Assembly (NCBI RefSeq): GCF_026914285.1
Contig: NZ_CP113864.1
Location: 719,501 to 783,500 of the forward strand
DNA length: 64,000 bases
From: Caldicellulosiruptor naganoensis
Lineage (GTDB): Bacteria > Bacillota > Thermoanaerobacteria > Caldicellulosiruptorales > Caldicellulosiruptoraceae
Reading direction: 5' to 3'
Positions 1-64,000 of the stretch are shown in pieces. The first letter of the stretch is position 1; the number at the start of each line of letters is the position of its first letter. The position numbers and the translations under genes were made by a program. The notes beneath the pieces are model-generated. The model was not told the origin of the DNA and did no database searches. It saw nothing but the letters and a program-made list of their open reading frames with translations.

Positions 1-330
1 CCTCCAAATGTTCATGAAATACTTGACAGAAGGACAGACTTGACATGGCCAACCACATGGTTTGTTCCAAAACTAACTGGCAAGGGAGCGTTTAAGAGCG
101 TATACTCTGTGATGGAAAACTGGGGAGCAAATCATTGTGCAATAACCTATGGACATGTGGATGATTTGTTTATCACATTGGCATCTATTTTAAGGATTCC
201 AGTTTGCATGCACAATGTAGAAGAAGAAAGAATATTCAGACCGAGTGCTTGGAGTGCTTTTGGAACAGAAGACTTAGAAGGTGCAGATTTTAGAGCATGC
301 AAAAATTTTGGGCCACTTTATAAGAAATAA
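1..330 (+). CDS. fucI: L-fucose isomerase, C-terminal part (5' end outside window)
   Basis: This is the 3' end of an open frame that enters the window from the left; 109 codons are visible. L-fucose isomerase converts L-fucose to L-fuculose in the cytoplasm. The visible tail matches the family C-terminus closely: NWGANH, then [31 protein letters not shown] and the end [12 protein letters not shown]. The NWGANH stretch lies in the region that carries the last metal-binding His in this family. The alpha-L-fucosidase gene starts 27 bp downstream, so the two probably form an operon that releases fucose from oligosaccharides and then isomerises it. D-arabinose isomerase activity is common in the same family and cannot be excluded. 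Confidence 0.93.
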
Positions 331-356
331 TTTGTGTACAAGGAGGTCTTTTACAC

Positions 357-1817
357 ATGGAGGAGTATTTAAAAACCATCCAACAAGGTCCATTCTCACC
401 AACATGGGAATCTTTACGACAATTCAAATGTCCTCAATGGTTTTTAGATGCCAAGTTTGGTATTTGGGCGCACTGGGGGCCTCAATCGGTTCCTATGTAT
501 GGGGACTGGTATGCACGCAATATTTATAGAGAAGGAGAGCCACAGTATTACTATCATTGGCGAAAGTATGGGCATCCATCAAAAGTAGGTTACAAAGACA
601 TTGTTCAGATGTGGAAGGCCGAAAAGTTTAATCCAGAGGAATTAATTGATCTGTATATAAAAGCAGGGGCAAAATATTTTGTTGCTCAGGCTGTTCACCA
701 CGATAACTTTGATAACTGGAATTCCCGATACCATAGGTGGAATGCAGTAAATATGGGTCCCCAAAAAGATATTGTTGGAATGTGGGCAAAGGCTGCAAGG
801 GAAAGAGGGCTTCCGTTTGGTGTATCAGAACATTTAGCAGCAAGCTTTTCATGGTTTGCACCAAGCAAAGGATGTGATTCAAAAGGACCATATAAGGGTG
901 TTCCATATGATGGAAATGACCCTGCCCATGAGGATTTTTATCACCCAAATAAGGACGAGTATGAGCTAGAAAAACAGCATGGAAAGATTGTCAATTGGTA
1001 CTCACAAAGTGCACAGTGGCATATGAAATGGTTTTTAAGAATAAAAGATTTAATCGACCAGTATGAACCAGACTTTTTGTATTCAGATGGTGGTGTTCCA
1101 TTTGGTGAGATTGGTCTGAGTATAGTTGCGCATCTTTACAATACAAGTGCCAAGAATCACGGTGGTATAAATCAAGCAGTGTACACTCAAAAAGACACAA
1201 ATCCGGATGTGTATAAAATTGGTGTTTTGGACATTGAACGTGGAGCAGCCGAAGATATTCTACCTCATCCATGGCAGACAGATACATGTGTAGGTGGCTG
1301 GTTTTATGATGTAAGAGCTGTATATAAAACTGCTGAGCAGGTAATTGAAATGCTTGTTGATATTGTCAGCAAAGGTGGAAACCTTCTTTTAAACATTCCA
1401 CAAAAACCAGATGGCACACTGGATGATGAGTGTCTTTATATTCTTGATGAGATTGCAAAATGGATGAAAGTAAACGCAGAAGCCATATATGCAACACGTC
1501 CATGGATAAGATATGGAGAAGGTCCGACAAAAGCTCAAGGTGGAGCTTTCCAGGAGAAAAAGCTCGAGTGGACAAAAGAAGATTTTAGATTTACACAAAA
1601 AGAAGGGAAAATTTTTGCTTTTCAAATGAAGTATCCAGAAGATAACAGAGCAATCATCAAAAGTTTGGGACTGTCAAGCGGTATCTCTGTCAAAGAGGTA
1701 AAACTTTTGGGTTTTGAAGATAAGCTTGAATTTGAACAGCTCGATAACGCACTGATAATCAAATTGCCAGAGAAGTACTCCAGCACAGGATATCCACATT
1801 GTTTTTGTATAAAGTAA
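357..1817 (+). CDS. alpha-L-fucosidase, GH29
   Basis: A 486-residue glycoside hydrolase of family 29 that hydrolyses terminal alpha-L-fucosyl links with retention. The ATG lies 10 bp after AAGGAGG. Family marks are FGIWAHWGPQSVP near the N-terminus, HHDNFDNWNS (His114, His115) and the nucleophile motif PDFLYSDGG, where Asp244 is the expected nucleophile. A C-terminal beta-sandwich-like part follows from about residue 390. There is no signal peptide or membrane segment, so it should act in the cytoplasm on imported fucosyl oligosaccharides. It lies 27 bp after fucI, which fits a fucose operon. The general acid/base residue varies between GH29 members and I did not assign it. Confidence 0.93.
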   Translation: MEEYLKTIQQGPFSPTWESLRQFKCPQWFLDAKFGIWAHWGPQSVPMYGDWYARNIYREGEPQYYYHWRKYGHPSKVGYKDIVQMWKAEKFNPEELIDLYIKAGAKYFVAQAVHHDNFDNWNSRYHRWNAVNMGPQKDIVGMWAKAARERGLPFGVSEHLAASFSWFAPSKGCDSKGPYKGVPYDGNDPAHEDFYHPNKDEYELEKQHGKIVNWYSQSAQWHMKWFLRIKDLIDQYEPDFLYSDGGVPFGEIGLSIVAHLYNTSAKNHGGINQAVYTQKDTNPDVYKIGVLDIERGAAEDILPHPWQTDTCVGGWFYDVRAVYKTAEQVIEMLVDIVSKGGNLLLNIPQKPDGTLDDECLYILDEIAKWMKVNAEAIYATRPWIRYGEGPTKAQGGAFQEKKLEWTKEDFRFTQKEGKIFAFQMKYPEDNRAIIKSLGLSSGISVKEVKLLGFEDKLEFEQLDNALIIKLPEKYSSTGYPHCFCIK

Positions 1818-1830
1818 AAACTTTCCTTTT

Positions 1831-1876
1831 TCAGGGCTATTCCAAAAAAAACGGGATAGCCCTGATGGTTTTATCT
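1831..1876 (+). terminator. terminator after the fucosidase gene
   Basis: A 13-bp stem (TCAGGGCTATTCC with its complement at 1853-1865, one T-G wobble) encloses an A-rich loop and is followed by a moderately T-rich stretch. It lies between the convergent fucosidase and glycerate kinase genes. Confidence 0.75.
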
Positions 1877-1881
1877 GCTTT

Positions 1882-3015
1882 TTAAAGTTTTTTTGCCCTT
1901 AAAATCAAATTCACAATACTTTTTGTAGTTTCTTTCAAAAGCCGTGGTGCTTCTTTGAGACATCTGTCAAGCGATGATGCCATATCAACGATAGAGAAAA
2001 TTGAAGTTATGCCTTCTTTTGAATATTCTTCAAAAGGACAATCAATAGAACCTGAAATAACAATTACCATTTTGCCGAACTTTGCCCCAAGTCTTGCAAT
2101 TCCAATTGTAGATTTTCCAGATAGGCTTTGTCTGTCAAATCTTCCTTCACCGGTGATGATAATATCTGCCCACTTGACATGTTCTTCTGCATTTGAAGCG
2201 CTGAGTATATAATCTATTCCTGATACGTATTGAGCGTTCAAAAAAGCCAAAAGTGCAAATCCTAATCCCCCTGCAGCACCAGCTCCGCTTGACAGCGATA
2301 AATCTTTTCCGAGATACTCTTTGGCAACATTTGCAAAATTCCTAAGTCCCATATCAAGAAGCTTTACAGCATTTTCGTCTGCCCCTTTTTGGGGTGCAAA
2401 CACATACGCTGCACCGTTTTCTCCATAAAGTGGATTTGTAACATCACACAAAACTGTAAATTTTATCTTAAGAACATCTTTCAAAAATTCTGAATCATCA
2501 ATCTTTTTTATTTTTACCAAGTTTTGCCCAATTGGTTTTAACTCATTTCCATTTTCGTCCAGAAATTTCATGCCAAGGCTATTTAGCATCCCAACTCCTG
2601 CATCATTTGTTGCAGATCCACCAATGCCAATGATGATTTCTTTCACTTTCTTTGAAATTGCGTATTTGATGAGCTCGCCAACACCGTATGTTGTTGTGTA
2701 AAGAGGATTTCTTTCTTCATCTTTTAAAAGAAGAAGTCCTGAACATTCTGCCATTTCAATAATTGCTTTGTCTTCAAAAAATCCTATCCTGCTTTTTATC
2801 TTCCTAAAAAGAGGGTCATTTACCTCAACTTCTTCTATCTTGGCACCGAAGATTTTAGACAGAGCTGTCAGAGTTCCTTCTCCACCGTCGGCAAGCGGAA
2901 GCTGAAAAACTTCTGCGCTTTTGTCAACCTCAATAATAGCTTCTTTTATTATCTCAGATGCAACTGAAGCGTCAAACGACCCTTTATATTTATCCGGTGC
3001 AACCAAATATTTCAA
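1882..3015 (-). CDS. glycerate 2-kinase (GarK/GlxK type)
   Basis: A 377-residue kinase of the GarK/GlxK family (PF02595 type), which phosphorylates D-glycerate with ATP in the cytoplasm. The N-terminus KYLVAPDKYKGSF matches the family start (K-IAPDSFKGS). Other marks are LADGGEGT, IGIGGSATNDAG and ITGEGRFDRQSLSGK. I chose the TTG at 3015 because AAGGAGG lies 8 bp before it and the protein then begins like its relatives. An ATG 6 bp further upstream almost touches the ribosome site, and a TTG at 3048 lies upstream of it. The gene stands alone, convergent with the fucosidase gene and divergent from rplM. Confidence 0.9.
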   Translation of the reverse strand: MKYLVAPDKYKGSFDASVASEIIKEAIIEVDKSAEVFQLPLADGGEGTLTALSKIFGAKIEEVEVNDPLFRKIKSRIGFFEDKAIIEMAECSGLLLLKDEERNPLYTTTYGVGELIKYAISKKVKEIIIGIGGSATNDAGVGMLNSLGMKFLDENGNELKPIGQNLVKIKKIDDSEFLKDVLKIKFTVLCDVTNPLYGENGAAYVFAPQKGADENAVKLLDMGLRNFANVAKEYLGKDLSLSSGAGAAGGLGFALLAFLNAQYVSGIDYILSASNAEEHVKWADIIITGEGRFDRQSLSGKSTIGIARLGAKFGKMVIVISGSIDCPFEEYSKEGITSIFSIVDMASSLDRCLKEAPRLLKETTKSIVNLILRAKKL

Positions 3016-3152
3016 TAACATTTCCTCCTTTCTTGTCAATCTTATCAATGCGAAGTTTACATTTATATTTTACCAAAATTCTTGTCAAATTCCTTGCATT
3101 TTTAAAATAAAAGTATTTACTTATGCTTAGTTAAAAATCGTTCTCCAAGCAA

Positions 3153-3181
3153 TTGACATTGACAATATAATGTATTAGAAT
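3153..3181 (+). promoter_or_regulatory. sigma-A type promoter for rplM-rpsI
   Basis: TTGACA at 3153-3158, a 17-bp spacer and TAGAAT at 3176-3181 match the housekeeping consensus with one mismatch. Transcription would start near 3188, giving a leader of about 80 nt before rplM. I recognised no known ribosomal-protein leader fold there. Confidence 0.7.
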
Positions 3182-3270
3182 ATTTAATGTTTTAAAATGA
3201 GGCCCCGAGTATGAGTTGATAACATAGATTTTCAGAAAACAAAATTTTAAAAGGAGTGAAAACAAGAGCG

Positions 3271-3699
3271 ATGAAGACATACCTTGCAAAGCCAAATGAA
3301 GTTCCAAAGAAGTGGTATGTGATAGATGCAACAGGAAAACCGCTGGGAAGGCTTGCAGCTAAAATTGCTGTGATTTTGAGAGGAAAACATAAACCCCAGT
3401 TTACACCTAATGTTGACACTGGGGACTATGTAATTGTGGTAAATGCTGAGAAGGTTGTTTTGACAGGTAAAAAGCTTGACAAGGATGGATACAGATATCA
3501 TACAAAATATCCTGGGGGACTTAAGTTCGTACCATATCGCAGACTTCTTGAAAAGCATCCAGAAAAGGCAATTGAGATTGCGGTGCGCGGAATGCTTCCT
3601 AAAAATAGGCTGAGAGATAGGTTCATGAGAAAGCTCAAGGTCTACAGAGGACCAAATCATCCACATGCGGCACAAAAGCCAGAAGTGCTGGAAATTTAG
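3271..3699 (+). CDS. rplM: 50S ribosomal protein L13
   Basis: A 142-residue ribosomal protein of the large subunit. The sequence shows the family core [31 protein letters not shown] and [11 protein letters not shown]. The chosen ATG gives the usual L13 N-terminus. The GTG at 3256 overlaps the ribosome-binding AAGGAG and is unlikely to be the start, although the spacing to the chosen ATG (14 nt) is long. The gene precedes rpsI by 18 bp, the standard rplM-rpsI pair, and has its own consensus promoter. Confidence 0.97.
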
Positions 3700-3717
3700 T
3701 TTTAGTTAGGGGAGGAT

Positions 3718-4116
3718 ATGAAAGTGGCACAGATAAAATACTATGCAACTGGTAGAAGAAAAACTTCTGTTGCAAAGGTTTGGCTTTCACCTGGAAATGG
3801 CAAAATTATTGTGAACGATAAGAACATGGAAGAGTATTTTCCTCTTGAGACATTGAGAATTATTGTAAAGCAGCCATTGACACTTACTGAAACACTCAAC
3901 AAATATGATGTAATTGCAAAGGTTAAAGGTGGCGGGCTTTCTGGCCAAGCAGGTGCTGTAAGGCATGGTATTGCAAGAGCTTTAGTGCTTGCAGACCCAA
4001 CCCTAAGACCTGTTTTGAAGAAAGCAGGATTTCTCACAAGAGACCCACGTATGGTGGAAAGAAAGAAGTACGGTCTCAAGAAAGCAAGAAGAGCACCCCA
4101 GTTCTCAAAAAGATAA
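3718..4116 (+). CDS. rpsI: 30S ribosomal protein S9
   Basis: A 132-residue small-subunit protein that reaches the decoding site with its C-terminal tail. Visible marks are [36 protein letters not shown] and the basic end RRAPQFSKR, whose terminal Lys-Arg is typical. GGGGAGG precedes the ATG at good spacing. It is the second and last gene of the rplM-rpsI operon, ending at a rho-independent terminator. Confidence 0.98.
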
Positions 4117-4128
4117 GAAAGTTTTGGC

Positions 4129-4158
4129 GGCTCCTTTTTCAAGGAGCTTTTATTTTTG
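4129..4158 (+). terminator. terminator after rpsI
   Basis: Stem GCTCCTT (4130-4136) pairs with AAGGAGC (4141-4147) and is followed by a T-rich run. Confidence 0.85.
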
Positions 4159-4186
4159 CAATTTAGAAATTTTTCTCTTTCACCTA

Positions 4187-4215
4187 TTGACAATTCACAA
4201 AGAAGAGAATATAAT
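4187..4215 (+). promoter_or_regulatory. consensus promoter for amtB-glnB
   Basis: A perfect TTGACA at 4187-4192 is followed by a 17-bp spacer and a perfect TATAAT at 4210-4215. The predicted start is near 4222, so the hairpin at 4231-4264 is part of the transcript leader. No sigma-54 type -24/-12 element was seen. Confidence 0.85.
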
Positions 4216-4230
4216 AGAAATGTAATTGCC

Positions 4231-4276
4231 AATGGGGGCATACCAAAAATGGTATGTCCCCATTTTGCATTTTAGG
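4231..4276 (+). promoter_or_regulatory. leader hairpin with T-rich tail upstream of amtB (possible attenuator)
   Basis: A 14-bp stem (4231-4244 with 4251-4264, one G-T pair) closes a six-base loop AAAAAT and is followed by TTGCATTTTA. It begins about 9 nt after the predicted transcription start and ends about 50 nt before the amtB start codon. This layout can act as a conditional terminator or an RNA-protecting 5' hairpin. The loop lacks the G expected at the fourth position of ANTAR hexaloops. Confidence 0.55.
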
Positions 4277-4316
4277 CGGATATAGACTTTCAAAATAAGA
4301 TTTGGGGGTGTTTTGG

Positions 4317-5537
4317 ATGAACTATGCTGATATTGTATGGGTACTCATTTCAACTGCTTTGGTTATGCTGATGACACCGGCGGTAGGTCTTTTTTACGGT
4401 GGTATGGTCAGACGAAAAAACCTTCTTTCCACAATTACCATGTCAGCGTTGACTTTGGGGATAATTAGCATTGAATGGGTACTGGTTGGCTACAGCATGG
4501 CATTCGGCCCTGACAGGTTTGGTTTGATTGGCACCTTAGATTGGGCAGGACTGAGGAATGTGGGGTATAAACCAAATCCTGACTATGCAGCCACAATCCC
4601 ACACCTTTTGTTTATGGCATTTCAAATGATGTTTGCTGTAATTACCCCGGCTTTAATTGTAGGTGCGTATGTAGAAAGAATAAAATTTAGCAGTTATATA
4701 CTCTTTACACTACTATGGGCTCTGTTTGTCTACAACCCTGTTGCACATTGGGTGTGGGCAAAAGGTGGATGGCTCAAAGACTTGGGCGCTTTGGATTTTG
4801 CAGGCGGCACTGTTGTGCACATTACTGCTGGTGTGTCAGCTTTAGCACTATCACTTGTACTAAGACCCAGGAAAGATTTTGGTAAAGTTCAGATGGAACC
4901 AAATAATGTACCACTTACATTACTTGGGGCGTTTTTGCTCTGGTTTGGATGGTTTGGGTTCAATGGTGGAAGCAGTCTTGCTGCAAACGAGATTGGTGTC
5001 AACGCATTTGTAGTGACAAATGTTGCTGCTGCTTCTGCTGCAGTTTCGTGGATGATTATAAGCTGGCTTTACAAAAAACCAAGTGCAATTGGAATTGCAA
5101 CAGGTGCGGTTGTTGGGCTTGTTGCAATAACACCTGCATCAGGTTATGTAAATGCTCTTTCAGCAATTGTAATAGGTGCAGTTGCATCTGTAATCTCATT
5201 CTACTTTATAAGACTTCGCGAAAGACTAAAACTTGATGAGACTTTGGATGTATGGGCATGCCATGGCATGGGTGGAACTTGGGGGGCAATAGCAACAGGC
5301 ATATTTGCAAGCAAGGCGATAAACCCTAGCGGAAATGATGGTTTGATATTTGGAAACTTTAAGCTATTTTTAGTACAGTTAATTTCTGTAGCTGTTGTAT
5401 GGGCTTTTACATTTGTAATTACATTTGTAATAGCGAAAATTCTTGACAATACAGTTGGGCTTGCTGTGACATATGAAGAGGAGACAGTTGGGCTTGACAT
5501 ATCCCAGCATGGCGAAGAAGCTTATGGCGGAATTTAA
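4317..5537 (+). CDS. amtB: ammonium transporter, Amt family
   Basis: A 406-residue membrane protein with about eleven hydrophobic segments that conducts ammonia/ammonium across the cytoplasmic membrane. The site residues fall where expected: Asp160 in LDFAGGTVVH, the pore His168 in the same motif and the second pore His316 in CHGMGGTWG. I chose the ATG preceded by GGGGGTG; a TTG at 4302 lies 15 bp upstream without a separate site. glnB follows 18 bp downstream, the usual pair in which the PII protein blocks the channel when nitrogen is plentiful. A consensus promoter and leader hairpin precede it. Confidence 0.96.
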   Translation: MNYADIVWVLISTALVMLMTPAVGLFYGGMVRRKNLLSTITMSALTLGIISIEWVLVGYSMAFGPDRFGLIGTLDWAGLRNVGYKPNPDYAATIPHLLFMAFQMMFAVITPALIVGAYVERIKFSSYILFTLLWALFVYNPVAHWVWAKGGWLKDLGALDFAGGTVVHITAGVSALALSLVLRPRKDFGKVQMEPNNVPLTLLGAFLLWFGWFGFNGGSSLAANEIGVNAFVVTNVAAASAAVSWMIISWLYKKPSAIGIATGAVVGLVAITPASGYVNALSAIVIGAVASVISFYFIRLRERLKLDETLDVWACHGMGGTWGAIATGIFASKAINPSGNDGLIFGNFKLFLVQLISVAVVWAFTFVITFVIAKILDNTVGLAVTYEEETVGLDISQHGEEAYGGI

Positions 5538-5555
5538 TTTTGGGGGTGTTTTGAA

Positions 5556-5891
5556 ATGAAAAAGATTGAAGCTATTATCAGGGAAGAAAAGCTAAATGAC
5601 CTCAAGGAGTGCTTAGAAAAAGAAGGAATCTATGGTATGACAGTTATGAGAGTAAAAGGAAGAGGTATACAGCGTGGTATTACCCTGCAGTGGAGAGCTG
5701 GAAGCTATACCGTTGATCTTCTTCCGAAAGTTCTTGTGATGATTATTGTGAGTGATGAGAAGTTTGAAAAGGTGATTGACATTATTCTGGAGTGCTGCTC
5801 AACTGGCAACCCAGGTGATGGAAAGATATTTGTCTCAGAGGTAAGTGAGGTTATCAGAATTAGCAGCAAAGAAAGAAATGTAAAAATTTAG
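5556..5891 (+). CDS. glnK: nitrogen regulatory protein PII (GlnK type)
   Basis: A 111-residue PII signal protein that binds ATP/ADP and 2-oxoglutarate and controls the ammonium channel. It keeps the T-loop tyrosine at position 51 (GSYTVDLLPK), the site that is uridylylated in enteric bacteria, and the nucleotide-binding GDGKIFVSEV region. TGNPGDG replaces the TGEIGDG seen in many relatives. Its place right after amtB supports a GlnK role. Whether Tyr51 is modified in this organism cannot be told from sequence. Confidence 0.93.
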   Translation: MKKIEAIIREEKLNDLKECLEKEGIYGMTVMRVKGRGIQRGITLQWRAGSYTVDLLPKVLVMIIVSDEKFEKVIDIILECCSTGNPGDGKIFVSEVSEVIRISSKERNVKI

Positions 5892-5915
5892 AAGTTTTAA
5901 AAAACATCAAAAATC

Positions 5916-5970
5916 AAAGGGGCTACCTGCTTAGTAAAAGTTTTTGCAAAAGGTAGCCCTTTATCTTTTT
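5916..5970. terminator. bidirectional terminator between glnK and the glycosyltransferase gene
   Basis: AAAGGGGCTACCT at 5916-5928 pairs with AGGTAGCCCTTT at 5951-5962, with T-runs on both strands. The minus-strand glycosyltransferase stop codon lies at the right edge of the stem. Confidence 0.85.
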
Positions 5971-7088
5971 TGCATAATCTTTTTGTAAATCTCAAATTGC
6001 GTTTTTGCCATGTTCTCAGCAGAAAACTTTTCTTTTGCTTTTTGAGAAAGTCTTATGCCAAAAGTTGTAATAAGTTCTTTGTTATTTAAAAGAGTTTCTA
6101 TTTTTTTAGAAAGTTCTTTATAATCTCCTACCTCAAACAAGAAGCCGTTTTCACCATCTTCAATAAGGTCAGGCACAGAACCTACTTTGCTTGAGATACA
6201 GCATTTTTCGAGAGCTGTTGCCTCTAAGATTGAGTATGGGAATGTCTCTGAATATGAACTAATTACATTTATATCTATTGCATTGAAAAAATCATATGGA
6301 TTTTTTATGTTCCCAAGCAAAAAAACTCTATCATTCAATTTAAACTCATTTATCATATTTTGAAGAAATTCCTTCTGAGGACCGCTTCCACCAATTAGAA
6401 AAATCACATTAGGATTATCTTTAACAACCAAGTTTGCAGCTTTAATAAAAACATCCAATCCCTTTACTTTGTATAACCTACTTAAGTTTCCCACAATTGT
6501 TTTAGATTGATACAGGGATTTGTCGATGTATCTTGTCAAAAATGTATCTTTTTCTTCAAAACTTATCTCTTTGGCAAAGTCAAATCCGTTGTATAAAAGG
6601 AAGATTCTTTCTTCATCTATTCCTAAACTTTTAATCTTGCTGATTAAGGCAGACCCAACAGAAATAAAATAATCAAACCTTTTTAGTGAGACCTTGTTCA
6701 AGTACGAAAAAATAATCCTTTTATAAAACACATCCTGAAAATCCAAGTCAAAATCACTATGTATTGTTGTTATAAAAGGTATGTTTTTGACCTTCCTTTT
6801 GAGAAACATTCCGATAAAGTTTGCCCTTGCCCCGTGACAGTGAATTATATCGTACCCCTCATGCTCTATCATTTGATATATCTTGTGAACAACACTCAAA
6901 TCAAATCGTGAACGTTGCGGGATAACATCTATGTCAATTCCAGCATTTTTTACCTCATCATAAAATGGTCCATACATAAAACAAATAATCTTCAGCTTAA
7001 CCAGATTTTTTAGTTTTGAACAAAGGTTTATGATATGTGTTTTTGCGCCCCCAGTATCCCCACCGCTTATTAAATGCAAGACCTTCAT
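5961..7088 (-). CDS. glycosyltransferase family 4
   Basis: A 375-residue GT-B fold glycosyltransferase (glycosyl transferases group 1, GT4). It begins KVLHLISGGDTGGAKTH, the glycine-rich acceptor-side loop, and carries the C-terminal E-x7-E motif SETFPYSILEATALE that binds the nucleotide sugar. There are no membrane spans, so it likely works at the inner face of the membrane on a cell-wall polymer, capsule or glycolipid. The CsaB-TagA fusion gene 2.4 kb away hints at surface polymer synthesis, but the donor and acceptor are unknown. GAGGAGG precedes the ATG. Confidence 0.88.
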   Translation of the reverse strand: MKVLHLISGGDTGGAKTHIINLCSKLKNLVKLKIICFMYGPFYDEVKNAGIDIDVIPQRSRFDLSVVHKIYQMIEHEGYDIIHCHGARANFIGMFLKRKVKNIPFITTIHSDFDLDFQDVFYKRIIFSYLNKVSLKRFDYFISVGSALISKIKSLGIDEERIFLLYNGFDFAKEISFEEKDTFLTRYIDKSLYQSKTIVGNLSRLYKVKGLDVFIKAANLVVKDNPNVIFLIGGSGPQKEFLQNMINEFKLNDRVFLLGNIKNPYDFFNAIDINVISSYSETFPYSILEATALEKCCISSKVGSVPDLIEDGENGFLFEVGDYKELSKKIETLLNNKELITTFGIRLSQKAKEKFSAENMAKTQFEIYKKIMQKR

Positions 7089-7212
7089 TTTTTAAAAACA
7101 AACCTCCTCATTTTTACCATACCCATCAATTAGATTATATCATAACTCTTTATTAATAGGTGAAAATATGATAAAAATATATCGTATGGATTTAAAGAAA
7201 AGGTGATTTGAA

Positions 7213-8547
7213 TTGAAAATGGTTTATGTCTGTCAAGAATGTGGCTACAAGACTTCAAAGTGGCTTGGAAGATGTCCAAATTGCTCAAGTTGGGACACGT
7301 TAGTGGGAGAATACGTAGAGGATAAGAAAAAAGATATTACAAAACCTCAACAAAGTAATTTGACACCTTTAAAGCTCTCAGATGTCGCAACAGAAGAAGA
7401 GAGGTTTTTATGTGGAATTGATGAGCTTGACAGTGTCCTTGGTGGAGGTTTTGTCAAAGGTGAGCTGATTTTGCTTGGCGGGGAGCCAGGGATAGGGAAG
7501 TCAACTTTGCTTTTGCAGGTTGGAAGTATCTTGAGCAAGAGGATGAAGGTATTATATGTCTCTGGTGAAGAAGGGGCAAACCAGTTAAAGATCAGAGCAG
7601 AAAGGCTAAAAATAAATGGTGATATTGAGATTTTGTGTGAGACAAACTTTGACCTTGTTGAAAAACTGATTTTGGAACTAAAACCAGAGTTTATCATAAT
7701 AGATTCTATTCAGACAATGTATATTCCAGATAATCAATCAGCTCCGGGAAGTGTTACACAGGTAAGAGATGTGACAATGAAACTTTTGAAGCTGGCAAAA
7801 AGCTTAAAAATTACAATTGTAATTGTTGGACATGTTACAAAAGACGGACTTATTGCCGGACCAAGGGTTTTAGAGCATATGGTTGACTGTGTTTTGTATT
7901 TTGAAGGTGAGCGATTTAATACATTTAGAATTATAAGAGCTTACAAAAACCGATTTGGACCAACAAACCAGCTTGGAATATTTGAGATGACCGATAGCGG
8001 GCTTGTTGAGGTAAAAAATCCTTCAAGCCTCTTTTTAGAGAGTAGCTACAATGTAGAAGGAGTTGCTATTTACTCCGCAATTGAAGGGACGCGCGCTATT
8101 TTATTGGAGATTCAGGCACTGACCACCCCGACATCTTTTGGTACACCACGAAGGACTGTGACCGGAATTGACTATAACAGGTGTGTAATGCTTTGTGCAG
8201 TACTTGAAAAAAAAGTTGGTCTTCCTTTAAATGTTCAGGATATATATGTGAATGTTGCAGGTGGATTTAAGGTTACAGAACCTGCGGCAGACCTTGCAAT
8301 TGTGTGTGCAATTGCCTCAAGTTATAAGGGCGTGCCAATTGGAGATAATGTGTTAATAGGTGAAGTGGGTTTAACCGGCGAGATTAGAGCAGTAAATAGC
8401 ATTGAAAAAAGGCTAAATGAGGCTAAAAAACTTGGCTTTGAGAGAGCAATAATTCCAAAGAGGAATTCAGAAAATTTGTCTTCAGATTTTGGGATGAAGA
8501 TATATGCAATGTCAAATATAGAAGAAGTATTTGATTTTATATTCTAA
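7213..8547 (+). CDS. radA: DNA repair protein RadA
   Basis: A 444-residue RecA-like branch-migration helicase that processes recombination intermediates. It has the N-terminal C4 zinc finger (Cys7, Cys10, Cys21, Cys24), the Walker A GGEPGIGKS with Lys96, the RadA-specific KNRFG motif at 245-249 and a C-terminal Lon-protease-like domain that lacks proteolytic use. I chose the TTG start because AGGTGA lies 5-7 bp before it; the ATG two codons later is the alternative. It is divergent from the glycosyltransferase gene and 21 bp upstream of the QueG-like gene. Confidence 0.96.
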   Translation: MKMVYVCQECGYKTSKWLGRCPNCSSWDTLVGEYVEDKKKDITKPQQSNLTPLKLSDVATEEERFLCGIDELDSVLGGGFVKGELILLGGEPGIGKSTLLLQVGSILSKRMKVLYVSGEEGANQLKIRAERLKINGDIEILCETNFDLVEKLILELKPEFIIIDSIQTMYIPDNQSAPGSVTQVRDVTMKLLKLAKSLKITIVIVGHVTKDGLIAGPRVLEHMVDCVLYFEGERFNTFRIIRAYKNRFGPTNQLGIFEMTDSGLVEVKNPSSLFLESSYNVEGVAIYSAIEGTRAILLEIQALTTPTSFGTPRRTVTGIDYNRCVMLCAVLEKKVGLPLNVQDIYVNVAGGFKVTEPAADLAIVCAIASSYKGVPIGDNVLIGEVGLTGEIRAVNSIEKRLNEAKKLGFERAIIPKRNSENLSSDFGMKIYAMSNIEEVFDFIF

Positions 8548-8568
8548 AAAAAGAGAGTGATTTTTAAT

Positions 8569-9258
8569 ATGATCTTAAAAGAATTAAAGGAAATGCTAAT
8601 TAAAGAAGGTGCAAGTGACGTTGGTATTTCAAATATACATGAATACCTTCCAGCTGAACTAAAAATGTTTAAAACCTGCATAACTGTGGTTGTGAGACTT
8701 TCTGACGCTATTGTAAATGAAATTGTGGATTCACCCACATTTACATATTACCACCATTACAAGGCAGTAAATAACCTCATTGACCTTTTGACTTTAAAAG
8801 GAGTATTATTTTTAGAGTCAAAAGGCTATTTTGCGATGAGTGTTGCTGCATCACAGAGCGTCCATGGCAAGGACAACGGTTTTTCAGGAGTTTTATCTCA
8901 CAAAATAGGAGCAGTTTTGTCTGGCATGGGTTTTATAGGGAAAAACAACCTTTTTGTTCACAATAGATTTGGTCCGAGGGTAAGGCTTGGAACAATACTT
9001 ACAACATATGAACCAGAAGAAAAGATTGAAAATCATATAATAGAGCCTCAATGTGGACAGTGCAATCTCTGTATTATAAGCTGCCCAGCACAGGCACTTC
9101 GTGGAAGTACATGGTACTTGGGCATTGATAGAAATGAGATGATAGACCCCCATGCGTGTAGCACTTACATGAAGGAAAAGTTTAAGTATATAGGGCGTGG
9201 CCAGGTTTGTGGCATATGCATGAGGGTCTGTCCTTACGGAAGTGAGGTCAAAAGATAG
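8569..9258 (+). CDS. QueG-like iron-sulfur protein (DUF1730 type)
   Basis: A 229-residue protein resembling epoxyqueuosine reductase without the C-terminal HEAT repeats. The C-terminal part has two ferredoxin-like cysteine groups, CGQCNLCIISCP and CGICMRVCP with an extra Cys in DPHACS, enough for two [4Fe-4S] clusters. The middle shows SGVLSHKIGAVLSGMGFIGKNN, which resembles the GWIGKN region of QueG. It is shorter than QueG (about 350-380 residues), so it may be a paralogue with another substrate or a short QueG. The ATG at 8569 is preferred over a GTG at 8557. It follows radA by 21 bp. Confidence 0.75.
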   Translation: MILKELKEMLIKEGASDVGISNIHEYLPAELKMFKTCITVVVRLSDAIVNEIVDSPTFTYYHHYKAVNNLIDLLTLKGVLFLESKGYFAMSVAASQSVHGKDNGFSGVLSHKIGAVLSGMGFIGKNNLFVHNRFGPRVRLGTILTTYEPEEKIENHIIEPQCGQCNLCIISCPAQALRGSTWYLGIDRNEMIDPHACSTYMKEKFKYIGRGQVCGICMRVCPYGSEVKR

Positions 9259-9263
9259 GAATT

Positions 9264-9422
9264 TTATCTTCTTAAGGTGTATGTGTGGCAATTTGTTTTT
9301 TCTTTTGTGCCGTGAGCTGTAGAGCCACCACCATCAACTGATACTTCAATTGAAGGTGCTGTACATCTTTTGTTGTCCCAGTACATGCAATCAGAGACAT
9401 TACAGGTTATTCTATCTGGCAT
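9264..9422 (-). CDS. small Cys-containing protein, DUF1540 type
   Basis: A 52-residue protein with the DUF1540 pattern: ITCNVSDCMYWDNKRCTAPSI followed by a late T-x-C. Four cysteines (7, 12, 20 and one near the C-terminus) suggest a small metal-binding fold. I chose the ATG at 9422 because GGAGG lies 8 bp upstream and the protein then starts like its relatives; the ATG at 9464 has no such site. It is convergent with the QueG-like gene, 5 bp away. The function of this family is unknown. Confidence 0.8.
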   Translation of the reverse strand: MPDRITCNVSDCMYWDNKRCTAPSIEVSVDGGGSTAHGTKEKTNCHTYTLRR

Positions 9423-9533
9423 CTTATATACCTCCAATATTGATGTGATTTTTAAGTTTTCCATAGATTATTCTCTGCAAATAATTTGAACTTTGTTCAA
9501 AACCAATATTTTAATTTTGGGTGAGAAAAGCAA

Positions 9534-11372
9534 ATGAAAGATATTGTTATATCGGGATATTATGGACAATTAAATACTGGTGATGAGGCAATCCTAAGGG
9601 TTTTGGTTGATAAACTAAAAGAATATGAAAGAGAGAGCAATAGCAGTTTGAATATAGTTGTGTTGTCTTCAAGACCAGAGCTTACATCAAAGATCTATAA
9701 TGTGGAGTCTGTGAACAGGAAAAAGATTCCTTCTGTTATAAAAGCAATAAAGAGATGTGACATTTTTATTTCTGGCGGGGGAAGTCTTTTTCAAAATGAG
9801 ACGAGTAACAGAAGTCTTTATTATTACCTTTTTCAGATTTTTCTTGCAAAGCTTTTTGGCAAAAAAGTTTTTATTTTTTCTCAGGGAATTGGACCCATTA
9901 AAAGGTGGTATAATATACTTCTTTTCAAACATGTAATAAAACTTGCAGATTATATTACAGTAAGAGACTATGACTCATTTGATTTTTTGCATAAGCTAAA
10001 GATAAATAAAGAGATTGAACTTTCAGCAGACCCTGCCTTTTTACTGAATCCTTGCTGTGAGCAAAAAATTCAAAAACTTTTAGAAGAGTATAAAATAGAT
10101 TTTAGCAAAAAAACAGTGGGCATTGTGGTAAGGAAATGGAAAAAGGAAAAGAATATGACTGACAAAATTGCAAAGATTGCTGACATTCTTATAGAAAATG
10201 AAGGGTACAATGTTATATTTATCCCTTTTCAGGGCAAATGGGACATAATCAAGATAAATGAGATTGTCTCAAAGATGAAAAATAGACCATACGTGCTAAG
10301 TGAAAAGCTATCCCCTCATGAGCTTTTAGGGATTTTTAAGAAATTGGATTTAGTAGTTGGGATGAGACTTCACGCTCTTGTGTTTGCAGCAAAGATGGGT
10401 GTTAGATTCATTGGTATTTCCTATGACCCAAAGATTGACAGTTTTTTAAAAATATATGGGTTTAAACCTGCAGGACATGTAGACAGTTTCGATGTAAACA
10501 ATGTGCTAATTAGCATTCAATATATGCTATCTGATGGAAGAGCAGCAAAAAAGATTGATGAAATTACAAAAAACATGACTCAGAAAGCTGAAAAGGCTTT
10601 TGAGATATTAAAAGATGCTTTAAATAATATTAAAAAGAAAGACAGCATAAACATCTTAGGTGTGAGGATTGACTGTGTGAACTTTAAAAAGGCAAAAGAA
10701 AAGTGTCTTGAGTTTTTAAATTCCTCATCACCCCATATTGTTTTTACTCCAAATGTGGAAATGATTATGCTTGCGCAAAAGGATGAAAGGTTTAAAAAGA
10801 TTCTAAACTCAAGCGATTTAAATGTTCCAGATGGAATTGGGGTTGTGTGGGCGTCAAAATATTTTGGTGAAAAACTGTATGAGAGGGTTACTGGCTTTGA
10901 CCTGATGATGGCGCTAATGCCAGAGCTTGAAAGACAACAAAAAAGGGTGTTTTTACTTGGTGCAAAGCCTTCAGTTGCTGAAAAGGCAAAAGAAAATCTT
11001 TTAAAGATTTTTAAAAACTTAAGTATCTGTGGTACACACCACGGTTATTTTTCACAAGAAGAAAACGAGAAGGTGATAGAGCTTATAAAATCTTCAAAGG
11101 CAGACGTAGTCTTTGTTGCAATGGGCATGAAAAAGCAAGAAGAATGGATTTACAAAAATAAAAAGAAGCTAAATTGCAAACTTATTATGGGTGTTGGTGG
11201 CAGCTTTGATGTTTTGTCCGGTGAGGTAAAAAGAGCACCCAAGATATTCCAAAAACTTGGTCTTGAATGGTTCTATAGGCTAATTACTCAGCCATGGAGG
11301 TTTAAAAGAATGCTTTCTCTGCCTAAATTTGTACTTGTTGTTTTAAAAACCAGGGTATTTGGAGGAAGATAA
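9534..11372 (+). CDS. fusion: CsaB polysaccharide pyruvyl transferase + WecG/TagA/CpsF glycosyltransferase
   Basis: A 612-residue protein with two domains usually made by separate genes. Residues 1 to about 365 are a CsaB-type pyruvyl transferase (GQLNTGDEAIL, ISGGGSLFQ, SQGIGPI, GMRLHALVFAA), which puts pyruvyl groups on wall polymers that anchor S-layer proteins with SLH domains. From about residue 373 comes a WecG/TagA/CpsF (GT26) domain (ILGVRID, TPNVEMI, PDGIGVVW, VGGSFDVLSGEVKRAP, LEWFYRL), which adds N-acetylmannosamine-type sugars to a lipid-linked intermediate. One chain could build and pyruvylate the same anchor polymer. The yitT-like gene starts on the base after its stop codon. 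Confidence 0.92.
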   Translation: MKDIVISGYYGQLNTGDEAILRVLVDKLKEYERESNSSLNIVVLSSRPELTSKIYNVESVNRKKIPSVIKAIKRCDIFISGGGSLFQNETSNRSLYYYLFQIFLAKLFGKKVFIFSQGIGPIKRWYNILLFKHVIKLADYITVRDYDSFDFLHKLKINKEIELSADPAFLLNPCCEQKIQKLLEEYKIDFSKKTVGIVVRKWKKEKNMTDKIAKIADILIENEGYNVIFIPFQGKWDIIKINEIVSKMKNRPYVLSEKLSPHELLGIFKKLDLVVGMRLHALVFAAKMGVRFIGISYDPKIDSFLKIYGFKPAGHVDSFDVNNVLISIQYMLSDGRAAKKIDEITKNMTQKAEKAFEILKDALNNIKKKDSINILGVRIDCVNFKKAKEKCLEFLNSSSPHIVFTPNVEMIMLAQKDERFKKILNSSDLNVPDGIGVVWASKYFGEKLYERVTGFDLMMALMPELERQQKRVFLLGAKPSVAEKAKENLLKIFKNLSICGTHHGYFSQEENEKVIELIKSSKADVVFVAMGMKKQEEWIYKNKKKLNCKLIMGVGGSFDVLSGEVKRAPKIFQKLGLEWFYRLITQPWRFKRMLSLPKFVLVVLKTRVFGGR

Positions 11373-12224
11373 ATGACTAAAAGATTTTTCAGGGTAATAT
11401 ATGAATATGCTGCAATAACATTTGGTTCACTTTTGGTTGCACTGTCTTTAAACCTCTTTCTTGTTCCAAACAAGATTGCAGCTGGTGGATTTTCTGGTAT
11501 TGCAACAGTTGTGTATTATGTTTCGCACTACAAGCTTCCTGTTGGTATGACAATGCTTGCTTTGAACATTCCTGCTTTTATCTGGGGTGTGAAGACAATT
11601 GGAGTAGATTTTGGAGTCAAGAGTGTGTACGGTACAATAGCCCTTTCAGTTTTGACAGACCTGACAGCTTTCTTGCCCTGTATTACATATGATAAGCTAC
11701 TTGCTTCAGTTTTTGGTGGGGCGCTAATGGGTCTTGGCCTTGCCATTGTGCTTTTGTATGGGGCAACAACTGGTGGAACTGAGATGCTTGCAAGAATAAT
11801 TCATAAGTTTATCTCCTTTATCTCAGTTGGACAGATTCTTTTAGGGCTTGATGTTGCTGTAATTGCAATGGCATCAATAGTATTTAAAAACTATGAACTT
11901 GGACTTTGGGCAGTTTTGACCCTTTTTGCATGTTCAAAGGTAATGGATGCCATCTTAGAAGGTGTCAACTTTGCAAAAGCACTTATAATAATCTCTGACA
12001 AGTCAGACATAATCGCAGAGAAGATTATAAAAGAGCTTGACAGAGGTGTTACAGGTCTTCATGGTATTGGCATGTGGACAAAGAAAGAGAAGAATGTACT
12101 TCTTTGTGTTGTTAAGAGACATGAAGTGAGCCGTGTCAAAAAACTTGTAAAAAGTATTGACCAAAGAGCTTTTGTGATTTTAACAGATGTTCGTGAGGTT
12201 TTAGGTGAAGGTTTTTCTGTTTAA
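11373..12224 (+). CDS. YitT family membrane protein
   Basis: A 283-residue protein with five to six hydrophobic segments in the first 180 residues (DUF161) and a soluble C-terminal DUF2179-type domain with LHGIGMWTKKEKNVLLCVV. Typical family marks are NLFLVPNKIAAGGFSGIATV and GATTGGTEMLARI. The function is not established; roles in transport have been suggested for relatives. Its ATG directly follows the stop of the CsaB-TagA gene, so translation is likely coupled. Confidence 0.9.
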   Translation: MTKRFFRVIYEYAAITFGSLLVALSLNLFLVPNKIAAGGFSGIATVVYYVSHYKLPVGMTMLALNIPAFIWGVKTIGVDFGVKSVYGTIALSVLTDLTAFLPCITYDKLLASVFGGALMGLGLAIVLLYGATTGGTEMLARIIHKFISFISVGQILLGLDVAVIAMASIVFKNYELGLWAVLTLFACSKVMDAILEGVNFAKALIIISDKSDIIAEKIIKELDRGVTGLHGIGMWTKKEKNVLLCVVKRHEVSRVKKLVKSIDQRAFVILTDVREVLGEGFSV

Positions 12225-12249
12225 GTAAAAAATGATTTAATGGTATAAT
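12221..12249 (+). promoter_or_regulatory. extended -10 promoter for the split transketolase genes
   Basis: TATAAT at 12244-12249 is preceded by TGG, an extended -10. The -35 region (TTAAGT at 12221) is weak. It lies about 80 bp before the first transketolase gene. Confidence 0.5.
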
Positions 12250-12327
12250 GTAAAGAAAAAAGAAGTAAACCACCAGTTAATTGGTAAATGAGAATCCAAA
12301 TTTCGTAAGGGAGGTTCAAGGTATAAG

Positions 12328-13176
12328 ATGGACAAGGCAAAGGAGCTTGAGCTCAAAAAGATAGCAACTGAAATAAGAAAGAGCATAATTATTCAAACAG
12401 CTGAAGCTGGCTCTGGTCACCCGGGCGGTTCACTTTCTGGTGTTGAGATTTTGACATATCTTTACTTTGTTGAAATGAACGTTGACCCTAAAAATCCAAA
12501 AGACCCAGACAGGGACAGGTTTGTTCTTTCTAAAGGGCATGCATCACCTCTTTTATATGCGGTTTTGGCTGAAAAGGGTTTCATAAGCAAGGAGGAGCTA
12601 AAAGGTTTTAGGCAGATTTATTCAAGTCTGCAGGGCCATCCCGATATGAAAAAGGTGCCCGGGGTGGAAATGTCAACAGGGTCATTAGGTCAGGGATTGT
12701 CTGTTGCAAATGGAATGGCACTGGCTGCAAAGCTTGACAAAAAGGATTATAGAGTATATGTTTTGCTCGGCGATGGCGAAATCCAAGAAGGACAAATTTG
12801 GGAAGCTGCAATGACAGCTGCACATTACAAACTTGACAATCTCACAGCATTTTTAGATCACAATGGCCTTCAGATAGATGGTAAAATCACAGAGGTTATG
12901 TCCCCCGAGCCTGTTGATGAAAAATTCAGGGCATTTGGCTGGCATGTTATAAAAATTGATGGGCATGATTTTAACCAGATTGAAAAGGCTGTAAACGAAG
13001 CAAAGACAATAAAAGGGAAACCCACAATCATTATTGCTGAAACAGTAAAAGGCAAGGGTGTATCATTTATGGAAAATGAAGTAGGCTGGCATGGTACAGC
13101 TCCTAATAAAGAGCAGGCACAAAAAGCTTTAGAGGAGCTACAAAAGCAGCTAGAAAGTTTGGAGGTGCAAGGATAA
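12328..13176 (+). CDS. transketolase, N-terminal subunit
   Basis: A 282-residue thiamine-pyrophosphate-binding half of transketolase, an enzyme of the non-oxidative pentose phosphate pathway that moves two-carbon units between sugar phosphates. It shows [21 protein letters not shown] and the cofactor motif [13 protein letters not shown] ending at DHN. Many Firmicutes and Archaea have this half as a separate gene. The C-terminal subunit starts one base after its stop codon, so the two are made together. GGGAGG lies a little far (about 12 bp) from the ATG. Confidence 0.96.
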
Positions 13177-13177
13177 G

Positions 13178-14119
13178 ATGGCAAAAATAGCAACAAGGGA
13201 AGCATATGGTCAAGCACTGGCTGAGTTTGGTGAAGTGTACAAAGACATTGTTGTACTTGATGCAGACCTTTCAAAATCCACAAGGACAGAGATTTTCAAA
13301 AAGAAGTTTCCTGATAGATTTTTCAATATAGGAATAGCAGAGCAAGACCTTATGGCAACAGCAGCAGGGCTTGCAACATGTGGTAAGATTCCTTTTGCAA
13401 GCACATTTGCTGTCTTTGCAGCAGGAAGAGCGTATGACCAGGTGAGAAACTCCATTGGCTATCCACACCTAAATGTCAAGATTGGAGCATCACATGCAGG
13501 TGTATCAATTGGCGAAGATGGTGCATCTCATCAGATGCTTGAAGATATAGCATTGATGAGAGTAATTCCTGGGATGGTAGTGCTCTCTCCTTCTGATGCA
13601 GCATCCACGTATGAATGTGTAAGGCTTGCAATCGAGCATGAAGGCCCTGTTTATATTCGTTTGGGAAGACTTGGGGTTGAGGAGATTTACAAGAAAGGTG
13701 AACTAAAACTTGAGCTTGGGAAAGGTATTGTTCTACAAAAAGGGACAGATGTTGGAATTTTGGCAACAGGGCTAATGGTCCATGAAGCTATAAAAGCAGC
13801 AAAAATGCTTCAAGAGGAAGGAATATCGGTTTATCTTGTTGATATGCCGTGCGTAAAACCACTTGATGTTGATTTGATTTTAGATGTTGCAAAAGCCACT
13901 GGCTGTATTGTCACAGCAGAAGAGCACAATATCCTTGGCGGTTTTGGAAGTGCTGTTTCTGAGGTTTTGATTCAAAACTATCCTGTACCGGTAAAAATGG
14001 TTGGAGTAAATGATGAGTTTGGAAGGTCAGGAAAGCCTGAGGATGTTTTGAAATACTACAAGCTCACAGCAGAAGAGATTGTAAATAAAGCAAAAGAGGT
14101 TATGAAGATGAAAAGATAA
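13178..14119 (+). CDS. transketolase, C-terminal subunit
   Basis: A 313-residue partner of the preceding subunit, covering the pyrimidine-binding and C-terminal domains. The motif GIAEQDLMATAAGLA holds the conserved Glu that activates thiamine pyrophosphate. HAGVSIGEDGASHQ and the late EEHNILGGFGSAV are also typical of this half. Together the two chains are as long as one full transketolase. A strong terminator follows 22 bp after the stop. Related 1-deoxyxylulose-5-phosphate synthases share the fold but are single chains. Confidence 0.96.
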   Translation: MAKIATREAYGQALAEFGEVYKDIVVLDADLSKSTRTEIFKKKFPDRFFNIGIAEQDLMATAAGLATCGKIPFASTFAVFAAGRAYDQVRNSIGYPHLNVKIGASHAGVSIGEDGASHQMLEDIALMRVIPGMVVLSPSDAASTYECVRLAIEHEGPVYIRLGRLGVEEIYKKGELKLELGKGIVLQKGTDVGILATGLMVHEAIKAAKMLQEEGISVYLVDMPCVKPLDVDLILDVAKATGCIVTAEEHNILGGFGSAVSEVLIQNYPVPVKMVGVNDEFGRSGKPEDVLKYYKLTAEEIVNKAKEVMKMKR

Positions 14120-14141
14120 AATATTATTCAATAGGTGAAAT

Positions 14142-14180
14142 GCTGCCGCAAATTTTGGTCTGCGGCAGCTTTTTATTTTG
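14142..14180 (+). terminator. terminator after the transketolase genes
   Basis: GCTGCCGCA at 14142-14150 pairs with TGCGGCAGC at 14161-14169, followed by TTTTTATTTT. Confidence 0.92.
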
Positions 14181-14257
14181 TTGAGCTTGTGGTAAAATTT
14201 ATTAGAGATAAATACATTGCATTTGTTGAAAACATACAAAAAAGTGGGGAAATTGCA

Positions 14258-15118
14258 ATGGATGAGAGGTTGAGACTCAAAGAAAAGGTTCAGCATGGCA
14301 GTGCGGTGTTTCCTATAAATGTATATGAAAAAATATTTGTTCACGAAAACAATACTCTTCTACCTCACTGGCATGATGAATTTGAAATAGTATATCTTGA
14401 AAAGGGAACGGCAAGTTTTAGGATAGATGGCAAAGAGTATTTTTTAGGACCGAAACAGTTTTTATTTGTCAACTGTGGGTCAATTCATGGTGGAAAAGCA
14501 GAAGATAATCCTGAACCTTATGCAATTGTATTTAGTTTGAGCATGCTATTTTCCGAAGGTCCAGATATATGTAAAAGCAAATATTTGCAGTCTATTTTAG
14601 AAAGAAAACTAGTTGTTCAAAATAGTTTTGAAGATGAACACACAGGAGAACTAATTTCGAATATAATAACAGTGTGGAAAGAAAAGCCAAAAGGTTATGA
14701 GCTTTTAGTAAAAGGCTATTTGTTCATTATATTTTATAATCTTTTTAATAAGGGATATATAACAGCTGGTAATACTGACAGAGAGCTTGATTTGAAACTT
14801 GAAAAAATAAAGTCCGCGCTTGATTTTATCAATTCCAACTATTCATCTGATATAGATATTGACCTGCTCGCAAAGCTTGCAAACCTGAGTAAATTCTATT
14901 TTTGTCGTCTTTTTAAGGAAATTACTCATCTTACACCAGTTGATTACATAAATAAGTTCAGAGTTGAAAAAGCGATAGAGCTTATTAAAAACACAAACAT
15001 GAGTATTTCTGAAATTGCATTTGAAGTAGGTTTTAATAATGTGAGCTACTTTATCAAAGTGTTTAAAGAGTATGTTGGTGTTACTCCATTTAAATACAAA
15101 AAAAATGTCTTATGTTAA
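14258..15118 (+). CDS. AraC family regulator with cupin sensor domain
   Basis: A 286-residue transcription factor. The N-terminal half is a cupin with LLPHWHDEFEIVYLEKG, likely for a sugar ligand. The C-terminal hundred residues form the two helix-turn-helix AraC domain (LAKLANLSKFYFCRLFKE, then ISEIAFEVGFNNVSYFIKVFKE). A longer frame opens at 14135, but it would overlap the transketolase terminator, so I chose the ATG at 14258. It lies upstream of the GH31 gene in the same direction and is the obvious candidate regulator of it. Confidence 0.9.
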   Translation: MDERLRLKEKVQHGSAVFPINVYEKIFVHENNTLLPHWHDEFEIVYLEKGTASFRIDGKEYFLGPKQFLFVNCGSIHGGKAEDNPEPYAIVFSLSMLFSEGPDICKSKYLQSILERKLVVQNSFEDEHTGELISNIITVWKEKPKGYELLVKGYLFIIFYNLFNKGYITAGNTDRELDLKLEKIKSALDFINSNYSSDIDIDLLAKLANLSKFYFCRLFKEITHLTPVDYINKFRVEKAIELIKNTNMSISEIAFEVGFNNVSYFIKVFKEYVGVTPFKYKKNVLC

Positions 15119-15352
15119 GATGATTTTCATTTTACCCTAACTACTTACTAACAGTTACCTATCTTCAGCAAGAACCACTATTTTTGATAAGATTTACATT
15201 TTTCTATATTGATTAGAGCAAGGTATTTATACTTTTTTGCAATAGAGTATGAGAAGTGAGAAAAGAGGTTTTATATAATAAAACTTGATTGTTTCTAAAT
15301 TTTTCATAAGCAATAACTGTTTTTAAACTAAGAAAAGGGGGAAATTAACAAA

Positions 15353-17680
15353 ATGAAATTTACAGACGGTCTTTGGCGTGTAAAAGATGGAGTAAAATTG
15401 TATCATCCAGCCCATGTATATGACTACGAAATTTCGAGAGATTCAGTCACAATTTTTGCACCAGCTCACTTCATTACAAACAGGGGACAAACTCTACAAG
15501 GTCCTGTTTTTACTATACGTTTTTCTTCGCCTTTTGACAATGTTATAAGAGTGCAGATTTGGCACTACAAAGGACAAAAGGATAAGAAGCCATATTTTGA
15601 ATTTCATCAAGAAGAAGGATATTGTCCTTTGATAGAAGATTTTTCAGATAATATAGTAATAACAAGTGGGAAGCTCAAAGCCACCATTAGTAAAAAAGGT
15701 GAGTGGGAAGTAACATATTACTATGAAGATAAATATCTAACAAAAAATGGTTATAAATATCTTGGTTACGCAATCATGCCTGACAATACTGCTTACATGA
15801 GGGAACAGCTTTCTTTGAGTGTTGGTGAGTGTGTTTATGGGCTGGGTGAGAGGTTTACCCCTTTTGTTAAAAACGGACAAGTGGTTGATATGTGGAATGA
15901 AGATGGTGGTACGATCTCTGAGCTTGCTTACAAAAACATTCCTTTTTACATCACAAACCGTGGGTATGGTGTTTTTGTAAATGACCCAGGGCGTGTATCG
16001 TTTGAAGTTGCCACTGAGAATGTGGAAAGAGTCCAGTTTTCTGTGGAAGGTGAATATTTAGAGTATTTCATAATTGGTGGCAGCAGCATGAAAAATGTTT
16101 TAGAAAATTACACAAGGCTGACAGGAAGACCGCAGCTTCCTCCTGCATGGTCTTTTGGACTTTGGCTTACAACCTCATTTACTACAAACTATGATGAAAA
16201 AACAGTTACAAGCTTTATAGATGGAATGATTCAAAGAGATATTCCACTTCATGTATTTCACTTTGACTGTTTCTGGATAAAGGATATGCACTGGGTTGAC
16301 TTTGAGTGGGATAAGAGAGTTTTTCCAGAGCCTTCGCAGATGCTAAAGCGTCTAAAAGAAAAGGGAGTTAAAATTTGTGTTTGGATAAATTCCTATATAT
16401 CTCAGTTTTCAAAACTTTTTGATGAGGGAAAAGAAAAAGGGTATTTTTTGAAAAAGCCAAATGGTGATGTATGGCAGACAGATGATTGGCAGCCTGGCAT
16501 GGCAATTGTTGATTTTACAAACCCCGAGGCGTGCAGGTGGTATTCAGATAAGCTCAAAGAGCTAATTAAAATGGGAGTTGACTGTTTTAAGACAGATTTT
16601 GGTGAAAGAATTCCAACAGATGTTGTTTATTTTGATGGTTCAGACCCTCAAAAGATGCACAATTACTACACCTATCTTTACAACAAGACAGTATATGAGA
16701 CGCTTCAAGAAACGTTTGGCAAGGGAAATGCAGTTGTGTTTGCAAGGTCAGCGACAGCAGGAAGCCAGAAATTTCCTGTACACTGGGGCGGAGACTGTTT
16801 GGCTTCATATGAGTCTATGGCAGAGACGCTCAGGGGTGGCCTTTCACTTTCACTTTGTGGATTTGGATTTTGGAGTCATGACATAGGCGGGTTTGAGAGT
16901 ACAGCAACACCAGATCTTTACAAAAGATGGGTTGCATTTGGGCTACTTTCTTCACACAGCAGACTTCATGGGAATACTGTATATAAAGTTCCTTGGTTTT
17001 ATGACGAGGAAGCGGTTGATGTTTTGAGGTTTTTCACAAAGCTAAGATGTAGACTTATGCCTTATATCTTTGCAAAGGCTGTAGAGGCAGCAGAAAAAGG
17101 AATTCCGGTCTTGCGACCTATGGTGTTAGAGTTTCCAGATGACCCAGCATGCGAGTACCTTGATAGACAGTATATGTTAGGAAGTAGCCTCTTAGTTGCT
17201 CCAATCTTCTCACCAGATGGCGAGGTTCAGTATTATGTTCCAGAAGGCATATGGACAAACATATTGACAGGTGAAAAGATTGTTGGTGGCAGGTGGAGAA
17301 AGGAAAAACATGATTATTTTAGCTTGCCGCTTTTGGCAAGGCCAAATTCTATAATTCCAATAGGAAGTTGTGACACAAAGCCTGATTATGACTATGCTCA
17401 AAATGTAACATTGAATGTATATGAATTGGAGGATGGGAAGACTGCTTGTGTAGCTGTAAAGAATACAAATGGCGAGACAGAACTTGAGTTAGAAGTAAAA
17501 AGAGACAATGACAAAATTTCAATAAATGTATTAAGAGATACTCAAAAGCCTTGGAGACTTCTTTTCCATGGACTTAAGTTAAAGTTTCAATTTAATGCTA
17601 TTGTAAATCAAAAAGAAAATGGGAGTGAAGTAATTTTAGAAGCAGCAAGTAAAGAAGCGTTGTTGAGTATTGAAAAATAG
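15353..17680 (+). CDS. alpha-xylosidase, GH31 (YicI-like)
   Basis: A 775-residue GH31 enzyme, almost the same length as YicI of Escherichia coli. It removes alpha-xylosyl residues such as the isoprimeverose unit of xyloglucan oligosaccharides. The nucleophile is Asp415 in KTDFGE and the acid/base is Asp481 in HWGGDCLASY, both within one residue of the YicI numbering. FWSHDIGGFE and LRCRLMPYIF are further marks. With no signal peptide it should be cytoplasmic. The sensor kinase, regulator and ABC transporter genes that follow supply regulation and uptake. Alpha-glucosidases share the family, but the KTDFGE form favours xylosidase. Confidence 0.92.
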   Translation: MKFTDGLWRVKDGVKLYHPAHVYDYEISRDSVTIFAPAHFITNRGQTLQGPVFTIRFSSPFDNVIRVQIWHYKGQKDKKPYFEFHQEEGYCPLIEDFSDNIVITSGKLKATISKKGEWEVTYYYEDKYLTKNGYKYLGYAIMPDNTAYMREQLSLSVGECVYGLGERFTPFVKNGQVVDMWNEDGGTISELAYKNIPFYITNRGYGVFVNDPGRVSFEVATENVERVQFSVEGEYLEYFIIGGSSMKNVLENYTRLTGRPQLPPAWSFGLWLTTSFTTNYDEKTVTSFIDGMIQRDIPLHVFHFDCFWIKDMHWVDFEWDKRVFPEPSQMLKRLKEKGVKICVWINSYISQFSKLFDEGKEKGYFLKKPNGDVWQTDDWQPGMAIVDFTNPEACRWYSDKLKELIKMGVDCFKTDFGERIPTDVVYFDGSDPQKMHNYYTYLYNKTVYETLQETFGKGNAVVFARSATAGSQKFPVHWGGDCLASYESMAETLRGGLSLSLCGFGFWSHDIGGFESTATPDLYKRWVAFGLLSSHSRLHGNTVYKVPWFYDEEAVDVLRFFTKLRCRLMPYIFAKAVEAAEKGIPVLRPMVLEFPDDPACEYLDRQYMLGSSLLVAPIFSPDGEVQYYVPEGIWTNILTGEKIVGGRWRKEKHDYFSLPLLARPNSIIPIGSCDTKPDYDYAQNVTLNVYELEDGKTACVAVKNTNGETELELEVKRDNDKISINVLRDTQKPWRLLFHGLKLKFQFNAIVNQKENGSEVILEAASKEALLSIEK

Positions 17681-17757
17681 AGTTAAAAATTTTCCATTGT
17701 TTGACCGTCATGGTTTTAGTTAAAATAAAATTAAAGAAATCAAATAGGTGAGAAAAG

Positions 17758-19509
17758 ATGAAGCTCTTTTTTGCAAATTTGAAAATAAAGAAAAAGTTCA
17801 TATTAGCCTTTGTGATTTCTGCTTTAATTCCCCAAACTATTTTGGGGATTATTCTTTTTTTAAACCTCAGAGCAATTGCTTTGGAAAATGCTATCAAAGA
17901 CACAAGAAAAAATGTTGAAGATGTAAAAATTAAGCTTATGGATATTGTACAGAATACTGTTGATATTTCTAATAAATTATATCTTGATAAAAAACTTCTG
18001 AATATACTTTCAACAGAGTACAAAGATGTATCCAAAATATACGATGATTATATTTCATATACAGAGCTTTCCAATCTCATGTCTATTTACAACAAAAATA
18101 TTCATGCAATAAAAATTTATGCCTTTAATCCCACATTGCTTGATACAGGCGAAATTGTAAAGGTTGACGATTATACGAAAAATCAGGAATGGTTTAAAGA
18201 AGCCATAAAAGGCGATGGGAAGATTTTATGGGAGCTTGTGTTTGACAATAATCCATTTCGGCCGCAGTATTATTTTAGCTTGATAAGGCTTATAAAAAAC
18301 TCTTATGGTGAAAGAATAGGTGTAATGGTAATTTACATAAAGAAAGAAAAGCTTGAGGAAGTATTGTCATTGCACTTAAACACATTAGTTATTACTGACA
18401 AAGGAATAATCGTTGCTGCAAAAGACAAAGATCTTGTTGGTAAGAAACTGAATTTTAATTTTTCCTCTCAAGATGGCAAACTTATTGAGAATGTCAATAT
18501 TGATGGTCAAAGAACAATGGCAATTTTAGGCACAATCAGTGCAAGTGAAAGCGGAAGCAGCTTTCTCAAAGTCATTTCCTTTTTCTCGAAGAAAGAGATA
18601 TTTAAAAGGGTCAACAAAATAACTTTTATAACGTTTGTGCTTATACTTGTTAATTCTTTAGTATCACTTCTTCTTATGCTCTTATTTTCTAAACTGATAA
18701 CTGACAGAATTGCAATCTTGAACAAAAAAGTGAATGAAATTTCGCATGGCAATTTGGATGCACAGATAAATATTTTAGGCAATGATGAGATTGGACAGCT
18801 CTCAGAGAATATAAAAACAATGGCTAAAAATATCAAAAACCTGATTGACCAGGTGTATCTGGCAGAGGTACAAAAACAGCAAATAATTGCTAAACAAAGA
18901 GAAATCCAGTTTGAGATGCTTTGTAGTCAAATAAATCCTCATTTTTTATTCAATACTCTTGAGGCTATCAGGATGAAGGCTTTTTGTACAGGTCAGTATG
19001 AAATAGCTCAAGTTGTTTATTTGCTGAGTAATTTGCTCAGGAAAAGTATAGAGATGACAATAGATTTAATAACTTTGGAAAAAGAAATTGAGATTGTTAG
19101 GGAATTTTTAGAAATTCAAAAGTTCCGATTTGGAAATAAAATAGATTACAAAATTGAAGTTCAAGATGACCTTCTTTCATCAAAAGTACTTCCGTTTATT
19201 ATCCAGCCACTTGTGGAAAATTCAATTAGGCATGGTATTGAACCAATGATAGGAAAAGGAACCATTGAAATTAAGATATTTGAAAAAGATGGAACAATAA
19301 AGATAATTGTTACAGACAATGGTGCTGGAATGCCTAAGGAAAAGCTTGAGGAGGTCTTACAGTCGTTAGATAGCAAAGACAAAAGTCATGTGGGACTGAA
19401 AAATGTTTATCATAGACTAAAACTATTTTATGGGGAAGAGGCAAAAATTTTTATAAATAGTGAACTTGGGAAAGGCACGAGTATTGAAATTCAAATTCCA
19501 AAGAGGTGA
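17758..19509 (+). CDS. sensor histidine kinase, YesM type
   Basis: A 583-residue membrane kinase with a transmembrane segment near residue 20, an extracellular sensor of about 260 residues, a second transmembrane segment near 300, a HAMP linker, the LytS/YesM-type phospho-acceptor SQINPHFLFNTLEAI with His395 and a C-terminal ATPase domain (DNGAGMPKEKLEE). Such kinases sense extracellular oligosaccharides or the loaded binding protein. The response regulator gene starts 7 bp after its stop, and sugar permease genes follow. Confidence 0.93.
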   Translation: MKLFFANLKIKKKFILAFVISALIPQTILGIILFLNLRAIALENAIKDTRKNVEDVKIKLMDIVQNTVDISNKLYLDKKLLNILSTEYKDVSKIYDDYISYTELSNLMSIYNKNIHAIKIYAFNPTLLDTGEIVKVDDYTKNQEWFKEAIKGDGKILWELVFDNNPFRPQYYFSLIRLIKNSYGERIGVMVIYIKKEKLEEVLSLHLNTLVITDKGIIVAAKDKDLVGKKLNFNFSSQDGKLIENVNIDGQRTMAILGTISASESGSSFLKVISFFSKKEIFKRVNKITFITFVLILVNSLVSLLLMLLFSKLITDRIAILNKKVNEISHGNLDAQINILGNDEIGQLSENIKTMAKNIKNLIDQVYLAEVQKQQIIAKQREIQFEMLCSQINPHFLFNTLEAIRMKAFCTGQYEIAQVVYLLSNLLRKSIEMTIDLITLEKEIEIVREFLEIQKFRFGNKIDYKIEVQDDLLSSKVLPFIIQPLVENSIRHGIEPMIGKGTIEIKIFEKDGTIKIIVTDNGAGMPKEKLEEVLQSLDSKDKSHVGLKNVYHRLKLFYGEEAKIFINSELGKGTSIEIQIPKR

Positions 19510-19516
19510 AGAGGTT

Positions 19517-21070
19517 TTGCTAAAAGCAATTTTGATTGACGATGAGCCTATAATATTAGAGGGTCTTCAAAAAATTATTGATTGGAAAGCATTGGGATTT
19601 GAGATTATTGCCACCGCTCAAGATGGAATAGAAGGATTAGAAAAGATAAAGAAATTTAAACCTGAAGTTGCTTTAGTTGATATCAGAATACCTGGAATAG
19701 ATGGGCTTTTGCTTATAAAAAAGTTGAAAGAGGAAGGTGTGAATACCAAAGTTATAATTCTTTCAGGGTATTCTGAGTTTGAGTATGCAAAAGAAGCAAT
19801 TGAGCTTGGTGTTGAAAGTTATTTGCTAAAGCCTGTTGACCCGCGTATGCTTGAGCAGAAGTTAGAGAAAGTGAAACAAAAGATCAGTCAAGAGATTGAA
19901 CTGCAAAGGGCAGTTCGGACCACTCAAGAAATCGGTTTGGAAAAAGTAATAGAAAAACTTTTGCTGGGGGCATTTGATGAGCATGAAATAAATTATATCA
20001 GTAGTTTTTACGGGCTCTTACTTCCATGGAATAAATATCAAGTTGCTGTGGTGGCGTTTTATAGCAAAAATAATCAAAAGATTATAGAAGAAAAGATATT
20101 TCAATTAAAAAGAGAGGTAGATTTGTTTTTAAAAAGAAATTGTTGTGGATATTCAACAATTATTAATCATAATATATGTATTCTCTTCAAAGATTTTTGG
20201 TATCCCTTCAATAGCAAAAGTATTAACATATTAAAGGAAAACCTGGTAAGAATAGTTGGCAACCAAGTGGTGATTTCAATTGGTAGTGAAGTAGATGATT
20301 ACACTCTTATCAAAGAGTCGTTTAAGGAAGCAATAGAATTGCTTGAAAAGCGATTTCTATTAGGATACAAAGGAATTGTTTACATAGGAGAGTATGTGGA
20401 AAATATTGAAGGTAAAAAAGTCAACTTTGATAATAAAGAGTGTACTGAAAAATTAGCAATGGCTATTGCACTAAATGGGTTTGAGAGCATTAATCGGATA
20501 GTTGAAGAAAAGAGTGAACAACTTTTATACAGTAGAATGTCTGAAGAGGATATAAAGATAAATTTCTCAAACTTTTATATTGAGACTTTATATAAATTGT
20601 CGCAAAATGAGCTCTATAAACCTCTTGTTGAAAAATATCTTAGCCAAGAGATTTTAAAGAGTTTTTACATTCAGCCTACCTTAACAGAATTAAAAGGTTT
20701 GATAAAATTCTACTTTGTATCTCTTGCAGATGAGATTAATAAATTAAGTCCTGATAGCCTAAAACAAAAGATTGCTGACTTTATAGAGAGAAACTATTTT
20801 GCAGATATAAAATTAGATACAATTGCCAATGCTTTTGGATACAATAGCTCTTATTTTAGTAAGCTCTTTAAAAAGATTTTTGGAGAGAACTTCACAGTGT
20901 ATTTAGATAGAATACGGGTAGAGAAGGCTAAAGTCTTTTTAAAAGAAGGATGTAAGGTATCTGAAACGTGTAAAAAAGTTGGCTTTGAAGATGTTGATTA
21001 TTTTTGTTCAAAATTCAAAAAATATGTAGGGCTTTCACCAAAGGAGTATAAAGAAAAACAAAAAAATTGA
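19517..21070 (+). CDS. response regulator, YesN type (receiver + AraC HTH)
   Basis: A 518-residue regulator. Residues 1-120 are a receiver domain with the acidic pocket Asp8/Asp9 and the phospho-acceptor Asp55 in LVDIRIPG. A middle region of about 270 residues has no clear family match. The last 100 residues form an AraC helix-turn-helix domain (IANAFGYNSSYFSKLFKK, then SETCKKVGFEDVDYFCSKF). I chose the TTG at 19517 with GAGGTG 8 bp upstream, because the protein then starts right at the receiver domain. It likely activates the transporter genes downstream; two imperfect direct repeats upstream of them are candidate sites. Confidence 0.92.
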   Translation: MLKAILIDDEPIILEGLQKIIDWKALGFEIIATAQDGIEGLEKIKKFKPEVALVDIRIPGIDGLLLIKKLKEEGVNTKVIILSGYSEFEYAKEAIELGVESYLLKPVDPRMLEQKLEKVKQKISQEIELQRAVRTTQEIGLEKVIEKLLLGAFDEHEINYISSFYGLLLPWNKYQVAVVAFYSKNNQKIIEEKIFQLKREVDLFLKRNCCGYSTIINHNICILFKDFWYPFNSKSINILKENLVRIVGNQVVISIGSEVDDYTLIKESFKEAIELLEKRFLLGYKGIVYIGEYVENIEGKKVNFDNKECTEKLAMAIALNGFESINRIVEEKSEQLLYSRMSEEDIKINFSNFYIETLYKLSQNELYKPLVEKYLSQEILKSFYIQPTLTELKGLIKFYFVSLADEINKLSPDSLKQKIADFIERNYFADIKLDTIANAFGYNSSYFSKLFKKIFGENFTVYLDRIRVEKAKVFLKEGCKVSETCKKVGFEDVDYFCSKFKKYVGLSPKEYKEKQKN

Positions 21071-21082
21071 TAAATATATCAG

Positions 21083-21120
21083 AAAAGAAGCTACAAAAAA
21101 TGGCTTCTTTTTTTGTTTTT
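21083..21120 (+). terminator. terminator after the yesN-like gene
   Basis: AAAGAAGC at 21084-21091 pairs with GCTTCTTT at 21103-21110, followed by a long T-run broken by one G. Confidence 0.8.
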
Positions 21121-21125
21121 TTAAT

Positions 21126-21221
21126 GTCTAAACTGTAGGGTATAAGATGTCAAAAAAATAGGGTATTGTGATTTTATTTTTCTTTTTAAAATCATTTATG
21201 TCTGAACAGTGGGTTATAGAG
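21126..21221 (+). repeat. two imperfect 22-bp direct repeats, candidate YesN binding sites
   Basis: Copies start at 21126 (GTCTAAACTGTAGGG...) and 21200 (GTCTGAACAGTGGGT...) and agree at 16 of 22 positions. They are 74 bp apart, about seven helical turns, placing both on the same face. They lie between the regulator terminator and the first permease gene. Confidence 0.5.
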
Positions 21222-21240
21222 TAAAGTTGGAGGTCTTAAA

Positions 21241-22155
21241 ATGAACAGTGCAAAACTTTCAAAAAAACTGTGGCGGCAAAGATATCTAATTCTAATGATT
21301 TTTCCTTTTATCATATGGCTTATTATTTTTAGGTATGTCCCACTATGGGGTTGGATTATGGCCTTTCAAGATTATAAGCCTGGTAGACCTATTTGGAATC
21401 AAGAATGGGTTGGATTTAAGTGGTTTGTTGAGATGTTTCAGGACCCTGACTTTTACAAAGCTATGAGAAATACATTAATAATGAGTTTTATGGGTTTGAT
21501 CTTTGGCTTTCCACTACCAATAATCTTAGCTTTACTTTTAAATGAAATAAAAAATATAAGCTTTAAAAGAACAGTCCAGACAATCTCATATCTTCCACAC
21601 TTTGTTTCGTGGGTTGTTGTGGCAAGTTTAGTAAGCGAAATTCTATCGCCAAGTGGTGTGATAAATCAAATTTTACAAAAGCTTCATCTCACAAATTACC
21701 CAATTATGTTCATGGCAGAACCTCGTTATTTTTGGTGGATAGTCACATTTTCTGATATTTGGAAAGAACTCGGATGGAACACAATTATATACTTGGCAGC
21801 AATCACTTCAATAAATCCTGAACTGTATGAAGCTGCAACAGTTGATGGTGCGGGAAGATTCAGAAAGATGATAAGCATAACTCTTCCGGGGATAATGCCG
21901 ACAGTTATAGTTCTATTGATTTTGAGCATAGGAAACATAATAAACATAGGTTTCGAAAAGCAATTTCTTTTAAGAACTGCGGCAACAAGAGATGTTGCTG
22001 ATGTCATCGACCTTTATATACTTACATATGGTATCGGCACAGTCAGATACTCATTTGGAACAGCTGCAGGTGTTTTTAAGTCAGTTGTAAGTTTGGTACT
22101 ACTTGTTTTTGCTAACTGGTTTTCTAAAAAGACAACTGGCTATCGCATGATGTAA
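21241..22155 (+). CDS. sugar ABC transporter permease, LplB type
   Basis: A 304-residue integral membrane protein of the CUT1 carbohydrate importer class with about six transmembrane segments. It carries the EAA loop YEAATVDGAGRFRKM-ITLPGI that docks the ATPase, plus RYVPLWGWIMAFQDYKPG near the first segment, which is typical of LplB relatives. TTGGAGG lies 7 bp before the ATG. It pairs with the next permease and the binding protein as one importer. No ATPase gene is nearby, so a shared MsmX-type ATPase encoded elsewhere is implied. Confidence 0.93.
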   Translation: MNSAKLSKKLWRQRYLILMIFPFIIWLIIFRYVPLWGWIMAFQDYKPGRPIWNQEWVGFKWFVEMFQDPDFYKAMRNTLIMSFMGLIFGFPLPIILALLLNEIKNISFKRTVQTISYLPHFVSWVVVASLVSEILSPSGVINQILQKLHLTNYPIMFMAEPRYFWWIVTFSDIWKELGWNTIIYLAAITSINPELYEAATVDGAGRFRKMISITLPGIMPTVIVLLILSIGNIINIGFEKQFLLRTAATRDVADVIDLYILTYGIGTVRYSFGTAAGVFKSVVSLVLLVFANWFSKKTTGYRMM

Positions 22156-22188
22156 AAAAGAAAGCTTGATTCAAGGGGGCATTTTAAA

Positions 22189-23079
22189 GTGAAAAAGAAA
22201 ACAGCTGGGGATTTGGTCTTTGAAGTATTTAATTACCTACTAATGATAATTTTGGCAGTGGTCACTCTCTATCCTTTTTTACACGTTTTAGCTGTATCAC
22301 TTAATGATCCTTATGATACAGTGAAAGGTGGAATTACGATATTTCCACGAAAGTTTACGTTGATAAATTATATAGAAACATTAAACTATCCTCAAATTCC
22401 GTGGGCTGTGTTGATAACTGTGCTGAGAACTGTTATTGGCACTGCAGTAGGTGTTTTGTCAACTGCTATGGTTGCTTATGTTATAAACAGGAAGGATTTT
22501 ATTGCAAGAAAACCAGTTGCAATAATGTTTATTATTACTATGTATGTTAGTGGAGGCTTGATTCCTGATTACATGCTAATAAGAGGACTTGGACTTATGA
22601 ATAACTTTTTGGTGTATATTCTTCCCGGTCTTATAAGTCCTTTTAATGTTATTGTTATAAAGTCGTATATGGAAGGGATTCCGCCCGATTTGGAAGAATC
22701 AGCAATGATAGATGGTGCAAATGACTTTTTGATATTTTGGAAAATAATTTTGCCACTTTGTGCTCCTGTTATTGCAACAATTAGTTTGTTTATTGCAGTT
22801 GGACATTGGAACTCTTGGTTTGATACATATCTCTATTGTTCAAGTGAACCAAAGCTTACCACCTTGCAGTATGAGCTTCAGAAGATTCTGTCTAATGCAA
22901 CTGCATCTTCTCAAGTAGATTATTATAGTAATCTTGATCCTAACAGGACCATGAAAGTCACACCACATTCATTGAGAATGGCAATGACAATAATTGTAAC
23001 GCTTCCCATATTGCTTGTGTATCCATTTATTCAGAGATATTTTATACATGGTATGACAATTGGTGCAGTAAAAAGCTAA
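22189..23079 (+). CDS. sugar ABC transporter permease, YtcP type
   Basis: A 296-residue second permease of the same CUT1 importer, with six hydrophobic segments. The ATPase-docking loop reads LEESAMIDGANDFLIFWKIILP. It starts with GTG, preceded by AAGGGGGC at normal distance. YtcP-type permeases pair with LplB-type partners for uronate or plant oligosaccharide uptake. Given the adjacent alpha-xylosidase gene, the cargo may be a xylose-decorated oligosaccharide, but this is inference from position. Confidence 0.93.
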   Translation: MKKKTAGDLVFEVFNYLLMIILAVVTLYPFLHVLAVSLNDPYDTVKGGITIFPRKFTLINYIETLNYPQIPWAVLITVLRTVIGTAVGVLSTAMVAYVINRKDFIARKPVAIMFIITMYVSGGLIPDYMLIRGLGLMNNFLVYILPGLISPFNVIVIKSYMEGIPPDLEESAMIDGANDFLIFWKIILPLCAPVIATISLFIAVGHWNSWFDTYLYCSSEPKLTTLQYELQKILSNATASSQVDYYSNLDPNRTMKVTPHSLRMAMTIIVTLPILLVYPFIQRYFIHGMTIGAVKS

Positions 23080-23106
23080 ATGTCAAAAAAGTTGTTAAAA
23101 TTTTGG

Positions 23107-23133
23107 TTTTAAGCTGGTTACTCCAGCTTAAAA
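23107..23133 (+). other. intercistronic hairpin between permease and binding-protein genes
   Basis: An 11-bp perfect stem (TTTTAAGCTGG, loop TTACT, exact complement) with no T-run after it. In sugar transporter operons such hairpins often protect the binding-protein mRNA segment so that it exceeds permease mRNA. Confidence 0.6.
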
Positions 23134-23172
23134 TAAACTAAAAACATAAAAAAGGGGAGGTTTTGAAAAACT

Positions 23173-24870
23173 ATGAGAATCTCAAAAAGATTTTTTGCAG
23201 TTATTTCGGTAGTTGTTATAATTAGCTTTGTCTTAGGTATTTGTTTAGTTGGTAATGCTGGGAGTTCAAAACTTGTAAAGCCTCTCAAACCAACACCTGA
23301 GGCAAAAAAGCCAATTACCCTCACTATGTACAGTGCTGAAACAAACCCAAATGATGATGGATTTAAGTCACCAGTTGCACAGAAGATAAAAGAACTTACA
23401 GGTGTTACATTAAAGATTGAGTATGCAATAGCTCAAGGTGCTGGTCAACAGAAACTTCAACTCATGGCTGCAAGTGGTGATTATCCAGACTTGGTATATG
23501 CAAAAGGAGACTTGCAACTTCTTAAGAATGCCGGTGGTATTGTACAGTTAGACAGTTTAATTGAAAAGTACGGTCCTAATATCAAAAAAGCATATGGTAA
23601 AAACCTTAAAAGACTCAGATGGAGTCCACAGGATCCACATATTTACTGTTTGGGAATTACAACAGACAATGACGCAACTTTGGATGTTAATGGCGGTTTT
23701 ATGATTCAGCACAGAGTAGTAATTGAACAAAAGTACCCAAGAATAAGAACAATCAAAGACTTTGAAAATGCAATAGTCAAGTACTGGAAGAAACATCCTA
23801 CTACAGATGGACTTCCAACAATTCCGCTCACACTTTGTGCTGATGACTGGCGAACTGTTATATCGGTTACAAATCCAGCTGTTCAGGCAACAGGCGCACC
23901 AGATGATGGAGAGTTTTATGTTGATCCAAAAACTTTGAAAGTAATAAGACATTATAAACGTCCAATTGAAAAAGAATATTTCAAATGGTTAAATCACTTA
24001 TGGAACGCAGGAATCCTTGATAGAGAGACATTTGTCCAGAAAGACGACCAATATAAAGCTAAAATAGCATCTGGAAGAGTTCTTGCTTTAATTGATGCAG
24101 GTTGGGCGGTAGGTGAACCAATTACAGCTCTCAAAAAGGCAGGTAAGTACGAATACACATATGGTTATTATCCTGTTACAGTTAATGAAAAAATAAAACA
24201 ATGTCCACCTGATGTAAAAGTTGGATATACAGGTGGTTGGGGTGTTGCTATAACAGTAAAGTGCAAAGATAAGGTAAGAGCAATTAAATTCCTTGACTGG
24301 ATGTGCACAGAAGATGCTAATATCTTAAGACAGTGGGGTATTGAAGGTGTTCATCACACATATGTAAAGGGTAAGAGAGTATTTACACCAAAATATGACC
24401 AGATGAGGAAAACTGATCCTACATTTGCAAAGAAAACTGGTATAGGTCCTTACATTTATCCATTCCCAAGATTGCCTAATACGTATATTGATTCAACAGG
24501 CAATCCAATTGCGCCTGACACAAGAAAAGAAGATATAAGAAAGAACTATAGTGATGTTGAGAAAAAGGTGCTGTCAGCATATAAGGCAGAAATTTGGAAA
24601 GATTTGTTTCCAAAAGCTAATGAGTATCCTGAAAAGACATGGGGTTATCTGTGGATGATATCAATTGATGATCCAGAGATCAAGACAATTAACGATAAAA
24701 TTTGGAATTATACATTATCAACAATTCCAAAGGTTGTTATGGCAAAAGAAAAGGATTTTGATAGGGTATGGAACAATTTTCTGGCTGGGCTTGAAAAACT
24801 TGGCAACAGCAAGGTTGAAAAGTATTACACAAAGAGAATCAAGCAAAATATTGAACTGTGGACAAAATAA
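23173..24870 (+). CDS. extracellular solute-binding protein for the CUT1 importer
   Basis: A 565-residue secreted substrate-binding protein (solute-binding family 1, LipO/LplA size class). It starts with a basic stretch and a hydrophobic signal segment at residues 10-30. The region around the cysteine reads FVLGICLVGNAGSS, which is not a proper lipobox because Ile sits at -1. ITLTMYSAETNPNDDGFKS begins the mature domain. GGGGAGG precedes the ATG by 13 bp. It would capture oligosaccharides for the two permeases just upstream. An ATG-based shorter start is not apparent. Confidence 0.9.
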   Translation: MRISKRFFAVISVVVIISFVLGICLVGNAGSSKLVKPLKPTPEAKKPITLTMYSAETNPNDDGFKSPVAQKIKELTGVTLKIEYAIAQGAGQQKLQLMAASGDYPDLVYAKGDLQLLKNAGGIVQLDSLIEKYGPNIKKAYGKNLKRLRWSPQDPHIYCLGITTDNDATLDVNGGFMIQHRVVIEQKYPRIRTIKDFENAIVKYWKKHPTTDGLPTIPLTLCADDWRTVISVTNPAVQATGAPDDGEFYVDPKTLKVIRHYKRPIEKEYFKWLNHLWNAGILDRETFVQKDDQYKAKIASGRVLALIDAGWAVGEPITALKKAGKYEYTYGYYPVTVNEKIKQCPPDVKVGYTGGWGVAITVKCKDKVRAIKFLDWMCTEDANILRQWGIEGVHHTYVKGKRVFTPKYDQMRKTDPTFAKKTGIGPYIYPFPRLPNTYIDSTGNPIAPDTRKEDIRKNYSDVEKKVLSAYKAEIWKDLFPKANEYPEKTWGYLWMISIDDPEIKTINDKIWNYTLSTIPKVVMAKEKDFDRVWNNFLAGLEKLGNSKVEKYYTKRIKQNIELWTK

Positions 24871-24905
24871 TTAAATTGATGTTATTTTAAAAATTGTGGA
24901 TTGTG

Positions 24906-24945
24906 AAAGGGGCTGTCTGAAGATGGGGCAGCCCTTTTATTTTGT
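24906..24945 (+). terminator. terminator after the solute-binding protein gene
   Basis: AAGGGGCTG pairs with CAGCCCTTTT (one bulged G) around GGGG/TCT-rich loop sequence and runs into a T-rich tail. Confidence 0.8.
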
Positions 24946-25001
24946 CATAATTTGTAGTATAAAATAATTAATATTCTCTTCTTAAATTGAGGGATTTGAG
25001 A

Positions 25002-25652
25002 ATGTTAGAGGATGTACTAAAAATTATCTTTGCGATCTTAGCAGGTGGGCTTATTGGTATTGAGAGAGAAAATGTTCACAGACCGGCAGGTTTTAGAACT
25101 CATATTTTAGTCTGTGTGGGCTCTACTCTTGTTATGATGACATCACAGTATATTTTCAATGTATACTACAAGGGCCACGCAAACATAGATGTTGCGAGGC
25201 TTGGTGCTCAAGTTATCTCGGGTATTGGTTTTTTGGGTGCAGGAACAATTATAAAAGATGGTGCGACTGTAAAGGGTTTGACAACTGCTGCAACTTTGTG
25301 GGCTGTTGCATGTATAGGTTTGGCTATTGGCATTGGGTACTATAAAGGGGCTATTTTGGTAACAGCTGCTGTATATCTTACATTGATCTTTTTAAAAAAG
25401 TTTGAGGTGAGATTTGTTTCAAAGGGGATTTTGCGCGTGCTTGTTGTTGAAGGACAAAATCTTAAAAACTCTATACAAAAAATTGATTCTATTTTGTCTG
25501 CACACTCTATTACTATAAAAGACCTTAAGTTTATACACGAAAATACAGAAAAGATACATTATAAGATTTCGGTCTTGCCTGATACTAATATCAATCAGCT
25601 CATAACAGACTTATATCTTGTGGAAGGTGTTATGAGGATATTTTTTGAGTAA
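25002..25652 (+). CDS. MgtC/SapB family membrane protein
   Basis: A 216-residue protein with four to five hydrophobic segments and a soluble C-terminal domain of about 80 residues. The family signature GGLIGIERENVHRPAGFRTHILVCVGS and GIGFLGAGTIIKDG are clear. MgtC relatives affect Mg2+ homeostasis or membrane ATPase control, but the precise role here is unknown. I chose the ATG at 25002 because TGAGGG lies 8 bp upstream; a TTG five codons earlier overlaps that site. It is the last intact gene before the decayed region. Confidence 0.9.
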   Translation: MLEDVLKIIFAILAGGLIGIERENVHRPAGFRTHILVCVGSTLVMMTSQYIFNVYYKGHANIDVARLGAQVISGIGFLGAGTIIKDGATVKGLTTAATLWAVACIGLAIGIGYYKGAILVTAAVYLTLIFLKKFEVRFVSKGILRVLVVEGQNLKNSIQKIDSILSAHSITIKDLKFIHENTEKIHYKISVLPDTNINQLITDLYLVEGVMRIFFE

Positions 25653-26080
25653 GTTCATTTGTGTTTTGAAAAAAATTTTAAATAATTTTTCTGAGGTTGT
25701 TGAAGAAAGATACAACCATCATAAGTAAAAATATCCACAAGAGAAATAAAAGAAATATTCCACTTATGATAAAATTTTAAAGTGCAATAACACAACAACT
25801 GCAAAGGATAATATTAAACCATGTACTTTTAGTATTAAAACCACAGAAGATAAAATTTTTAAAGATTTTTTGCTATTGATAGTATCAAGAGTTTATATAG
25901 AAATTTTTTTATCAAAATGCGACTGCATTTAAGAAATCTCCAGCATTTAGGGTTTTTTAATCCTCATTGGTATATTGTTCGAGGCTATAAATAATTTTGT
26001 GTAAAGTATAAGTGCCTCCTTCTTGGTAAGAAACAGAATATATATAAAAATATCCAAGAATGATGTTTTATGTTATGGAA
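25653..26080. other. non-coding stretch left of the IS256-type remnant
   Basis: About 430 bp with stop codons in all frames on both strands. I recognise no gene, RNA or terminal repeat. It may hold the decayed left end of the transposase remnant that follows. Confidence 0.5.
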
Positions 26081-26084
26081 AATA

Positions 26085-27210
26085 CTTTGACAGAGGAGCG
26101 GTTCCCTGAATTGATTAAGAAAAAATGATATTTAAGGTGCTGATGACATTTAACAGAAGTTTAAAAGACTTATTTAAAGATGTTATTAAAAGCTTTTTAA
26201 GAACAGAAACTGATGAAGCTTTGGGTCGTAAAAAATATGATATTGGAAAAAACTATAAATTCTCGAAATGGATATACTCAAAAGGGTGTAAAAAAAACTA
26301 AGGTTGGAGAGAGAAATTGATATTGCGAAAGACAGAGAAAAAAGATTTAAAAACCAAAAAACAATTTCTAAATTGTTAGAATGACAATAAAGAAATGTTC
26401 TCGAACAAGTTAAAGATATCTGGCGGTATTGAAATTATTGCTGAGATAATTAATAAAATTACGGAAAAAATAATTCCAAATATAAGAGGATGTCAAAATA
26501 GACGGTAGAAAAGATATATCCGTTTATTTTCATAGATGCAATTCATTGTTAGATAAAAGAGAGAGCAGAATAGTTAACAAAGCTGCCTATGTTGTTTTAG
26601 ACATAAATAATTGAATGCTATAAAGATGTTTCGGGTATATGGAATTGAGAAGGGTGAAAGGCTAAAATTCTTGACTTGGTGTTTTAGACGATTTAAAAAC
26701 AGGAGGTGTAGAAGAGGGGGTTATTGTTTTGTGTTGGTGATTTGGATTGCATTAGAAATATAAGCGATATTTCCCAGATGTGATATTCAAAGATGCATTA
26801 TTTCATAAGTTAAGAAATTCATTCAAACATGTTTCATACAAACATATACTAAGGAATTTTCAAAGGACTATAAAAAGAATATACCACGCAACCGATGGAA
26901 GAGAATCTTTAGAGAATTTTCTGTTCAAGTGAAAAAAGCTATGGGGAAAACAGTATTCAAATGCTTTCAGGAACTGGGGGAAACAACTGGATGTTTTTAC
27001 TTTAGTTTCTAAGTTTCCCTTACAGGATAAGGAAGATAATTTATACCACAAGCGTTATAAAGTAAATTTATAGACAGTTTAGGAATGTGACAAAGACAAA
27101 ATCAGTGTTTCCAAATAATATAAGGTTAGAGAAGATGTTTTATCTTTTAACAAAAAATTTTATAAGAAAGTGGTCACAAAGGTATAGAAATTGTGATATA
27201 ATGTTAAAAC
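26085..27210 (+). pseudogene. decayed IS256-family (mutator) transposase
   Basis: Transposase-like fragments appear in order but in changing frames and broken by stops. They are KDLFKDVIKSFLRTE at about 26164, RNGYTQKGVKK at about 26265, ISGGIEIIAEIINKITEKI at about 26420, YPFIFIDAIH at 26517-26546 (around the first catalytic Asp), FPDVIFKDALFHKLRNSFKH from about 26770 and LENFLFK further on. These follow the order of an IS256-type enzyme of about 390-400 residues. The many substitutions and frameshifts show an old, inactive copy. No terminal repeats could be identified. Confidence 0.85.
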
Positions 27211-28182
27211 CAGCTTTTATTAATGTGTTCTGAACATTTAAGAAAATACGTTCACATTTTAAACTGCTTCCATGGAAGCAGTTTAAAACAATAAAAATTA
27301 CAAAGTAGTATAACCCAGCATAAAAATTTGAAATGGTAATACTAAGAAATATAAGGTAGACAAGTTTATTCTGAATGATTTCTCCACCACGAAGAATGGT
27401 TTTTCACATAAATACGCAAAATTATTTAAAGAACCACATCCTTGATTAATTTTACGACATACTACTGTCATTGATTGTTTTCTTGAGGGGGTTATTTTCA
27501 ACCACAATATAATGCTTATATATATGCAACTATTCAAATTTTCTATCTGCAGTCACTGTTGCAATCATATCCTGACCAATACGTTTCTTGGACTTTTCTT
27601 TTCAACACGTATCCGATTTTTATGTTTGCTAAAACTATTTTTCAGGATTTGCTAATTTATAGTTCAAGTATTAAAATGAAATTGTATCTGATGTATAATA
27701 GAATTTAGACACTACAGAATGGGTAGTGGTTGAAGAATTACAACGGTAATAAAGCAAGCGAATATGCGTTGACAGCGAAAAGGAAATAAACTAGAGTACT
27801 AAGTGGTAAATGAAAAATAAAGTAAAAGTAAAGAAGCAAGTAACACAAAGTCCATCACTTCATTTTTATAACAGCTTCAATCAGGTGAACATAAGACTTA
27901 AGTTTAAGCTACATTAAATTAGAACGAAAAAAAGTATTCACTATTTACACCTATCGTCAAATAGATAAATGGCAACAACTCAAAGATAGCGAGCAGCAAA
28001 AAATGAAGAAAAGAGATATATAGTGGAAAAAGAAAATAACCTCATTGTTCACAAGCATATTTCGCTGTAACTGTGAAAAGGGAGTACAGATTTTTTGTGA
28101 TTTCTTTGAAATAATTAATGACTCTCATTTCAAGTGCTTATGCAAAGATAAGCAATAGAATGAAGGAGGTAAATGCTAATAT
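27211..28182. other. non-coding stretch with a perfect palindrome, possible second element remnant
   Basis: About 970 bp with no intact gene. The translated stretch NDFSTTKNGFSHKYAKLFKE near 27380 faintly resembles the N-terminal region of IS110-type transposases, but I could not follow it further, so this is only a hint. The last 15 bp carry AAGGAGG for the downstream kinase gene. Confidence 0.4.
27257..27288. repeat. 32-bp perfect palindrome
   Basis: TTTTAAACTGCTTCCA is followed at once by its exact reverse complement, with CCATGG at the centre. There is no T-run next to it, so it is not a standard terminator. It lies just right of the IS256-type remnant. Confidence 0.9.
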
Positions 28183-29802
28183 ATGAAAAAACTTAGCTTG
28201 CAAACAAAAATTACAATTTTAACTACATTAATAGTAATTATATGTCTTACAATTTCTACTGTATTTACCATCAAAAATATAAATGTATCAATAGAAAACC
28301 AAATGGCAAACAATGTTATGAATATTGCCCGCAGTGTTGCTACAGATCCTTTCGTTATTTCTGCCTTTTACATGTCGCACCCGGAAAAGATTTTACAACC
28401 ATATGCTGAACGGATTAGAAAGAACTCTAAGAATATAGAGTTCATCACTATAATTAACATGAAAAGTGTAAGGTATTCTCACCCAAACCCTCAAAATATA
28501 GGCAAAAAATTCGTAGGAGGAGATGAAAAGAGGGCGTTGAAAGGAGAAACATATATATCAAGAGGTATAGGTACATTAGGATCATCACTTAGAGCTTTTA
28601 CTCCAATAATGGACGGCAATAAACAAATAGGGGCTGTAGCGGTTGGTGTTCTTACACGGGATATAAACAAAGTGCAATTGCAGTTAATAAGAAATATCCT
28701 CCTTACTATGATAATATCTATAGGAATTGGAACTGGCGGCGCATACTTTCTTGCTATAAATATAAAAAAAGAAATATTTGGGCTGGAACCTTACCAGATT
28801 GCAAAAATCTTTCAAGAGCGCAATTCAATCTTAGACGCGGTAGTAGAGGGAATAATTGCAATAGATAAAAAAGGAAGGATAACTCTAATAAATGATTCGG
28901 CTAAAAAGATTATTGGCCTCGAAGACAAGGAAGTTATCGGCGAGGAGATAGACAAGATTATACCTGACACAAGATTAAAGATTGTGTTAGATACTGGTAT
29001 TGCGGAATATGATGATGAACAAGTCATAAATGGCATTTCAGTAATAACCAACAGAGTACCTCTTATCGTAAATGGGAAAATTGAAGGAGCTATTGCTAGT
29101 TTTAGACCTAAAACTGACCTTCTATCTCTTGGGGAACAACTTACCGGATACAAACAAATTGTGGATACACTAAGGGCGCAGGCTCATGAATTTATGAATC
29201 ACATGCACGTTGTGGCAGGTCTGATAAAATTAAATCAGTTTGATGAAGCACTAAAATTTGTGTATAACGAAGTAGGAGCGTTACAATATTTTACAGGACA
29301 GATTACAAGAAGTATAAAGGACAGTAAGGTGGCGGCGTTACTACTTGGAAAATACAGTCATGCTTCGGAGCTGGGTGTAAAACTTTATTTGGATGAAGAC
29401 AGTGAGTTGGAAATGGACCATGGTATAGTATCTTCTGGTGACATTGTATCCGTCTTAGGAAATCTCATAGAAAATTCTATAGAAGTACTTTCGGTTGCAG
29501 GGAAAGATGAGAAATTAATCAATGTGTACATTAAAGAAAGACCCACTTATATATTTATAAGGGTTTCTGACAATGGACCTGGCATAGATGAAAACATTTT
29601 TCCACATATATACGACAAAGGTTTTACAACAAAACCATCAGGGAAGGGTTTAGGTCTTTATATTGTGAAGCAGATCGTTGAAAGAAAAGGGGGCGAAATA
29701 GAAGTTAGAACAAGTAGAGGGCAGGGAACAACTTTTATTGTAAAAATCCCTAAAGGTAAAACAAATAGAGTAAAAAGTGAAGAGAGGAGGGATGAATTAT
29801 GA
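28183..29802 (+). CDS. sensor histidine kinase, CitA/DcuS type (di/tricarboxylate sensor)
   Basis: A 539-residue membrane kinase: transmembrane segment at 10-30, extracellular sensor domain of about 140 residues with VRYSHPNPQNIGKKF (a di/tricarboxylate sensor signature), second membrane segment near 170-190, a cytoplasmic PAS domain and a SpoOB-like phospho-acceptor helix LRAQAHEFMNHMHV with His335. An ATPase domain with DNGPGID and GKGLGLYIVKQ follows. Its stop overlaps the regulator start by the 4-bp ATGA. The transporter and malic enzyme genes downstream suggest it senses malate or a related acid. Confidence 0.93.
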   Translation: MKKLSLQTKITILTTLIVIICLTISTVFTIKNINVSIENQMANNVMNIARSVATDPFVISAFYMSHPEKILQPYAERIRKNSKNIEFITIINMKSVRYSHPNPQNIGKKFVGGDEKRALKGETYISRGIGTLGSSLRAFTPIMDGNKQIGAVAVGVLTRDINKVQLQLIRNILLTMIISIGIGTGGAYFLAINIKKEIFGLEPYQIAKIFQERNSILDAVVEGIIAIDKKGRITLINDSAKKIIGLEDKEVIGEEIDKIIPDTRLKIVLDTGIAEYDDEQVINGISVITNRVPLIVNGKIEGAIASFRPKTDLLSLGEQLTGYKQIVDTLRAQAHEFMNHMHVVAGLIKLNQFDEALKFVYNEVGALQYFTGQITRSIKDSKVAALLLGKYSHASELGVKLYLDEDSELEMDHGIVSSGDIVSVLGNLIENSIEVLSVAGKDEKLINVYIKERPTYIFIRVSDNGPGIDENIFPHIYDKGFTTKPSGKGLGLYIVKQIVERKGGEIEVRTSRGQGTTFIVKIPKGKTNRVKSEERRDEL

Positions 29803-30464
29803 TTAACGTGCTCATCGTTGAGGATGATCCCATGGTGGCTATGGTGAATAAAAAATATGTGGATATGTTAGAGGGGTTTGCTGTAGTAGGAATAGCAAGA
29901 AATGCAGAAGAAGCTAAAGAGTATTTAAAAAAGAGAAAAGTAGATTTGCTTTTACTCGATGTTTATATGCCGAATGAGAATGGCATAGAGATATTGAAAC
30001 AAATTAGAAAGGATGGATATAAACTGGATGTGATAATGGTTACAGCCGACAATCACAACAAAGATATAGAGGAGGCACTACGGTATGGTGTTGTAGATTA
30101 TCTAATAAAACCGTTTGAGTTCTCAAGACTCAAAGCGGCTTTATTTAACTATCTTTATAGGTGTGAAAAAATTAAAAGTGGCAATAATCTCACTCAGGAA
30201 GAACTGGATTTTTTATTGAGACCAGGGAATGTACAATACAATGAGAAGAAGGGGTTTGACAGAAGAACAATGGAAAAAATAATTGAGGTTTTAAAGGCTT
30301 ACGGCAGACCGGTTTCTTCTGAGGAAATTGCCAAAAATTTAAATATCTCACGTGTGACGGCGAAGAAATATCTTGACTATATGGAAGAACAGGGGATGGT
30401 GAAAAGTAAAATGCAATACGGCGGGGCGGGGAGACCAGTTACTCTTTATTATTACATATTTTGA
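29799..30464 (+). CDS. response regulator, CitB/DcuR type
   Basis: A 221-residue regulator with an N-terminal receiver (Glu8, Asp9, Asp10; phospho-acceptor Asp54 in LLLDVYMPN; LIKPF) and a C-terminal winged-helix-like DNA-binding part (SSEEIAKNLNISRVTAKKYLDYMEEQG) typical of the CitB family. It is translationally coupled to the kinase gene. The likely target is the carboxylate transporter promoter about 0.9 kb downstream. Confidence 0.93.
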   Translation: MINVLIVEDDPMVAMVNKKYVDMLEGFAVVGIARNAEEAKEYLKKRKVDLLLLDVYMPNENGIEILKQIRKDGYKLDVIMVTADNHNKDIEEALRYGVVDYLIKPFEFSRLKAALFNYLYRCEKIKSGNNLTQEELDFLLRPGNVQYNEKKGFDRRTMEKIIEVLKAYGRPVSSEEIAKNLNISRVTAKKYLDYMEEQGMVKSKMQYGGAGRPVTLYYYIF

Positions 30465-31296
30465 CATTGATTATTGACATCTTTGGTTTAAATACTAAAA
30501 TTGAACTTTTTTAACTTGTAGGACAGATATTTTTAACATGGATGTTAAATTACTAATTATTTTACATAAATTCAAAAATTTGTAGATCTCACCTTTTTGA
30601 TATAGGTTTATATTGAATAGGTAAATTGCTGTTCAAAAACTTTGAAAGTTTGGCTTGCCTTACTCAGAGGAGAAAATAACTAAAATCAAAAATGGTCTTC
30701 ACAACGAACTCCTGCTTTCTAAACAGTGAGAACTGTGTAAGAAGTATCTTTGCACCTAATTAATGGCTAGAATAATGACAAATTGTAAAGAGGAAAAGAA
30801 GGTACCTTTTATTTAATACTTGCTTACAAAATATTACAATTCTATAAATTACACTATGGATTATATAAATATAGCTTTACACACTTTTGTTTGCACAATA
30901 TTTCAAAAAATTTGATAATTTGGTTTATCTTTATACTTATCGTTTGTTTAAATTTCATAATCTTCATCTATTCTGTATTCTAATTTCCTCAAACTGTTTA
31001 ACTTGTTTTTTACTGTGTAAACAAAACAAGCCTATTTATATTTACATACGTTTAAGTTTCTTTGGGCATTCCTCATTATTGCTTTCTTTGATTTTAAAGC
31101 TTTAATTGTCCTTTCAATTGTTGGAAAAACTTTCTAAATATTTTTGTGCTTTTATAAAAGCTATTTTCCATTCTTTTTTCATCTGGTTTTGCACTTCTTA
31201 CTATAACTTTATCTCAAAAAACGTTCGGCAACCTATCTATTACTTTTATCTTAGACTTTAATTATTTACGTAATTGCTTTAAATATTTAAATAAAC
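30465..31296. other. long intergenic region without a recognisable gene
   Basis: About 830 bp, very AT-rich, with frequent stops. A possible promoter, TTGACA at 30474 and TAAAAT at 30496, lies just after the response regulator gene, with nothing obvious to transcribe for 860 bp. A 72-codon frame at 30887 has no ribosome site and looks like chance. Confidence 0.5.
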
Positions 31297-31326
31297 TTGA
31301 GTATTTCTCTCTGAAAGTGCTATATT
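31297..31326 (+). promoter_or_regulatory. promoter for the carboxylate transporter gene
   Basis: TTGAGT at 31297-31302, an 18-bp spacer and TATATT at 31321-31326, about 40 bp before the start codon. Confidence 0.55.
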
Positions 31327-31366
31327 CTATCTAGCATAACAACAGATAAAAAGGAGGATAGTTTAT

Positions 31367-32644
31367 ATGACCAAAGAAGGATTTAAAATTGCTGGTTTTT
31401 CATTATCTATTTTCTTAATTCTTACAATTATAATTTTTGCTAGTGTTTATTTAAATCTTTTGCCATCCAATATGGTAGGTGCCTTCGGCTTTATGATAGT
31501 GATTGGTGCCATATTGTGGGAGATAGGAAATCGACTTCCTATAATAAAAGACTACCTGGGTGGAGCTCCAATCGTTATTATATTTGGTACCGCTGCACTT
31601 GTTATGTTTAAGCTGCTGCCAGAAGGAACGATTAAAACTGTAAACGACTTTATGAAGACAAGTAACTTCCTGGACTTTTATATCGCTGCTTTAATCACAG
31701 GTAGCATATTGGGGATGGATAGGAGACTTTTAATAAACGCTGGCGCTAGATATTTCCCTGCACTTTTTGGAGGAATTATAGCTTCCCTTGGGCTTGTGTC
31801 GATTGTAGGGAAGCTAATAGGATATGGATGGAAAGAGGCTCTCCTCTATATAGGCATACCTATCATGGGAGGGGGAATGGGTGCAGGTGCTGTTCCTATG
31901 TCCAAGATATATGGTGGAGTCTTGAATCAGGATCCTACTTCTATATTGTCGCGGATGGTTCCAGCTGTAGCTCTTGGGAATGCTCTTGCTATCATTGCAG
32001 CAGGTATGTTGGACAGAATTGGAAAAATGAGGCCACAATTAACTGGAAATGGTAGAATAATGCCATCACAGGATATAAACATCGAAACAGAGAAAAAGTT
32101 TGGTCTCGACCTTACAATGATGGGTATGGGTATGCTTATGTCATGTACTTTCTACGTCCTTGGGAACATAATTGGTAACTTTGTGCCTTCAATACATCCA
32201 TTTGCGTGGATGATAATTTCCGTTGCGGTAGCAAAAATTTTAGGACTTTTACCAGAGAAACTTGAACAAGCTGCCAGTCAGTGGTATCAATTTGTTGTGA
32301 ACTATTGGACTGCTGCACTACTCGTAGGGATAGGCATAAGTTATACAAATCTTGCAGACATCATTGCAGCTATGTCATGGCAATACATACTTCTTGTTTG
32401 TGCAACTGTGGTAGGGGCTATTTTAGGTACGTGGATTATAGGCAAATGGGTCGGGTTTTATCCTATAGAAGCTTCAATAACTGCTGGACTGTGCATGGCT
32501 AATATGGGTGGTACAGGAGATGTTGCTGTGCTCTCTGCGTGCAAGAGGATGGAACTTATGCCATTTGCCCAGATATCTTCTCGCATCGGAGGAGCTATTA
32601 TGCTCATAATCGGTGGATTTTTAGTAAGTCTAATCGGAAAATAG
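31367..32644 (+). CDS. 2-hydroxycarboxylate transporter (CitS/MaeN/MleP family)
   Basis: A 425-residue membrane protein with about eleven hydrophobic segments. Two GGxG reentrant-loop motifs, typical of the 2HCT family, are visible: IMGGGMGAGAVPMSKIYG and ANMGGTGDVAVLSACKRM. Such proteins import citrate or malate with Na+ or H+, or exchange malate for lactate. The malic enzyme gene downstream makes malate the best guess. AAGGAGG precedes the ATG. The start overlaps nothing and the gene has its own promoter. Confidence 0.92.
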   Translation: MTKEGFKIAGFSLSIFLILTIIIFASVYLNLLPSNMVGAFGFMIVIGAILWEIGNRLPIIKDYLGGAPIVIIFGTAALVMFKLLPEGTIKTVNDFMKTSNFLDFYIAALITGSILGMDRRLLINAGARYFPALFGGIIASLGLVSIVGKLIGYGWKEALLYIGIPIMGGGMGAGAVPMSKIYGGVLNQDPTSILSRMVPAVALGNALAIIAAGMLDRIGKMRPQLTGNGRIMPSQDINIETEKKFGLDLTMMGMGMLMSCTFYVLGNIIGNFVPSIHPFAWMIISVAVAKILGLLPEKLEQAASQWYQFVVNYWTAALLVGIGISYTNLADIIAAMSWQYILLVCATVVGAILGTWIIGKWVGFYPIEASITAGLCMANMGGTGDVAVLSACKRMELMPFAQISSRIGGAIMLIIGGFLVSLIGK

Positions 32645-33140
32645 GATTATAAAAAATATGGAGACGCTAAAGTAAGTTGTTGTGGGAACATTTTAATATC
32701 ACTCGATTCTGTTGTCATAGTAACACAAATAGGTGTTTAAAAAAAAGACGTGAAGAGTACCATTTCTGTAAGGTGTAAAAGTAAAAATTAGACAAGTTTG
32801 AAAATGTCGATTTTTTCTGAAAATGTACAAGTACTACTTTCTTTGCATTCAAGAAGTATTTTGTAATAACTCTAATAATCTTATAACGTTTACACGTAAA
32901 TGAAAGAGGTTCCACAATAATAGAGGTAATAAAATTTATTAAAGTATCACGACCGAAGTGGGTAACACGGCAATCTCATCTTCAAGAAAGAAGAAAAGAT
33001 ACAAAAGTGTGACAATTGTAATTTAGAAAATCTTTTGTAAAAAAGAATCTTTAGAATTTTTAAACAGTAAACAAGGCTAGAAAGATTAGTAACAAAAACA
33101 TTACTTTTTCTAATTTGAAGAAATCAGGAGGTGTTAAAAA
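32645..33140. other. intergenic region between transporter and malic enzyme genes
   Basis: About 500 bp with no recognisable gene, RNA or clear terminator. The last part holds CAGGAGG before the malic enzyme gene. The distance is unusual for an expected operon pair. Confidence 0.5.
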
Positions 33141-34352
33141 ATGGACATAAGAGAAGAGGCATTGAAGCTTCACAGGGAAAATAAAGGTAAGATAGAAGTG
33201 ATAAGCAAGGTGTCGGTAAAAAATTCAGTTGATTTAAGCTTAAGCTATACTCCAGGGGTTGCCGAGCCCTGCAAGGAAATAAAAGCCAACCCTGAGCTTG
33301 CTTATGAGTACACTGTAAAAAGCCATATGGTAGCTGTAGTTACAGATGGTTCGGCAGTATTAGGGCTTGGGAATATTGGGAGTTTAGCCGCAGCGCCTGT
33401 TATGGAAGGAAAGTGCATTTTATTTAAGATTTTTGGCGGTGTTGATGCATTTCCTATCTGCCTTGATACCCAGGACGTGGAGGAAATCATTTCTACTGTA
33501 AAGAATATTTCACCAATATTTGGAGGAATAAACCTGGAAGATATTTCAGCGCCCAGGTGCTTTGAGATAGAAAAAAGATTAAAAGAAGAACTAGATATTC
33601 CAGTTTTTCATGATGACCAGCATGGTACAGCGGTTGTTGTTCTTGCTGCTGTGATGAATGCCCTTAAAATCGTGGGTAAGGAAATAAAAGATGTGACTGT
33701 AGTTATAAATGGTGCTGGAGCTGCAGGAATTGCTACCGCACGGCTTTTGCTAAAGGTTGGTGTAAAGGATATTATTCTATGCGATAGAAAAGGAATAATA
33801 TATAAAGGTAGAGAAGGAAACGATTGGAGTAAAGAAGAAATTGCGCAGCTGACAAATAAAAGTTTAATAAAAGGGAAGCTCAATGACGCTTTAATGGAGG
33901 CTGACATATTTATTGGTGTATCAGGACCGAGCGTACTTACTAAAGAAATGGTTGCATCTATGAAAAAAGATCCTATAGTCCTTGCTTTGGCAAATCCTGT
34001 ACCTGAAATATGGCCTGATGAAGCAAAGGCTGGTGGAGCAAAAGTTGTGGGTACTGGGAGGTCTGATTTTCCAAACCAAGTGAACAATGTTCTTGCTTTT
34101 CCTGGGATATTCAGAGGAGCACTTGAGGTCAGAGCAAGGGAGATTAACGAGGATATGAAAATTGCAGCAGCTACTGCTATAGCAGATCTTGTAGGAGAAG
34201 AGTTTAGTGCTGAGAATATCCTTCCAAAGGCTTTTGATAAGAGAGTAGCAGCCCATGTTGCATCTAGCGTAGCAAGAGCTGCTATGGACTCTGGTGTTGC
34301 TAGGTTGTCAATAGACCCGGACGAATTAAGGGAGAGAATGCTCAACTCATAG
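33141..34352 (+). CDS. malic enzyme (malate dehydrogenase, oxaloacetate-decarboxylating)
   Basis: A 403-residue short-form bacterial malic enzyme, which converts malate to pyruvate and CO2 with reduction of NAD(P). Family marks are SLSYTPGVAEPCKEI, GLGNIGSLAAAPVMEGK, FHDDQHGTAVVVLAA and the nucleotide fold VINGAGAAGIATARLLL. It lacks the phosphotransacetylase-like C-terminal extension of long forms. Together with the sensor, regulator and transporter genes it forms a malate uptake and oxidation set. Preference for NAD or NADP is not assigned. Confidence 0.94.
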   Translation: MDIREEALKLHRENKGKIEVISKVSVKNSVDLSLSYTPGVAEPCKEIKANPELAYEYTVKSHMVAVVTDGSAVLGLGNIGSLAAAPVMEGKCILFKIFGGVDAFPICLDTQDVEEIISTVKNISPIFGGINLEDISAPRCFEIEKRLKEELDIPVFHDDQHGTAVVVLAAVMNALKIVGKEIKDVTVVINGAGAAGIATARLLLKVGVKDIILCDRKGIIYKGREGNDWSKEEIAQLTNKSLIKGKLNDALMEADIFIGVSGPSVLTKEMVASMKKDPIVLALANPVPEIWPDEAKAGGAKVVGTGRSDFPNQVNNVLAFPGIFRGALEVRAREINEDMKIAAATAIADLVGEEFSAENILPKAFDKRVAAHVASSVARAAMDSGVARLSIDPDELRERMLNS

Positions 34353-35714
34353 GTATGCAAATGAATTTTAAACTAAGAGAAAAAAGAGAGTAATATAAAA
34401 GAAGAAAAGAGCAAAATAAATAACGACACAAATGAAAAGTATCAAAAAAAATTTACGAGAATTTCTTGGTTTGGTGTGCCTTATAAATTTGATGTTTGCT
34501 AATTATTACCAAATAGCAGAGAAACTGAATAGATGGCTCAGGGATTATCGATTGCCATGATTAACCTAAATAAAGTATTCTTAAGTACTTGAGATTATCT
34601 ACCTAATATCGATGCATAATGATGCTGACATATATTTAGCAAACAACAACTTCATTATATTAAACTTTCTGATATTTCCAATTTCAACGATGACAATGAC
34701 AAGGACATTTTTAATACGAGGGCAGTAACTAAAGGTTGGTACTAAAGCCCTTAAGCTGTTTTTTTATATTTTGCATGACTTTTTTTTTGGGTTGTAAGTC
34801 TATGAAGTGAATGTTTTTAAGTATTATAGAGAAAATTATGTTTTTCGCTTTTTCAAAGTTAGGATATGCCTGATGACTCTGTTAGTAGCTGTTTTTGAAA
34901 TCTTAACAATTTATGCTAGTTCAGAAAGTCTGTTGTTACTATTTTTGTCGGTAAAGGTTTGTTGAATTGTTAAGAAGTAACGGAAGCAATATCTGTGAGA
35001 GTAAAACTTTTGGCTATACTTAAAAGAAGATTTATGTTACTAAAAAAGACACTCCTTATGGTAAGTTTAAGAAATTTAATGGAATAAGATTTAGGGCTTT
35101 GTTTTTAGTTGGCTAAGATATGGAAAGTGAGAATGTATATAAAGAGGTCTTTATGGTACGGCATATCTTAAATCTGACAGAGAAATTGGTGCTGGTTGGT
35201 TGGACTTGACATATTCAGTAATAACAATTTGTGTTGGTGTAATCTGTTTTAGAGAGAGGCTGGAAATTTCATAAAATTTTGCGGAAATTAATGATATTTT
35301 AAATAAGAGAGTGTTTCTCTTTGATGTAACTGCAAACCTTTAAACTGTATCGAGATTTAAAAGGAGACAATAGCTCTTTAAGTAATTTGCTGGTTAGAAA
35401 TTAGAAAATATGGAGTTGATTACAAATATACTGAAGAGTGGCAATGAGAGAAAGACAGTGTGAAATAAACTGGGAATGATAACGTAGAGACATGGTTTTA
35501 GACGATAAGGCCCTGCCGCAATATAGTATAAAAGTGAAATTACTGATTTCTGGTTAAATTAAAAAAGTAACAAAGAATTAGGCAGCATTTAAGGATATGT
35601 GAAGGAGAGTGAAAAAGCATATAATTTCTTAAATACAATATACTTTTGCAAAGATTTTTCCCAAAACGCTTGATAATATCTGAGTAAAGAAATACTTTTA
35701 AAAAAATTGTAGTG
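34353..35714. other. long decayed or non-coding region
   Basis: About 1.36 kb with dense stop codons in all frames. Short in-frame stretches suggest an old gene, but none matches a family I know. No RNA fold or terminal repeat was recognised. Confidence 0.5.
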
Positions 35715-35723
35715 TGGTATAAT
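35715..35723 (+). promoter_or_regulatory. possible extended -10 element before the decarboxylase gene
   Basis: TGGTATAAT, an extended -10, lies about 50 bp before the start. The -35 region is poor. Confidence 0.4.
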
Positions 35724-35774
35724 TATCATTCAGAAAATTAAAAAATATAAAGGATGGAGGCAGGGCAGAATAAG

Positions 35775-37235
35775 GTGACAAAGGAGGACCAGAGCAAAAC
35801 ACCCCTTTTTGATGCTGTAAAAAGACACATTTAGAAAAACATCATCCCATTTCATGTGCCAGGTCACAAGTATGGCAGAGGATTGAAGGAGTTTACCGAT
35901 TTTGTTGGACAGAACGTCATGTTAATGGACCTAAATGGCATGGAAGATTTGGACAATCCAAACAATCCGATTGGAGTTATCTACGAGGCAGAAAAGCTTT
36001 TTGCAAGTGCATTTGGTGCTCAATATGCCTACTTCTTAGTAAACGGTACAACAGCTGGTGTGCAGACAATGATAATGTCAGCTTGTGAGCCTGGTGATGA
36101 GATTATCTTGCCCCGAAATGCGCACAAGAGCGCGTTTGGTGGAATAATCCTAAGCGGGGCAATTCCTGTATATGTACAGCCAGAGGTAAATGAAAAGCTT
36201 GGTATTACAATGGGTGTGACAGTAGAGAACGTCAAAAAGGCTATTTTGAAGCATCCTCATGCAAAGGCTGTGTTTGTTATTAATCCAACATACTATGGTA
36301 TAGCAAGTGATTTAAAGTCTATAACTCGAACTGCACACAAATTTGGTATGGCAGTTCTGGTTGATGAAGCGCATGGTGCTCATATGGGCTTTCACAATGA
36401 TTTTCCACTGACCGCCATGGAAGTTGGCGCTGATATGAGCGCTGTGTCAACACACAAGACGGGTGGGTCACTTACTCAAAGCTCAGTACTTCTTTTGCGA
36501 GGTCACAGGATTCAACCTGAGACAGTAAGGCAAATTTTGAACCTTACAATGACAACGAGCTCATCCTATATCTTGATGTGTTCAATTGACGTTGCACGAA
36601 AACAGCTTGCTATGTATGGTGAAGAGATGTTAGAAGAGACTTTGAGACTTGCCAGGATGGCAAGAGAGGAAATAAACAAGATTGAAGGACTTTATGCATT
36701 TGGCAAAGAGCTTATTGGAACACCTGGTGTTTATGACTTTGATGAGACAAAGCTTGGAATCAATGTCAGAAGGCTTGGAATTACTGGTTATGAAGCTGAA
36801 AGAATTTTAAGAGAGGAGTACAATATACAGATAGAGATGTCTGACCTTTACAATATTTTGGCAGTAATTACTTTAGGTGATACACAAGAGAGTGTGGAAA
36901 AGCTAATTGAAGCGCTGCGTGATATGGCAAAGAAACTTGGTGTAAAAGATGTAAAGACTCCAACAATAGTGCTTCACTCACCACAGGTTATTGTTTCGCC
37001 ACGTGATGCCTTTTATAGTTCAAAGAAGGTTGTTGAGCTTGACAATGCAGTTGGTGAGATTTCGGGCGAAATGGTGATGGCATATCCGCCGGGAATACCA
37101 CTAATTTTGCCTGGGGAGAGAATAACAAAAGACCTTGTAGATTACATTAAACTTCTGAAAGAGGAGGACTGTCAGCTTCAGGGCACTGCTGACCCATATG
37201 TCAATACAATTAGAGTTTTAGGTACTGCTGATTGA
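35775..37235 (+). pseudogene. Orn/Lys/Arg decarboxylase with in-frame TAG near the 5' end
   Basis: A fold-type I PLP decarboxylase (arginine/lysine/ornithine, SpeA/YaaO-like). From GTG 35775 the frame reads QSKTPLFDAVKRHI, then TAG at 35832-35834, then KNIIPFHVPGHKYGRG. That is the normal family N-terminus interrupted by one stop at codon 20. An in-frame ATG at 35754 gives the same reading. Downstream the 459-codon frame is intact, with DEAHGAH and the PLP lysine in STHKTGGS (Lys228 counted from 35775). Restart at the GTG at 35856 (HVPGHK) would lose about 27 residues and has no ribosome site. It is either a recent nonsense mutation or a sequencing error. Confidence 0.8.
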
Positions 37236-37253
37236 GAAAAGTCTAGTGAGTAA

Positions 37254-37685
37254 GTGACTTTTAGAATTCATTCAAGAGAGAGTGTTGATGAATTGCTTAG
37301 TCCTTTAGTATATGCTTATATCGGCGATGCAGTGTATGAGTTATATGTAAGAAATAAAGTGATATCCGAGAATCCTGATTTGACTCCTTATCTTTACTAC
37401 TTGAAAACTACTATGTATGTTCGGGCTTCAAGTCAAGCAGTAGCTATAAAAAAATTGTATGAAAAGCTTGACGAAAATGAAAAAAGGATTGTAAAGAGAG
37501 GCAGGAATGCGAAGACTAAAACCATTTCCAAGAATGCTAAGTTGAGTGATTATAAATATGCTACAGCACTTGAAACATTAATTGGTTATTTGTATTTAGA
37601 AAACAATATTGAAAGATTGGAGTATATTCTTTCTCAAGTGTATGAAATAATAACTCAAGAGTACCAAACGAGTAAAAACAACTAA
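37254..37685 (+). CDS. mrnC: Mini-ribonuclease III
   Basis: A 143-residue RNase III catalytic domain without the double-stranded RNA-binding domain. In Bacillus it matures 23S rRNA ends. Marks are LVYAYIGDAVYELYVR with the catalytic Asp, KRGRNAKTKT and YKYATALETLIGYLYL. It starts with GTG, 18 bp after the decarboxylase frame; the ribosome site is weak. In other Firmicutes mrnC usually sits near cysS and rlmB, so its neighbour here differs although rlmB is 4.4 kb away. Confidence 0.9.
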   Translation: MTFRIHSRESVDELLSPLVYAYIGDAVYELYVRNKVISENPDLTPYLYYLKTTMYVRASSQAVAIKKLYEKLDENEKRIVKRGRNAKTKTISKNAKLSDYKYATALETLIGYLYLENNIERLEYILSQVYEIITQEYQTSKNN

Positions 37686-37718
37686 TTTTAGTATTAATCT
37701 TGAAAGGATTGATAAAAA

Positions 37719-38744
37719 ATGATTAGTGGGTTAATAGTACTACTTTTGATTATTTTATTTTTGCCTTTTTTTGTTAAGGCAGTTGAACATAATTTAGAGT
37801 ATTTTTTGTTCATAATGGGCATTATAGGTGTTATTATTTCAAAGCAAATGAGCTTAGATTTATTTGAACATATTCTTAAAAATCATTTGCTTTATTATAT
37901 AACTTTTGCTGTTTTGATAGCAGGGATGTTGTTTTTCTTCTTTAGAAATAGAATAAACACAATGATAGAATTACTAACTCATAGAATTTCAATCCAGCTT
38001 TTTGTGTTTGTTATAATTGTTATTTTGGGATTAAGTTCAAGTTTTATTACTGCCATAATTGCGTCACTGTTATTAACCGAAATAATGCATCACATGCCAC
38101 TTGACAGAAACACCAAGGTAAAGGTTATTGTATTGGCGTGCTTTGCAATTGGATTTGGAGCGGCATTGACACCAGTTGGTGAACCGTTAGCAACAATTAC
38201 TATTTCAAAGCTTAAAGCAGACTTTTTCTATTTAGCAAGAGCAATTGGGTTAGAAATTTTTATCACAATACTGTTAATGGCTTTTTTAGCAGCTCTTGTT
38301 GTTAAAAAGGCAAGTAAAACAGATAAAGATGAATTTACAGAAAGTGCAGAGAGCATTAAAGATGTGTTTTTAAGGGCTTTTAAGGTTTTTGTGTTCGTAT
38401 TTGCACTTGAACTGTTAGGGACTGCTTTTAAACCCTTGATAGATTTGTACATCATAAAGTTAGATGCCAAAATTCTTTACTGGGTAAACATGATTTCTGC
38501 AATAGTGGATAATGCTACCCTGGCAGCTGCAGAGATTTCAAGAGAAATGACAGATGAACAGGTCCGAGCAATTGTTCTTGGAATGATTATAAGTGGAGGA
38601 ATGCTAATTCCCGGAAATATACCAAATATAATCTCTGCAGGAAAGTTCAAAATTAAAAGTAAAGAGTGGGCAAGGATTGGAGTTCCGATAGGTTTGATTT
38701 TGATGGCTGTATATTTTGTTTTGGTGTTTATAATTAAACTGTAA
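37719..38744 (+). CDS. DUF1646 family membrane protein (putative ion transporter)
   Basis: A 341-residue membrane protein with about ten hydrophobic segments. The motif GFGAALTPVGEPLATI in the middle and GGMLIPGNIPNII near the end are typical of the DUF1646 family, which resembles ion antiporters. No substrate is known. It lies 33 bp after mrnC and may be co-transcribed. Confidence 0.8.
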   Translation: MISGLIVLLLIILFLPFFVKAVEHNLEYFLFIMGIIGVIISKQMSLDLFEHILKNHLLYYITFAVLIAGMLFFFFRNRINTMIELLTHRISIQLFVFVIIVILGLSSSFITAIIASLLLTEIMHHMPLDRNTKVKVIVLACFAIGFGAALTPVGEPLATITISKLKADFFYLARAIGLEIFITILLMAFLAALVVKKASKTDKDEFTESAESIKDVFLRAFKVFVFVFALELLGTAFKPLIDLYIIKLDAKILYWVNMISAIVDNATLAAAEISREMTDEQVRAIVLGMIISGGMLIPGNIPNIISAGKFKIKSKEWARIGVPIGLILMAVYFVLVFIIKL

Positions 38745-38780
38745 AAAATTTCAAAAACTTATGAAGGGAAGATGTAGTTA

Positions 38781-39203
38781 ATGTACGATGTTACCAGCAT
38801 ATTGCAGATTTTACCACACAGGTACCCATTTTTGCTTGTTGACAGAATAATTGAGATAGAAGAGGGAAAAAAGGCAAAAGGAATAAAGAATGTAACAATA
38901 AATGAACCTTTTTTCCAAGGGCATTTCCCGGGCAATCCTGTAATGCCAGGTGTTTTAATTGTTGAGGCAATGGCACAGGTTGGAGCTGTTGCCATGCTCT
39001 CAAAAGAAGAATTTAAAGGAAAGACTCCGTTTTTTGCGGGTATTGATAAAGTAAGGTTTAAAAAGGTTGTAAGACCGGGAGATGTGCTTTTGATTGAAAC
39101 AGAGCTTATATCTCTCAAAGGCTCAATTGGCAAGGCGAAAGCTGTTGCTTATGTTGAAGGTGAAGTTGTTTGCGAGGGAGAGCTACTTTTTGCAATTAAG
39201 TAG
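38781..39203 (+). CDS. fabZ: 3-hydroxyacyl-[acyl-carrier-protein] dehydratase FabZ
   Basis: A 140-residue hotdog-fold dehydratase of fatty acid synthesis. The catalytic His48 ([11 protein letters not shown]) and Glu62 (VEAMAQ) have the 14-residue spacing of Fab[14 protein letters not shown] is the standard N-terminus. It is placed apart from a fatty-acid cluster here. Its stop overlaps the convergent dnaI-like gene by 8 bp. Confidence 0.95.
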
Positions 39204-40233
39204 CTCTCCTTTCTAACTGAGTTTTAGCCTTTATAACCCTGATATCTTCACCAAACAGATGCAAAAACATGAAATACTCATGAAGCCTTCCCATTGTTTT
39301 GTCTGAGTAGAGCTTTAGCAAACCATCGATGTTATAGTTTGTTGTAATGATCATCTTCTTGTTTGTCATATAACGCTTGTCCAAAAGACTTTGAAATACA
39401 CCATAACAAAACTCTGCACTTTTTCCCTCATTTCCAAGGTCGTCAATAATCAAAAGGTCCACTTCTTCAAGGCTTTTATACTCTTCATCGTCTACTTCAT
39501 CGTATAGCCTTACCATTTTAGAGTACTTTTCTTTTAGAATCTCAAAGAATGAGATGCTGTCAAGAAATATTACCGTTTTTTTTCTGTCAATAATCTCTTT
39601 GGCAATACAGTGGGCTAAAAAGGTCTTGCCAAGCCCAGTACTACCGTAAAAAAGTAGTCCTTTTTGAGAAGGTTTGTCAAAGTTTTTGATAAATTTTTTT
39701 ACTTCTTTTATAATGTTTAACATATTTTCATAAGGAGATATACCTTCCTGTGGGTCTATCTCTTTTGAATAATATTCTAAGTTAAAATTTTTAAAGTTAT
39801 GCTCTTTTAGAATATCTTTTAACTTGCTCTGTTCATACAAAAGTTCTATGAAGAGCTGTGTTCTACATTTGCAAACCTCAATTCCGTTTTCACTTACAAT
39901 AAAACCAGTGTCTTGGCATGCTTGGCATGTGTACTCAGGTTCTAAATAATTACTTCCAAGTCCAAGATCAATCAAAAGTTTTGTCCGCTTCTGAAGTAAG
40001 CTATCAAGTATCTTTGAGTACTTTTCTATCTCAGCTTGGTTTTGAGAAAGAGAAGCTTGTGAAAGTTTTAAACCTGCTTTTGTTATCTTTTCATTTAATA
40101 TATCAAAATCTTTTGACTTGGAAGAAAGCTGAGCAATCTTTCTTTCTCTTGCAATTTCTGCATTTTGACGACGTTGCTGATATATCCTGTTTATCATCTC
40201 AATTATCTTCTTTTTATTCGTCATCATCGTCAT
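39196..40233 (-). CDS. DnaI/DnaC-like helicase loader ATPase
   Basis: A 345-residue AAA+ ATPase like the Bacillus helicase loader DnaI. The N-terminal half has a coiled segment and a zinc-binding group CQACQDTGF...CKC. The ATPase half has Walker [10 protein letters not shown], Walker [11 protein letters not shown] and a sensor-I ITTNYN. It loads the replicative helicase at the origin or at restart sites. Its start overlaps the end of the dnaD-like gene by 20 bp, so the two are co-translated. It is longer than IstB-type proteins and lacks a nearby IS21 partner. Confidence 0.9.
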
Positions 40234-41239
40234 CTCTATTACCTCTCAATGCCTTTTTATAAAGTTCTTCAAGAGCTGTATATGTAGACGGATCTCTTTC
40301 TTCATATAAAACTTTCTTAGAACTTGACTGTTTTTTGTTTTTCTCTCTCTTTTGTGCATTTTCAAGCTCAAACTTTTTGATTGCCTCTAAACTTCTTAGT
40401 CCTGCCTCATACCATCGCTTTATTATACCATTTACATAATTTACAGTGGGATTATTAACATTTTTTACCAGACTCAAAGCGTATATTATGACTTCTTCAG
40501 GCATCTTCCAATCATTTATCCAAACGTTCATAATCTCATCTTCGACCTTAGTCGGAGCTCTGTGATATATTCCAAGGTTCTGAAGTACAAGTCTCTTTAT
40601 TCTACTTGTGTCCTCTTGTGACCTTATGTACTCCTCAGCCTTTTCAATGCTATCTATATTCAGCTCTTTCCATTTAATTGCCATTTGTTCAAGGTATTTA
40701 AGATTCTTATTATTCTTAGTGATTGTTACATAGTTTATGAGAAGATATATTACCTCAATAGGAAGCTTTAACCAATCATAAATTTCAAGAAGCACGTCTA
40801 TATCATTTTTATTGAAAGTCCTGCAGTATTGCTTTTGAGCAAATTCAAGAAGTCCCCTGAATTTTTCGTCTGTTTCATAAAACCTTGATAAGTCTTCAGT
40901 TGTGTAGACAGGGGGTGTAGGTGCATTTTCAGGCTTTTCAAACTCAAGCTTTTCGTCCAAAAAATCAATTGTTATATTTCCATCTGCATCTTTTGTAAGC
41001 TTTATCAGTCTTCTTTCTGACCAAAATTCAAGTGCTTTGATTACATCACTCTCAAGAAGGTTTAGGTCATGTGCTATCTTGTTTATCTCAATAAATTCCA
41101 CTTTATTTTGAAGCAAGAACTTTAGGTATATGTATACCTTCACGAACTCCCCGTCAGAAAAAGGCATGTGGTTTTTGATAAAGTCATAAGTGATTACAAC
41201 AAAGTTTTGGACCTTTTGTTGAATAAAGACCTTTAGCAT
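40214..41239 (-). CDS. DnaD-domain primosome protein
   Basis: A 341-residue protein with an N-terminal winged-helix part (about residues 1-100) and one or two C-terminal DnaD domains with the NPTVNYVNGIIKRWYEAGLRS motif. Proteins of this family work with the helicase loader in primosome assembly. I chose the ATG at 41239 over 41281, because AAGGGGG lies upstream of it and the protein then starts MLKVFIQQ. The 5' region carries a 29-bp palindrome shared with the divergent thyX gene. Confidence 0.88.
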   Translation of the reverse strand: MLKVFIQQKVQNFVVITYDFIKNHMPFSDGEFVKVYIYLKFLLQNKVEFIEINKIAHDLNLLESDVIKALEFWSERRLIKLTKDADGNITIDFLDEKLEFEKPENAPTPPVYTTEDLSRFYETDEKFRGLLEFAQKQYCRTFNKNDIDVLLEIYDWLKLPIEVIYLLINYVTITKNNKNLKYLEQMAIKWKELNIDSIEKAEEYIRSQEDTSRIKRLVLQNLGIYHRAPTKVEDEIMNVWINDWKMPEEVIIYALSLVKNVNNPTVNYVNGIIKRWYEAGLRSLEAIKKFELENAQKREKNKKQSSSKKVLYEERDPSTYTALEELYKKALRGNRDDDDDE

Positions 41240-41256
41240 ATATAAAAATGCCCCCT

Positions 41257-41285
41257 TTTTGTGATAAAATAATTTTATCACAAAA
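41257..41285. promoter_or_regulatory. 29-bp perfect palindrome between dnaD-like and thyX genes (candidate operator)
   Basis: TTTTGTGATAAAAT, a single central A and the exact reverse complement. It lies 17 bp before the dnaD-like start codon and 54 bp before thyX, in the only space where both divergent promoters can be. Confidence 0.7.
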
Positions 41286-41338
41286 TCATCTTTGTTTTTA
41301 TACCAATAAAAGTCAATAGAAGAAGATGGAGGATAAAA

Positions 41339-42127
41339 ATGAGCTTTAAGGTTGTTCTTTTATCGCATACACCCGACCCTGAAAAGGTTGTAGCAACAGC
41401 TGCAAAGCTTTGTTATTCAAATACATCAGTTGAGAATATTTATGATAAGCTCGATAGCGAAGCAGTTAAAAACTTTTTAAATCTCTTGATTGATGTTGGC
41501 CATGAATCTCCGCTTGAGCATGTGAGTTTTACATTTGGGATTGAGGGTGTTAGCAGGAGCTTTACACACCAGCTTGTCAGACACAGGATTGCTTCATATT
41601 CTCAGCAGTCTCAAAGGTATGTGAGGCTTGATGGGTTTGACTATGTAATCCCGCCAAGTATAGAAGAAGACCAAGAGCTTAAAAATATATTCATAGACAC
41701 AATGAATGAGATTGCAAAAAGTTATAGAGTTTTGACAGAAAAGTTGCAGGAAAAACACAAAAAAGTTCTTATTAGCAAGGGTTTGAGTGAAAAAGAGGCT
41801 TTGAAGAAGGCCGAGAAGATGGCAATAGAAGATGCAAGGTATGTTCTTCCGAATGCGTGTGAGACGAAGATAATCATGACAATGAACGCAAGAGAGCTTT
41901 TGCATTTTTTTGAACAGCGGTGTTGCAACAGAGCACAGTGGGAAATAAGAAGCGTTGCCGATAAGATTTTGGAGATAGTAAAAGGTATTGCGCCAAATTT
42001 GTTCAAATTTGCAGGTCCCAAATGTATAAAGCTTGGCTATTGCCCAGAAGGCAAGTTTTCTTGTGGGGAGTATGATAAGGTCAGACAAAAATACCTTGGA
42101 AAGAGGGAAAAAGATGAGGACAATTGA
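41339..42127 (+). CDS. thyX: flavin-dependent thymidylate synthase
   Basis: A 262-residue ThyX, which makes dTMP from dUMP with FAD, NADPH and methylenetetrahydrofolate. The signature RHR-x7-S is present as Arg81-His82-Arg83 to Ser91, with [11 protein letters not shown] after it. [22 protein letters not shown] is the dUMP-binding part. GGAGG lies near the ATG. The end overlaps rlmB by 14 bp. It is next to replication genes on the other strand. Confidence 0.95.
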
Positions 42128-42875
42128 GGGAAAAAATCCAGTAAAAGAGGCACTAAATAGCAGCACTCAAATAACAGAAGTATATATATCAAACACTGCA
42201 AAGGACAAGAGCATCTCTGAGATTATAAACCTTTGCAAACAAAAAGGCATTGTTGTGAAGTTAGTTGACAAGAACAAGATAGAAAAGATGGCGAAGACAA
42301 AAAATCCACAGGGAGTAATTGCAATTGCTCAGGAGTATAAGTACTGGGATATAGATGACCTTTTGCTTGAAGCATCAAATAAAGGCGAAAAGCCTTTTTT
42401 AGTGTTATTAGACGAGGTTACCGATCCACACAATTTTGGTTCAATTATAAGGTCTGCCCATTTATGTGGTGCCCATGGTATTATTATTGAGGCAAGGAAT
42501 TCATGCCCGATCACCCCTACTGTTGAAAAAGCTTCAGCTGGTGCAATTGAACACATTAAGGTAGCAAGAGTTGTTAACTTAAGAAGAACAATAGATGAGC
42601 TTAAGCGAAAGGGTATTTGGGTGTACGCAGCAGACAACAATGCCACAAAGCTTTTGTATGATTGTGATTTTAAGATTCCAACATGTATTGTGATTGGCTC
42701 TGAAGGTAAAGGAATTTCAAGGCTTGTAAAAGAGGGGGCTGATTTTTTAGTGAAAATTCCCCAAAAAGGCAAGGTCAACTCTTACAATGCTTCTGTTGCG
42801 GCTGGGATTATCTTCTTTGAGGTTTTAAAACAAAGAATTCAAGAAGGAGAAGGAAAAGGTGCACTTGATGGTTGA
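42114..42875 (+). CDS. rlmB: 23S rRNA (guanosine-2'-O)-methyltransferase, TrmH/RlmB family
   Basis: A 253-residue SPOUT methyltransferase with an N-terminal L30e-like substrate-binding domain (about 1-75) and the knotted catalytic domain. [32 protein letters not shown] and [13 protein letters not shown] are the three SPOUT motifs. I chose the ATG at 42114 because it starts [14 protein letters not shown], as in relatives; longer frames run back into thyX. The order rlmB-rae1-sigH is conserved in Firmicutes. Confidence 0.95.
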
Positions 42876-43353
42876 CGGCTACAATTTCATAAATGCTTGG
42901 AGCAAGTTAAAAGAAATTGCTAAGGATGATTTAGAAGTTGCGCGAAAGAAACTTATAGATATTTTGGCTGACTTTTCAGGGTATAGAGGGTGTAGGATAA
43001 CAGTTGTTTTTGACTCACATTTAGTAAAAGGTGCTCAGCGGAAAAAAGAAGTTATAAATAACATAGAAGTGAGACGGCTGATAACTACATAGAAAAAGTA
43101 TGTCTATGAAAATGCAAAGTATGAATCAATTGCAGTTGTGACATCTAATTACTTAGAGCAGCTTATGATTTTAGGGGACGGGGCTATTAGAATGCCTCCA
43201 AGAGAGCTTATATATGAGATTGAGAATTATAAAAAAGAGCTTGAGAGAAAGGTTAATGAAGAGGTAAGGAGAAAAGACAGACTTGAAGATACGCTTGATA
43301 GTAGCATCCTTGAAAAGTTAGAGAAATTCAAAAAAAGATTAGACCAAGCTTGA
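42859..43353 (+). pseudogene. rae1: broken Rae1/YacP-type NYN endoribonuclease gene
   Basis: Rae1 cleaves mRNA inside the ribosomal A site in Bacillus. The frame starts normally ([21 protein letters not shown]) but stops at TAG 43090-43092. Codons 43071-43097 in the +1 frame encode ETADNYIEK, the family's conserved acidic motif, and from 43099 the first frame resumes as YVYENAKYESIAVVTS...LEQLMILGDGA. This fits a deletion of about 19 nt before 43071 plus one extra G at 43098. The GTG start overlaps rlmB by 17 bp. The gene cannot make a full enzyme. Confidence 0.82.
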
Positions 43354-43451
43354 TACACCTTTGGTGATAATATATAGTTATGATGTGGGAAGAAATCTTG
43401 TATGGTGAACATTTGACAAAAAAGGCTTAAAAATTAAGGAGGCATTTTGCC

Positions 43452-44086
43452 TTGACATCACAAAAACAACTTTTAAATTTCAAATAGTTGTACAGATGAA
43501 GAACTTGTAAAGTATTCGCGCGAGGGTATCAAAGAGGCTACAGAAGTGCTCTTAAATAGGTATCAAAACCTTGTAAAGGCAAAGTGTAGAATGTACTTTT
43601 TGATTGGTGCTGAAAAGGATGACATTTACCAGGAAGGTATGATAGGCCTTTTTAAAGCTGTGCGCGATTTTGATGAGAGCAAATACCCCACTTTTAAACT
43701 GTTTGCTGAGCTTTGTATTACAAGACAGGTGATAACCGCAATAAAGACTGCAAGCAGGCAAAAACATATACCTCTTAACACGTACATATCACTGAATAAA
43801 CCCGTTTATGAAGAGAATGACGAGAGGACTTTGCTTGACACAATTGCTAACTCTTTTATCTCTGATCCTGAAGAAGTTATGATTACAAAGGAGGAGTTTG
43901 AAAACGCATTAAATATCATCACAGGTTGTTTAAGGCCATTTGAGTACAAGGTTTTAAATCTATACCTTGAAGGAAGGAGTTATCAAGAGATTGCAGAAAT
44001 GATTCACAAGGATGTGAAATCAATTGACAATGCACTGCAACGTGTAAAGAAGAAGGATTGAGAAGTACTTAAATAGTTCTGAGTAA
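43452..44086 (+). pseudogene. sigH: RNA polymerase sigma-H factor with frameshift
   Basis: A sigma-70 family factor of the SigH (Spo0H) type, expected about 210 residues. AAGGAGG and TTG 43452 start MTSQKQLLNF, then TAG at 43485. Removing one A from the AAA at 43482-43484 restores NSCTDEELVKYSREG and the rest (FLIGAEKDDIYQEGMIGLFKAVRDFD, region 2; SYQEIAEMIHKDVKSIDNALQRVKKK, region 4). From GTG 43546 a shorter 171-residue frame exists without region 1.2. At the 3' end TGA at 44059 follows KKKD; dropping one G gives KKKIEKYLNSSE, a more usual end. The frameshifts may be real or sequencing errors. Confidence 0.82.
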
Positions 44087-44126
44087 GAGATGTGAACTTT
44101 TAAAAGACAGAAAATAGAGTTTTAGG

Positions 44127-44180
44127 AAGATGGCTGCAGCGAAGTTGGGAGATAGGCTTGCGCAGGCCATCTTTTTTGTT
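44127..44180 (+). terminator. terminator after sigH (copy 1 of 3)
   Basis: AAGATGGC (44127-44134) pairs with GCCATCTT (44166-44173), with further imperfect pairing inside, then a T-run. Identical copies lie at 46557-46610 and 48783-48836 within the other repeat copies. Confidence 0.8.
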
Positions 44181-44182
44181 TG

Positions 44183-44210
44183 TTGTAAAAATTTTAAACT
44201 ATATTATAAT
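44183..44210 (+). promoter_or_regulatory. promoter inside repeat copy 1 (original pgm promoter)
   Basis: TTGTAA, 16-bp spacer, TATAAT. The same promoter at 48839-48866 serves pgm; this copy now faces IS left-end DNA. Confidence 0.6.
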
Positions 44211-44229
44211 ATACTTGTCCAATTTTTTT

Positions 44230-44442
44230 CTTGACTTTGTCAGTTAAGAGGTGTTTTTGAGCTAACAAAAAATAACAAAGTCTTAATTTATGCGGGTTTC
44301 AAGAAGAGAAAAATAAAAAATTTTAAAAAATGTAGGGACAAATTTTAGCTTAATATATACTGAATTTGCTTGACTTTTTAAATATTTTGTGGTACAATAT
44401 AACAAACTATCTTCAAGGAGTTGCCATATGTTTGTCAAAATT
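44230..44442. repeat. orphan 213-bp copy of the IS left end
   Basis: Identical to the first 213 bp of both IS copies, including the transposase promoter and its first five codons, then cut by the next IS left end. With 43995-44229 it forms the left arm of the 448-bp duplication 43995-44442 / 46425-46872. Confidence 0.93.
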
Positions 44443-44582
44443 CTTGACTTTGTCAGTTAAGAGGTGTTTTTGAGCTAACAAAAAATAACAAAGTCTTAAT
44501 TTATGCGGGTTTCAAGAAGAGAAAAATAAAAAATTTTAAAAAATGTAGGGACAAATTTTAGCTTAATATATACTGAATTTGC

Positions 44583-44611
44583 TTGACTTTTTAAATATTT
44601 TGTGGTACAAT
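44583..44611 (+). promoter_or_regulatory. transposase promoter in IS copy 1
   Basis: TTGACT, a 17-bp spacer and TACAAT, 30 bp before the transposase ATG. The same element occurs in the orphan left end and in IS copy 2. Confidence 0.65.
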
Positions 44612-44640
44612 ATAACAAACTATCTTCAAGGAGTTGCCAT

Positions 44641-46344
44641 ATGTTTGTCAAAATTACTAATGCTGGCGGTTATCAGTATGTTAGGTTAGTCGAAAATTAC
44701 CGTGAAAATGGTAAAGTAAAGCAAAGAGTACTATTTAACTTTGGTAGACTTGATATTCTCAAAGATGACCCCGCTTTTAAAAACATTGTAAAAAAACTAT
44801 CTGATATTGTCGCTGAAACAACTACTGAGAATGCAAAAGCTGTTACTATTGAATCTGAAGAAGATATTTCGGATGCAGTTGTAAAAAACTGGGGATACAT
44901 TGTATACAGAAAGTTATGGCAGGAGCTTGAAATTGATAAGTTTTTAAAAGGGAAAGCAGCAAAAGAGAGAAAGATAAAATTTGATGTAGACAAAGTAAGT
45001 TTTTTAATGACCATACAGAGATTGATAGAGCCAATGAGCAAACTAAGAACTTATCATCAGAGAAGCAAATATTTTGGATTTGAAGAGGATATAGATTTGA
45101 ATCAATTGTACAGGTGTTTAGATTTTCTTGACAGTGTAAAAGAAGATTTAGAGACATACCTGTATCAGAGAAATAAAGACTTATTTAAGATGGTAGTTGA
45201 TGTAGTGTTTTATGATGTGACGACAATATACTTTGAGAGTTGTAGAGCGGATGAACTTAAAAATTTTGGGTTTAGCAAAGACAACAAGGTAAATGAAGTG
45301 CAAGTTGTATTAGGGCTTTTGGTGGACAAAGAAGGCAGACCGATAGGGTATGAACTTTTTCCTGGTAATACGATAGATAGCAAGACGATGGTAAAGATAC
45401 TGAGGAAGCTGAAGGAAAAATTTAGTATAGATAAGATAATAATAGTAGCAGACAAAGGGCTTAACAGCAGAATAAATTTAAAGATGATAAAAGAAGCTGG
45501 GTACGACTATATAGTAGCAAGCAGATTAAAGAATGCAAGTAAAGAAATTTTAGATGAAGTTTTTAATGAAGAAGGATATAAAAGACTTGATGGCAAAAGA
45601 TGTTTGAATGCTGAAGAAATTTATGGTGATGAATTCAAATATAAGGTATTGGAAAGAACAAATATTGTCAAGGATGAAGAGGGTAAAGAGTTCAAAATAG
45701 AAGAGAATTTGATAATAACGTATTCAAGCAAGAGAGCCAAGAAAGACAAAGAAGACAGAGAGAGATTGGTAAGAAAAGCCAAAGAGCTTTTAGAGAACAA
45801 AGGAAGCATAACAGCCTTAGAAAAGAAAGGTGCAAGGAAATATTTGAAGAAGAAATCAAAATCAGAAGAATATGTATTGGATGAGGAAGCGATAAAACGA
45901 GATGAGAAATTTGACGGTTATTATGCAATTCAAACGAGCAAAAAGGATATGGATGTAGAAGAGGTTTTAGGAGCATATCACGATTTATGGAAGATAGAAC
46001 AGTCATTCAGAGTAATGAAAAGCTGTTTAGAAGTGCGACCGATATATCACTTTACAGAAAGCAGAATAAAAGGACATTTTGTGATATGTTTTTTGGCATT
46101 TTTACTGCAAAGGACATTGGAATATATTTTGAGGAGAAAAGGTAAAGGAATAAGTAGTGAAAGGATAATGGAAGCAATATATTCAATGAACTTTTTTGAA
46201 ATAGAGATAAAAGGGAAGAAATATTTGATAAAGCAAAAAATTGAGGGAGAAGCTGGAGATATACTGAATGTAATGAAGATAAAGGGTCCAAAAAACTTCA
46301 TGACATATGAGGAAGGCTTAGAATTTATTGGTATTAGCAAATGA
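44641..46344 (+). CDS. IS1634-family transposase, copy 1
   Basis: A 567-residue DDE transposase of the IS4 superfamily, IS1634 group. The catalytic triad is visible as Asp192 (VFYDVTTIYFES), Asp271 (IVADKGLNS) and Glu453 (LWKIEQSFRVMK) with the Y-x-W/IE-x2-FR context. I chose ATG 44641 because AAGGAG lies 7 bp upstream and a promoter sits before it; a GTG at 44602 lies within the -10 region. The gene is intact, and the copy at 46858 has a single amino-acid difference (Ala here, Thr there, in the EE-A/T-IKRDEKF stretch). Confidence 0.93.
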   Translation: MFVKITNAGGYQYVRLVENYRENGKVKQRVLFNFGRLDILKDDPAFKNIVKKLSDIVAETTTENAKAVTIESEEDISDAVVKNWGYIVYRKLWQELEIDKFLKGKAAKERKIKFDVDKVSFLMTIQRLIEPMSKLRTYHQRSKYFGFEEDIDLNQLYRCLDFLDSVKEDLETYLYQRNKDLFKMVVDVVFYDVTTIYFESCRADELKNFGFSKDNKVNEVQVVLGLLVDKEGRPIGYELFPGNTIDSKTMVKILRKLKEKFSIDKIIIVADKGLNSRINLKMIKEAGYDYIVASRLKNASKEILDEVFNEEGYKRLDGKRCLNAEEIYGDEFKYKVLERTNIVKDEEGKEFKIEENLIITYSSKRAKKDKEDRERLVRKAKELLENKGSITALEKKGARKYLKKKSKSEEYVLDEEAIKRDEKFDGYYAIQTSKKDMDVEEVLGAYHDLWKIEQSFRVMKSCLEVRPIYHFTESRIKGHFVICFLAFLLQRTLEYILRRKGKGISSERIMEAIYSMNFFEIEIKGKKYLIKQKIEGEAGDILNVMKIKGPKNFMTYEEGLEFIGISK

Positions 46345-46424
46345 TGTAGTGACAAAATTGAGGTCCATATTTTGTCAATCCCAGTCCTCCCAAGCTTTTT
46401 GAGCTTCAAACTGACAAAGTCAAG

Positions 46425-46659
46425 AGAAATGATTCACAAGGATGTGAAATCAATTGACAATGCACTGCAACGTGTAAAGAAGAAGGATTGAGAAGTACTT
46501 AAATAGTTCTGAGTAAGAGATGTGAACTTTTAAAAGACAGAAAATAGAGTTTTAGGAAGATGGCTGCAGCGAAGTTGGGAGATAGGCTTGCGCAGGCCAT
46601 CTTTTTTGTTTGTTGTAAAAATTTTAAACTATATTATAATATACTTGTCCAATTTTTTT
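46425..46659. repeat. long direct repeat X, copy 2 (235 bp)
   Basis: Same sequence as 43995-44229. Together with the adjoining first 213 bp of IS copy 2 it is the right arm of the 448-bp duplication. It carries the last part of sigH, the terminator and the pgm-type promoter. Confidence 0.93.
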
Positions 46660-48641
46660 CTTGACTTTGTCAGTTAAGAGGTGTTTTTGAGCTAACAAAA
46701 AATAACAAAGTCTTAATTTATGCGGGTTTCAAGAAGAGAAAAATAAAAAATTTTAAAAAATGTAGGGACAAATTTTAGCTTAATATATACTGAATTTGCT
46801 TGACTTTTTAAATATTTTGTGGTACAATATAACAAACTATCTTCAAGGAGTTGCCATATGTTTGTCAAAATTACTAATGCTGGCGGTTATCAGTATGTTA
46901 GGTTAGTCGAAAATTACCGTGAAAATGGTAAAGTAAAGCAAAGAGTACTATTTAACTTTGGTAGACTTGATATTCTCAAAGATGACCCCGCTTTTAAAAA
47001 CATTGTAAAAAAACTATCTGATATTGTCGCTGAAACAACTACTGAGAATGCAAAAGCTGTTACTATTGAATCTGAAGAAGATATTTCGGATGCAGTTGTA
47101 AAAAACTGGGGATACATTGTATACAGAAAGTTATGGCAGGAGCTTGAAATTGATAAGTTTTTAAAAGGGAAAGCAGCAAAAGAGAGAAAGATAAAATTTG
47201 ATGTAGACAAAGTAAGTTTTTTAATGACCATACAGAGATTGATAGAGCCAATGAGCAAACTAAGAACTTATCATCAGAGAAGCAAATATTTTGGATTTGA
47301 AGAGGATATAGATTTGAATCAATTGTACAGGTGTTTAGATTTTCTTGACAGTGTAAAAGAAGATTTAGAGACATACCTGTATCAGAGAAATAAAGACTTA
47401 TTTAAGATGGTAGTTGATGTAGTGTTTTATGATGTGACGACAATATACTTTGAGAGTTGTAGAGCGGATGAACTTAAAAATTTTGGGTTTAGCAAAGACA
47501 ACAAGGTAAATGAAGTGCAAGTTGTATTAGGGCTTTTGGTGGACAAAGAAGGCAGACCGATAGGGTATGAACTTTTTCCTGGTAATACGATAGATAGCAA
47601 GACGATGGTAAAGATACTGAGGAAGCTGAAGGAAAAATTTAGTATAGATAAGATAATAATAGTAGCAGACAAAGGGCTTAACAGCAGAATAAATTTAAAG
47701 ATGATAAAAGAAGCTGGGTACGACTATATAGTAGCAAGCAGATTAAAGAATGCAAGTAAAGAAATTTTAGATGAAGTTTTTAATGAAGAAGGATATAAAA
47801 GACTTGATGGCAAAAGATGTTTGAATGCTGAAGAAATTTATGGTGATGAATTCAAATATAAGGTATTGGAAAGAACAAATATTGTCAAGGATGAAGAGGG
47901 TAAAGAGTTCAAAATAGAAGAGAATTTGATAATAACGTATTCAAGCAAGAGAGCCAAGAAAGACAAAGAAGACAGAGAGAGATTGGTAAGAAAAGCCAAA
48001 GAGCTTTTAGAGAACAAAGGAAGCATAACAGCCTTAGAAAAGAAAGGTGCAAGGAAATATTTGAAGAAGAAATCAAAATCAGAAGAATATGTATTGGATG
48101 AGGAAACGATAAAACGAGATGAGAAATTTGACGGTTATTATGCAATTCAAACGAGCAAAAAGGATATGGATGTAGAAGAGGTTTTAGGAGCATATCACGA
48201 TTTATGGAAGATAGAACAGTCATTCAGAGTAATGAAAAGCTGTTTAGAAGTGCGACCGATATATCACTTTACAGAAAGCAGAATAAAAGGACATTTTGTG
48301 ATATGTTTTTTGGCATTTTTACTGCAAAGGACATTGGAATATATTTTGAGGAGAAAAGGTAAAGGAATAAGTAGTGAAAGGATAATGGAAGCAATATATT
48401 CAATGAACTTTTTTGAAATAGAGATAAAAGGGAAGAAATATTTGATAAAGCAAAAAATTGAGGGAGAAGCTGGAGATATACTGAATGTAATGAAGATAAA
48501 GGGTCCAAAAAACTTCATGACATATGAGGAAGGCTTAGAATTTATTGGTATTAGCAAATGATGTAGTGACAAAATTGAGGTCCATATTTTGTCAATCCCA
48601 GTCCTCCCAAGCTTTTTGAGCTTCAAACTGACAAAGTCAAG
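46660..48641 (+). mobile_element. IS1634-family insertion sequence, copy 2 (inserted first)
   Basis: Also exactly 1982 bp with the same 16-bp terminal repeats. Its original flanks are the 244-bp repeats 43986-44229 and 48642-48885; copy 1 later inserted 213 bp into its left end and duplicated that end. It is complete and looks active. Confidence 0.93.
46858..48561 (+). CDS. IS1634-family transposase, copy 2
   Basis: A 567-residue DDE transposase identical to copy 1 except for one Ala-to-Thr change caused by a GCG/ACG difference at about 48106. The same triad (Asp192, Asp271, Glu453), promoter and AAGGAG site are present. Near-identity of the two copies means the second transposition was recent. 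Both are transcribed toward pgm, and their transcripts would meet the terminator in the repeats downstream. Confidence 0.93.
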   Translation: MFVKITNAGGYQYVRLVENYRENGKVKQRVLFNFGRLDILKDDPAFKNIVKKLSDIVAETTTENAKAVTIESEEDISDAVVKNWGYIVYRKLWQELEIDKFLKGKAAKERKIKFDVDKVSFLMTIQRLIEPMSKLRTYHQRSKYFGFEEDIDLNQLYRCLDFLDSVKEDLETYLYQRNKDLFKMVVDVVFYDVTTIYFESCRADELKNFGFSKDNKVNEVQVVLGLLVDKEGRPIGYELFPGNTIDSKTMVKILRKLKEKFSIDKIIIVADKGLNSRINLKMIKEAGYDYIVASRLKNASKEILDEVFNEEGYKRLDGKRCLNAEEIYGDEFKYKVLERTNIVKDEEGKEFKIEENLIITYSSKRAKKDKEDRERLVRKAKELLENKGSITALEKKGARKYLKKKSKSEEYVLDEETIKRDEKFDGYYAIQTSKKDMDVEEVLGAYHDLWKIEQSFRVMKSCLEVRPIYHFTESRIKGHFVICFLAFLLQRTLEYILRRKGKGISSERIMEAIYSMNFFEIEIKGKKYLIKQKIEGEAGDILNVMKIKGPKNFMTYEEGLEFIGISK

Positions 48642-48885
48642 AGAGATTGCAGAAATGATTCACAAGGATGTGAAATCAATTGACAATGCACTGCAACGTG
48701 TAAAGAAGAAGGATTGAGAAGTACTTAAATAGTTCTGAGTAAGAGATGTGAACTTTTAAAAGACAGAAAATAGAGTTTTAGGAAGATGGCTGCAGCGAAG
48801 TTGGGAGATAGGCTTGCGCAGGCCATCTTTTTTGTTTGTTGTAAAAATTTTAAACTATATTATAATATACTTGTCCAATTTTTTT
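48642..48885. repeat. long direct repeat X, copy 3 (244 bp)
   Basis: Full copy of the target duplication of the first insertion. It continues without break into the pgm leader, so it is the true native junction on the right. Confidence 0.93.
48839..48866 (+). promoter_or_regulatory. promoter for pgm inside repeat copy 3
   Basis: TTGTAA at 48839-48844, 16-bp spacer and TATAAT at 48861-48866, 40 bp before the pgm start codon. It is kept intact because the duplication covers it. Confidence 0.65.
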
Positions 48886-48906
48886 TAAAAAGGAGGCCTA
48901 ATAAAG

Positions 48907-50310
48907 ATGAAAAAAATAACCTTTGGAACAGATGGTTGGCGTGGGGTTATTGCAGACGACTTTACATTTGACAACGTAAAAATTGTTGCTCAGGCTATTT
49001 CAGATTATGTCCTGGAAACTTACGAAAGTCCGAAAATAATCGTTGGTTATGACTATAGATTCCATTCAGAAAACTTTGCAAAGATTTGTGCTGAGATTTT
49101 AAGCTCAAATGGTATTCAAGTGCTATTTTCGCAAAATCCAATTCCTACCCCGGCTGTTGCACATGCAGTTGTGAAAAAAGGAGCAAGCGGTGCAATTATG
49201 ATAACAGCAAGCCACAATCCATATTATTACAATGGAATAAAGTTCATACCTCATTATGGTGGTCCAGCAAATACGCAAATTACTGACAAGATAATAAAAA
49301 ATGTTGAGAGAATCCAAAAAGAAGGGCTAAAAGATATAAATCCTGACAAAGATCTCATTGAGTATTTTGACTACAAAGAAGAGTATTTGAACGACATATT
49401 GAATCTGATAGACAAAAAAGCGTTTGAGGGCAAACAACTAAAGGTACTTGTAAATCCTATGTATGGTTGTGGGATAGGGTATATTGACGAGGCTCTAAGA
49501 CGGCTTGGATGTGACGTAAAAGTAATAAACAACTGGCGTGACCCACTTTTTGGTGGTCATTTGCCAGAGCCAAATTTAGAGAATATGAAGGATTTGCTTG
49601 AGATTATAAAGACAGAGGAGTTTGATTTAGGGCTTGCAACAGATGGTGATGCTGACAGGTTTGGTGTTGTAAACCCTGATGGTCAGTTTATTTCAGCAAA
49701 TGAAGTGATATTTATGTTAACAGATTATTTAATTAACACAAGAGGCAAGGCTTCCTCTGTTGCAAGAACTGTCGCAACAACCTCTATGATTGACAAGATT
49801 GCTCAAAAACATGGTATGAGATGCATTGAAACACCAGTTGGGTTTAAGTACATTGCAGAGTGTCTTATGAAAGAGGATGCTTTAATTGGTGGTGAGGAAT
49901 CAGGTGGACTTTCTATAAAAGGGCATGTGCCGGAAAAGGATGGGATTTTGGCAGACCTTTTGGTTGCAGAGGCGGTTGCAAAGCTTGAAAAATCTCCAAG
50001 AGAGATTTTAGATAGAATTGAATCTGAGTATGGAAAGCTATATAGTAAAAGAATTGACGTTAGAACCACACATAGCAAAAAACAAGAGGCATTAGAGAGA
50101 ATAAAGAATTTTGGCAAAGACAACGTAGCTGGGCTGAGGTGCTTAGAGTACAGGACAAGAGATGGTCTTAAAGTTATTTTAGAGGATGAGGCATGGTTTT
50201 TGGTAAGGGCGTCTGGTACAGAGGATTTGATTAGAATATATGCGGAGAGCAAGGATGCAAAGACTCTTGAAAATATACTTTCTGAGGTAAAAGAATATCT
50301 GGGTTTGTAG
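48907..50310 (+). CDS. phosphoglucomutase/phosphomannomutase (alpha-D-phosphohexomutase)
   Basis: A 467-residue phosphohexomutase that interconverts hexose 1- and 6-phosphates, linking glycolysis to polysaccharide synthesis. The phospho-serine is Ser102 (TASHNPYYYNGIKF), the Mg2+ loop is DGDADRFG, the sugar-binding loop is GGEESGGLS and the phosphate-binding loop near the end is VRASGTEDLIR. AAGGAGG lies 10 bp before the ATG. Glucose and mannose forms cannot be told apart from these motifs; the DGWRG N-terminus and GEESGG fit the dual-substrate group. Confidence 0.93.
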   Translation: MKKITFGTDGWRGVIADDFTFDNVKIVAQAISDYVLETYESPKIIVGYDYRFHSENFAKICAEILSSNGIQVLFSQNPIPTPAVAHAVVKKGASGAIMITASHNPYYYNGIKFIPHYGGPANTQITDKIIKNVERIQKEGLKDINPDKDLIEYFDYKEEYLNDILNLIDKKAFEGKQLKVLVNPMYGCGIGYIDEALRRLGCDVKVINNWRDPLFGGHLPEPNLENMKDLLEIIKTEEFDLGLATDGDADRFGVVNPDGQFISANEVIFMLTDYLINTRGKASSVARTVATTSMIDKIAQKHGMRCIETPVGFKYIAECLMKEDALIGGEESGGLSIKGHVPEKDGILADLLVAEAVAKLEKSPREILDRIESEYGKLYSKRIDVRTTHSKKQEALERIKNFGKDNVAGLRCLEYRTRDGLKVILEDEAWFLVRASGTEDLIRIYAESKDAKTLENILSEVKEYLGL

Positions 50311-50416
50311 TTTTTTATACAGGATTGCTTATTGCTTAAGTGTAATAAAATTGAAGAATCTATGAATATGAATATTATAAATTTGCAAAAAGCACATTTG
50401 TGGAGGTAATTCGTAG

Positions 50417-51511
50417 ATGACCAAATTAAAGGTTGCAGTTTTGTTCGGTGGAGTTTCAACAGAACATGAAGTTTCGATAATCTCTGCAAAATCGGTTATG
50501 CAAAACCTTGACAAGGAAAAGTATGAGATAATACCAATTGGTATTACAAAAGAAGGGAAGTGGCTTTTGTACACAGGAAAGATAGAAGATTTAGACAGCA
50601 AATGGACAATGTATTCAATTGAATGTTTTATCTCACCAGACAGGACTAAAAAAGCGCTTGTGAAGATAAAAGATGGTGAAGCTACCTTTATTGACATTGA
50701 CGTTGTATTTCCTGTATTGCATGGATTAAATGGTGAGGATGGTACTGTACAAGGGCTTTTAGAGCTCTCGGGGATTCCGTATGTTGGATGTGGTGTGTTG
50801 TCATCAGCGCTCTGCATGGACAAAGCTTTTGCTAAAAAACTTGCTCTTTTAGAGGGGATTCCACAGGGCCATTTTTTAGTGATTTACAAAGATGAGTATC
50901 TTTCCAAAAAGGAATATTTCATCAGACGGATTGAAAGTGAGTTTTCGTATCCTGTATTTGTAAAGCCTGCAAATTCAGGTTCATCAGTTGGGATTTCAAA
51001 GGCAAAAGACAAAGACGAGCTGATTTTGGCAATCCATGAGGCATTTTTGTATGATACCAAGATTTTGATCGAAGAGGCTATAAATGCACGTGAGATTGAG
51101 TGTGCAGTGCTTGGCAATAGCGAAATTTTTGTGTCAGCCTTGGGAGAGATAGTGCCTTCGAGGGAGTTTTATTCGTATGAAGCAAAGTATATAGATGGCT
51201 CATCAGAATTAATCATTCCTGCAAAACTTGAAAAGCAGGTAGAGGATGAGATTAAGGAGCTTGCTATTAAGATTTACAAGCTTTTTGAGTGTAGTGGTAT
51301 GGCAAGAATAGACTTTTTTGTTGACAAAGAAACTAATAAGGTGTATTTCAATGAAGTAAATACAATCCCTGGCTTTACAAGTATTTCGATGTATCCAAAA
51401 CTGATGGAGTACAGCGGTATACCATATCCTCAGCTTCTTGACAGACTCATACAATTTGCAATTGAAAAGAACCAACAAAAACAAAGCATAAAATATAGCA
51501 AAGAGGGTTAA
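50417..51511 (+). CDS. ddl: D-alanine--D-alanine ligase
   Basis: A 364-residue ATP-grasp enzyme that joins two D-Ala for peptidoglycan precursors. Marks are [47 protein letters not shown] and [37 protein letters not shown] precedes the ATG. The glutamate racemase gene follows after 5 bp, so both D-amino-acid supply steps for the wall are co-expressed. Confidence 0.96.
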
Positions 51512-51516
51512 AGCCT

Positions 51517-52320
51517 ATGGATACAAGACCAATTGGGATATTTGACTCAGGCCTTGGCGGGCTTACAGTCTTCAAAGAGATTGTAAATCTTATGCCAAAT
51601 GAGAGCATAGTATATTTTGGTGATACGGCAAGGATCCCTTATGGATCTAAGTCCAAAGAGACAGTGACAAAGTTTGCCACTCAAAACACAAGGTTTTTGC
51701 TATCCAAAAATGTCAAGATTGTAGTTGTTGCTTGCAACACTGCGTCTGCCTATGCATACGAATATTTAAAAAGTCAGTTTGATGTTCCGATTGTTGCTGT
51801 CATTGAGCCTGGAGCAAAAGCTGCAGTCTTAGCAACAAAGAACAAGAAAGTTGGTGTAATTGGTACAGAAGGCACAATTGCAAGTGGTTCTTTTGAGAAA
51901 AAGATTTTAGAGTATGACCCAGAGATAGAGGTGTATTCAAAGCCCTGTCCTCTATTTGTGCCGCTTGTTGAGGAAGGGTGGGTCGATAAAGAAGTGACAT
52001 ATCTTGTTGCAAAGGAATATTTAGAAGAGTTCAGAGAAAAGGGAATAGATACCCTTGTTTTAGGGTGTACACACTATCCATTTTTACAAAATGTCATAAA
52101 GAAGATTTTACCAGAGGTAACTTTGATAAACCCTGCGCTTGAGACAGCAAAACAAACATATGAGGTTCTAAAACAAAACAATATGTTAAATAGCTCAGAG
52201 GAGGAGCCAACTTATTATTTTTATGCAAGTGACAATTTGAAAAAGTTCGAAGCAGTTGCTTCAATATTCTTAAATGAAAAGATAAAATGTGAAGAAAAGA
52301 TTGATATAGAAAAATACTAA
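51517..52320 (+). CDS. murI: glutamate racemase
   Basis: A 267-residue cofactor-free racemase that makes D-glutamate for peptidoglycan. The two catalytic cysteines are Cys73 (VACNTASA) and Cys184 (LGCTHYPF); the N-terminus IGIFDSGLGGLTV is standard. It lies between ddl and the ywiB-like gene on the same strand, a wall-precursor and translation cluster. Confidence 0.97.
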   Translation: MDTRPIGIFDSGLGGLTVFKEIVNLMPNESIVYFGDTARIPYGSKSKETVTKFATQNTRFLLSKNVKIVVVACNTASAYAYEYLKSQFDVPIVAVIEPGAKAAVLATKNKKVGVIGTEGTIASGSFEKKILEYDPEIEVYSKPCPLFVPLVEEGWVDKEVTYLVAKEYLEEFREKGIDTLVLGCTHYPFLQNVIKKILPEVTLINPALETAKQTYEVLKQNNMLNSSEEEPTYYFYASDNLKKFEAVASIFLNEKIKCEEKIDIEKY

Positions 52321-52344
52321 AACCAATGTTTTTGAGGTGAAAGT

Positions 52345-52782
52345 ATGAAAAAAGACGTTTTGATTTTTGTCAAGGGCACCCAAGAATACCCCATAAATAG
52401 CCTTGAGAATAGCATAGAGTTTTTCACAGAAGGCACGTTTTATAAAAAAGGTGAAAGCTTTTATGTGACATATAAAGAAAGCGAGCTTACTGGGCTTGAA
52501 GGTACAACTACTACATTTAAGATTCAGCCGAACCATATAACATTAATTCGCTATGGCGATGTTACGTCAACCCTTATTTTTGAGCCGGGCAAGAGGCATA
52601 TATCAACATATATCACTGAAGACGGTGTGATAATGATAGGAGTTTATACAAAGAAGATGAGGGTAGATTTGACCGAAAATGGTGGAGAGGTTTTTGTTGA
52701 ATATGCCATAGATTTAGATTCGCATATGATGTCTGAAAACGACTTTTTACTCAAAATAAAAGAGGCAGGTGTAAAAAATTGA
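52345..52782 (+). CDS. DUF1934 family beta-barrel protein (YwiB-like)
   Basis: A 145-residue protein of alternating beta strands, matching the DUF1934/YwiB family of calycin-like barrels. SFYVTYKESELTGLEGTTTTFKI is the best-preserved part. Its function is not known. Its TGA overlaps the argS start by 4 bp, and the ywiB-argS pair is also seen in Bacillus. Confidence 0.85.
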   Translation: MKKDVLIFVKGTQEYPINSLENSIEFFTEGTFYKKGESFYVTYKESELTGLEGTTTTFKIQPNHITLIRYGDVTSTLIFEPGKRHISTYITEDGVIMIGVYTKKMRVDLTENGGEVFVEYAIDLDSHMMSENDFLLKIKEAGVKN

Positions 52783-54467
52783 ATTTAGTAAAACTTGCAA
52801 AAGACCAGATAAAAGATACCATTGAAAAGGCTATAAATACTTGCGTTGAAAAGGGCATATTTCAGCTAAACGATGTTGTTCCTCCAATAATGATCGAAAA
52901 ACCAAAAGAAAAAGCTCATGGCGATTTTGCAACCAACATTGCAATGGAGCTTACTAGAAAACTCAAAAAAAACCCACGTGAAATAGCTCAGAACATTGTA
53001 GATAATATTGACCTGACAAACACTTTGATTGAAAAAGTAGAAGTTGCAGGGCCAGGCTTTATCAATTTCTTTTTCAAAAGACAGTGGCTTTACAAGGTTG
53101 TAGATGCTATACTTTCTGAAGGTGATGATTATGGCAAAGTAGATATTGGAAATGGGAAAAAGGTTATGGTTGAATTTGTTTCTGCAAATCCGACAGGACC
53201 TATGCACATGGGAAATGCGCGAGGTGGTGCGCTTGGCGACTGTCTTGCAAACCTTTTAAAATGGGCAGGGTATAAAGTTACAAAAGAGTTTTATGTAAAC
53301 GATGCAGGGAATCAAATAGAAAAATTTGGACAGAGCCTTGAGATAAGATACAGACAGCTCAAGGGCGAAAAAATAGAACTTCCAGAGGATTGTTATCACG
53401 GTGAGGATATAATCGAGCGAGTCAAAGAATACTTAAACGAAAATGGGGATGATTTAGAAACTTTGCCTTCTGAGGAGAGAAGAAAAAAGCTTGTTGAGTT
53501 TGCGCTCAAGAGAAATATTGCACTGATGAAAGAACATTTACAAAAGTATGGCATCGAATATAATGTGTGGTTCCATGAGAGCAGCCTCTATACCAGTGGT
53601 GAGGTTTTTGAGACAATTGAGGAATTGAAAAAGAGGGGATTTACCTATGAAAAAGACGGAGCTGTATGGTTTGCTGCATCAAAGTTGGATGAAAATTTAA
53701 AAGATGAGGTTTTGATAAGAACAAATGGAATACCCACGTATTTTGCAGCTGACATTGCTTACCACAGGAACAAGTTTGAGAAACGAGGGTTTGACATTGT
53801 AATTGACATTTGGGGAGCAGACCATCATGGACATGTTCCAAGGATGAAGGCTGCAATGAAAGCACTTGGAATTGATCCTGAAAGGCTTGTTATAATCCTT
53901 ATGCAACTTGTACGGCTTGTTCGTGGCAAGGAAGTTGTGCGAATGTCAAAAAGAACAGGTAAGGCTATAACCCTTATCGATTTGATAGAAGAGATTGGGA
54001 AGGACGCAGCAAGGTTTATGTTCAACACAAAATCGGCAGACACACATATTGAGATAGACTTAGACCTTGTTACACAGCAGACCCTTGACAATCCTGTATT
54101 TTACGTGCAGTATGCTCATGCAAGAACTTGTGGGATAATAAGGGCTCTTTCTGAAGAGGGGATTGTTCTAAATAAAGAAAAAATTAGGCTTGAGCTTTTG
54201 CAGCAAGAGGAAGAGCTTGAGCTGCTCAAAAAACTTTTGGAGCTTCCAGAAGAGATAGAGATTGCAGCACGCAATTTAGATGTTAGCAGGGTTACAAAGT
54301 ACCTTTTAGATTTGGCCTCAATTTTTCATGCTTTTTACAATGCATGTAGAGTAAAAAATGAAAACGAAGAGCTAATGCATACAAGACTTTCACTTGTCGA
54401 ATGTGTAAGGATTGTAACTAAAAATGTGCTGACACTTTTGGGTGTTGATGCTCCAGAAAAAATGTAA
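52779..54467 (+). CDS. argS: arginyl-tRNA synthetase
   Basis: A 562-residue class I synthetase. The HIGH-type site is PTGPMHMGNARGGALGD, and the KMSKS-like loop is VRMSKRTGKAI. The N-terminal Arg-S additional domain spans about residues 1-100, and the C-terminal anticodon-binding helical domain contains FYNACRV. It starts with TTG, overlapping the ywiB-like stop. A terminator follows 11 bp after the stop. Confidence 0.96.
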   Translation: MNLVKLAKDQIKDTIEKAINTCVEKGIFQLNDVVPPIMIEKPKEKAHGDFATNIAMELTRKLKKNPREIAQNIVDNIDLTNTLIEKVEVAGPGFINFFFKRQWLYKVVDAILSEGDDYGKVDIGNGKKVMVEFVSANPTGPMHMGNARGGALGDCLANLLKWAGYKVTKEFYVNDAGNQIEKFGQSLEIRYRQLKGEKIELPEDCYHGEDIIERVKEYLNENGDDLETLPSEERRKKLVEFALKRNIALMKEHLQKYGIEYNVWFHESSLYTSGEVFETIEELKKRGFTYEKDGAVWFAASKLDENLKDEVLIRTNGIPTYFAADIAYHRNKFEKRGFDIVIDIWGADHHGHVPRMKAAMKALGIDPERLVIILMQLVRLVRGKEVVRMSKRTGKAITLIDLIEEIGKDAARFMFNTKSADTHIEIDLDLVTQQTLDNPVFYVQYAHARTCGIIRALSEEGIVLNKEKIRLELLQQEEELELLKKLLELPEEIEIAARNLDVSRVTKYLLDLASIFHAFYNACRVKNENEELMHTRLSLVECVRIVTKNVLTLLGVDAPEKM

Positions 54468-54478
54468 ATAAAGATGGG

Positions 54479-54518
54479 GCCTCTTAACTATTTTTGACAA
54501 ATGGTTAAGAGGCTTTTT
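54479..54518 (+). terminator. terminator after argS
   Basis: GCCTCTTAAC (54479-54488) pairs with GTTAAGAGGC (54504-54513), followed by TTTTTG. Confidence 0.92.
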
Positions 54519-54559
54519 GTTTACTTTGAATAAAATTTAGATTAAAAGTTTTTAATCTA

Positions 54560-54589
54560 TTGTTAGTCTTTGAAACAATATGATATAAT
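54560..54589 (+). promoter_or_regulatory. promoter for the CapK/PaaK-like gene
   Basis: TTGTTA at 54560-54565, an 18-bp spacer ending in TGA and TATAAT at 54584-54589 (extended -10). Confidence 0.6.
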
Positions 54590-54626
54590 TTGAGTAGTAA
54601 AAAGCACTTAAGTTGGGAGTTATACT

Positions 54627-56042
54627 ATGGATATATTTGCAATACTAATTAGAAATGTATTCTTTCCTTTAATGGAATTATTCAAAGGAAATAGGATTAG
54701 AAAAAAATTGAATATTTTGAGAAATAATCAATCAAAAAGTAAATTGGAGATTGAAAACATCCAGAAGGAAGAGTTAAAAAAACTACTTCTTTTTTGTCTG
54801 GAGCATGTCCCAGCATACAAAAAGTTTGAATATTTAAGAGAAAAAATTATGACCGAACCAGAAAACGCTTTGCTTGAATTTCCTATCTTAGAGAAAAAAG
54901 AGTTCAACCAAAATAGAGATTTGTATTTGTCTGACAAAGCAAATTTATCTCGCTGTATTCTCAACAAAACAGGTGGTTCTACAGGTGAGCCTGTGAAGTT
55001 TTACATAGACAGGGAGACAGTTGAGTGGTACGAGGCAGCAAGGTATTTGGGACTTTCATGGTGGGGGATTAATATTGGCGACAGGTGTCTTATGCTTTGG
55101 GCGTCCTTAAATGATATTGAAAATACAAAGAGTTTGAAAGACAAACTTAAAGAGCTTGTGTTGAAAAATAGACTGATAATCTCATCTTGGGAGATAAATG
55201 AAAGAAATATAAGAAATATAGCAAAGAAGATTCAAAAATACAAGCCTTCCTTTATATACGCTTATCCTTCGGCTGCTTATAAACTTGCAAGCCTTATTAA
55301 GGAGAATAAGATAGAGCTCAGATTAAAACTAAAAGGTGTTGTTACAACAGCCGAGAATTTATATAAATACCAGAAAGATTTGATAGAAGAGGTTTTCAAA
55401 TGTCCTGTGATAAATGAATATGGTGCAAGAGATGGAGGTATTATTGCCTATCAATGCAGAAAAGGTAAGATGCATTTGATGACTCTAACAGGCTATTACG
55501 AGTTTGTCGATATTGAAGGTGTGGAGGATAAAAACAAAAAAGCTATTCTAGTTACAGACCTTCACAATTATGTAATGCCAAGGCTGAGGTATCGGCTTGG
55601 AGATGTTGTAACTTTGGATGACGAGATGTGTGACTGTGGGATAGGTTTTCCTACTATCAAGGAAATAGATGGTAGGATAGACGAGATTTTTGTGGCAAAA
55701 AGTGGTGAAATTTATGATAGCCATTTCTTTAACATATTAGCAAGAGAGATGGAGGGAGTGCTACAGTATCAGCTCATTCAGCATGATTTAGATAATATGA
55801 CACTTAAGATTGTAAAAGGAAAAAGATTTGATGAAAGAGAAGTAGAACAATTTGTAAAGAGTATTAAAAGTAAGTTTGGCGACATTTCCATAAAGGTTGA
55901 TTATGTAAATGAGATTCCAACTGGACCCTCAGGCAAAATAAGATATACAATCAGAGAATACAAAATCCCCATTATGAGAACACTTTTACCGTTGGTAAAA
56001 ATTGGCGCAACAATGTTAGCTTTACTTAGTATAGATCTATGA
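54627..56042 (+). CDS. CapK/PaaK-like adenylate-forming enzyme
   Basis: A 471-residue enzyme of the adenylate-forming superfamily, closest to CapK and coenzyme-F390-synthetase-like proteins related to phenylacetate-CoA ligase. The ATP loop is NKTGGSTGEPVKF, the mid-motif is NEYGARDGGIIAYQC and the C-terminal hinge is PRLRYRLGDVV...IDGRIDEIF with GPSGKIRYT. The substrate is unknown. A hydrophobic N-terminal stretch (residues 1-18) may touch the membrane, which suits a role in surface polysaccharide synthesis. It stands alone with its own promoter. Confidence 0.85.
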   Translation: MDIFAILIRNVFFPLMELFKGNRIRKKLNILRNNQSKSKLEIENIQKEELKKLLLFCLEHVPAYKKFEYLREKIMTEPENALLEFPILEKKEFNQNRDLYLSDKANLSRCILNKTGGSTGEPVKFYIDRETVEWYEAARYLGLSWWGINIGDRCLMLWASLNDIENTKSLKDKLKELVLKNRLIISSWEINERNIRNIAKKIQKYKPSFIYAYPSAAYKLASLIKENKIELRLKLKGVVTTAENLYKYQKDLIEEVFKCPVINEYGARDGGIIAYQCRKGKMHLMTLTGYYEFVDIEGVEDKNKKAILVTDLHNYVMPRLRYRLGDVVTLDDEMCDCGIGFPTIKEIDGRIDEIFVAKSGEIYDSHFFNILAREMEGVLQYQLIQHDLDNMTLKIVKGKRFDEREVEQFVKSIKSKFGDISIKVDYVNEIPTGPSGKIRYTIREYKIPIMRTLLPLVKIGATMLALLSIDL

Positions 56043-56104
56043 TTTAATACAACTACTTATTAATGTTATATAACTCAACAATGTAGGAAGGGAGGATGGT
56101 TGGA

Positions 56105-57694
56105 ATGAACTTAAGAAGGCCAAATGCGAACGAAGCAACTGGTACATTTAACCGTTCAAGAGATGTTGTTCCTATGTCAGGACTTTGTACAAGGTGTGTT
56201 GATGGATGTCAGGGTAATTGTGAAATCTTTTTAGCATCATTTAGAGGAAGAGAGGTTTTGTATCCTGGACCGTTTGGCGAGGTCACTGCAGGTGCTGACA
56301 AAAATTATCCTGTCGACTATTCACATTTAAACATCCAAGGTTATGCAGTCGGCGCAAAGGGTCTTCCTGAAGGTGTTGAAGCAAATCCTGATACAGCAAT
56401 CTTTCCAAATGTTGACACAACGACAGAATACGGTTGGGAAAAGAAGGTTAAGATGAAGGTTCCAATATTTACGGGTGCACTTGGATCAACAGAGATTGCA
56501 CGCAAGAACTGGGAGCACTTTGCAGTTGGTGCGGCTATCTCAGGTATCACACTTGTCTGTGGTGAGAATGTCTGTGGTGTTGACCCAGAGCTTGAACTTA
56601 CATCGGATGGCAAGGTCAAAAAATCTCCTGAGATGGACAGAAGAATCACAACATACAAGAGGTTTTATGAGGGCTGGGGCGAAATACTTGTTCAGATGAA
56701 TGTTGAGGACACGCGCCTTGGTGTTGCAGAGTATGTCATTGAAAAGCATGGGCTTGACACAATCGAACTCAAATGGGGTCAGGGTGCAAAGTGCATTGGC
56801 GGTGAGATAAAGGTAAATAGCTTAGAGAGAGCTCTTGAGCTGAAAAAAAGAGGGTATATAGTACTTCCTGATCCAACTTTAAAAGAAGTGCAGGAGGCAT
56901 TCAAAAAAGGTGCAATCAGAGAATTTGAAAGACATTCAAGGCTTGGTTTTATTGAGAAGGAAAGCTTTTTGAAAGAGGTTGAGAGATTAAGAAGCATTGG
57001 ATTTAAGAGGATTACTCTCAAAACAGGTGCTTACTCAGCTGTGGAGCTGGCAATGGCGCTGAGGTTTGGTGCTGAGGCAAAGCTTGACCTGATAACAATA
57101 GATGGTGCACCAGGTGGCACAGGCATGAGCCCGTGGCCTATGATGAATGAATGGGGAATTCCGACATTTTACTTAGAAGCATTGGCATATCAGTTTGCAG
57201 AGAAGCTTACTAAAAGAGGTTTCAGAGTTCCTGACCTTGCAATTGCAGGCGGATTTTCAACAGAAGATGGAGTGTTCAAAGCAATTGCAATGGGCGCTCC
57301 ATATGTAAAAGCTGTTTGTATGGGAAGAGCATTAATGATACCAGGAATGGTAGGCAAAAACATTGAAAAGTGGCTGAAAGAAGGTAATTTGCCAAAGACA
57401 GTTTCCAAGTATGGAACAACACCAGAAGAGATATTTATCACATATGAAGAGCTCAAAGAAAAATATGGTGATGAAATAAAGAATATTCCTCTTGGTGCAA
57501 TTGGTATTTACACATTTGTACAGAAATTCAAAACAGGTTTGCAGCAGCTTATGGCAGGTTCGAGAAACTTCAGAATTTCTACAATCTCAAGAAAGGATTT
57601 GATTGCACTCACAGAAGATGCTGCAAAGATATCGGGTATTCCATACGTAATGGATGCGTACAGAGAAGAAGCAGAGAGAATTTTGGAAGAATAA
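56105..57694 (+). CDS. GltB-domain FMN protein (glutamate synthase-like, stand-alone)
   Basis: A 529-residue protein built around the FMN-binding TIM-barrel domain of the glutamate synthase large subunit: ITIDGAPGGTGMSPWPMMNEWG, IAGGFSTEDGVFKAIAMGAPYVKAVCMGRA. It lacks the amidotransferase and the C-terminal beta-helix domains of full GltB. The N-terminal part carries CTRCVDGCQGNC, a possible iron-sulfur site. It may use free ammonia or another amino-group donor, or another substrate. I chose the ATG at 56105; the one at 56096 abuts the GGGAGG site. Confidence 0.85.
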   Translation: MNLRRPNANEATGTFNRSRDVVPMSGLCTRCVDGCQGNCEIFLASFRGREVLYPGPFGEVTAGADKNYPVDYSHLNIQGYAVGAKGLPEGVEANPDTAIFPNVDTTTEYGWEKKVKMKVPIFTGALGSTEIARKNWEHFAVGAAISGITLVCGENVCGVDPELELTSDGKVKKSPEMDRRITTYKRFYEGWGEILVQMNVEDTRLGVAEYVIEKHGLDTIELKWGQGAKCIGGEIKVNSLERALELKKRGYIVLPDPTLKEVQEAFKKGAIREFERHSRLGFIEKESFLKEVERLRSIGFKRITLKTGAYSAVELAMALRFGAEAKLDLITIDGAPGGTGMSPWPMMNEWGIPTFYLEALAYQFAEKLTKRGFRVPDLAIAGGFSTEDGVFKAIAMGAPYVKAVCMGRALMIPGMVGKNIEKWLKEGNLPKTVSKYGTTPEEIFITYEELKEKYGDEIKNIPLGAIGIYTFVQKFKTGLQQLMAGSRNFRISTISRKDLIALTEDAAKISGIPYVMDAYREEAERILEE

Positions 57695-57735
57695 TTTCAA
57701 AATTGAAAAGTGATTATTTACTTTAAAAAAGCATC

Positions 57736-57780
57736 AAAGGGCTGTCCCCGAAAATATACAGAGGGTACAGCCCTTTTCTC
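57736..57780. terminator. bidirectional terminator between GltB-like and FAH-family genes
   Basis: AAAGGGCTGT (57736-57745) pairs with ACAGCCCTTT (57767-57776), T-rich on the right and A-rich on the left. Confidence 0.85.
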
Positions 57781-57828
57781 ACACTTTACTTTTCTCATAT
57801 TTTAATTTTAGTGGAATACTATAAACGT

Positions 57829-58578
57829 TTATATAACGTAATTTGTAAGCCTACCTATTCCTTCTATTTCAACCTCGACCACATCACCTTGTTTCATTGG
57901 CCCAATTCCTGAAGGAGTACCGGTTATAATTACATCAAATGGTTTTAGAGTCATTATTGAGCTTATATAACTCACCAAGGTTTCGACAGGGAAGATGAAA
58001 TTGTTAGTATTTGAACTTTGAACAACTTGTCCATTCAAGTATGTTTTGATGTTGCTATTATTTGGGTCAATCTCATCTGTTACAATAGGACCAAGTGGTA
58101 AGAATGTGTCGAATGACTTTGCAACCGTCCACTGACCATTTTTAGGCTGAAGATCTCTTGCTGTCACATCATTTGCACAGGTATAGCCCAATATGTATTT
58201 TTTTGCTTTGTCAGGTGTGACATTTCGACACTCCTTTTTTATTACAATTGCAAGCTCACCTTCGTAATCTACCTGTTTGCTCATATGCTCTGGGTATATA
58301 ATATTTTCCATGTGTCCAATAACGCATGTTGAGGGTTTTAAAAAAAGAACAGGAGTTTGAGGGATTTCAAGTTTTAGTTCATTTGCATGGTCTTTATAGT
58401 TGAGTCCCACACAAATGACTTTTGAGGGTTTTACAGGAGATAAAATTTTCAAGGCTTCTTTTGGATAAGTTTCATTGCTTACAGTCAGTGGGTCTATACT
58501 TTTTACAACTCTTACCATATCATCTTCCACAAGTCCGAAAAATGTCTTATTTGCATAAAAAAATCTTCCAAGTTTCAT
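57829..58578 (-). CDS. fumarylacetoacetate hydrolase family protein
   Basis: A 249-residue enzyme of the FAH superfamily. CVGLNYKDHANEL, DYEGELAIVI, YTCANDVTARDLQ and ITGTPSGIGPMKQGDVVEVEIEGIGRL are the shared motifs, including the acidic metal ligands (the Glu in YEGE and the Asp in NDVTARD). Members hydrolyse or decarboxylate diverse 2-oxo acids or act on acylpyruvates; the substrate is unknown. TAGGAGG lies about 12 bp before the ATG. It is divergent from the ferredoxin-AOR operon. Confidence 0.9.
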   Translation of the reverse strand: MKLGRFFYANKTFFGLVEDDMVRVVKSIDPLTVSNETYPKEALKILSPVKPSKVICVGLNYKDHANELKLEIPQTPVLFLKPSTCVIGHMENIIYPEHMSKQVDYEGELAIVIKKECRNVTPDKAKKYILGYTCANDVTARDLQPKNGQWTVAKSFDTFLPLGPIVTDEIDPNNSNIKTYLNGQVVQSSNTNNFIFPVETLVSYISSIMTLKPFDVIITGTPSGIGPMKQGDVVEVEIEGIGRLTNYVI

Positions 58579-58676
58579 TTATACTTGTCGCCTCCTACTA
58601 TTGGATAACAACATTTTAGTTAAAATTATATAACATGGGTCTTCAGAATACAAATTTTAAATTGCAAGAAGACATA

Positions 58677-58705
58677 TTGTAAACTTTCATATCAAGTGGT
58701 ATAAT
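58677..58705 (+). promoter_or_regulatory. promoter for the ferredoxin-AOR operon
   Basis: TTGTAA, a 17-bp spacer ending in TGG and TATAAT at 58700-58705 (extended -10). It implies a leader of about 135 nt before the ferredoxin gene. That leader holds an 8-bp inverted repeat (ACTGTTTA at 58739, TAAACAGT at 58796) of unknown use. Confidence 0.65.
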
Positions 58706-58846
58706 AAAATTGTTAAAAAATAAACAAATACAAGCTAAACTGTTTAGTGTAAAGTTCATGTGGGTATAAACAGCTATATACTGCCTATTTGAGAATAAAC
58801 AGTGTCATAATTAATCAATTCATTTTATTAATAGGTGGTGATTTAA

Positions 58847-59257
58847 TTGCCAAAGGTTCTTCGGGCTGACAATATGAACAAGTGCCTTGGATGTTTTACA
58901 TGTATGCTTACATGTGCTGCTGTGAATCATAACAATCATAACTTAGCAAAAAGCTCTATAAAAGTAAAGACAAGAGGAGGACTTCAGAGCAAGTTTGCAG
59001 CAACAGTATGTGTTGCTTGCAAAGAACCTGCCTGTGCAGAGGTCTGCCCAACAAATGCGCTTGTGAAGCGTCCGGGTGGAGGCGTAAGGCTAATAGAAGA
59101 AAAGTGCATTGCCTGTGAGAAATGTGTTTCGGCTTGTATTGTAGGTTCTATTCACATGGACTACGACAGGAAAATTCCTATAGTTTGCAAGCATTGTGGA
59201 GCATGTGTTAGAATGTGTCCTCACAATTGCCTGAGCATGGAAGAGGTGAGGGAGTAA
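58847..59257 (+). CDS. polyferredoxin with 16 cysteines, AOR partner
   Basis: A 136-residue electron-transfer protein with four Cys groups: CLGCFTCMLTC, CVACKEPACAEVCP, CIACEKCVSAC and CKHCGACVRMCP. This is enough for four [4Fe-4S] clusters, like DmsB/HydN-type subunits. It starts with TTG after AGGTGGTG. The AOR gene starts one base after its stop codon, so it is probably the electron acceptor or a subunit of that enzyme. It carries no signal peptide. Confidence 0.92.
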   Translation: MPKVLRADNMNKCLGCFTCMLTCAAVNHNNHNLAKSSIKVKTRGGLQSKFAATVCVACKEPACAEVCPTNALVKRPGGGVRLIEEKCIACEKCVSACIVGSIHMDYDRKIPIVCKHCGACVRMCPHNCLSMEEVRE

Positions 59258-59258
59258 A

Positions 59259-61019
59259 ATGATTGGGACAGATTTTATAAGGGTTCTATATATAGACCTT
59301 ACAAACAAAAAAGCAGATATACAAGAAAGAAAGGACTTGTATAAATACTTAGGTGGAGTCGGAGTTGCTGCAAAGCTACTTGAAGAAAACATGAAAAAAG
59401 ACCTTCCGCCACTTGATGAGCAGCAACCACTTATTATCTCAATTGGCCCACTTTCAACAATATTTCCTGTTGTGACAAAAGCTGTGGCAACATTTATCTC
59501 ACCTCATACAGGTGAGTATGGTGAGAGTCATGCAGGTGGAAGACTTGCCATGGCAATCAGAAATGCAGGATATGACGCAATTGTCATAACTGGAAAGGCC
59601 CAAAAACCGACATATCTTGTTATAACAGACAAGACTATAGAATTCAAAGATGCGCGAGCTATGTGGGGACTTGATGTTGAAGAAGTTGGAAGACTGATAA
59701 GAGAAAGAGAGCCAGGTCCTGGTAAAAGAAGTATTATAAGAATTGGAAAAGCAGGAGAAAATCTTGTGACATATTCGTGTGTGAATGTAGATACTTATAG
59801 GCATTTTGGAAGACTTGGGATTGGGGCAGTCTTTGGAAGTAAGAATTTAAAAGCAATGATGATAATGGGCGAAGAAGACTTGCCAATTTCCAATTTGAAA
59901 GAATATTTCAAGACATACCAAGAGATTTACAAAAAGGTCACACAAACAGACGCCATGGCAAAATACCATGAGCTTGGAACTCCGATGAACATCAAGGTTT
60001 TAAATGCTATAAATTCACTGCCAACAAAGAACCTTTTGCAGTCCAATTTTGAGCATGCAGATGACATATCTGGGGAGACTTTTGCAGAAAAGAATCTAAT
60101 AAGAAAGGTTTCATGTGTCGGCTGTCCAATTGGATGTATTCATATAGGGCAGTTCAGACGCGAGTTTGACAAAGGATATGAATATGAGTCAATAGCAGTA
60201 TCATACGACCATGAACTGATTTATGCTTTGGGAAGCCTTCTTGGAATCAAGACAACAGACGAAGTTTTGCAGATTATAGAAGAGGTTGAACTTGCAGGGC
60301 TTGACGCAATTTCAACTGGTGTTGTCTTGGCATGGGCAACAGAAGCACTTAAAAAAGGCCTTATCACAAGAGAAGATACCTTAGCTGACCTTGAATTTGG
60401 CAATACCATGGAATATATAAAGGCAATTGACAACATTGCAGAGAGGGTAAATGAGTTTTATTACACTATTGGAAATGGTTTGAAGGAAGCTGTCAAAAAA
60501 TACGGTGGCGAAGAGTTTGCGCTTTTATACGGTGGAAATGAGATGGCAGGATATCACACAGGATATGCGTTTGCTCTTGGTCAGACTGTTGGTGCAAGGC
60601 ACTCTCACTTGGATAATGCAGGGTATGCATATGACCAGAGTGCGAAAGAACTAAAGGATGAGGATATAATAGATTATGTAATAAAGGAGGAAAAAGAAAG
60701 AGCTATTTTGACATCACTTTGCATCTGCCTTTTTGCACGAAAAGTTTATGACAGACCAACAATTCTGAAAGCTCTAAATTCAATAGGTATTAATTGGACA
60801 GACGAAGACCTGACCCGCCTTGGCAATGACATCTTCTTTACCAAACTGAAAATTAAAAAGGAACTTGGCTATTCACTTGAAAATTACAAATTCCCAAAGA
60901 GAATTTTTGAAACGCCAACTCTTTGGGGAAAGATGGATGAGCAGAAGCTAAACAGGCTTTTGAAGATGTATATTGAAAGGGTGGAAAGAGAATATGAAAA
61001 TTGGAGTAGAGGTAAATGA
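59259..61019 (+). CDS. aldehyde:ferredoxin oxidoreductase family enzyme (tungsten)
   Basis: A 586-residue AOR-family enzyme that holds a tungsten (or molybdenum) bis-pterin and one [4Fe-4S] cluster. The first three cluster ligands are Cys286, Cys289 and Cys293 (CVGCPIGC); the fourth is Cys488 or Cys490 (LCICLF). SHAGGRLAMAIRNAGYDAIVITGKA is the typical N-terminal pterin-side region. The tungstate transporter genes nearby favour tungsten. Subfamily and substrate (aldehydes, glyceraldehyde-3-phosphate or other) cannot be fixed from sequence alone. The moaD-like gene overlaps its end by 26 bp. Confidence 0.94.
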   Translation: MIGTDFIRVLYIDLTNKKADIQERKDLYKYLGGVGVAAKLLEENMKKDLPPLDEQQPLIISIGPLSTIFPVVTKAVATFISPHTGEYGESHAGGRLAMAIRNAGYDAIVITGKAQKPTYLVITDKTIEFKDARAMWGLDVEEVGRLIREREPGPGKRSIIRIGKAGENLVTYSCVNVDTYRHFGRLGIGAVFGSKNLKAMMIMGEEDLPISNLKEYFKTYQEIYKKVTQTDAMAKYHELGTPMNIKVLNAINSLPTKNLLQSNFEHADDISGETFAEKNLIRKVSCVGCPIGCIHIGQFRREFDKGYEYESIAVSYDHELIYALGSLLGIKTTDEVLQIIEEVELAGLDAISTGVVLAWATEALKKGLITREDTLADLEFGNTMEYIKAIDNIAERVNEFYYTIGNGLKEAVKKYGGEEFALLYGGNEMAGYHTGYAFALGQTVGARHSHLDNAGYAYDQSAKELKDEDIIDYVIKEEKERAILTSLCICLFARKVYDRPTILKALNSIGINWTDEDLTRLGNDIFFTKLKIKKELGYSLENYKFPKRIFETPTLWGKMDEQKLNRLLKMYIERVEREYENWSRGK

Positions 61020-61224
61020 TTTTTTCAAAAGATATGGCAGCAGAATTGGCAAGTTTGAGCTTGAAATAGAAGAGAACACAGATGTTTTAACCCTTCTTCA
61101 GAAGCTTAATATTCCAGCTGACAAAGTTGGATTTGTTATTGTAAACCAAAAAAAAGTTGACAATACTTATATTTTTTCAGACAATGATAGTGTGTATATT
61201 ACTCCATTTGCAACTGGAGGATAA
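60994..61224 (+). CDS. MoaD/ThiS-like sulfur carrier protein
   Basis: A 76-residue ubiquitin-like protein ending in the exposed Gly-Gly (TPFATGG), the carboxylate that is adenylated and thiolated to carry sulfur for molybdopterin or related cofactors. I chose the ATG at 60994, inside the AOR gene end, over an upstream TTG. The HesA/MoeB gene lies 6 bp downstream and likely activates it. A place in the AOR operon suggests a dedicated role in making or sulfurating the AOR pterin. Confidence 0.88.
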   Translation: MKIGVEVNDFFKRYGSRIGKFELEIEENTDVLTLLQKLNIPADKVGFVIVNQKKVDNTYIFSDNDSVYITPFATGG

Positions 61225-61230
61225 AGTTTT

Positions 61231-61911
61231 ATGCAAAAAAGATTTTTAAAAAATATTGGTGCCTTAACTGAAGAAGGACAAAAAAGGCTTTTTGCAACAG
61301 TTGTTGCTGTTGTTGGTGTCGGTGGCATAGGCGGGTTTTTGATTGAAGGCCTAGCAAGACTTGGAGTAAAGAAGATTATAGCAGTTGACATGGATACATT
61401 TGATGAAACAAACCTCAACAGACAGGTGTTATCAAATATTAACAACTTAGGTAAATACAAGGTTTTTGAAGCTGAAAAGAGGGTAAAAGAGATAAACCCT
61501 AATGTGTATTTTGAACCCATAAAAGAAAAGGCATATTTAGGAAACCTTGAAATCTTTTTACTTGAGGCAGATTATATATTTGATGCAACAGACAACATGG
61601 AGATAAGAAAAAGTTTATCTGAGTTTGTACAAAGGACAGGTAAAATTTTAATCCACGGTGGCTGTGCTGGCTGGTATGCACAGGTTGCCATCATTACAAA
61701 AGACACACCTGGAATAGAAAGACTTTTAGGAGAGAAAAATGTTGAGGGTGCTGAAAAAGACCTTGGCAATCCAATTTTTGCACCAATGCTAACAGCAGCA
61801 CTTGAGCTTTCTGAGTTTTGTAAACTGGTCTCAAAGCAAGGGGAACCGCTTGTTGGTAAGTGTTTACTTGTAAACCTTTTGACAAATGAATATAGAACTT
61901 TTGAATTTTAA
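61231..61911 (+). CDS. HesA/MoeB/ThiF family adenylyltransferase
   Basis: A 226-residue E1-like enzyme. The Rossmann loop VVGVGGIGGFLIEGLARLG, the Arg in ETNLNRQV and the DATDN motif for ATP/Mg2+ are present. It adenylates the C-terminal glycine of a partner such as the preceding MoaD-like protein. No CxxC zinc pairs are visible, so it is not a full MoeB. The Moco-type riboswitch starts 3 bp after its stop. Confidence 0.9.
   Translation: MQKRFLKNIGALTEEGQKRLFATVVAVVGVGGIGGFLIEGLARLGVKKIIAVDMDTFDETNLNRQVLSNINNLGKYKVFEAEKRVKEINPNVYFEPIKEKAYLGNLEIFLLEADYIFDATDNMEIRKSLSEFVQRTGKILIHGGCAGWYAQVAIITKDTPGIERLLGEKNVEGAEKDLGNPIFAPMLTAALELSEFCKLVSKQGEPLVGKCLLVNLLTNEYRTFEF
61879..61906 (+). promoter_or_regulatory. 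promoter within the 3' end of the hesA-like gene, ahead of the riboswitch
   Basis: TTGACA at 61879-61884, 16-bp spacer, TTGAAT at 61901-61906. The predicted start near 61913 falls right at the first base of the riboswitch P1 stem. Confidence 0.5.
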
Positions 61912-61913
61912 AA

Positions 61914-62029
61914 AATCTTTCCGAGCCATTGCAACCTAAAAAGAGGGTTTTTCCCTCTTCATGGTGCTTTGGCCGATAGGGTGCAGGTTTGGGAAACCAC
62001 TGCGCCTCCCGCTTTGGAAAGGAAAGATT
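61914..62029 (+). ncRNA. molybdenum/tungsten-cofactor riboswitch aptamer (Moco RNA motif)
   Basis: The aptamer is closed by a 9-bp P1 (AATCTTTCC at 61914-61922 with GGAAAGATT at 62021-62029). Inside are the conserved blocks GAGCC, GGTGCTTTGGCCGATA and GCGCCTCCCG with TTTGGAAAGG, which match the Moco RNA consensus as I know it. A variable 7-bp hairpin AAGAGGG-TTTTT-CCCTCTT sits in the P2 region. The stem-loop that follows GGCC in the E. coli moaA RNA (P3) seems absent here, a feature linked to tungsten-cofactor variants. Confidence 0.9.
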
Positions 62030-62035
62030 TTAAAG

Positions 62036-62080
62036 GGTACTCTTTCCGGTTTATTCAAAGCGGGGGAGTACCTTTTTTGT
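62036..62080 (+). terminator. expression-platform terminator of the riboswitch
   Basis: GGTACTC (62036-62042) pairs with GAGTACC (62066-62072), then TTTTTTGTTTT. CTTTCC at 62042-62047 can also pair with GGAAAG at 62021-62026, which belongs to P1. When the ligand holds P1, the terminator can form, so the cofactor would turn tupABC off. Confidence 0.8.
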
Positions 62081-62126
62081 TTTAGAAAAACTTAAAGTTT
62101 GACTATTAAAAAAGGAGTGCAAAAAG

Positions 62127-62942
62127 ATGAAAAAGGCTATGGTTAAAATTGTTTTGGTATCTATTCTTTTAACTTTTATCTTTACATTTTCATTATATTC
62201 TTTTTCAAAACCTGTTAAAACATATAAGATAGCAACAACTACAAGTATATATGATAGTGGATTTTTAAGCTTTGTTGTTCCTGAATTTGAAAAAAAGAAT
62301 AATATGAAACTTAATTTTATCTCTGTTGGAAGTGGTCAGGCTGTAAAGATATTCAAAAATGGGGATGCTGATGGAATAATCATCCATGAAAAATCTTTTT
62401 TAGATGACCTCAAGAAACAAAAGCTCATTCAAGGGTATACTCCTTTTGTTTCGAACTACTTTATACTTGTTGGTCCAAAAAGCAAAAAGAATTTATTCAA
62501 GAAGGTAAAATCTGTTCAGGCGGCATTTTTAATAATAAAAAATAAAAACTTAAAATTTGTATCCAGGGCAGACAACTCTGCAACGTATATTAGAGAGCTT
62601 GAGATTTGGAAACTGGCAAAAACAAAGCCAAATTTTAAAGGCTATATAAAGTCAGGTCAGGGGATGGGGATGAGTTTAAATCTTGCAAATGAAAAGGAGG
62701 CTTTTATTTTAACTGATGAGGCAACATTTTATAAAATAAAAGACAAACTTGATAAACTGGATGTTATATATCAAAATCCCAATGAAGAAATATTAGCAAA
62801 CACATATTACTTTGCCTTTTCACCCAAAAAATCAGACTTGAGAGTATTTGACACTTTTTTAAAAAGCAGTGAGTTCAGTAAGCTTGTTAATTCTTTTAAT
62901 CAAAAATATTTCAAAAAAGAGGTTTACAGAGCAGTAAAATAA
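62127..62942 (+). CDS. tupA: tungstate ABC transporter substrate-binding protein
   Basis: A 271-residue secreted protein of the TupA/WtpA-like PBPII type. A basic N-terminus and hydrophobic segment (residues 8-27) form a signal peptide. IATTTSIYDSGFLSFVVPEFE, ISVGSGQAVKIFKNGDADGIIIHEK and FVSRADNSATYIRELEIW are TupA motifs; the TTTS and SGQA serines and threonines bind the oxyanion. It lacks a clear lipobox. It is the first gene of the tupABC operon downstream of the cofactor riboswitch. Confidence 0.93.
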   Translation: MKKAMVKIVLVSILLTFIFTFSLYSFSKPVKTYKIATTTSIYDSGFLSFVVPEFEKKNNMKLNFISVGSGQAVKIFKNGDADGIIIHEKSFLDDLKKQKLIQGYTPFVSNYFILVGPKSKKNLFKKVKSVQAAFLIIKNKNLKFVSRADNSATYIRELEIWKLAKTKPNFKGYIKSGQGMGMSLNLANEKEAFILTDEATFYKIKDKLDKLDVIYQNPNEEILANTYYFAFSPKKSDLRVFDTFLKSSEFSKLVNSFNQKYFKKEVYRAVK

Positions 62943-62961
62943 AAAGGCAGAGGTAAACTCA

Positions 62962-63594
62962 ATGCTTGCAAATGTTGTTGTCTCAACCCTGATTGTCTGT
63001 ATTCCATCAACAATTGTTTCGATTATAATAGGCGTTCCAATAGGATACGTCTTGAAGATAAAAAGGTTTAAAGGCCGAAAGTTTGTGTTGAGGTTGGTAT
63101 ATACTCTCTCTGGTCTTCCACCAGTTTTAGCGGGACTTTTGGTATATATTATTCTCTCAAGAAGAGGCCCATTAGGTTTTTTAGATATACTTTTTACCAA
63201 ATGGGCAATGGTTATTGCCCAGGTAATTTTAATTGTACCAATAGTTGTACTATACACATTGTCAGGTCTCAAAAATGTTCAATTGGTTTTGGACAACTTA
63301 GATTACTTAAATGTGGAAGGTAAAAAAAGATATTTTGCACTTATAAAAGAGTATTCAAAAGAGCTGGTTTATGCAACCATTCTTGGGCTTTCGCGTTCAA
63401 TTTCCGAGGTAGGAGCTGTTTTGATTGTCGGTGGGAATATAGAAGGAGAAACTCGTATTCTGACAACAGCTATTATCTATGAAATTACAAAAGGAGAATT
63501 TTCAAGGGCGCTTTTGCTGGGTATGGTTTTACTCATTATATCATTTTCGTTTAATACCATTTTACAGATATTGCAGGGTGATATAGTTGATTGA
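62962..63594 (+). CDS. tupB: tungstate ABC transporter permease
   Basis: A 210-residue membrane protein with five to six hydrophobic segments and the permease loop RSISEVGAVLIVGGNIEGETRILTTAI typical of TupB. ILSRRGPLGFLDILFTKWAM is also family-like. AGAGGT lies 7 bp before the ATG. Its TGA overlaps the start of tupC by 8 bp. Confidence 0.93.
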   Translation: MLANVVVSTLIVCIPSTIVSIIIGVPIGYVLKIKRFKGRKFVLRLVYTLSGLPPVLAGLLVYIILSRRGPLGFLDILFTKWAMVIAQVILIVPIVVLYTLSGLKNVQLVLDNLDYLNVEGKKRYFALIKEYSKELVYATILGLSRSISEVGAVLIVGGNIEGETRILTTAIIYEITKGEFSRALLLGMVLLIISFSFNTILQILQGDIVD

Positions 63595-64000
63595 GGTAAA
63601 AGAGGTTGAGAAGTATTTTGGAGACAGGTTTTTGTTTCGATGTAAAAACTTAAAGTTTGATAATAAAGGCTTATACATTATAAAAGGATCAAATGGATGT
63701 GGAAAAACAACATTTTTGAGGATGCTTTTTGGCAAAGACAAAGATTTTAAGGGGATGATCAAGAATACATTTAATAAAAAAGTTATGCTTCCGCAGCAGC
63801 CATATTTTTTCAAAGGAAGTGCAGCGTACAACCTTTCTTTGAGTTTAAAAGAACAGCCATTAAAAGAAGCTATAAAAGTACTAAAAGCATTTTCAATAGA
63901 CCCTAATTTGAACATACACTCTCTTTCACTTGGGCAAAAACAGCTTGTTGCCTTTTTGAGAACATTTTATGCAAAGTCTGATGTTCTTTTTTTAGATGAA
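63587..64000 (+). CDS. tupC: tungstate ABC transporter ATPase (3' end outside window)
   Basis: 138 codons of an ABC ATPase. It starts with TTG (MIEVKEVEKYFGDR) inside the end of tupB. The Walker A motif is KGSNGCGKTTFLR, the Q-loop lies in LPQQPYFFKG, the signature is the reduced SLGQKQL and the Walker B ends at VLFLDE on the last base of the window. The C-terminal half is not in view. It powers the TupAB importer. Confidence 0.93.
   Translation, partial: MIEVKEVEKYFGDRFLFRCKNLKFDNKGLYIIKGSNGCGKTTFLRMLFGKDKDFKGMIKNTFNKKVMLPQQPYFFKGSAAYNLSLSLKEQPLKEAIKVLKAFSIDPNLNIHSLSLGQKQLVAFLRTFYAKSDVLFLDE

Follow-up and report, generated by a model that had tools for sequence, protein, structure and literature searches.

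A palindrome between dnaD and thyX

What is the function of a perfect palindrome located in the gap between two divergent genes, dnaD and thyX, of Caldicellulosiruptor naganoensis, and is it bound by a regulator or by RNA polymerase itself? We addressed this question in a 64,000-nucleotide stretch of the genome (hereafter, the window), in which the 29-bp palindrome occupies positions 41257-41285 and consists of two 14-nt arms (41257-41270 and 41272-41285) that are 100% complementary and separated by 1 nt (14-1-14), with the sequence TTTTGTGATAAAAT-A-ATTTTATCACAAAA. A repeat search returned exactly these arms, and the adjacent genes were identified by their Pfam matches and strands, so that both the perfect palindrome and the divergent dnaD-like/thyX pair described in an earlier reading of the letters (the sequence-only reading) were confirmed. 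When 30 copies of the window were generated with an order-2 Markov model, chance palindromes with arms of at least 12 nt (loops of 0-8 nt) occurred at 0.2 per 64 kb, and none with arms of at least 14 nt was found. The exact palindrome is present in 2 places in the 2.49-Mb genome, the second copy being the same dnaD-thyX locus within an inverted segmental duplication. The sole longer perfect palindrome in the window is located elsewhere, at 27257-27288 (16-0-16, TTTTAAACTGCTTCC ATGG-centred).

The dnaD-like replication initiation gene on the minus strand (40214..41239; Pfam DnaB_2, PF07261, 1.2e-28) begins with an ATG, upstream of which lies a GGGGG ribosome-site-like stretch, and is followed by a dnaC-like AAA+ gene (39196-40233; IstB/DnaA-type ATPase match). 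On the plus strand, thyX (41339..42127; Pfam Thy1, PF02511, 1.2e-76), which encodes a flavin-dependent thymidylate synthase, precedes an rlmB-like gene for an rRNA methyltransferase of the SpoU type (SpoU_methylase, 1e-41). The palindrome sits in the 99-bp gap between dnaD and thyX (41240-41338), a length that assumes the dnaD ATG start at 41239; the mechanically called GTG start at 41281 would fall within the palindrome. The dnaD gene adjoins thyX in the sister genus (genome G012), but this neighborhood was seen at 0 of 17 thyX loci from more distant genomes, and a literature search for thyX together with dnaD found nothing.

The arms as extended −10 elements

Each arm, TTTTGTGATAAAAT, carries the Gram-positive extended −10 element TRTGnTAnAAT and is laid out as a T-run, TGTG, A and TAAAAT, with the two arms pointing in opposite directions and 1 bp between them. 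The TGTG corresponds to TRTG at −17 to −14, part of the Gram-positive promoter consensus (PMC2613000), and is followed by a free base and then by TAAAAT, with T at −12, A at −11 and T at −7. Given its sequence and its conservation in the genus, we interpret the palindrome (41257..41285) as a pair of extended −10 promoter elements in opposite orientation, namely, TGTG-A-TAAAAT at 41260..41270 on the plus strand for thyX and the same element at 41272..41282 on the minus strand for dnaD. The −10 hexamers (41265-41270 on the plus strand and 41277-41272 on the minus strand) place the predicted divergent starts within about 25 bp of each other. With 7 nt from the −10 hexamer, the predicted starts are A41277 (plus) and A41265 (minus), 12 bp apart, and the predicted leaders are 62 nt for thyX and 26 nt for dnaD. 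Because the arms lie back to back, these starts fit short leaders to both genes, in agreement with the median leader of 50 bp reported for C. bescii (PMC8579813), for which 5′ RNA-seq data are public (GSE163475; PMC8579813).

A scan for the −35 consensus found none for either direction, the best hexamers matching at 3 of 6 positions, and the −10 hexamers of the arms, TAAAAT or, in relatives, TACAAT, deviate from the consensus by one base; both points weigh against the promoter reading. A weak −35 is shared with the Gram-positive TRTGn/−10 promoters, as are TRTG at −17 to −14, the single free base and the T-12, A-11 and T-7 of the hexamer (PMC2613000); unlike single promoters of this type, the locus contains two elements in mirror image with a 1-bp gap.

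With one mismatch allowed, the half-site gave 108 matches in the own genome versus 23 for the reversed control, and many of these are copies of an IS. The commonest variant, TTTTGTGGTACAAT, has dozens of genomic copies and is the −10 region of this resident IS, which reads TTGACT, 17 bp and TACAAT, followed by a ribosome site and an ATG, and bears the TTTTGTGG extension. This region is likely to be the promoter of the IS element. Tandem, nearly identical copies of the IS, with a 580-codon transposase frame, are located at 44228-48642 of the window; a search of plasmids for the IS gave no match.

Across 144 kb of the genome, the 150 bp upstream of called genes contained TRTGnTAnAAT in sense orientation 10 times, compared with 1.2 expected, and 0 times in reversed form; four of the 10 matches are the palindrome arms and their duplicates and the others include IS copies, so that independent matches contribute less to the enrichment than the counts suggest. 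As judged from these sequence matches, the half-site corresponds to the extended −10 promoter word that the genus itself uses. The sequence-only reading had matched the half-site to no well-known site, and here it reads as the extended −10 element TRTGnTAnAAT; the search of the genome and relatives for the half-site, which that reading had suggested, yielded many matches in this genome and no convincing regulon.

Conservation and symmetry decay

The palindrome is found at the dnaD-thyX locus in 12 of the 12 genomes of the genus examined, with 0-2 mismatches, and is absent, within 3 mismatches, from the 49 other genomes searched (one of the same family, the rest of the same class or phylum). 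In the alignment, it stands out against the diverged flank on the thyX side, that is, its conservation where the flanking DNA diverges, proposed earlier as a check, was observed.

An operator for a dimeric transcription factor would overlap both promoters and serve to repress or activate dnaD and thyX together; a 29-bp dyad has the usual operator size, and the symmetry, perfect here and extending over 12-14 of the 14 pairs across the genus, includes outer T-run bases that an extended −10 element can spare. The two readings can be discriminated by what evolution is expected to preserve, namely, the dyad in the case of an operator and the pair of −10 elements in the case of a double promoter, in which symmetry at degenerate positions is dispensable. 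The symmetry in the sister genus (G012) is down to 9 of 14 pairs, and both −10 elements are retained. Indeed, both TRTGnTAnAAT elements are intact in every member of the genus and in G012, each arm carrying TRTGn and a −10 hexamer with T-12, A-11 and T-7.

In most members of the genus, the third −10 base of the thyX arm is changed from A to C, and one genome (G003) additionally has G to A at the R of TRTG. In G012, one arm has G to A at the R, the other arm has A to T at the free base, and the outer bases differ, which together leave 9 symmetric pairs. All four within-element substitutions (the third −10 base, the R of TRTG twice and the free base n) thus fall at the 3 degenerate positions of the 11, with a chance probability of about 0.006, in a test that is small and was framed after the sequences had been seen, the loose positions being taken from the published consensus. 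Read from the sequences, this pattern points one way, favoring a promoter over an operator.

Search for a regulon

An operator would be further supported by additional sites, whether upstream of other genes under the same control or at the gene of the regulator itself, and none that is convincing was identified, in a search that single-target regulators would escape; no regulator gene was recognized among the immediate neighbors. At up to 3 mismatches, the 25-bp core was found only at the dnaD-thyX locus and at isolated places in single genomes, such as G006:928697 and G006:1019488; extra matches of the 25-mer in G005 and G009 were set aside, as they look like one protein-coding stretch common to both. 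At one mismatch, the inner core matched, apart from the dnaD-thyX locus and its duplicate, coding DNA of proC and a single position close to a transporter gene. In 11 of the 12 genus genomes, the dnaD-thyX locus is the only one with an opposed extended −10 pair separated by 1 bp, and G002 has two more matches. With gaps of 0-14, another opposed −10 pair, TGTGTTATAATACATTCTATCA, and a variant of it recurred, and this candidate was rejected: the pair is internal to a protein-coding gene that, by eye, resembles a peptidase gene, and its recurrence therefore reflects coding conservation rather than a promoter. A search for the exact core in other genomes (257 Gb) gave 5 matches, and viral contigs gave 1; in three of the matches (L079, L082 and L114) one arm lies just upstream of a ribosome site and an ATG. 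These matches were not counted as evidence because, by a rough estimate, an A+T-rich composition predicts a handful.

Boxes of the Fur/PerR family are 7-1-7 inverted repeats, and the palindrome resembles them in being an A+T-rich inverted repeat, in having a single central base and in its AATnATT core. The palindrome core most resembles the boxes of this family, and no palindrome-like site was found upstream of the four FUR-family matches of the genome. The core fits the PerR consensus at 10 of 14 bases only and, unlike Fur/PerR boxes, comes with no regulon.

Overall, we consider an operator, including a repressor site laid over the promoters, unlikely. The strong operator candidate of the sequence-only reading has to be revised, given that the half-site is an extended −10 word, no convincing regulon accompanies it and the dyad decays in the sister genus while the −10 elements persist. 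Of its idea of shared control, one part stands, in that the palindrome is very probably a regulatory DNA element common to both divergent genes, and the operator part is not supported: instead of one regulator tying helicase loading to dTMP supply, for which neither a convincing regulon nor a cognate regulator was found, the genes probably share a promoter.

A probable symmetric bidirectional promoter

In our assessment, the palindrome is, with good probability, the core of a conserved symmetric bidirectional sigma-A promoter for dnaD and thyX. This reading draws on the sequence, genus-wide conservation, intact elements in both directions, a near-identical word at another likely promoter and the lack of a convincing regulon. 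From it, we infer the start sites, activity in both directions and competition between them: RNA polymerase would bind in either orientation, melt the same A+T-rich centre and start thyX at about 41277 on the plus strand or dnaD at about 41265 on the minus strand. Because both complexes would occupy the same DNA, one binding event would exclude the other, so that a single entry site for polymerase would be common to the helicase-loading genes and thyX, which would compete for it. Tentatively, the double extended −10 might even constitute a regulator-free switch that makes transcription of dnaD-dnaC and of thyX mutually exclusive at each binding, with a fixed ratio, across the genus, a possibility to which we give some credence but by no means preference.

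Bacterial bidirectional promoters on symmetric −10 elements are known, with starts mostly 18 bp apart, spacings of 10 and 23 bp also being common and small variations possible (PMC10268837, PMC12825309), and their control is only starting to be studied in E. coli (PMC12825309). The locus resembles these promoters, described by the Grainger group (PMC10268837, PMC12825309), in that the predicted divergent starts are a few bp apart and the −10 elements themselves give rise to the symmetry; starts with ATP, a T at −18 of each strand and competing polymerase orientations are likewise predicted here. The two differ in that the hexamers at this locus lie back to back with 1 bp between them, whereas theirs overlap, and in that both arms have the full TRTG extension, both transcripts are predicted to be mRNAs and the arrangement is kept genus-wide. 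The predicted spacing of 12 bp differs too and is not among the common E. coli spacings (18, 10 and 23 bp); the true starts may differ from the prediction.

The perfect symmetry exceeds the need of the promoter model, given that two promoters require neither the outer TTT nor matching degenerate bases, which are identical in both arms; part of this excess is explained by the choice of the case for its perfection. If both directions are active, the locus would represent a case in which both products of a conserved bidirectional promoter are useful mRNAs with a link to DNA replication. More generally, a textbook-looking operator palindrome is explicable by promoter symmetry, and symmetry decay with both −10 elements kept provides a way to tell an operator from a promoter.

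Other readings of the intergenic region

Adjacent to the palindrome, at 41291..41304, is a stretch with a conserved TTTTTATACCA (TGGTATAAAAA on the minus strand), which is invariant in the genus inside the otherwise variable thyX leader and is lost in G012. It could possibly serve dnaD, either as a −35/UP-like region or as an additional promoter of the extended −10 type. Only if dnaD transcription starts upstream, at TGGTATAAA, could the palindrome fold as an RNA hairpin in the dnaD leader, just before the ribosome site. The minus-strand RNA is predicted to form a 13-bp stem (−15 kcal/mol, z −4.0), and the invariance of TGGTATAAAAA in the genus fits this possibility. However, good folding is expected of every perfect palindrome, none of the substitutions in one arm is matched by a compensating change in the other and the upstream TGGTATAAA is lost in G012, which makes a hairpin highly improbable. 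Similarly improbable is a pair of DnaA boxes that would make dnaD and thyX respond to the level of the replication initiator: TTTATCACA differs at one position from the DnaA box consensus, TTWTNCACA, and there is a functional link to replication, but the mismatch is present in both arms and one G012 arm becomes TTTATCATA, with the CACA gone.

The inverted duplication

The locus is part of a large inverted duplication that covers 35681-44228 and 48655-57697 of the window, with the other copy at about 1.857-1.874 Mb of the same genome (G000:C1). The copies are mosaic, being nearly identical over about 36.5-41.5 kb and only 80-89% identical over most of thyX, a yacP-like gene and a sigma-factor gene, as if gene conversion had homogenized one stretch. 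Compared with the thyX DNA of G009, the window copy is 95% identical and the other copy about 87%. In the window copy, within 42859-44100, the yacP-like (NYN-type) gene is frameshifted near 43068, where the duplicate has 19 more bases, and the sigma-factor frame has small indels; in the duplicate, both frames read through. Judging by these frames, it is the window copy that seems to be decaying.
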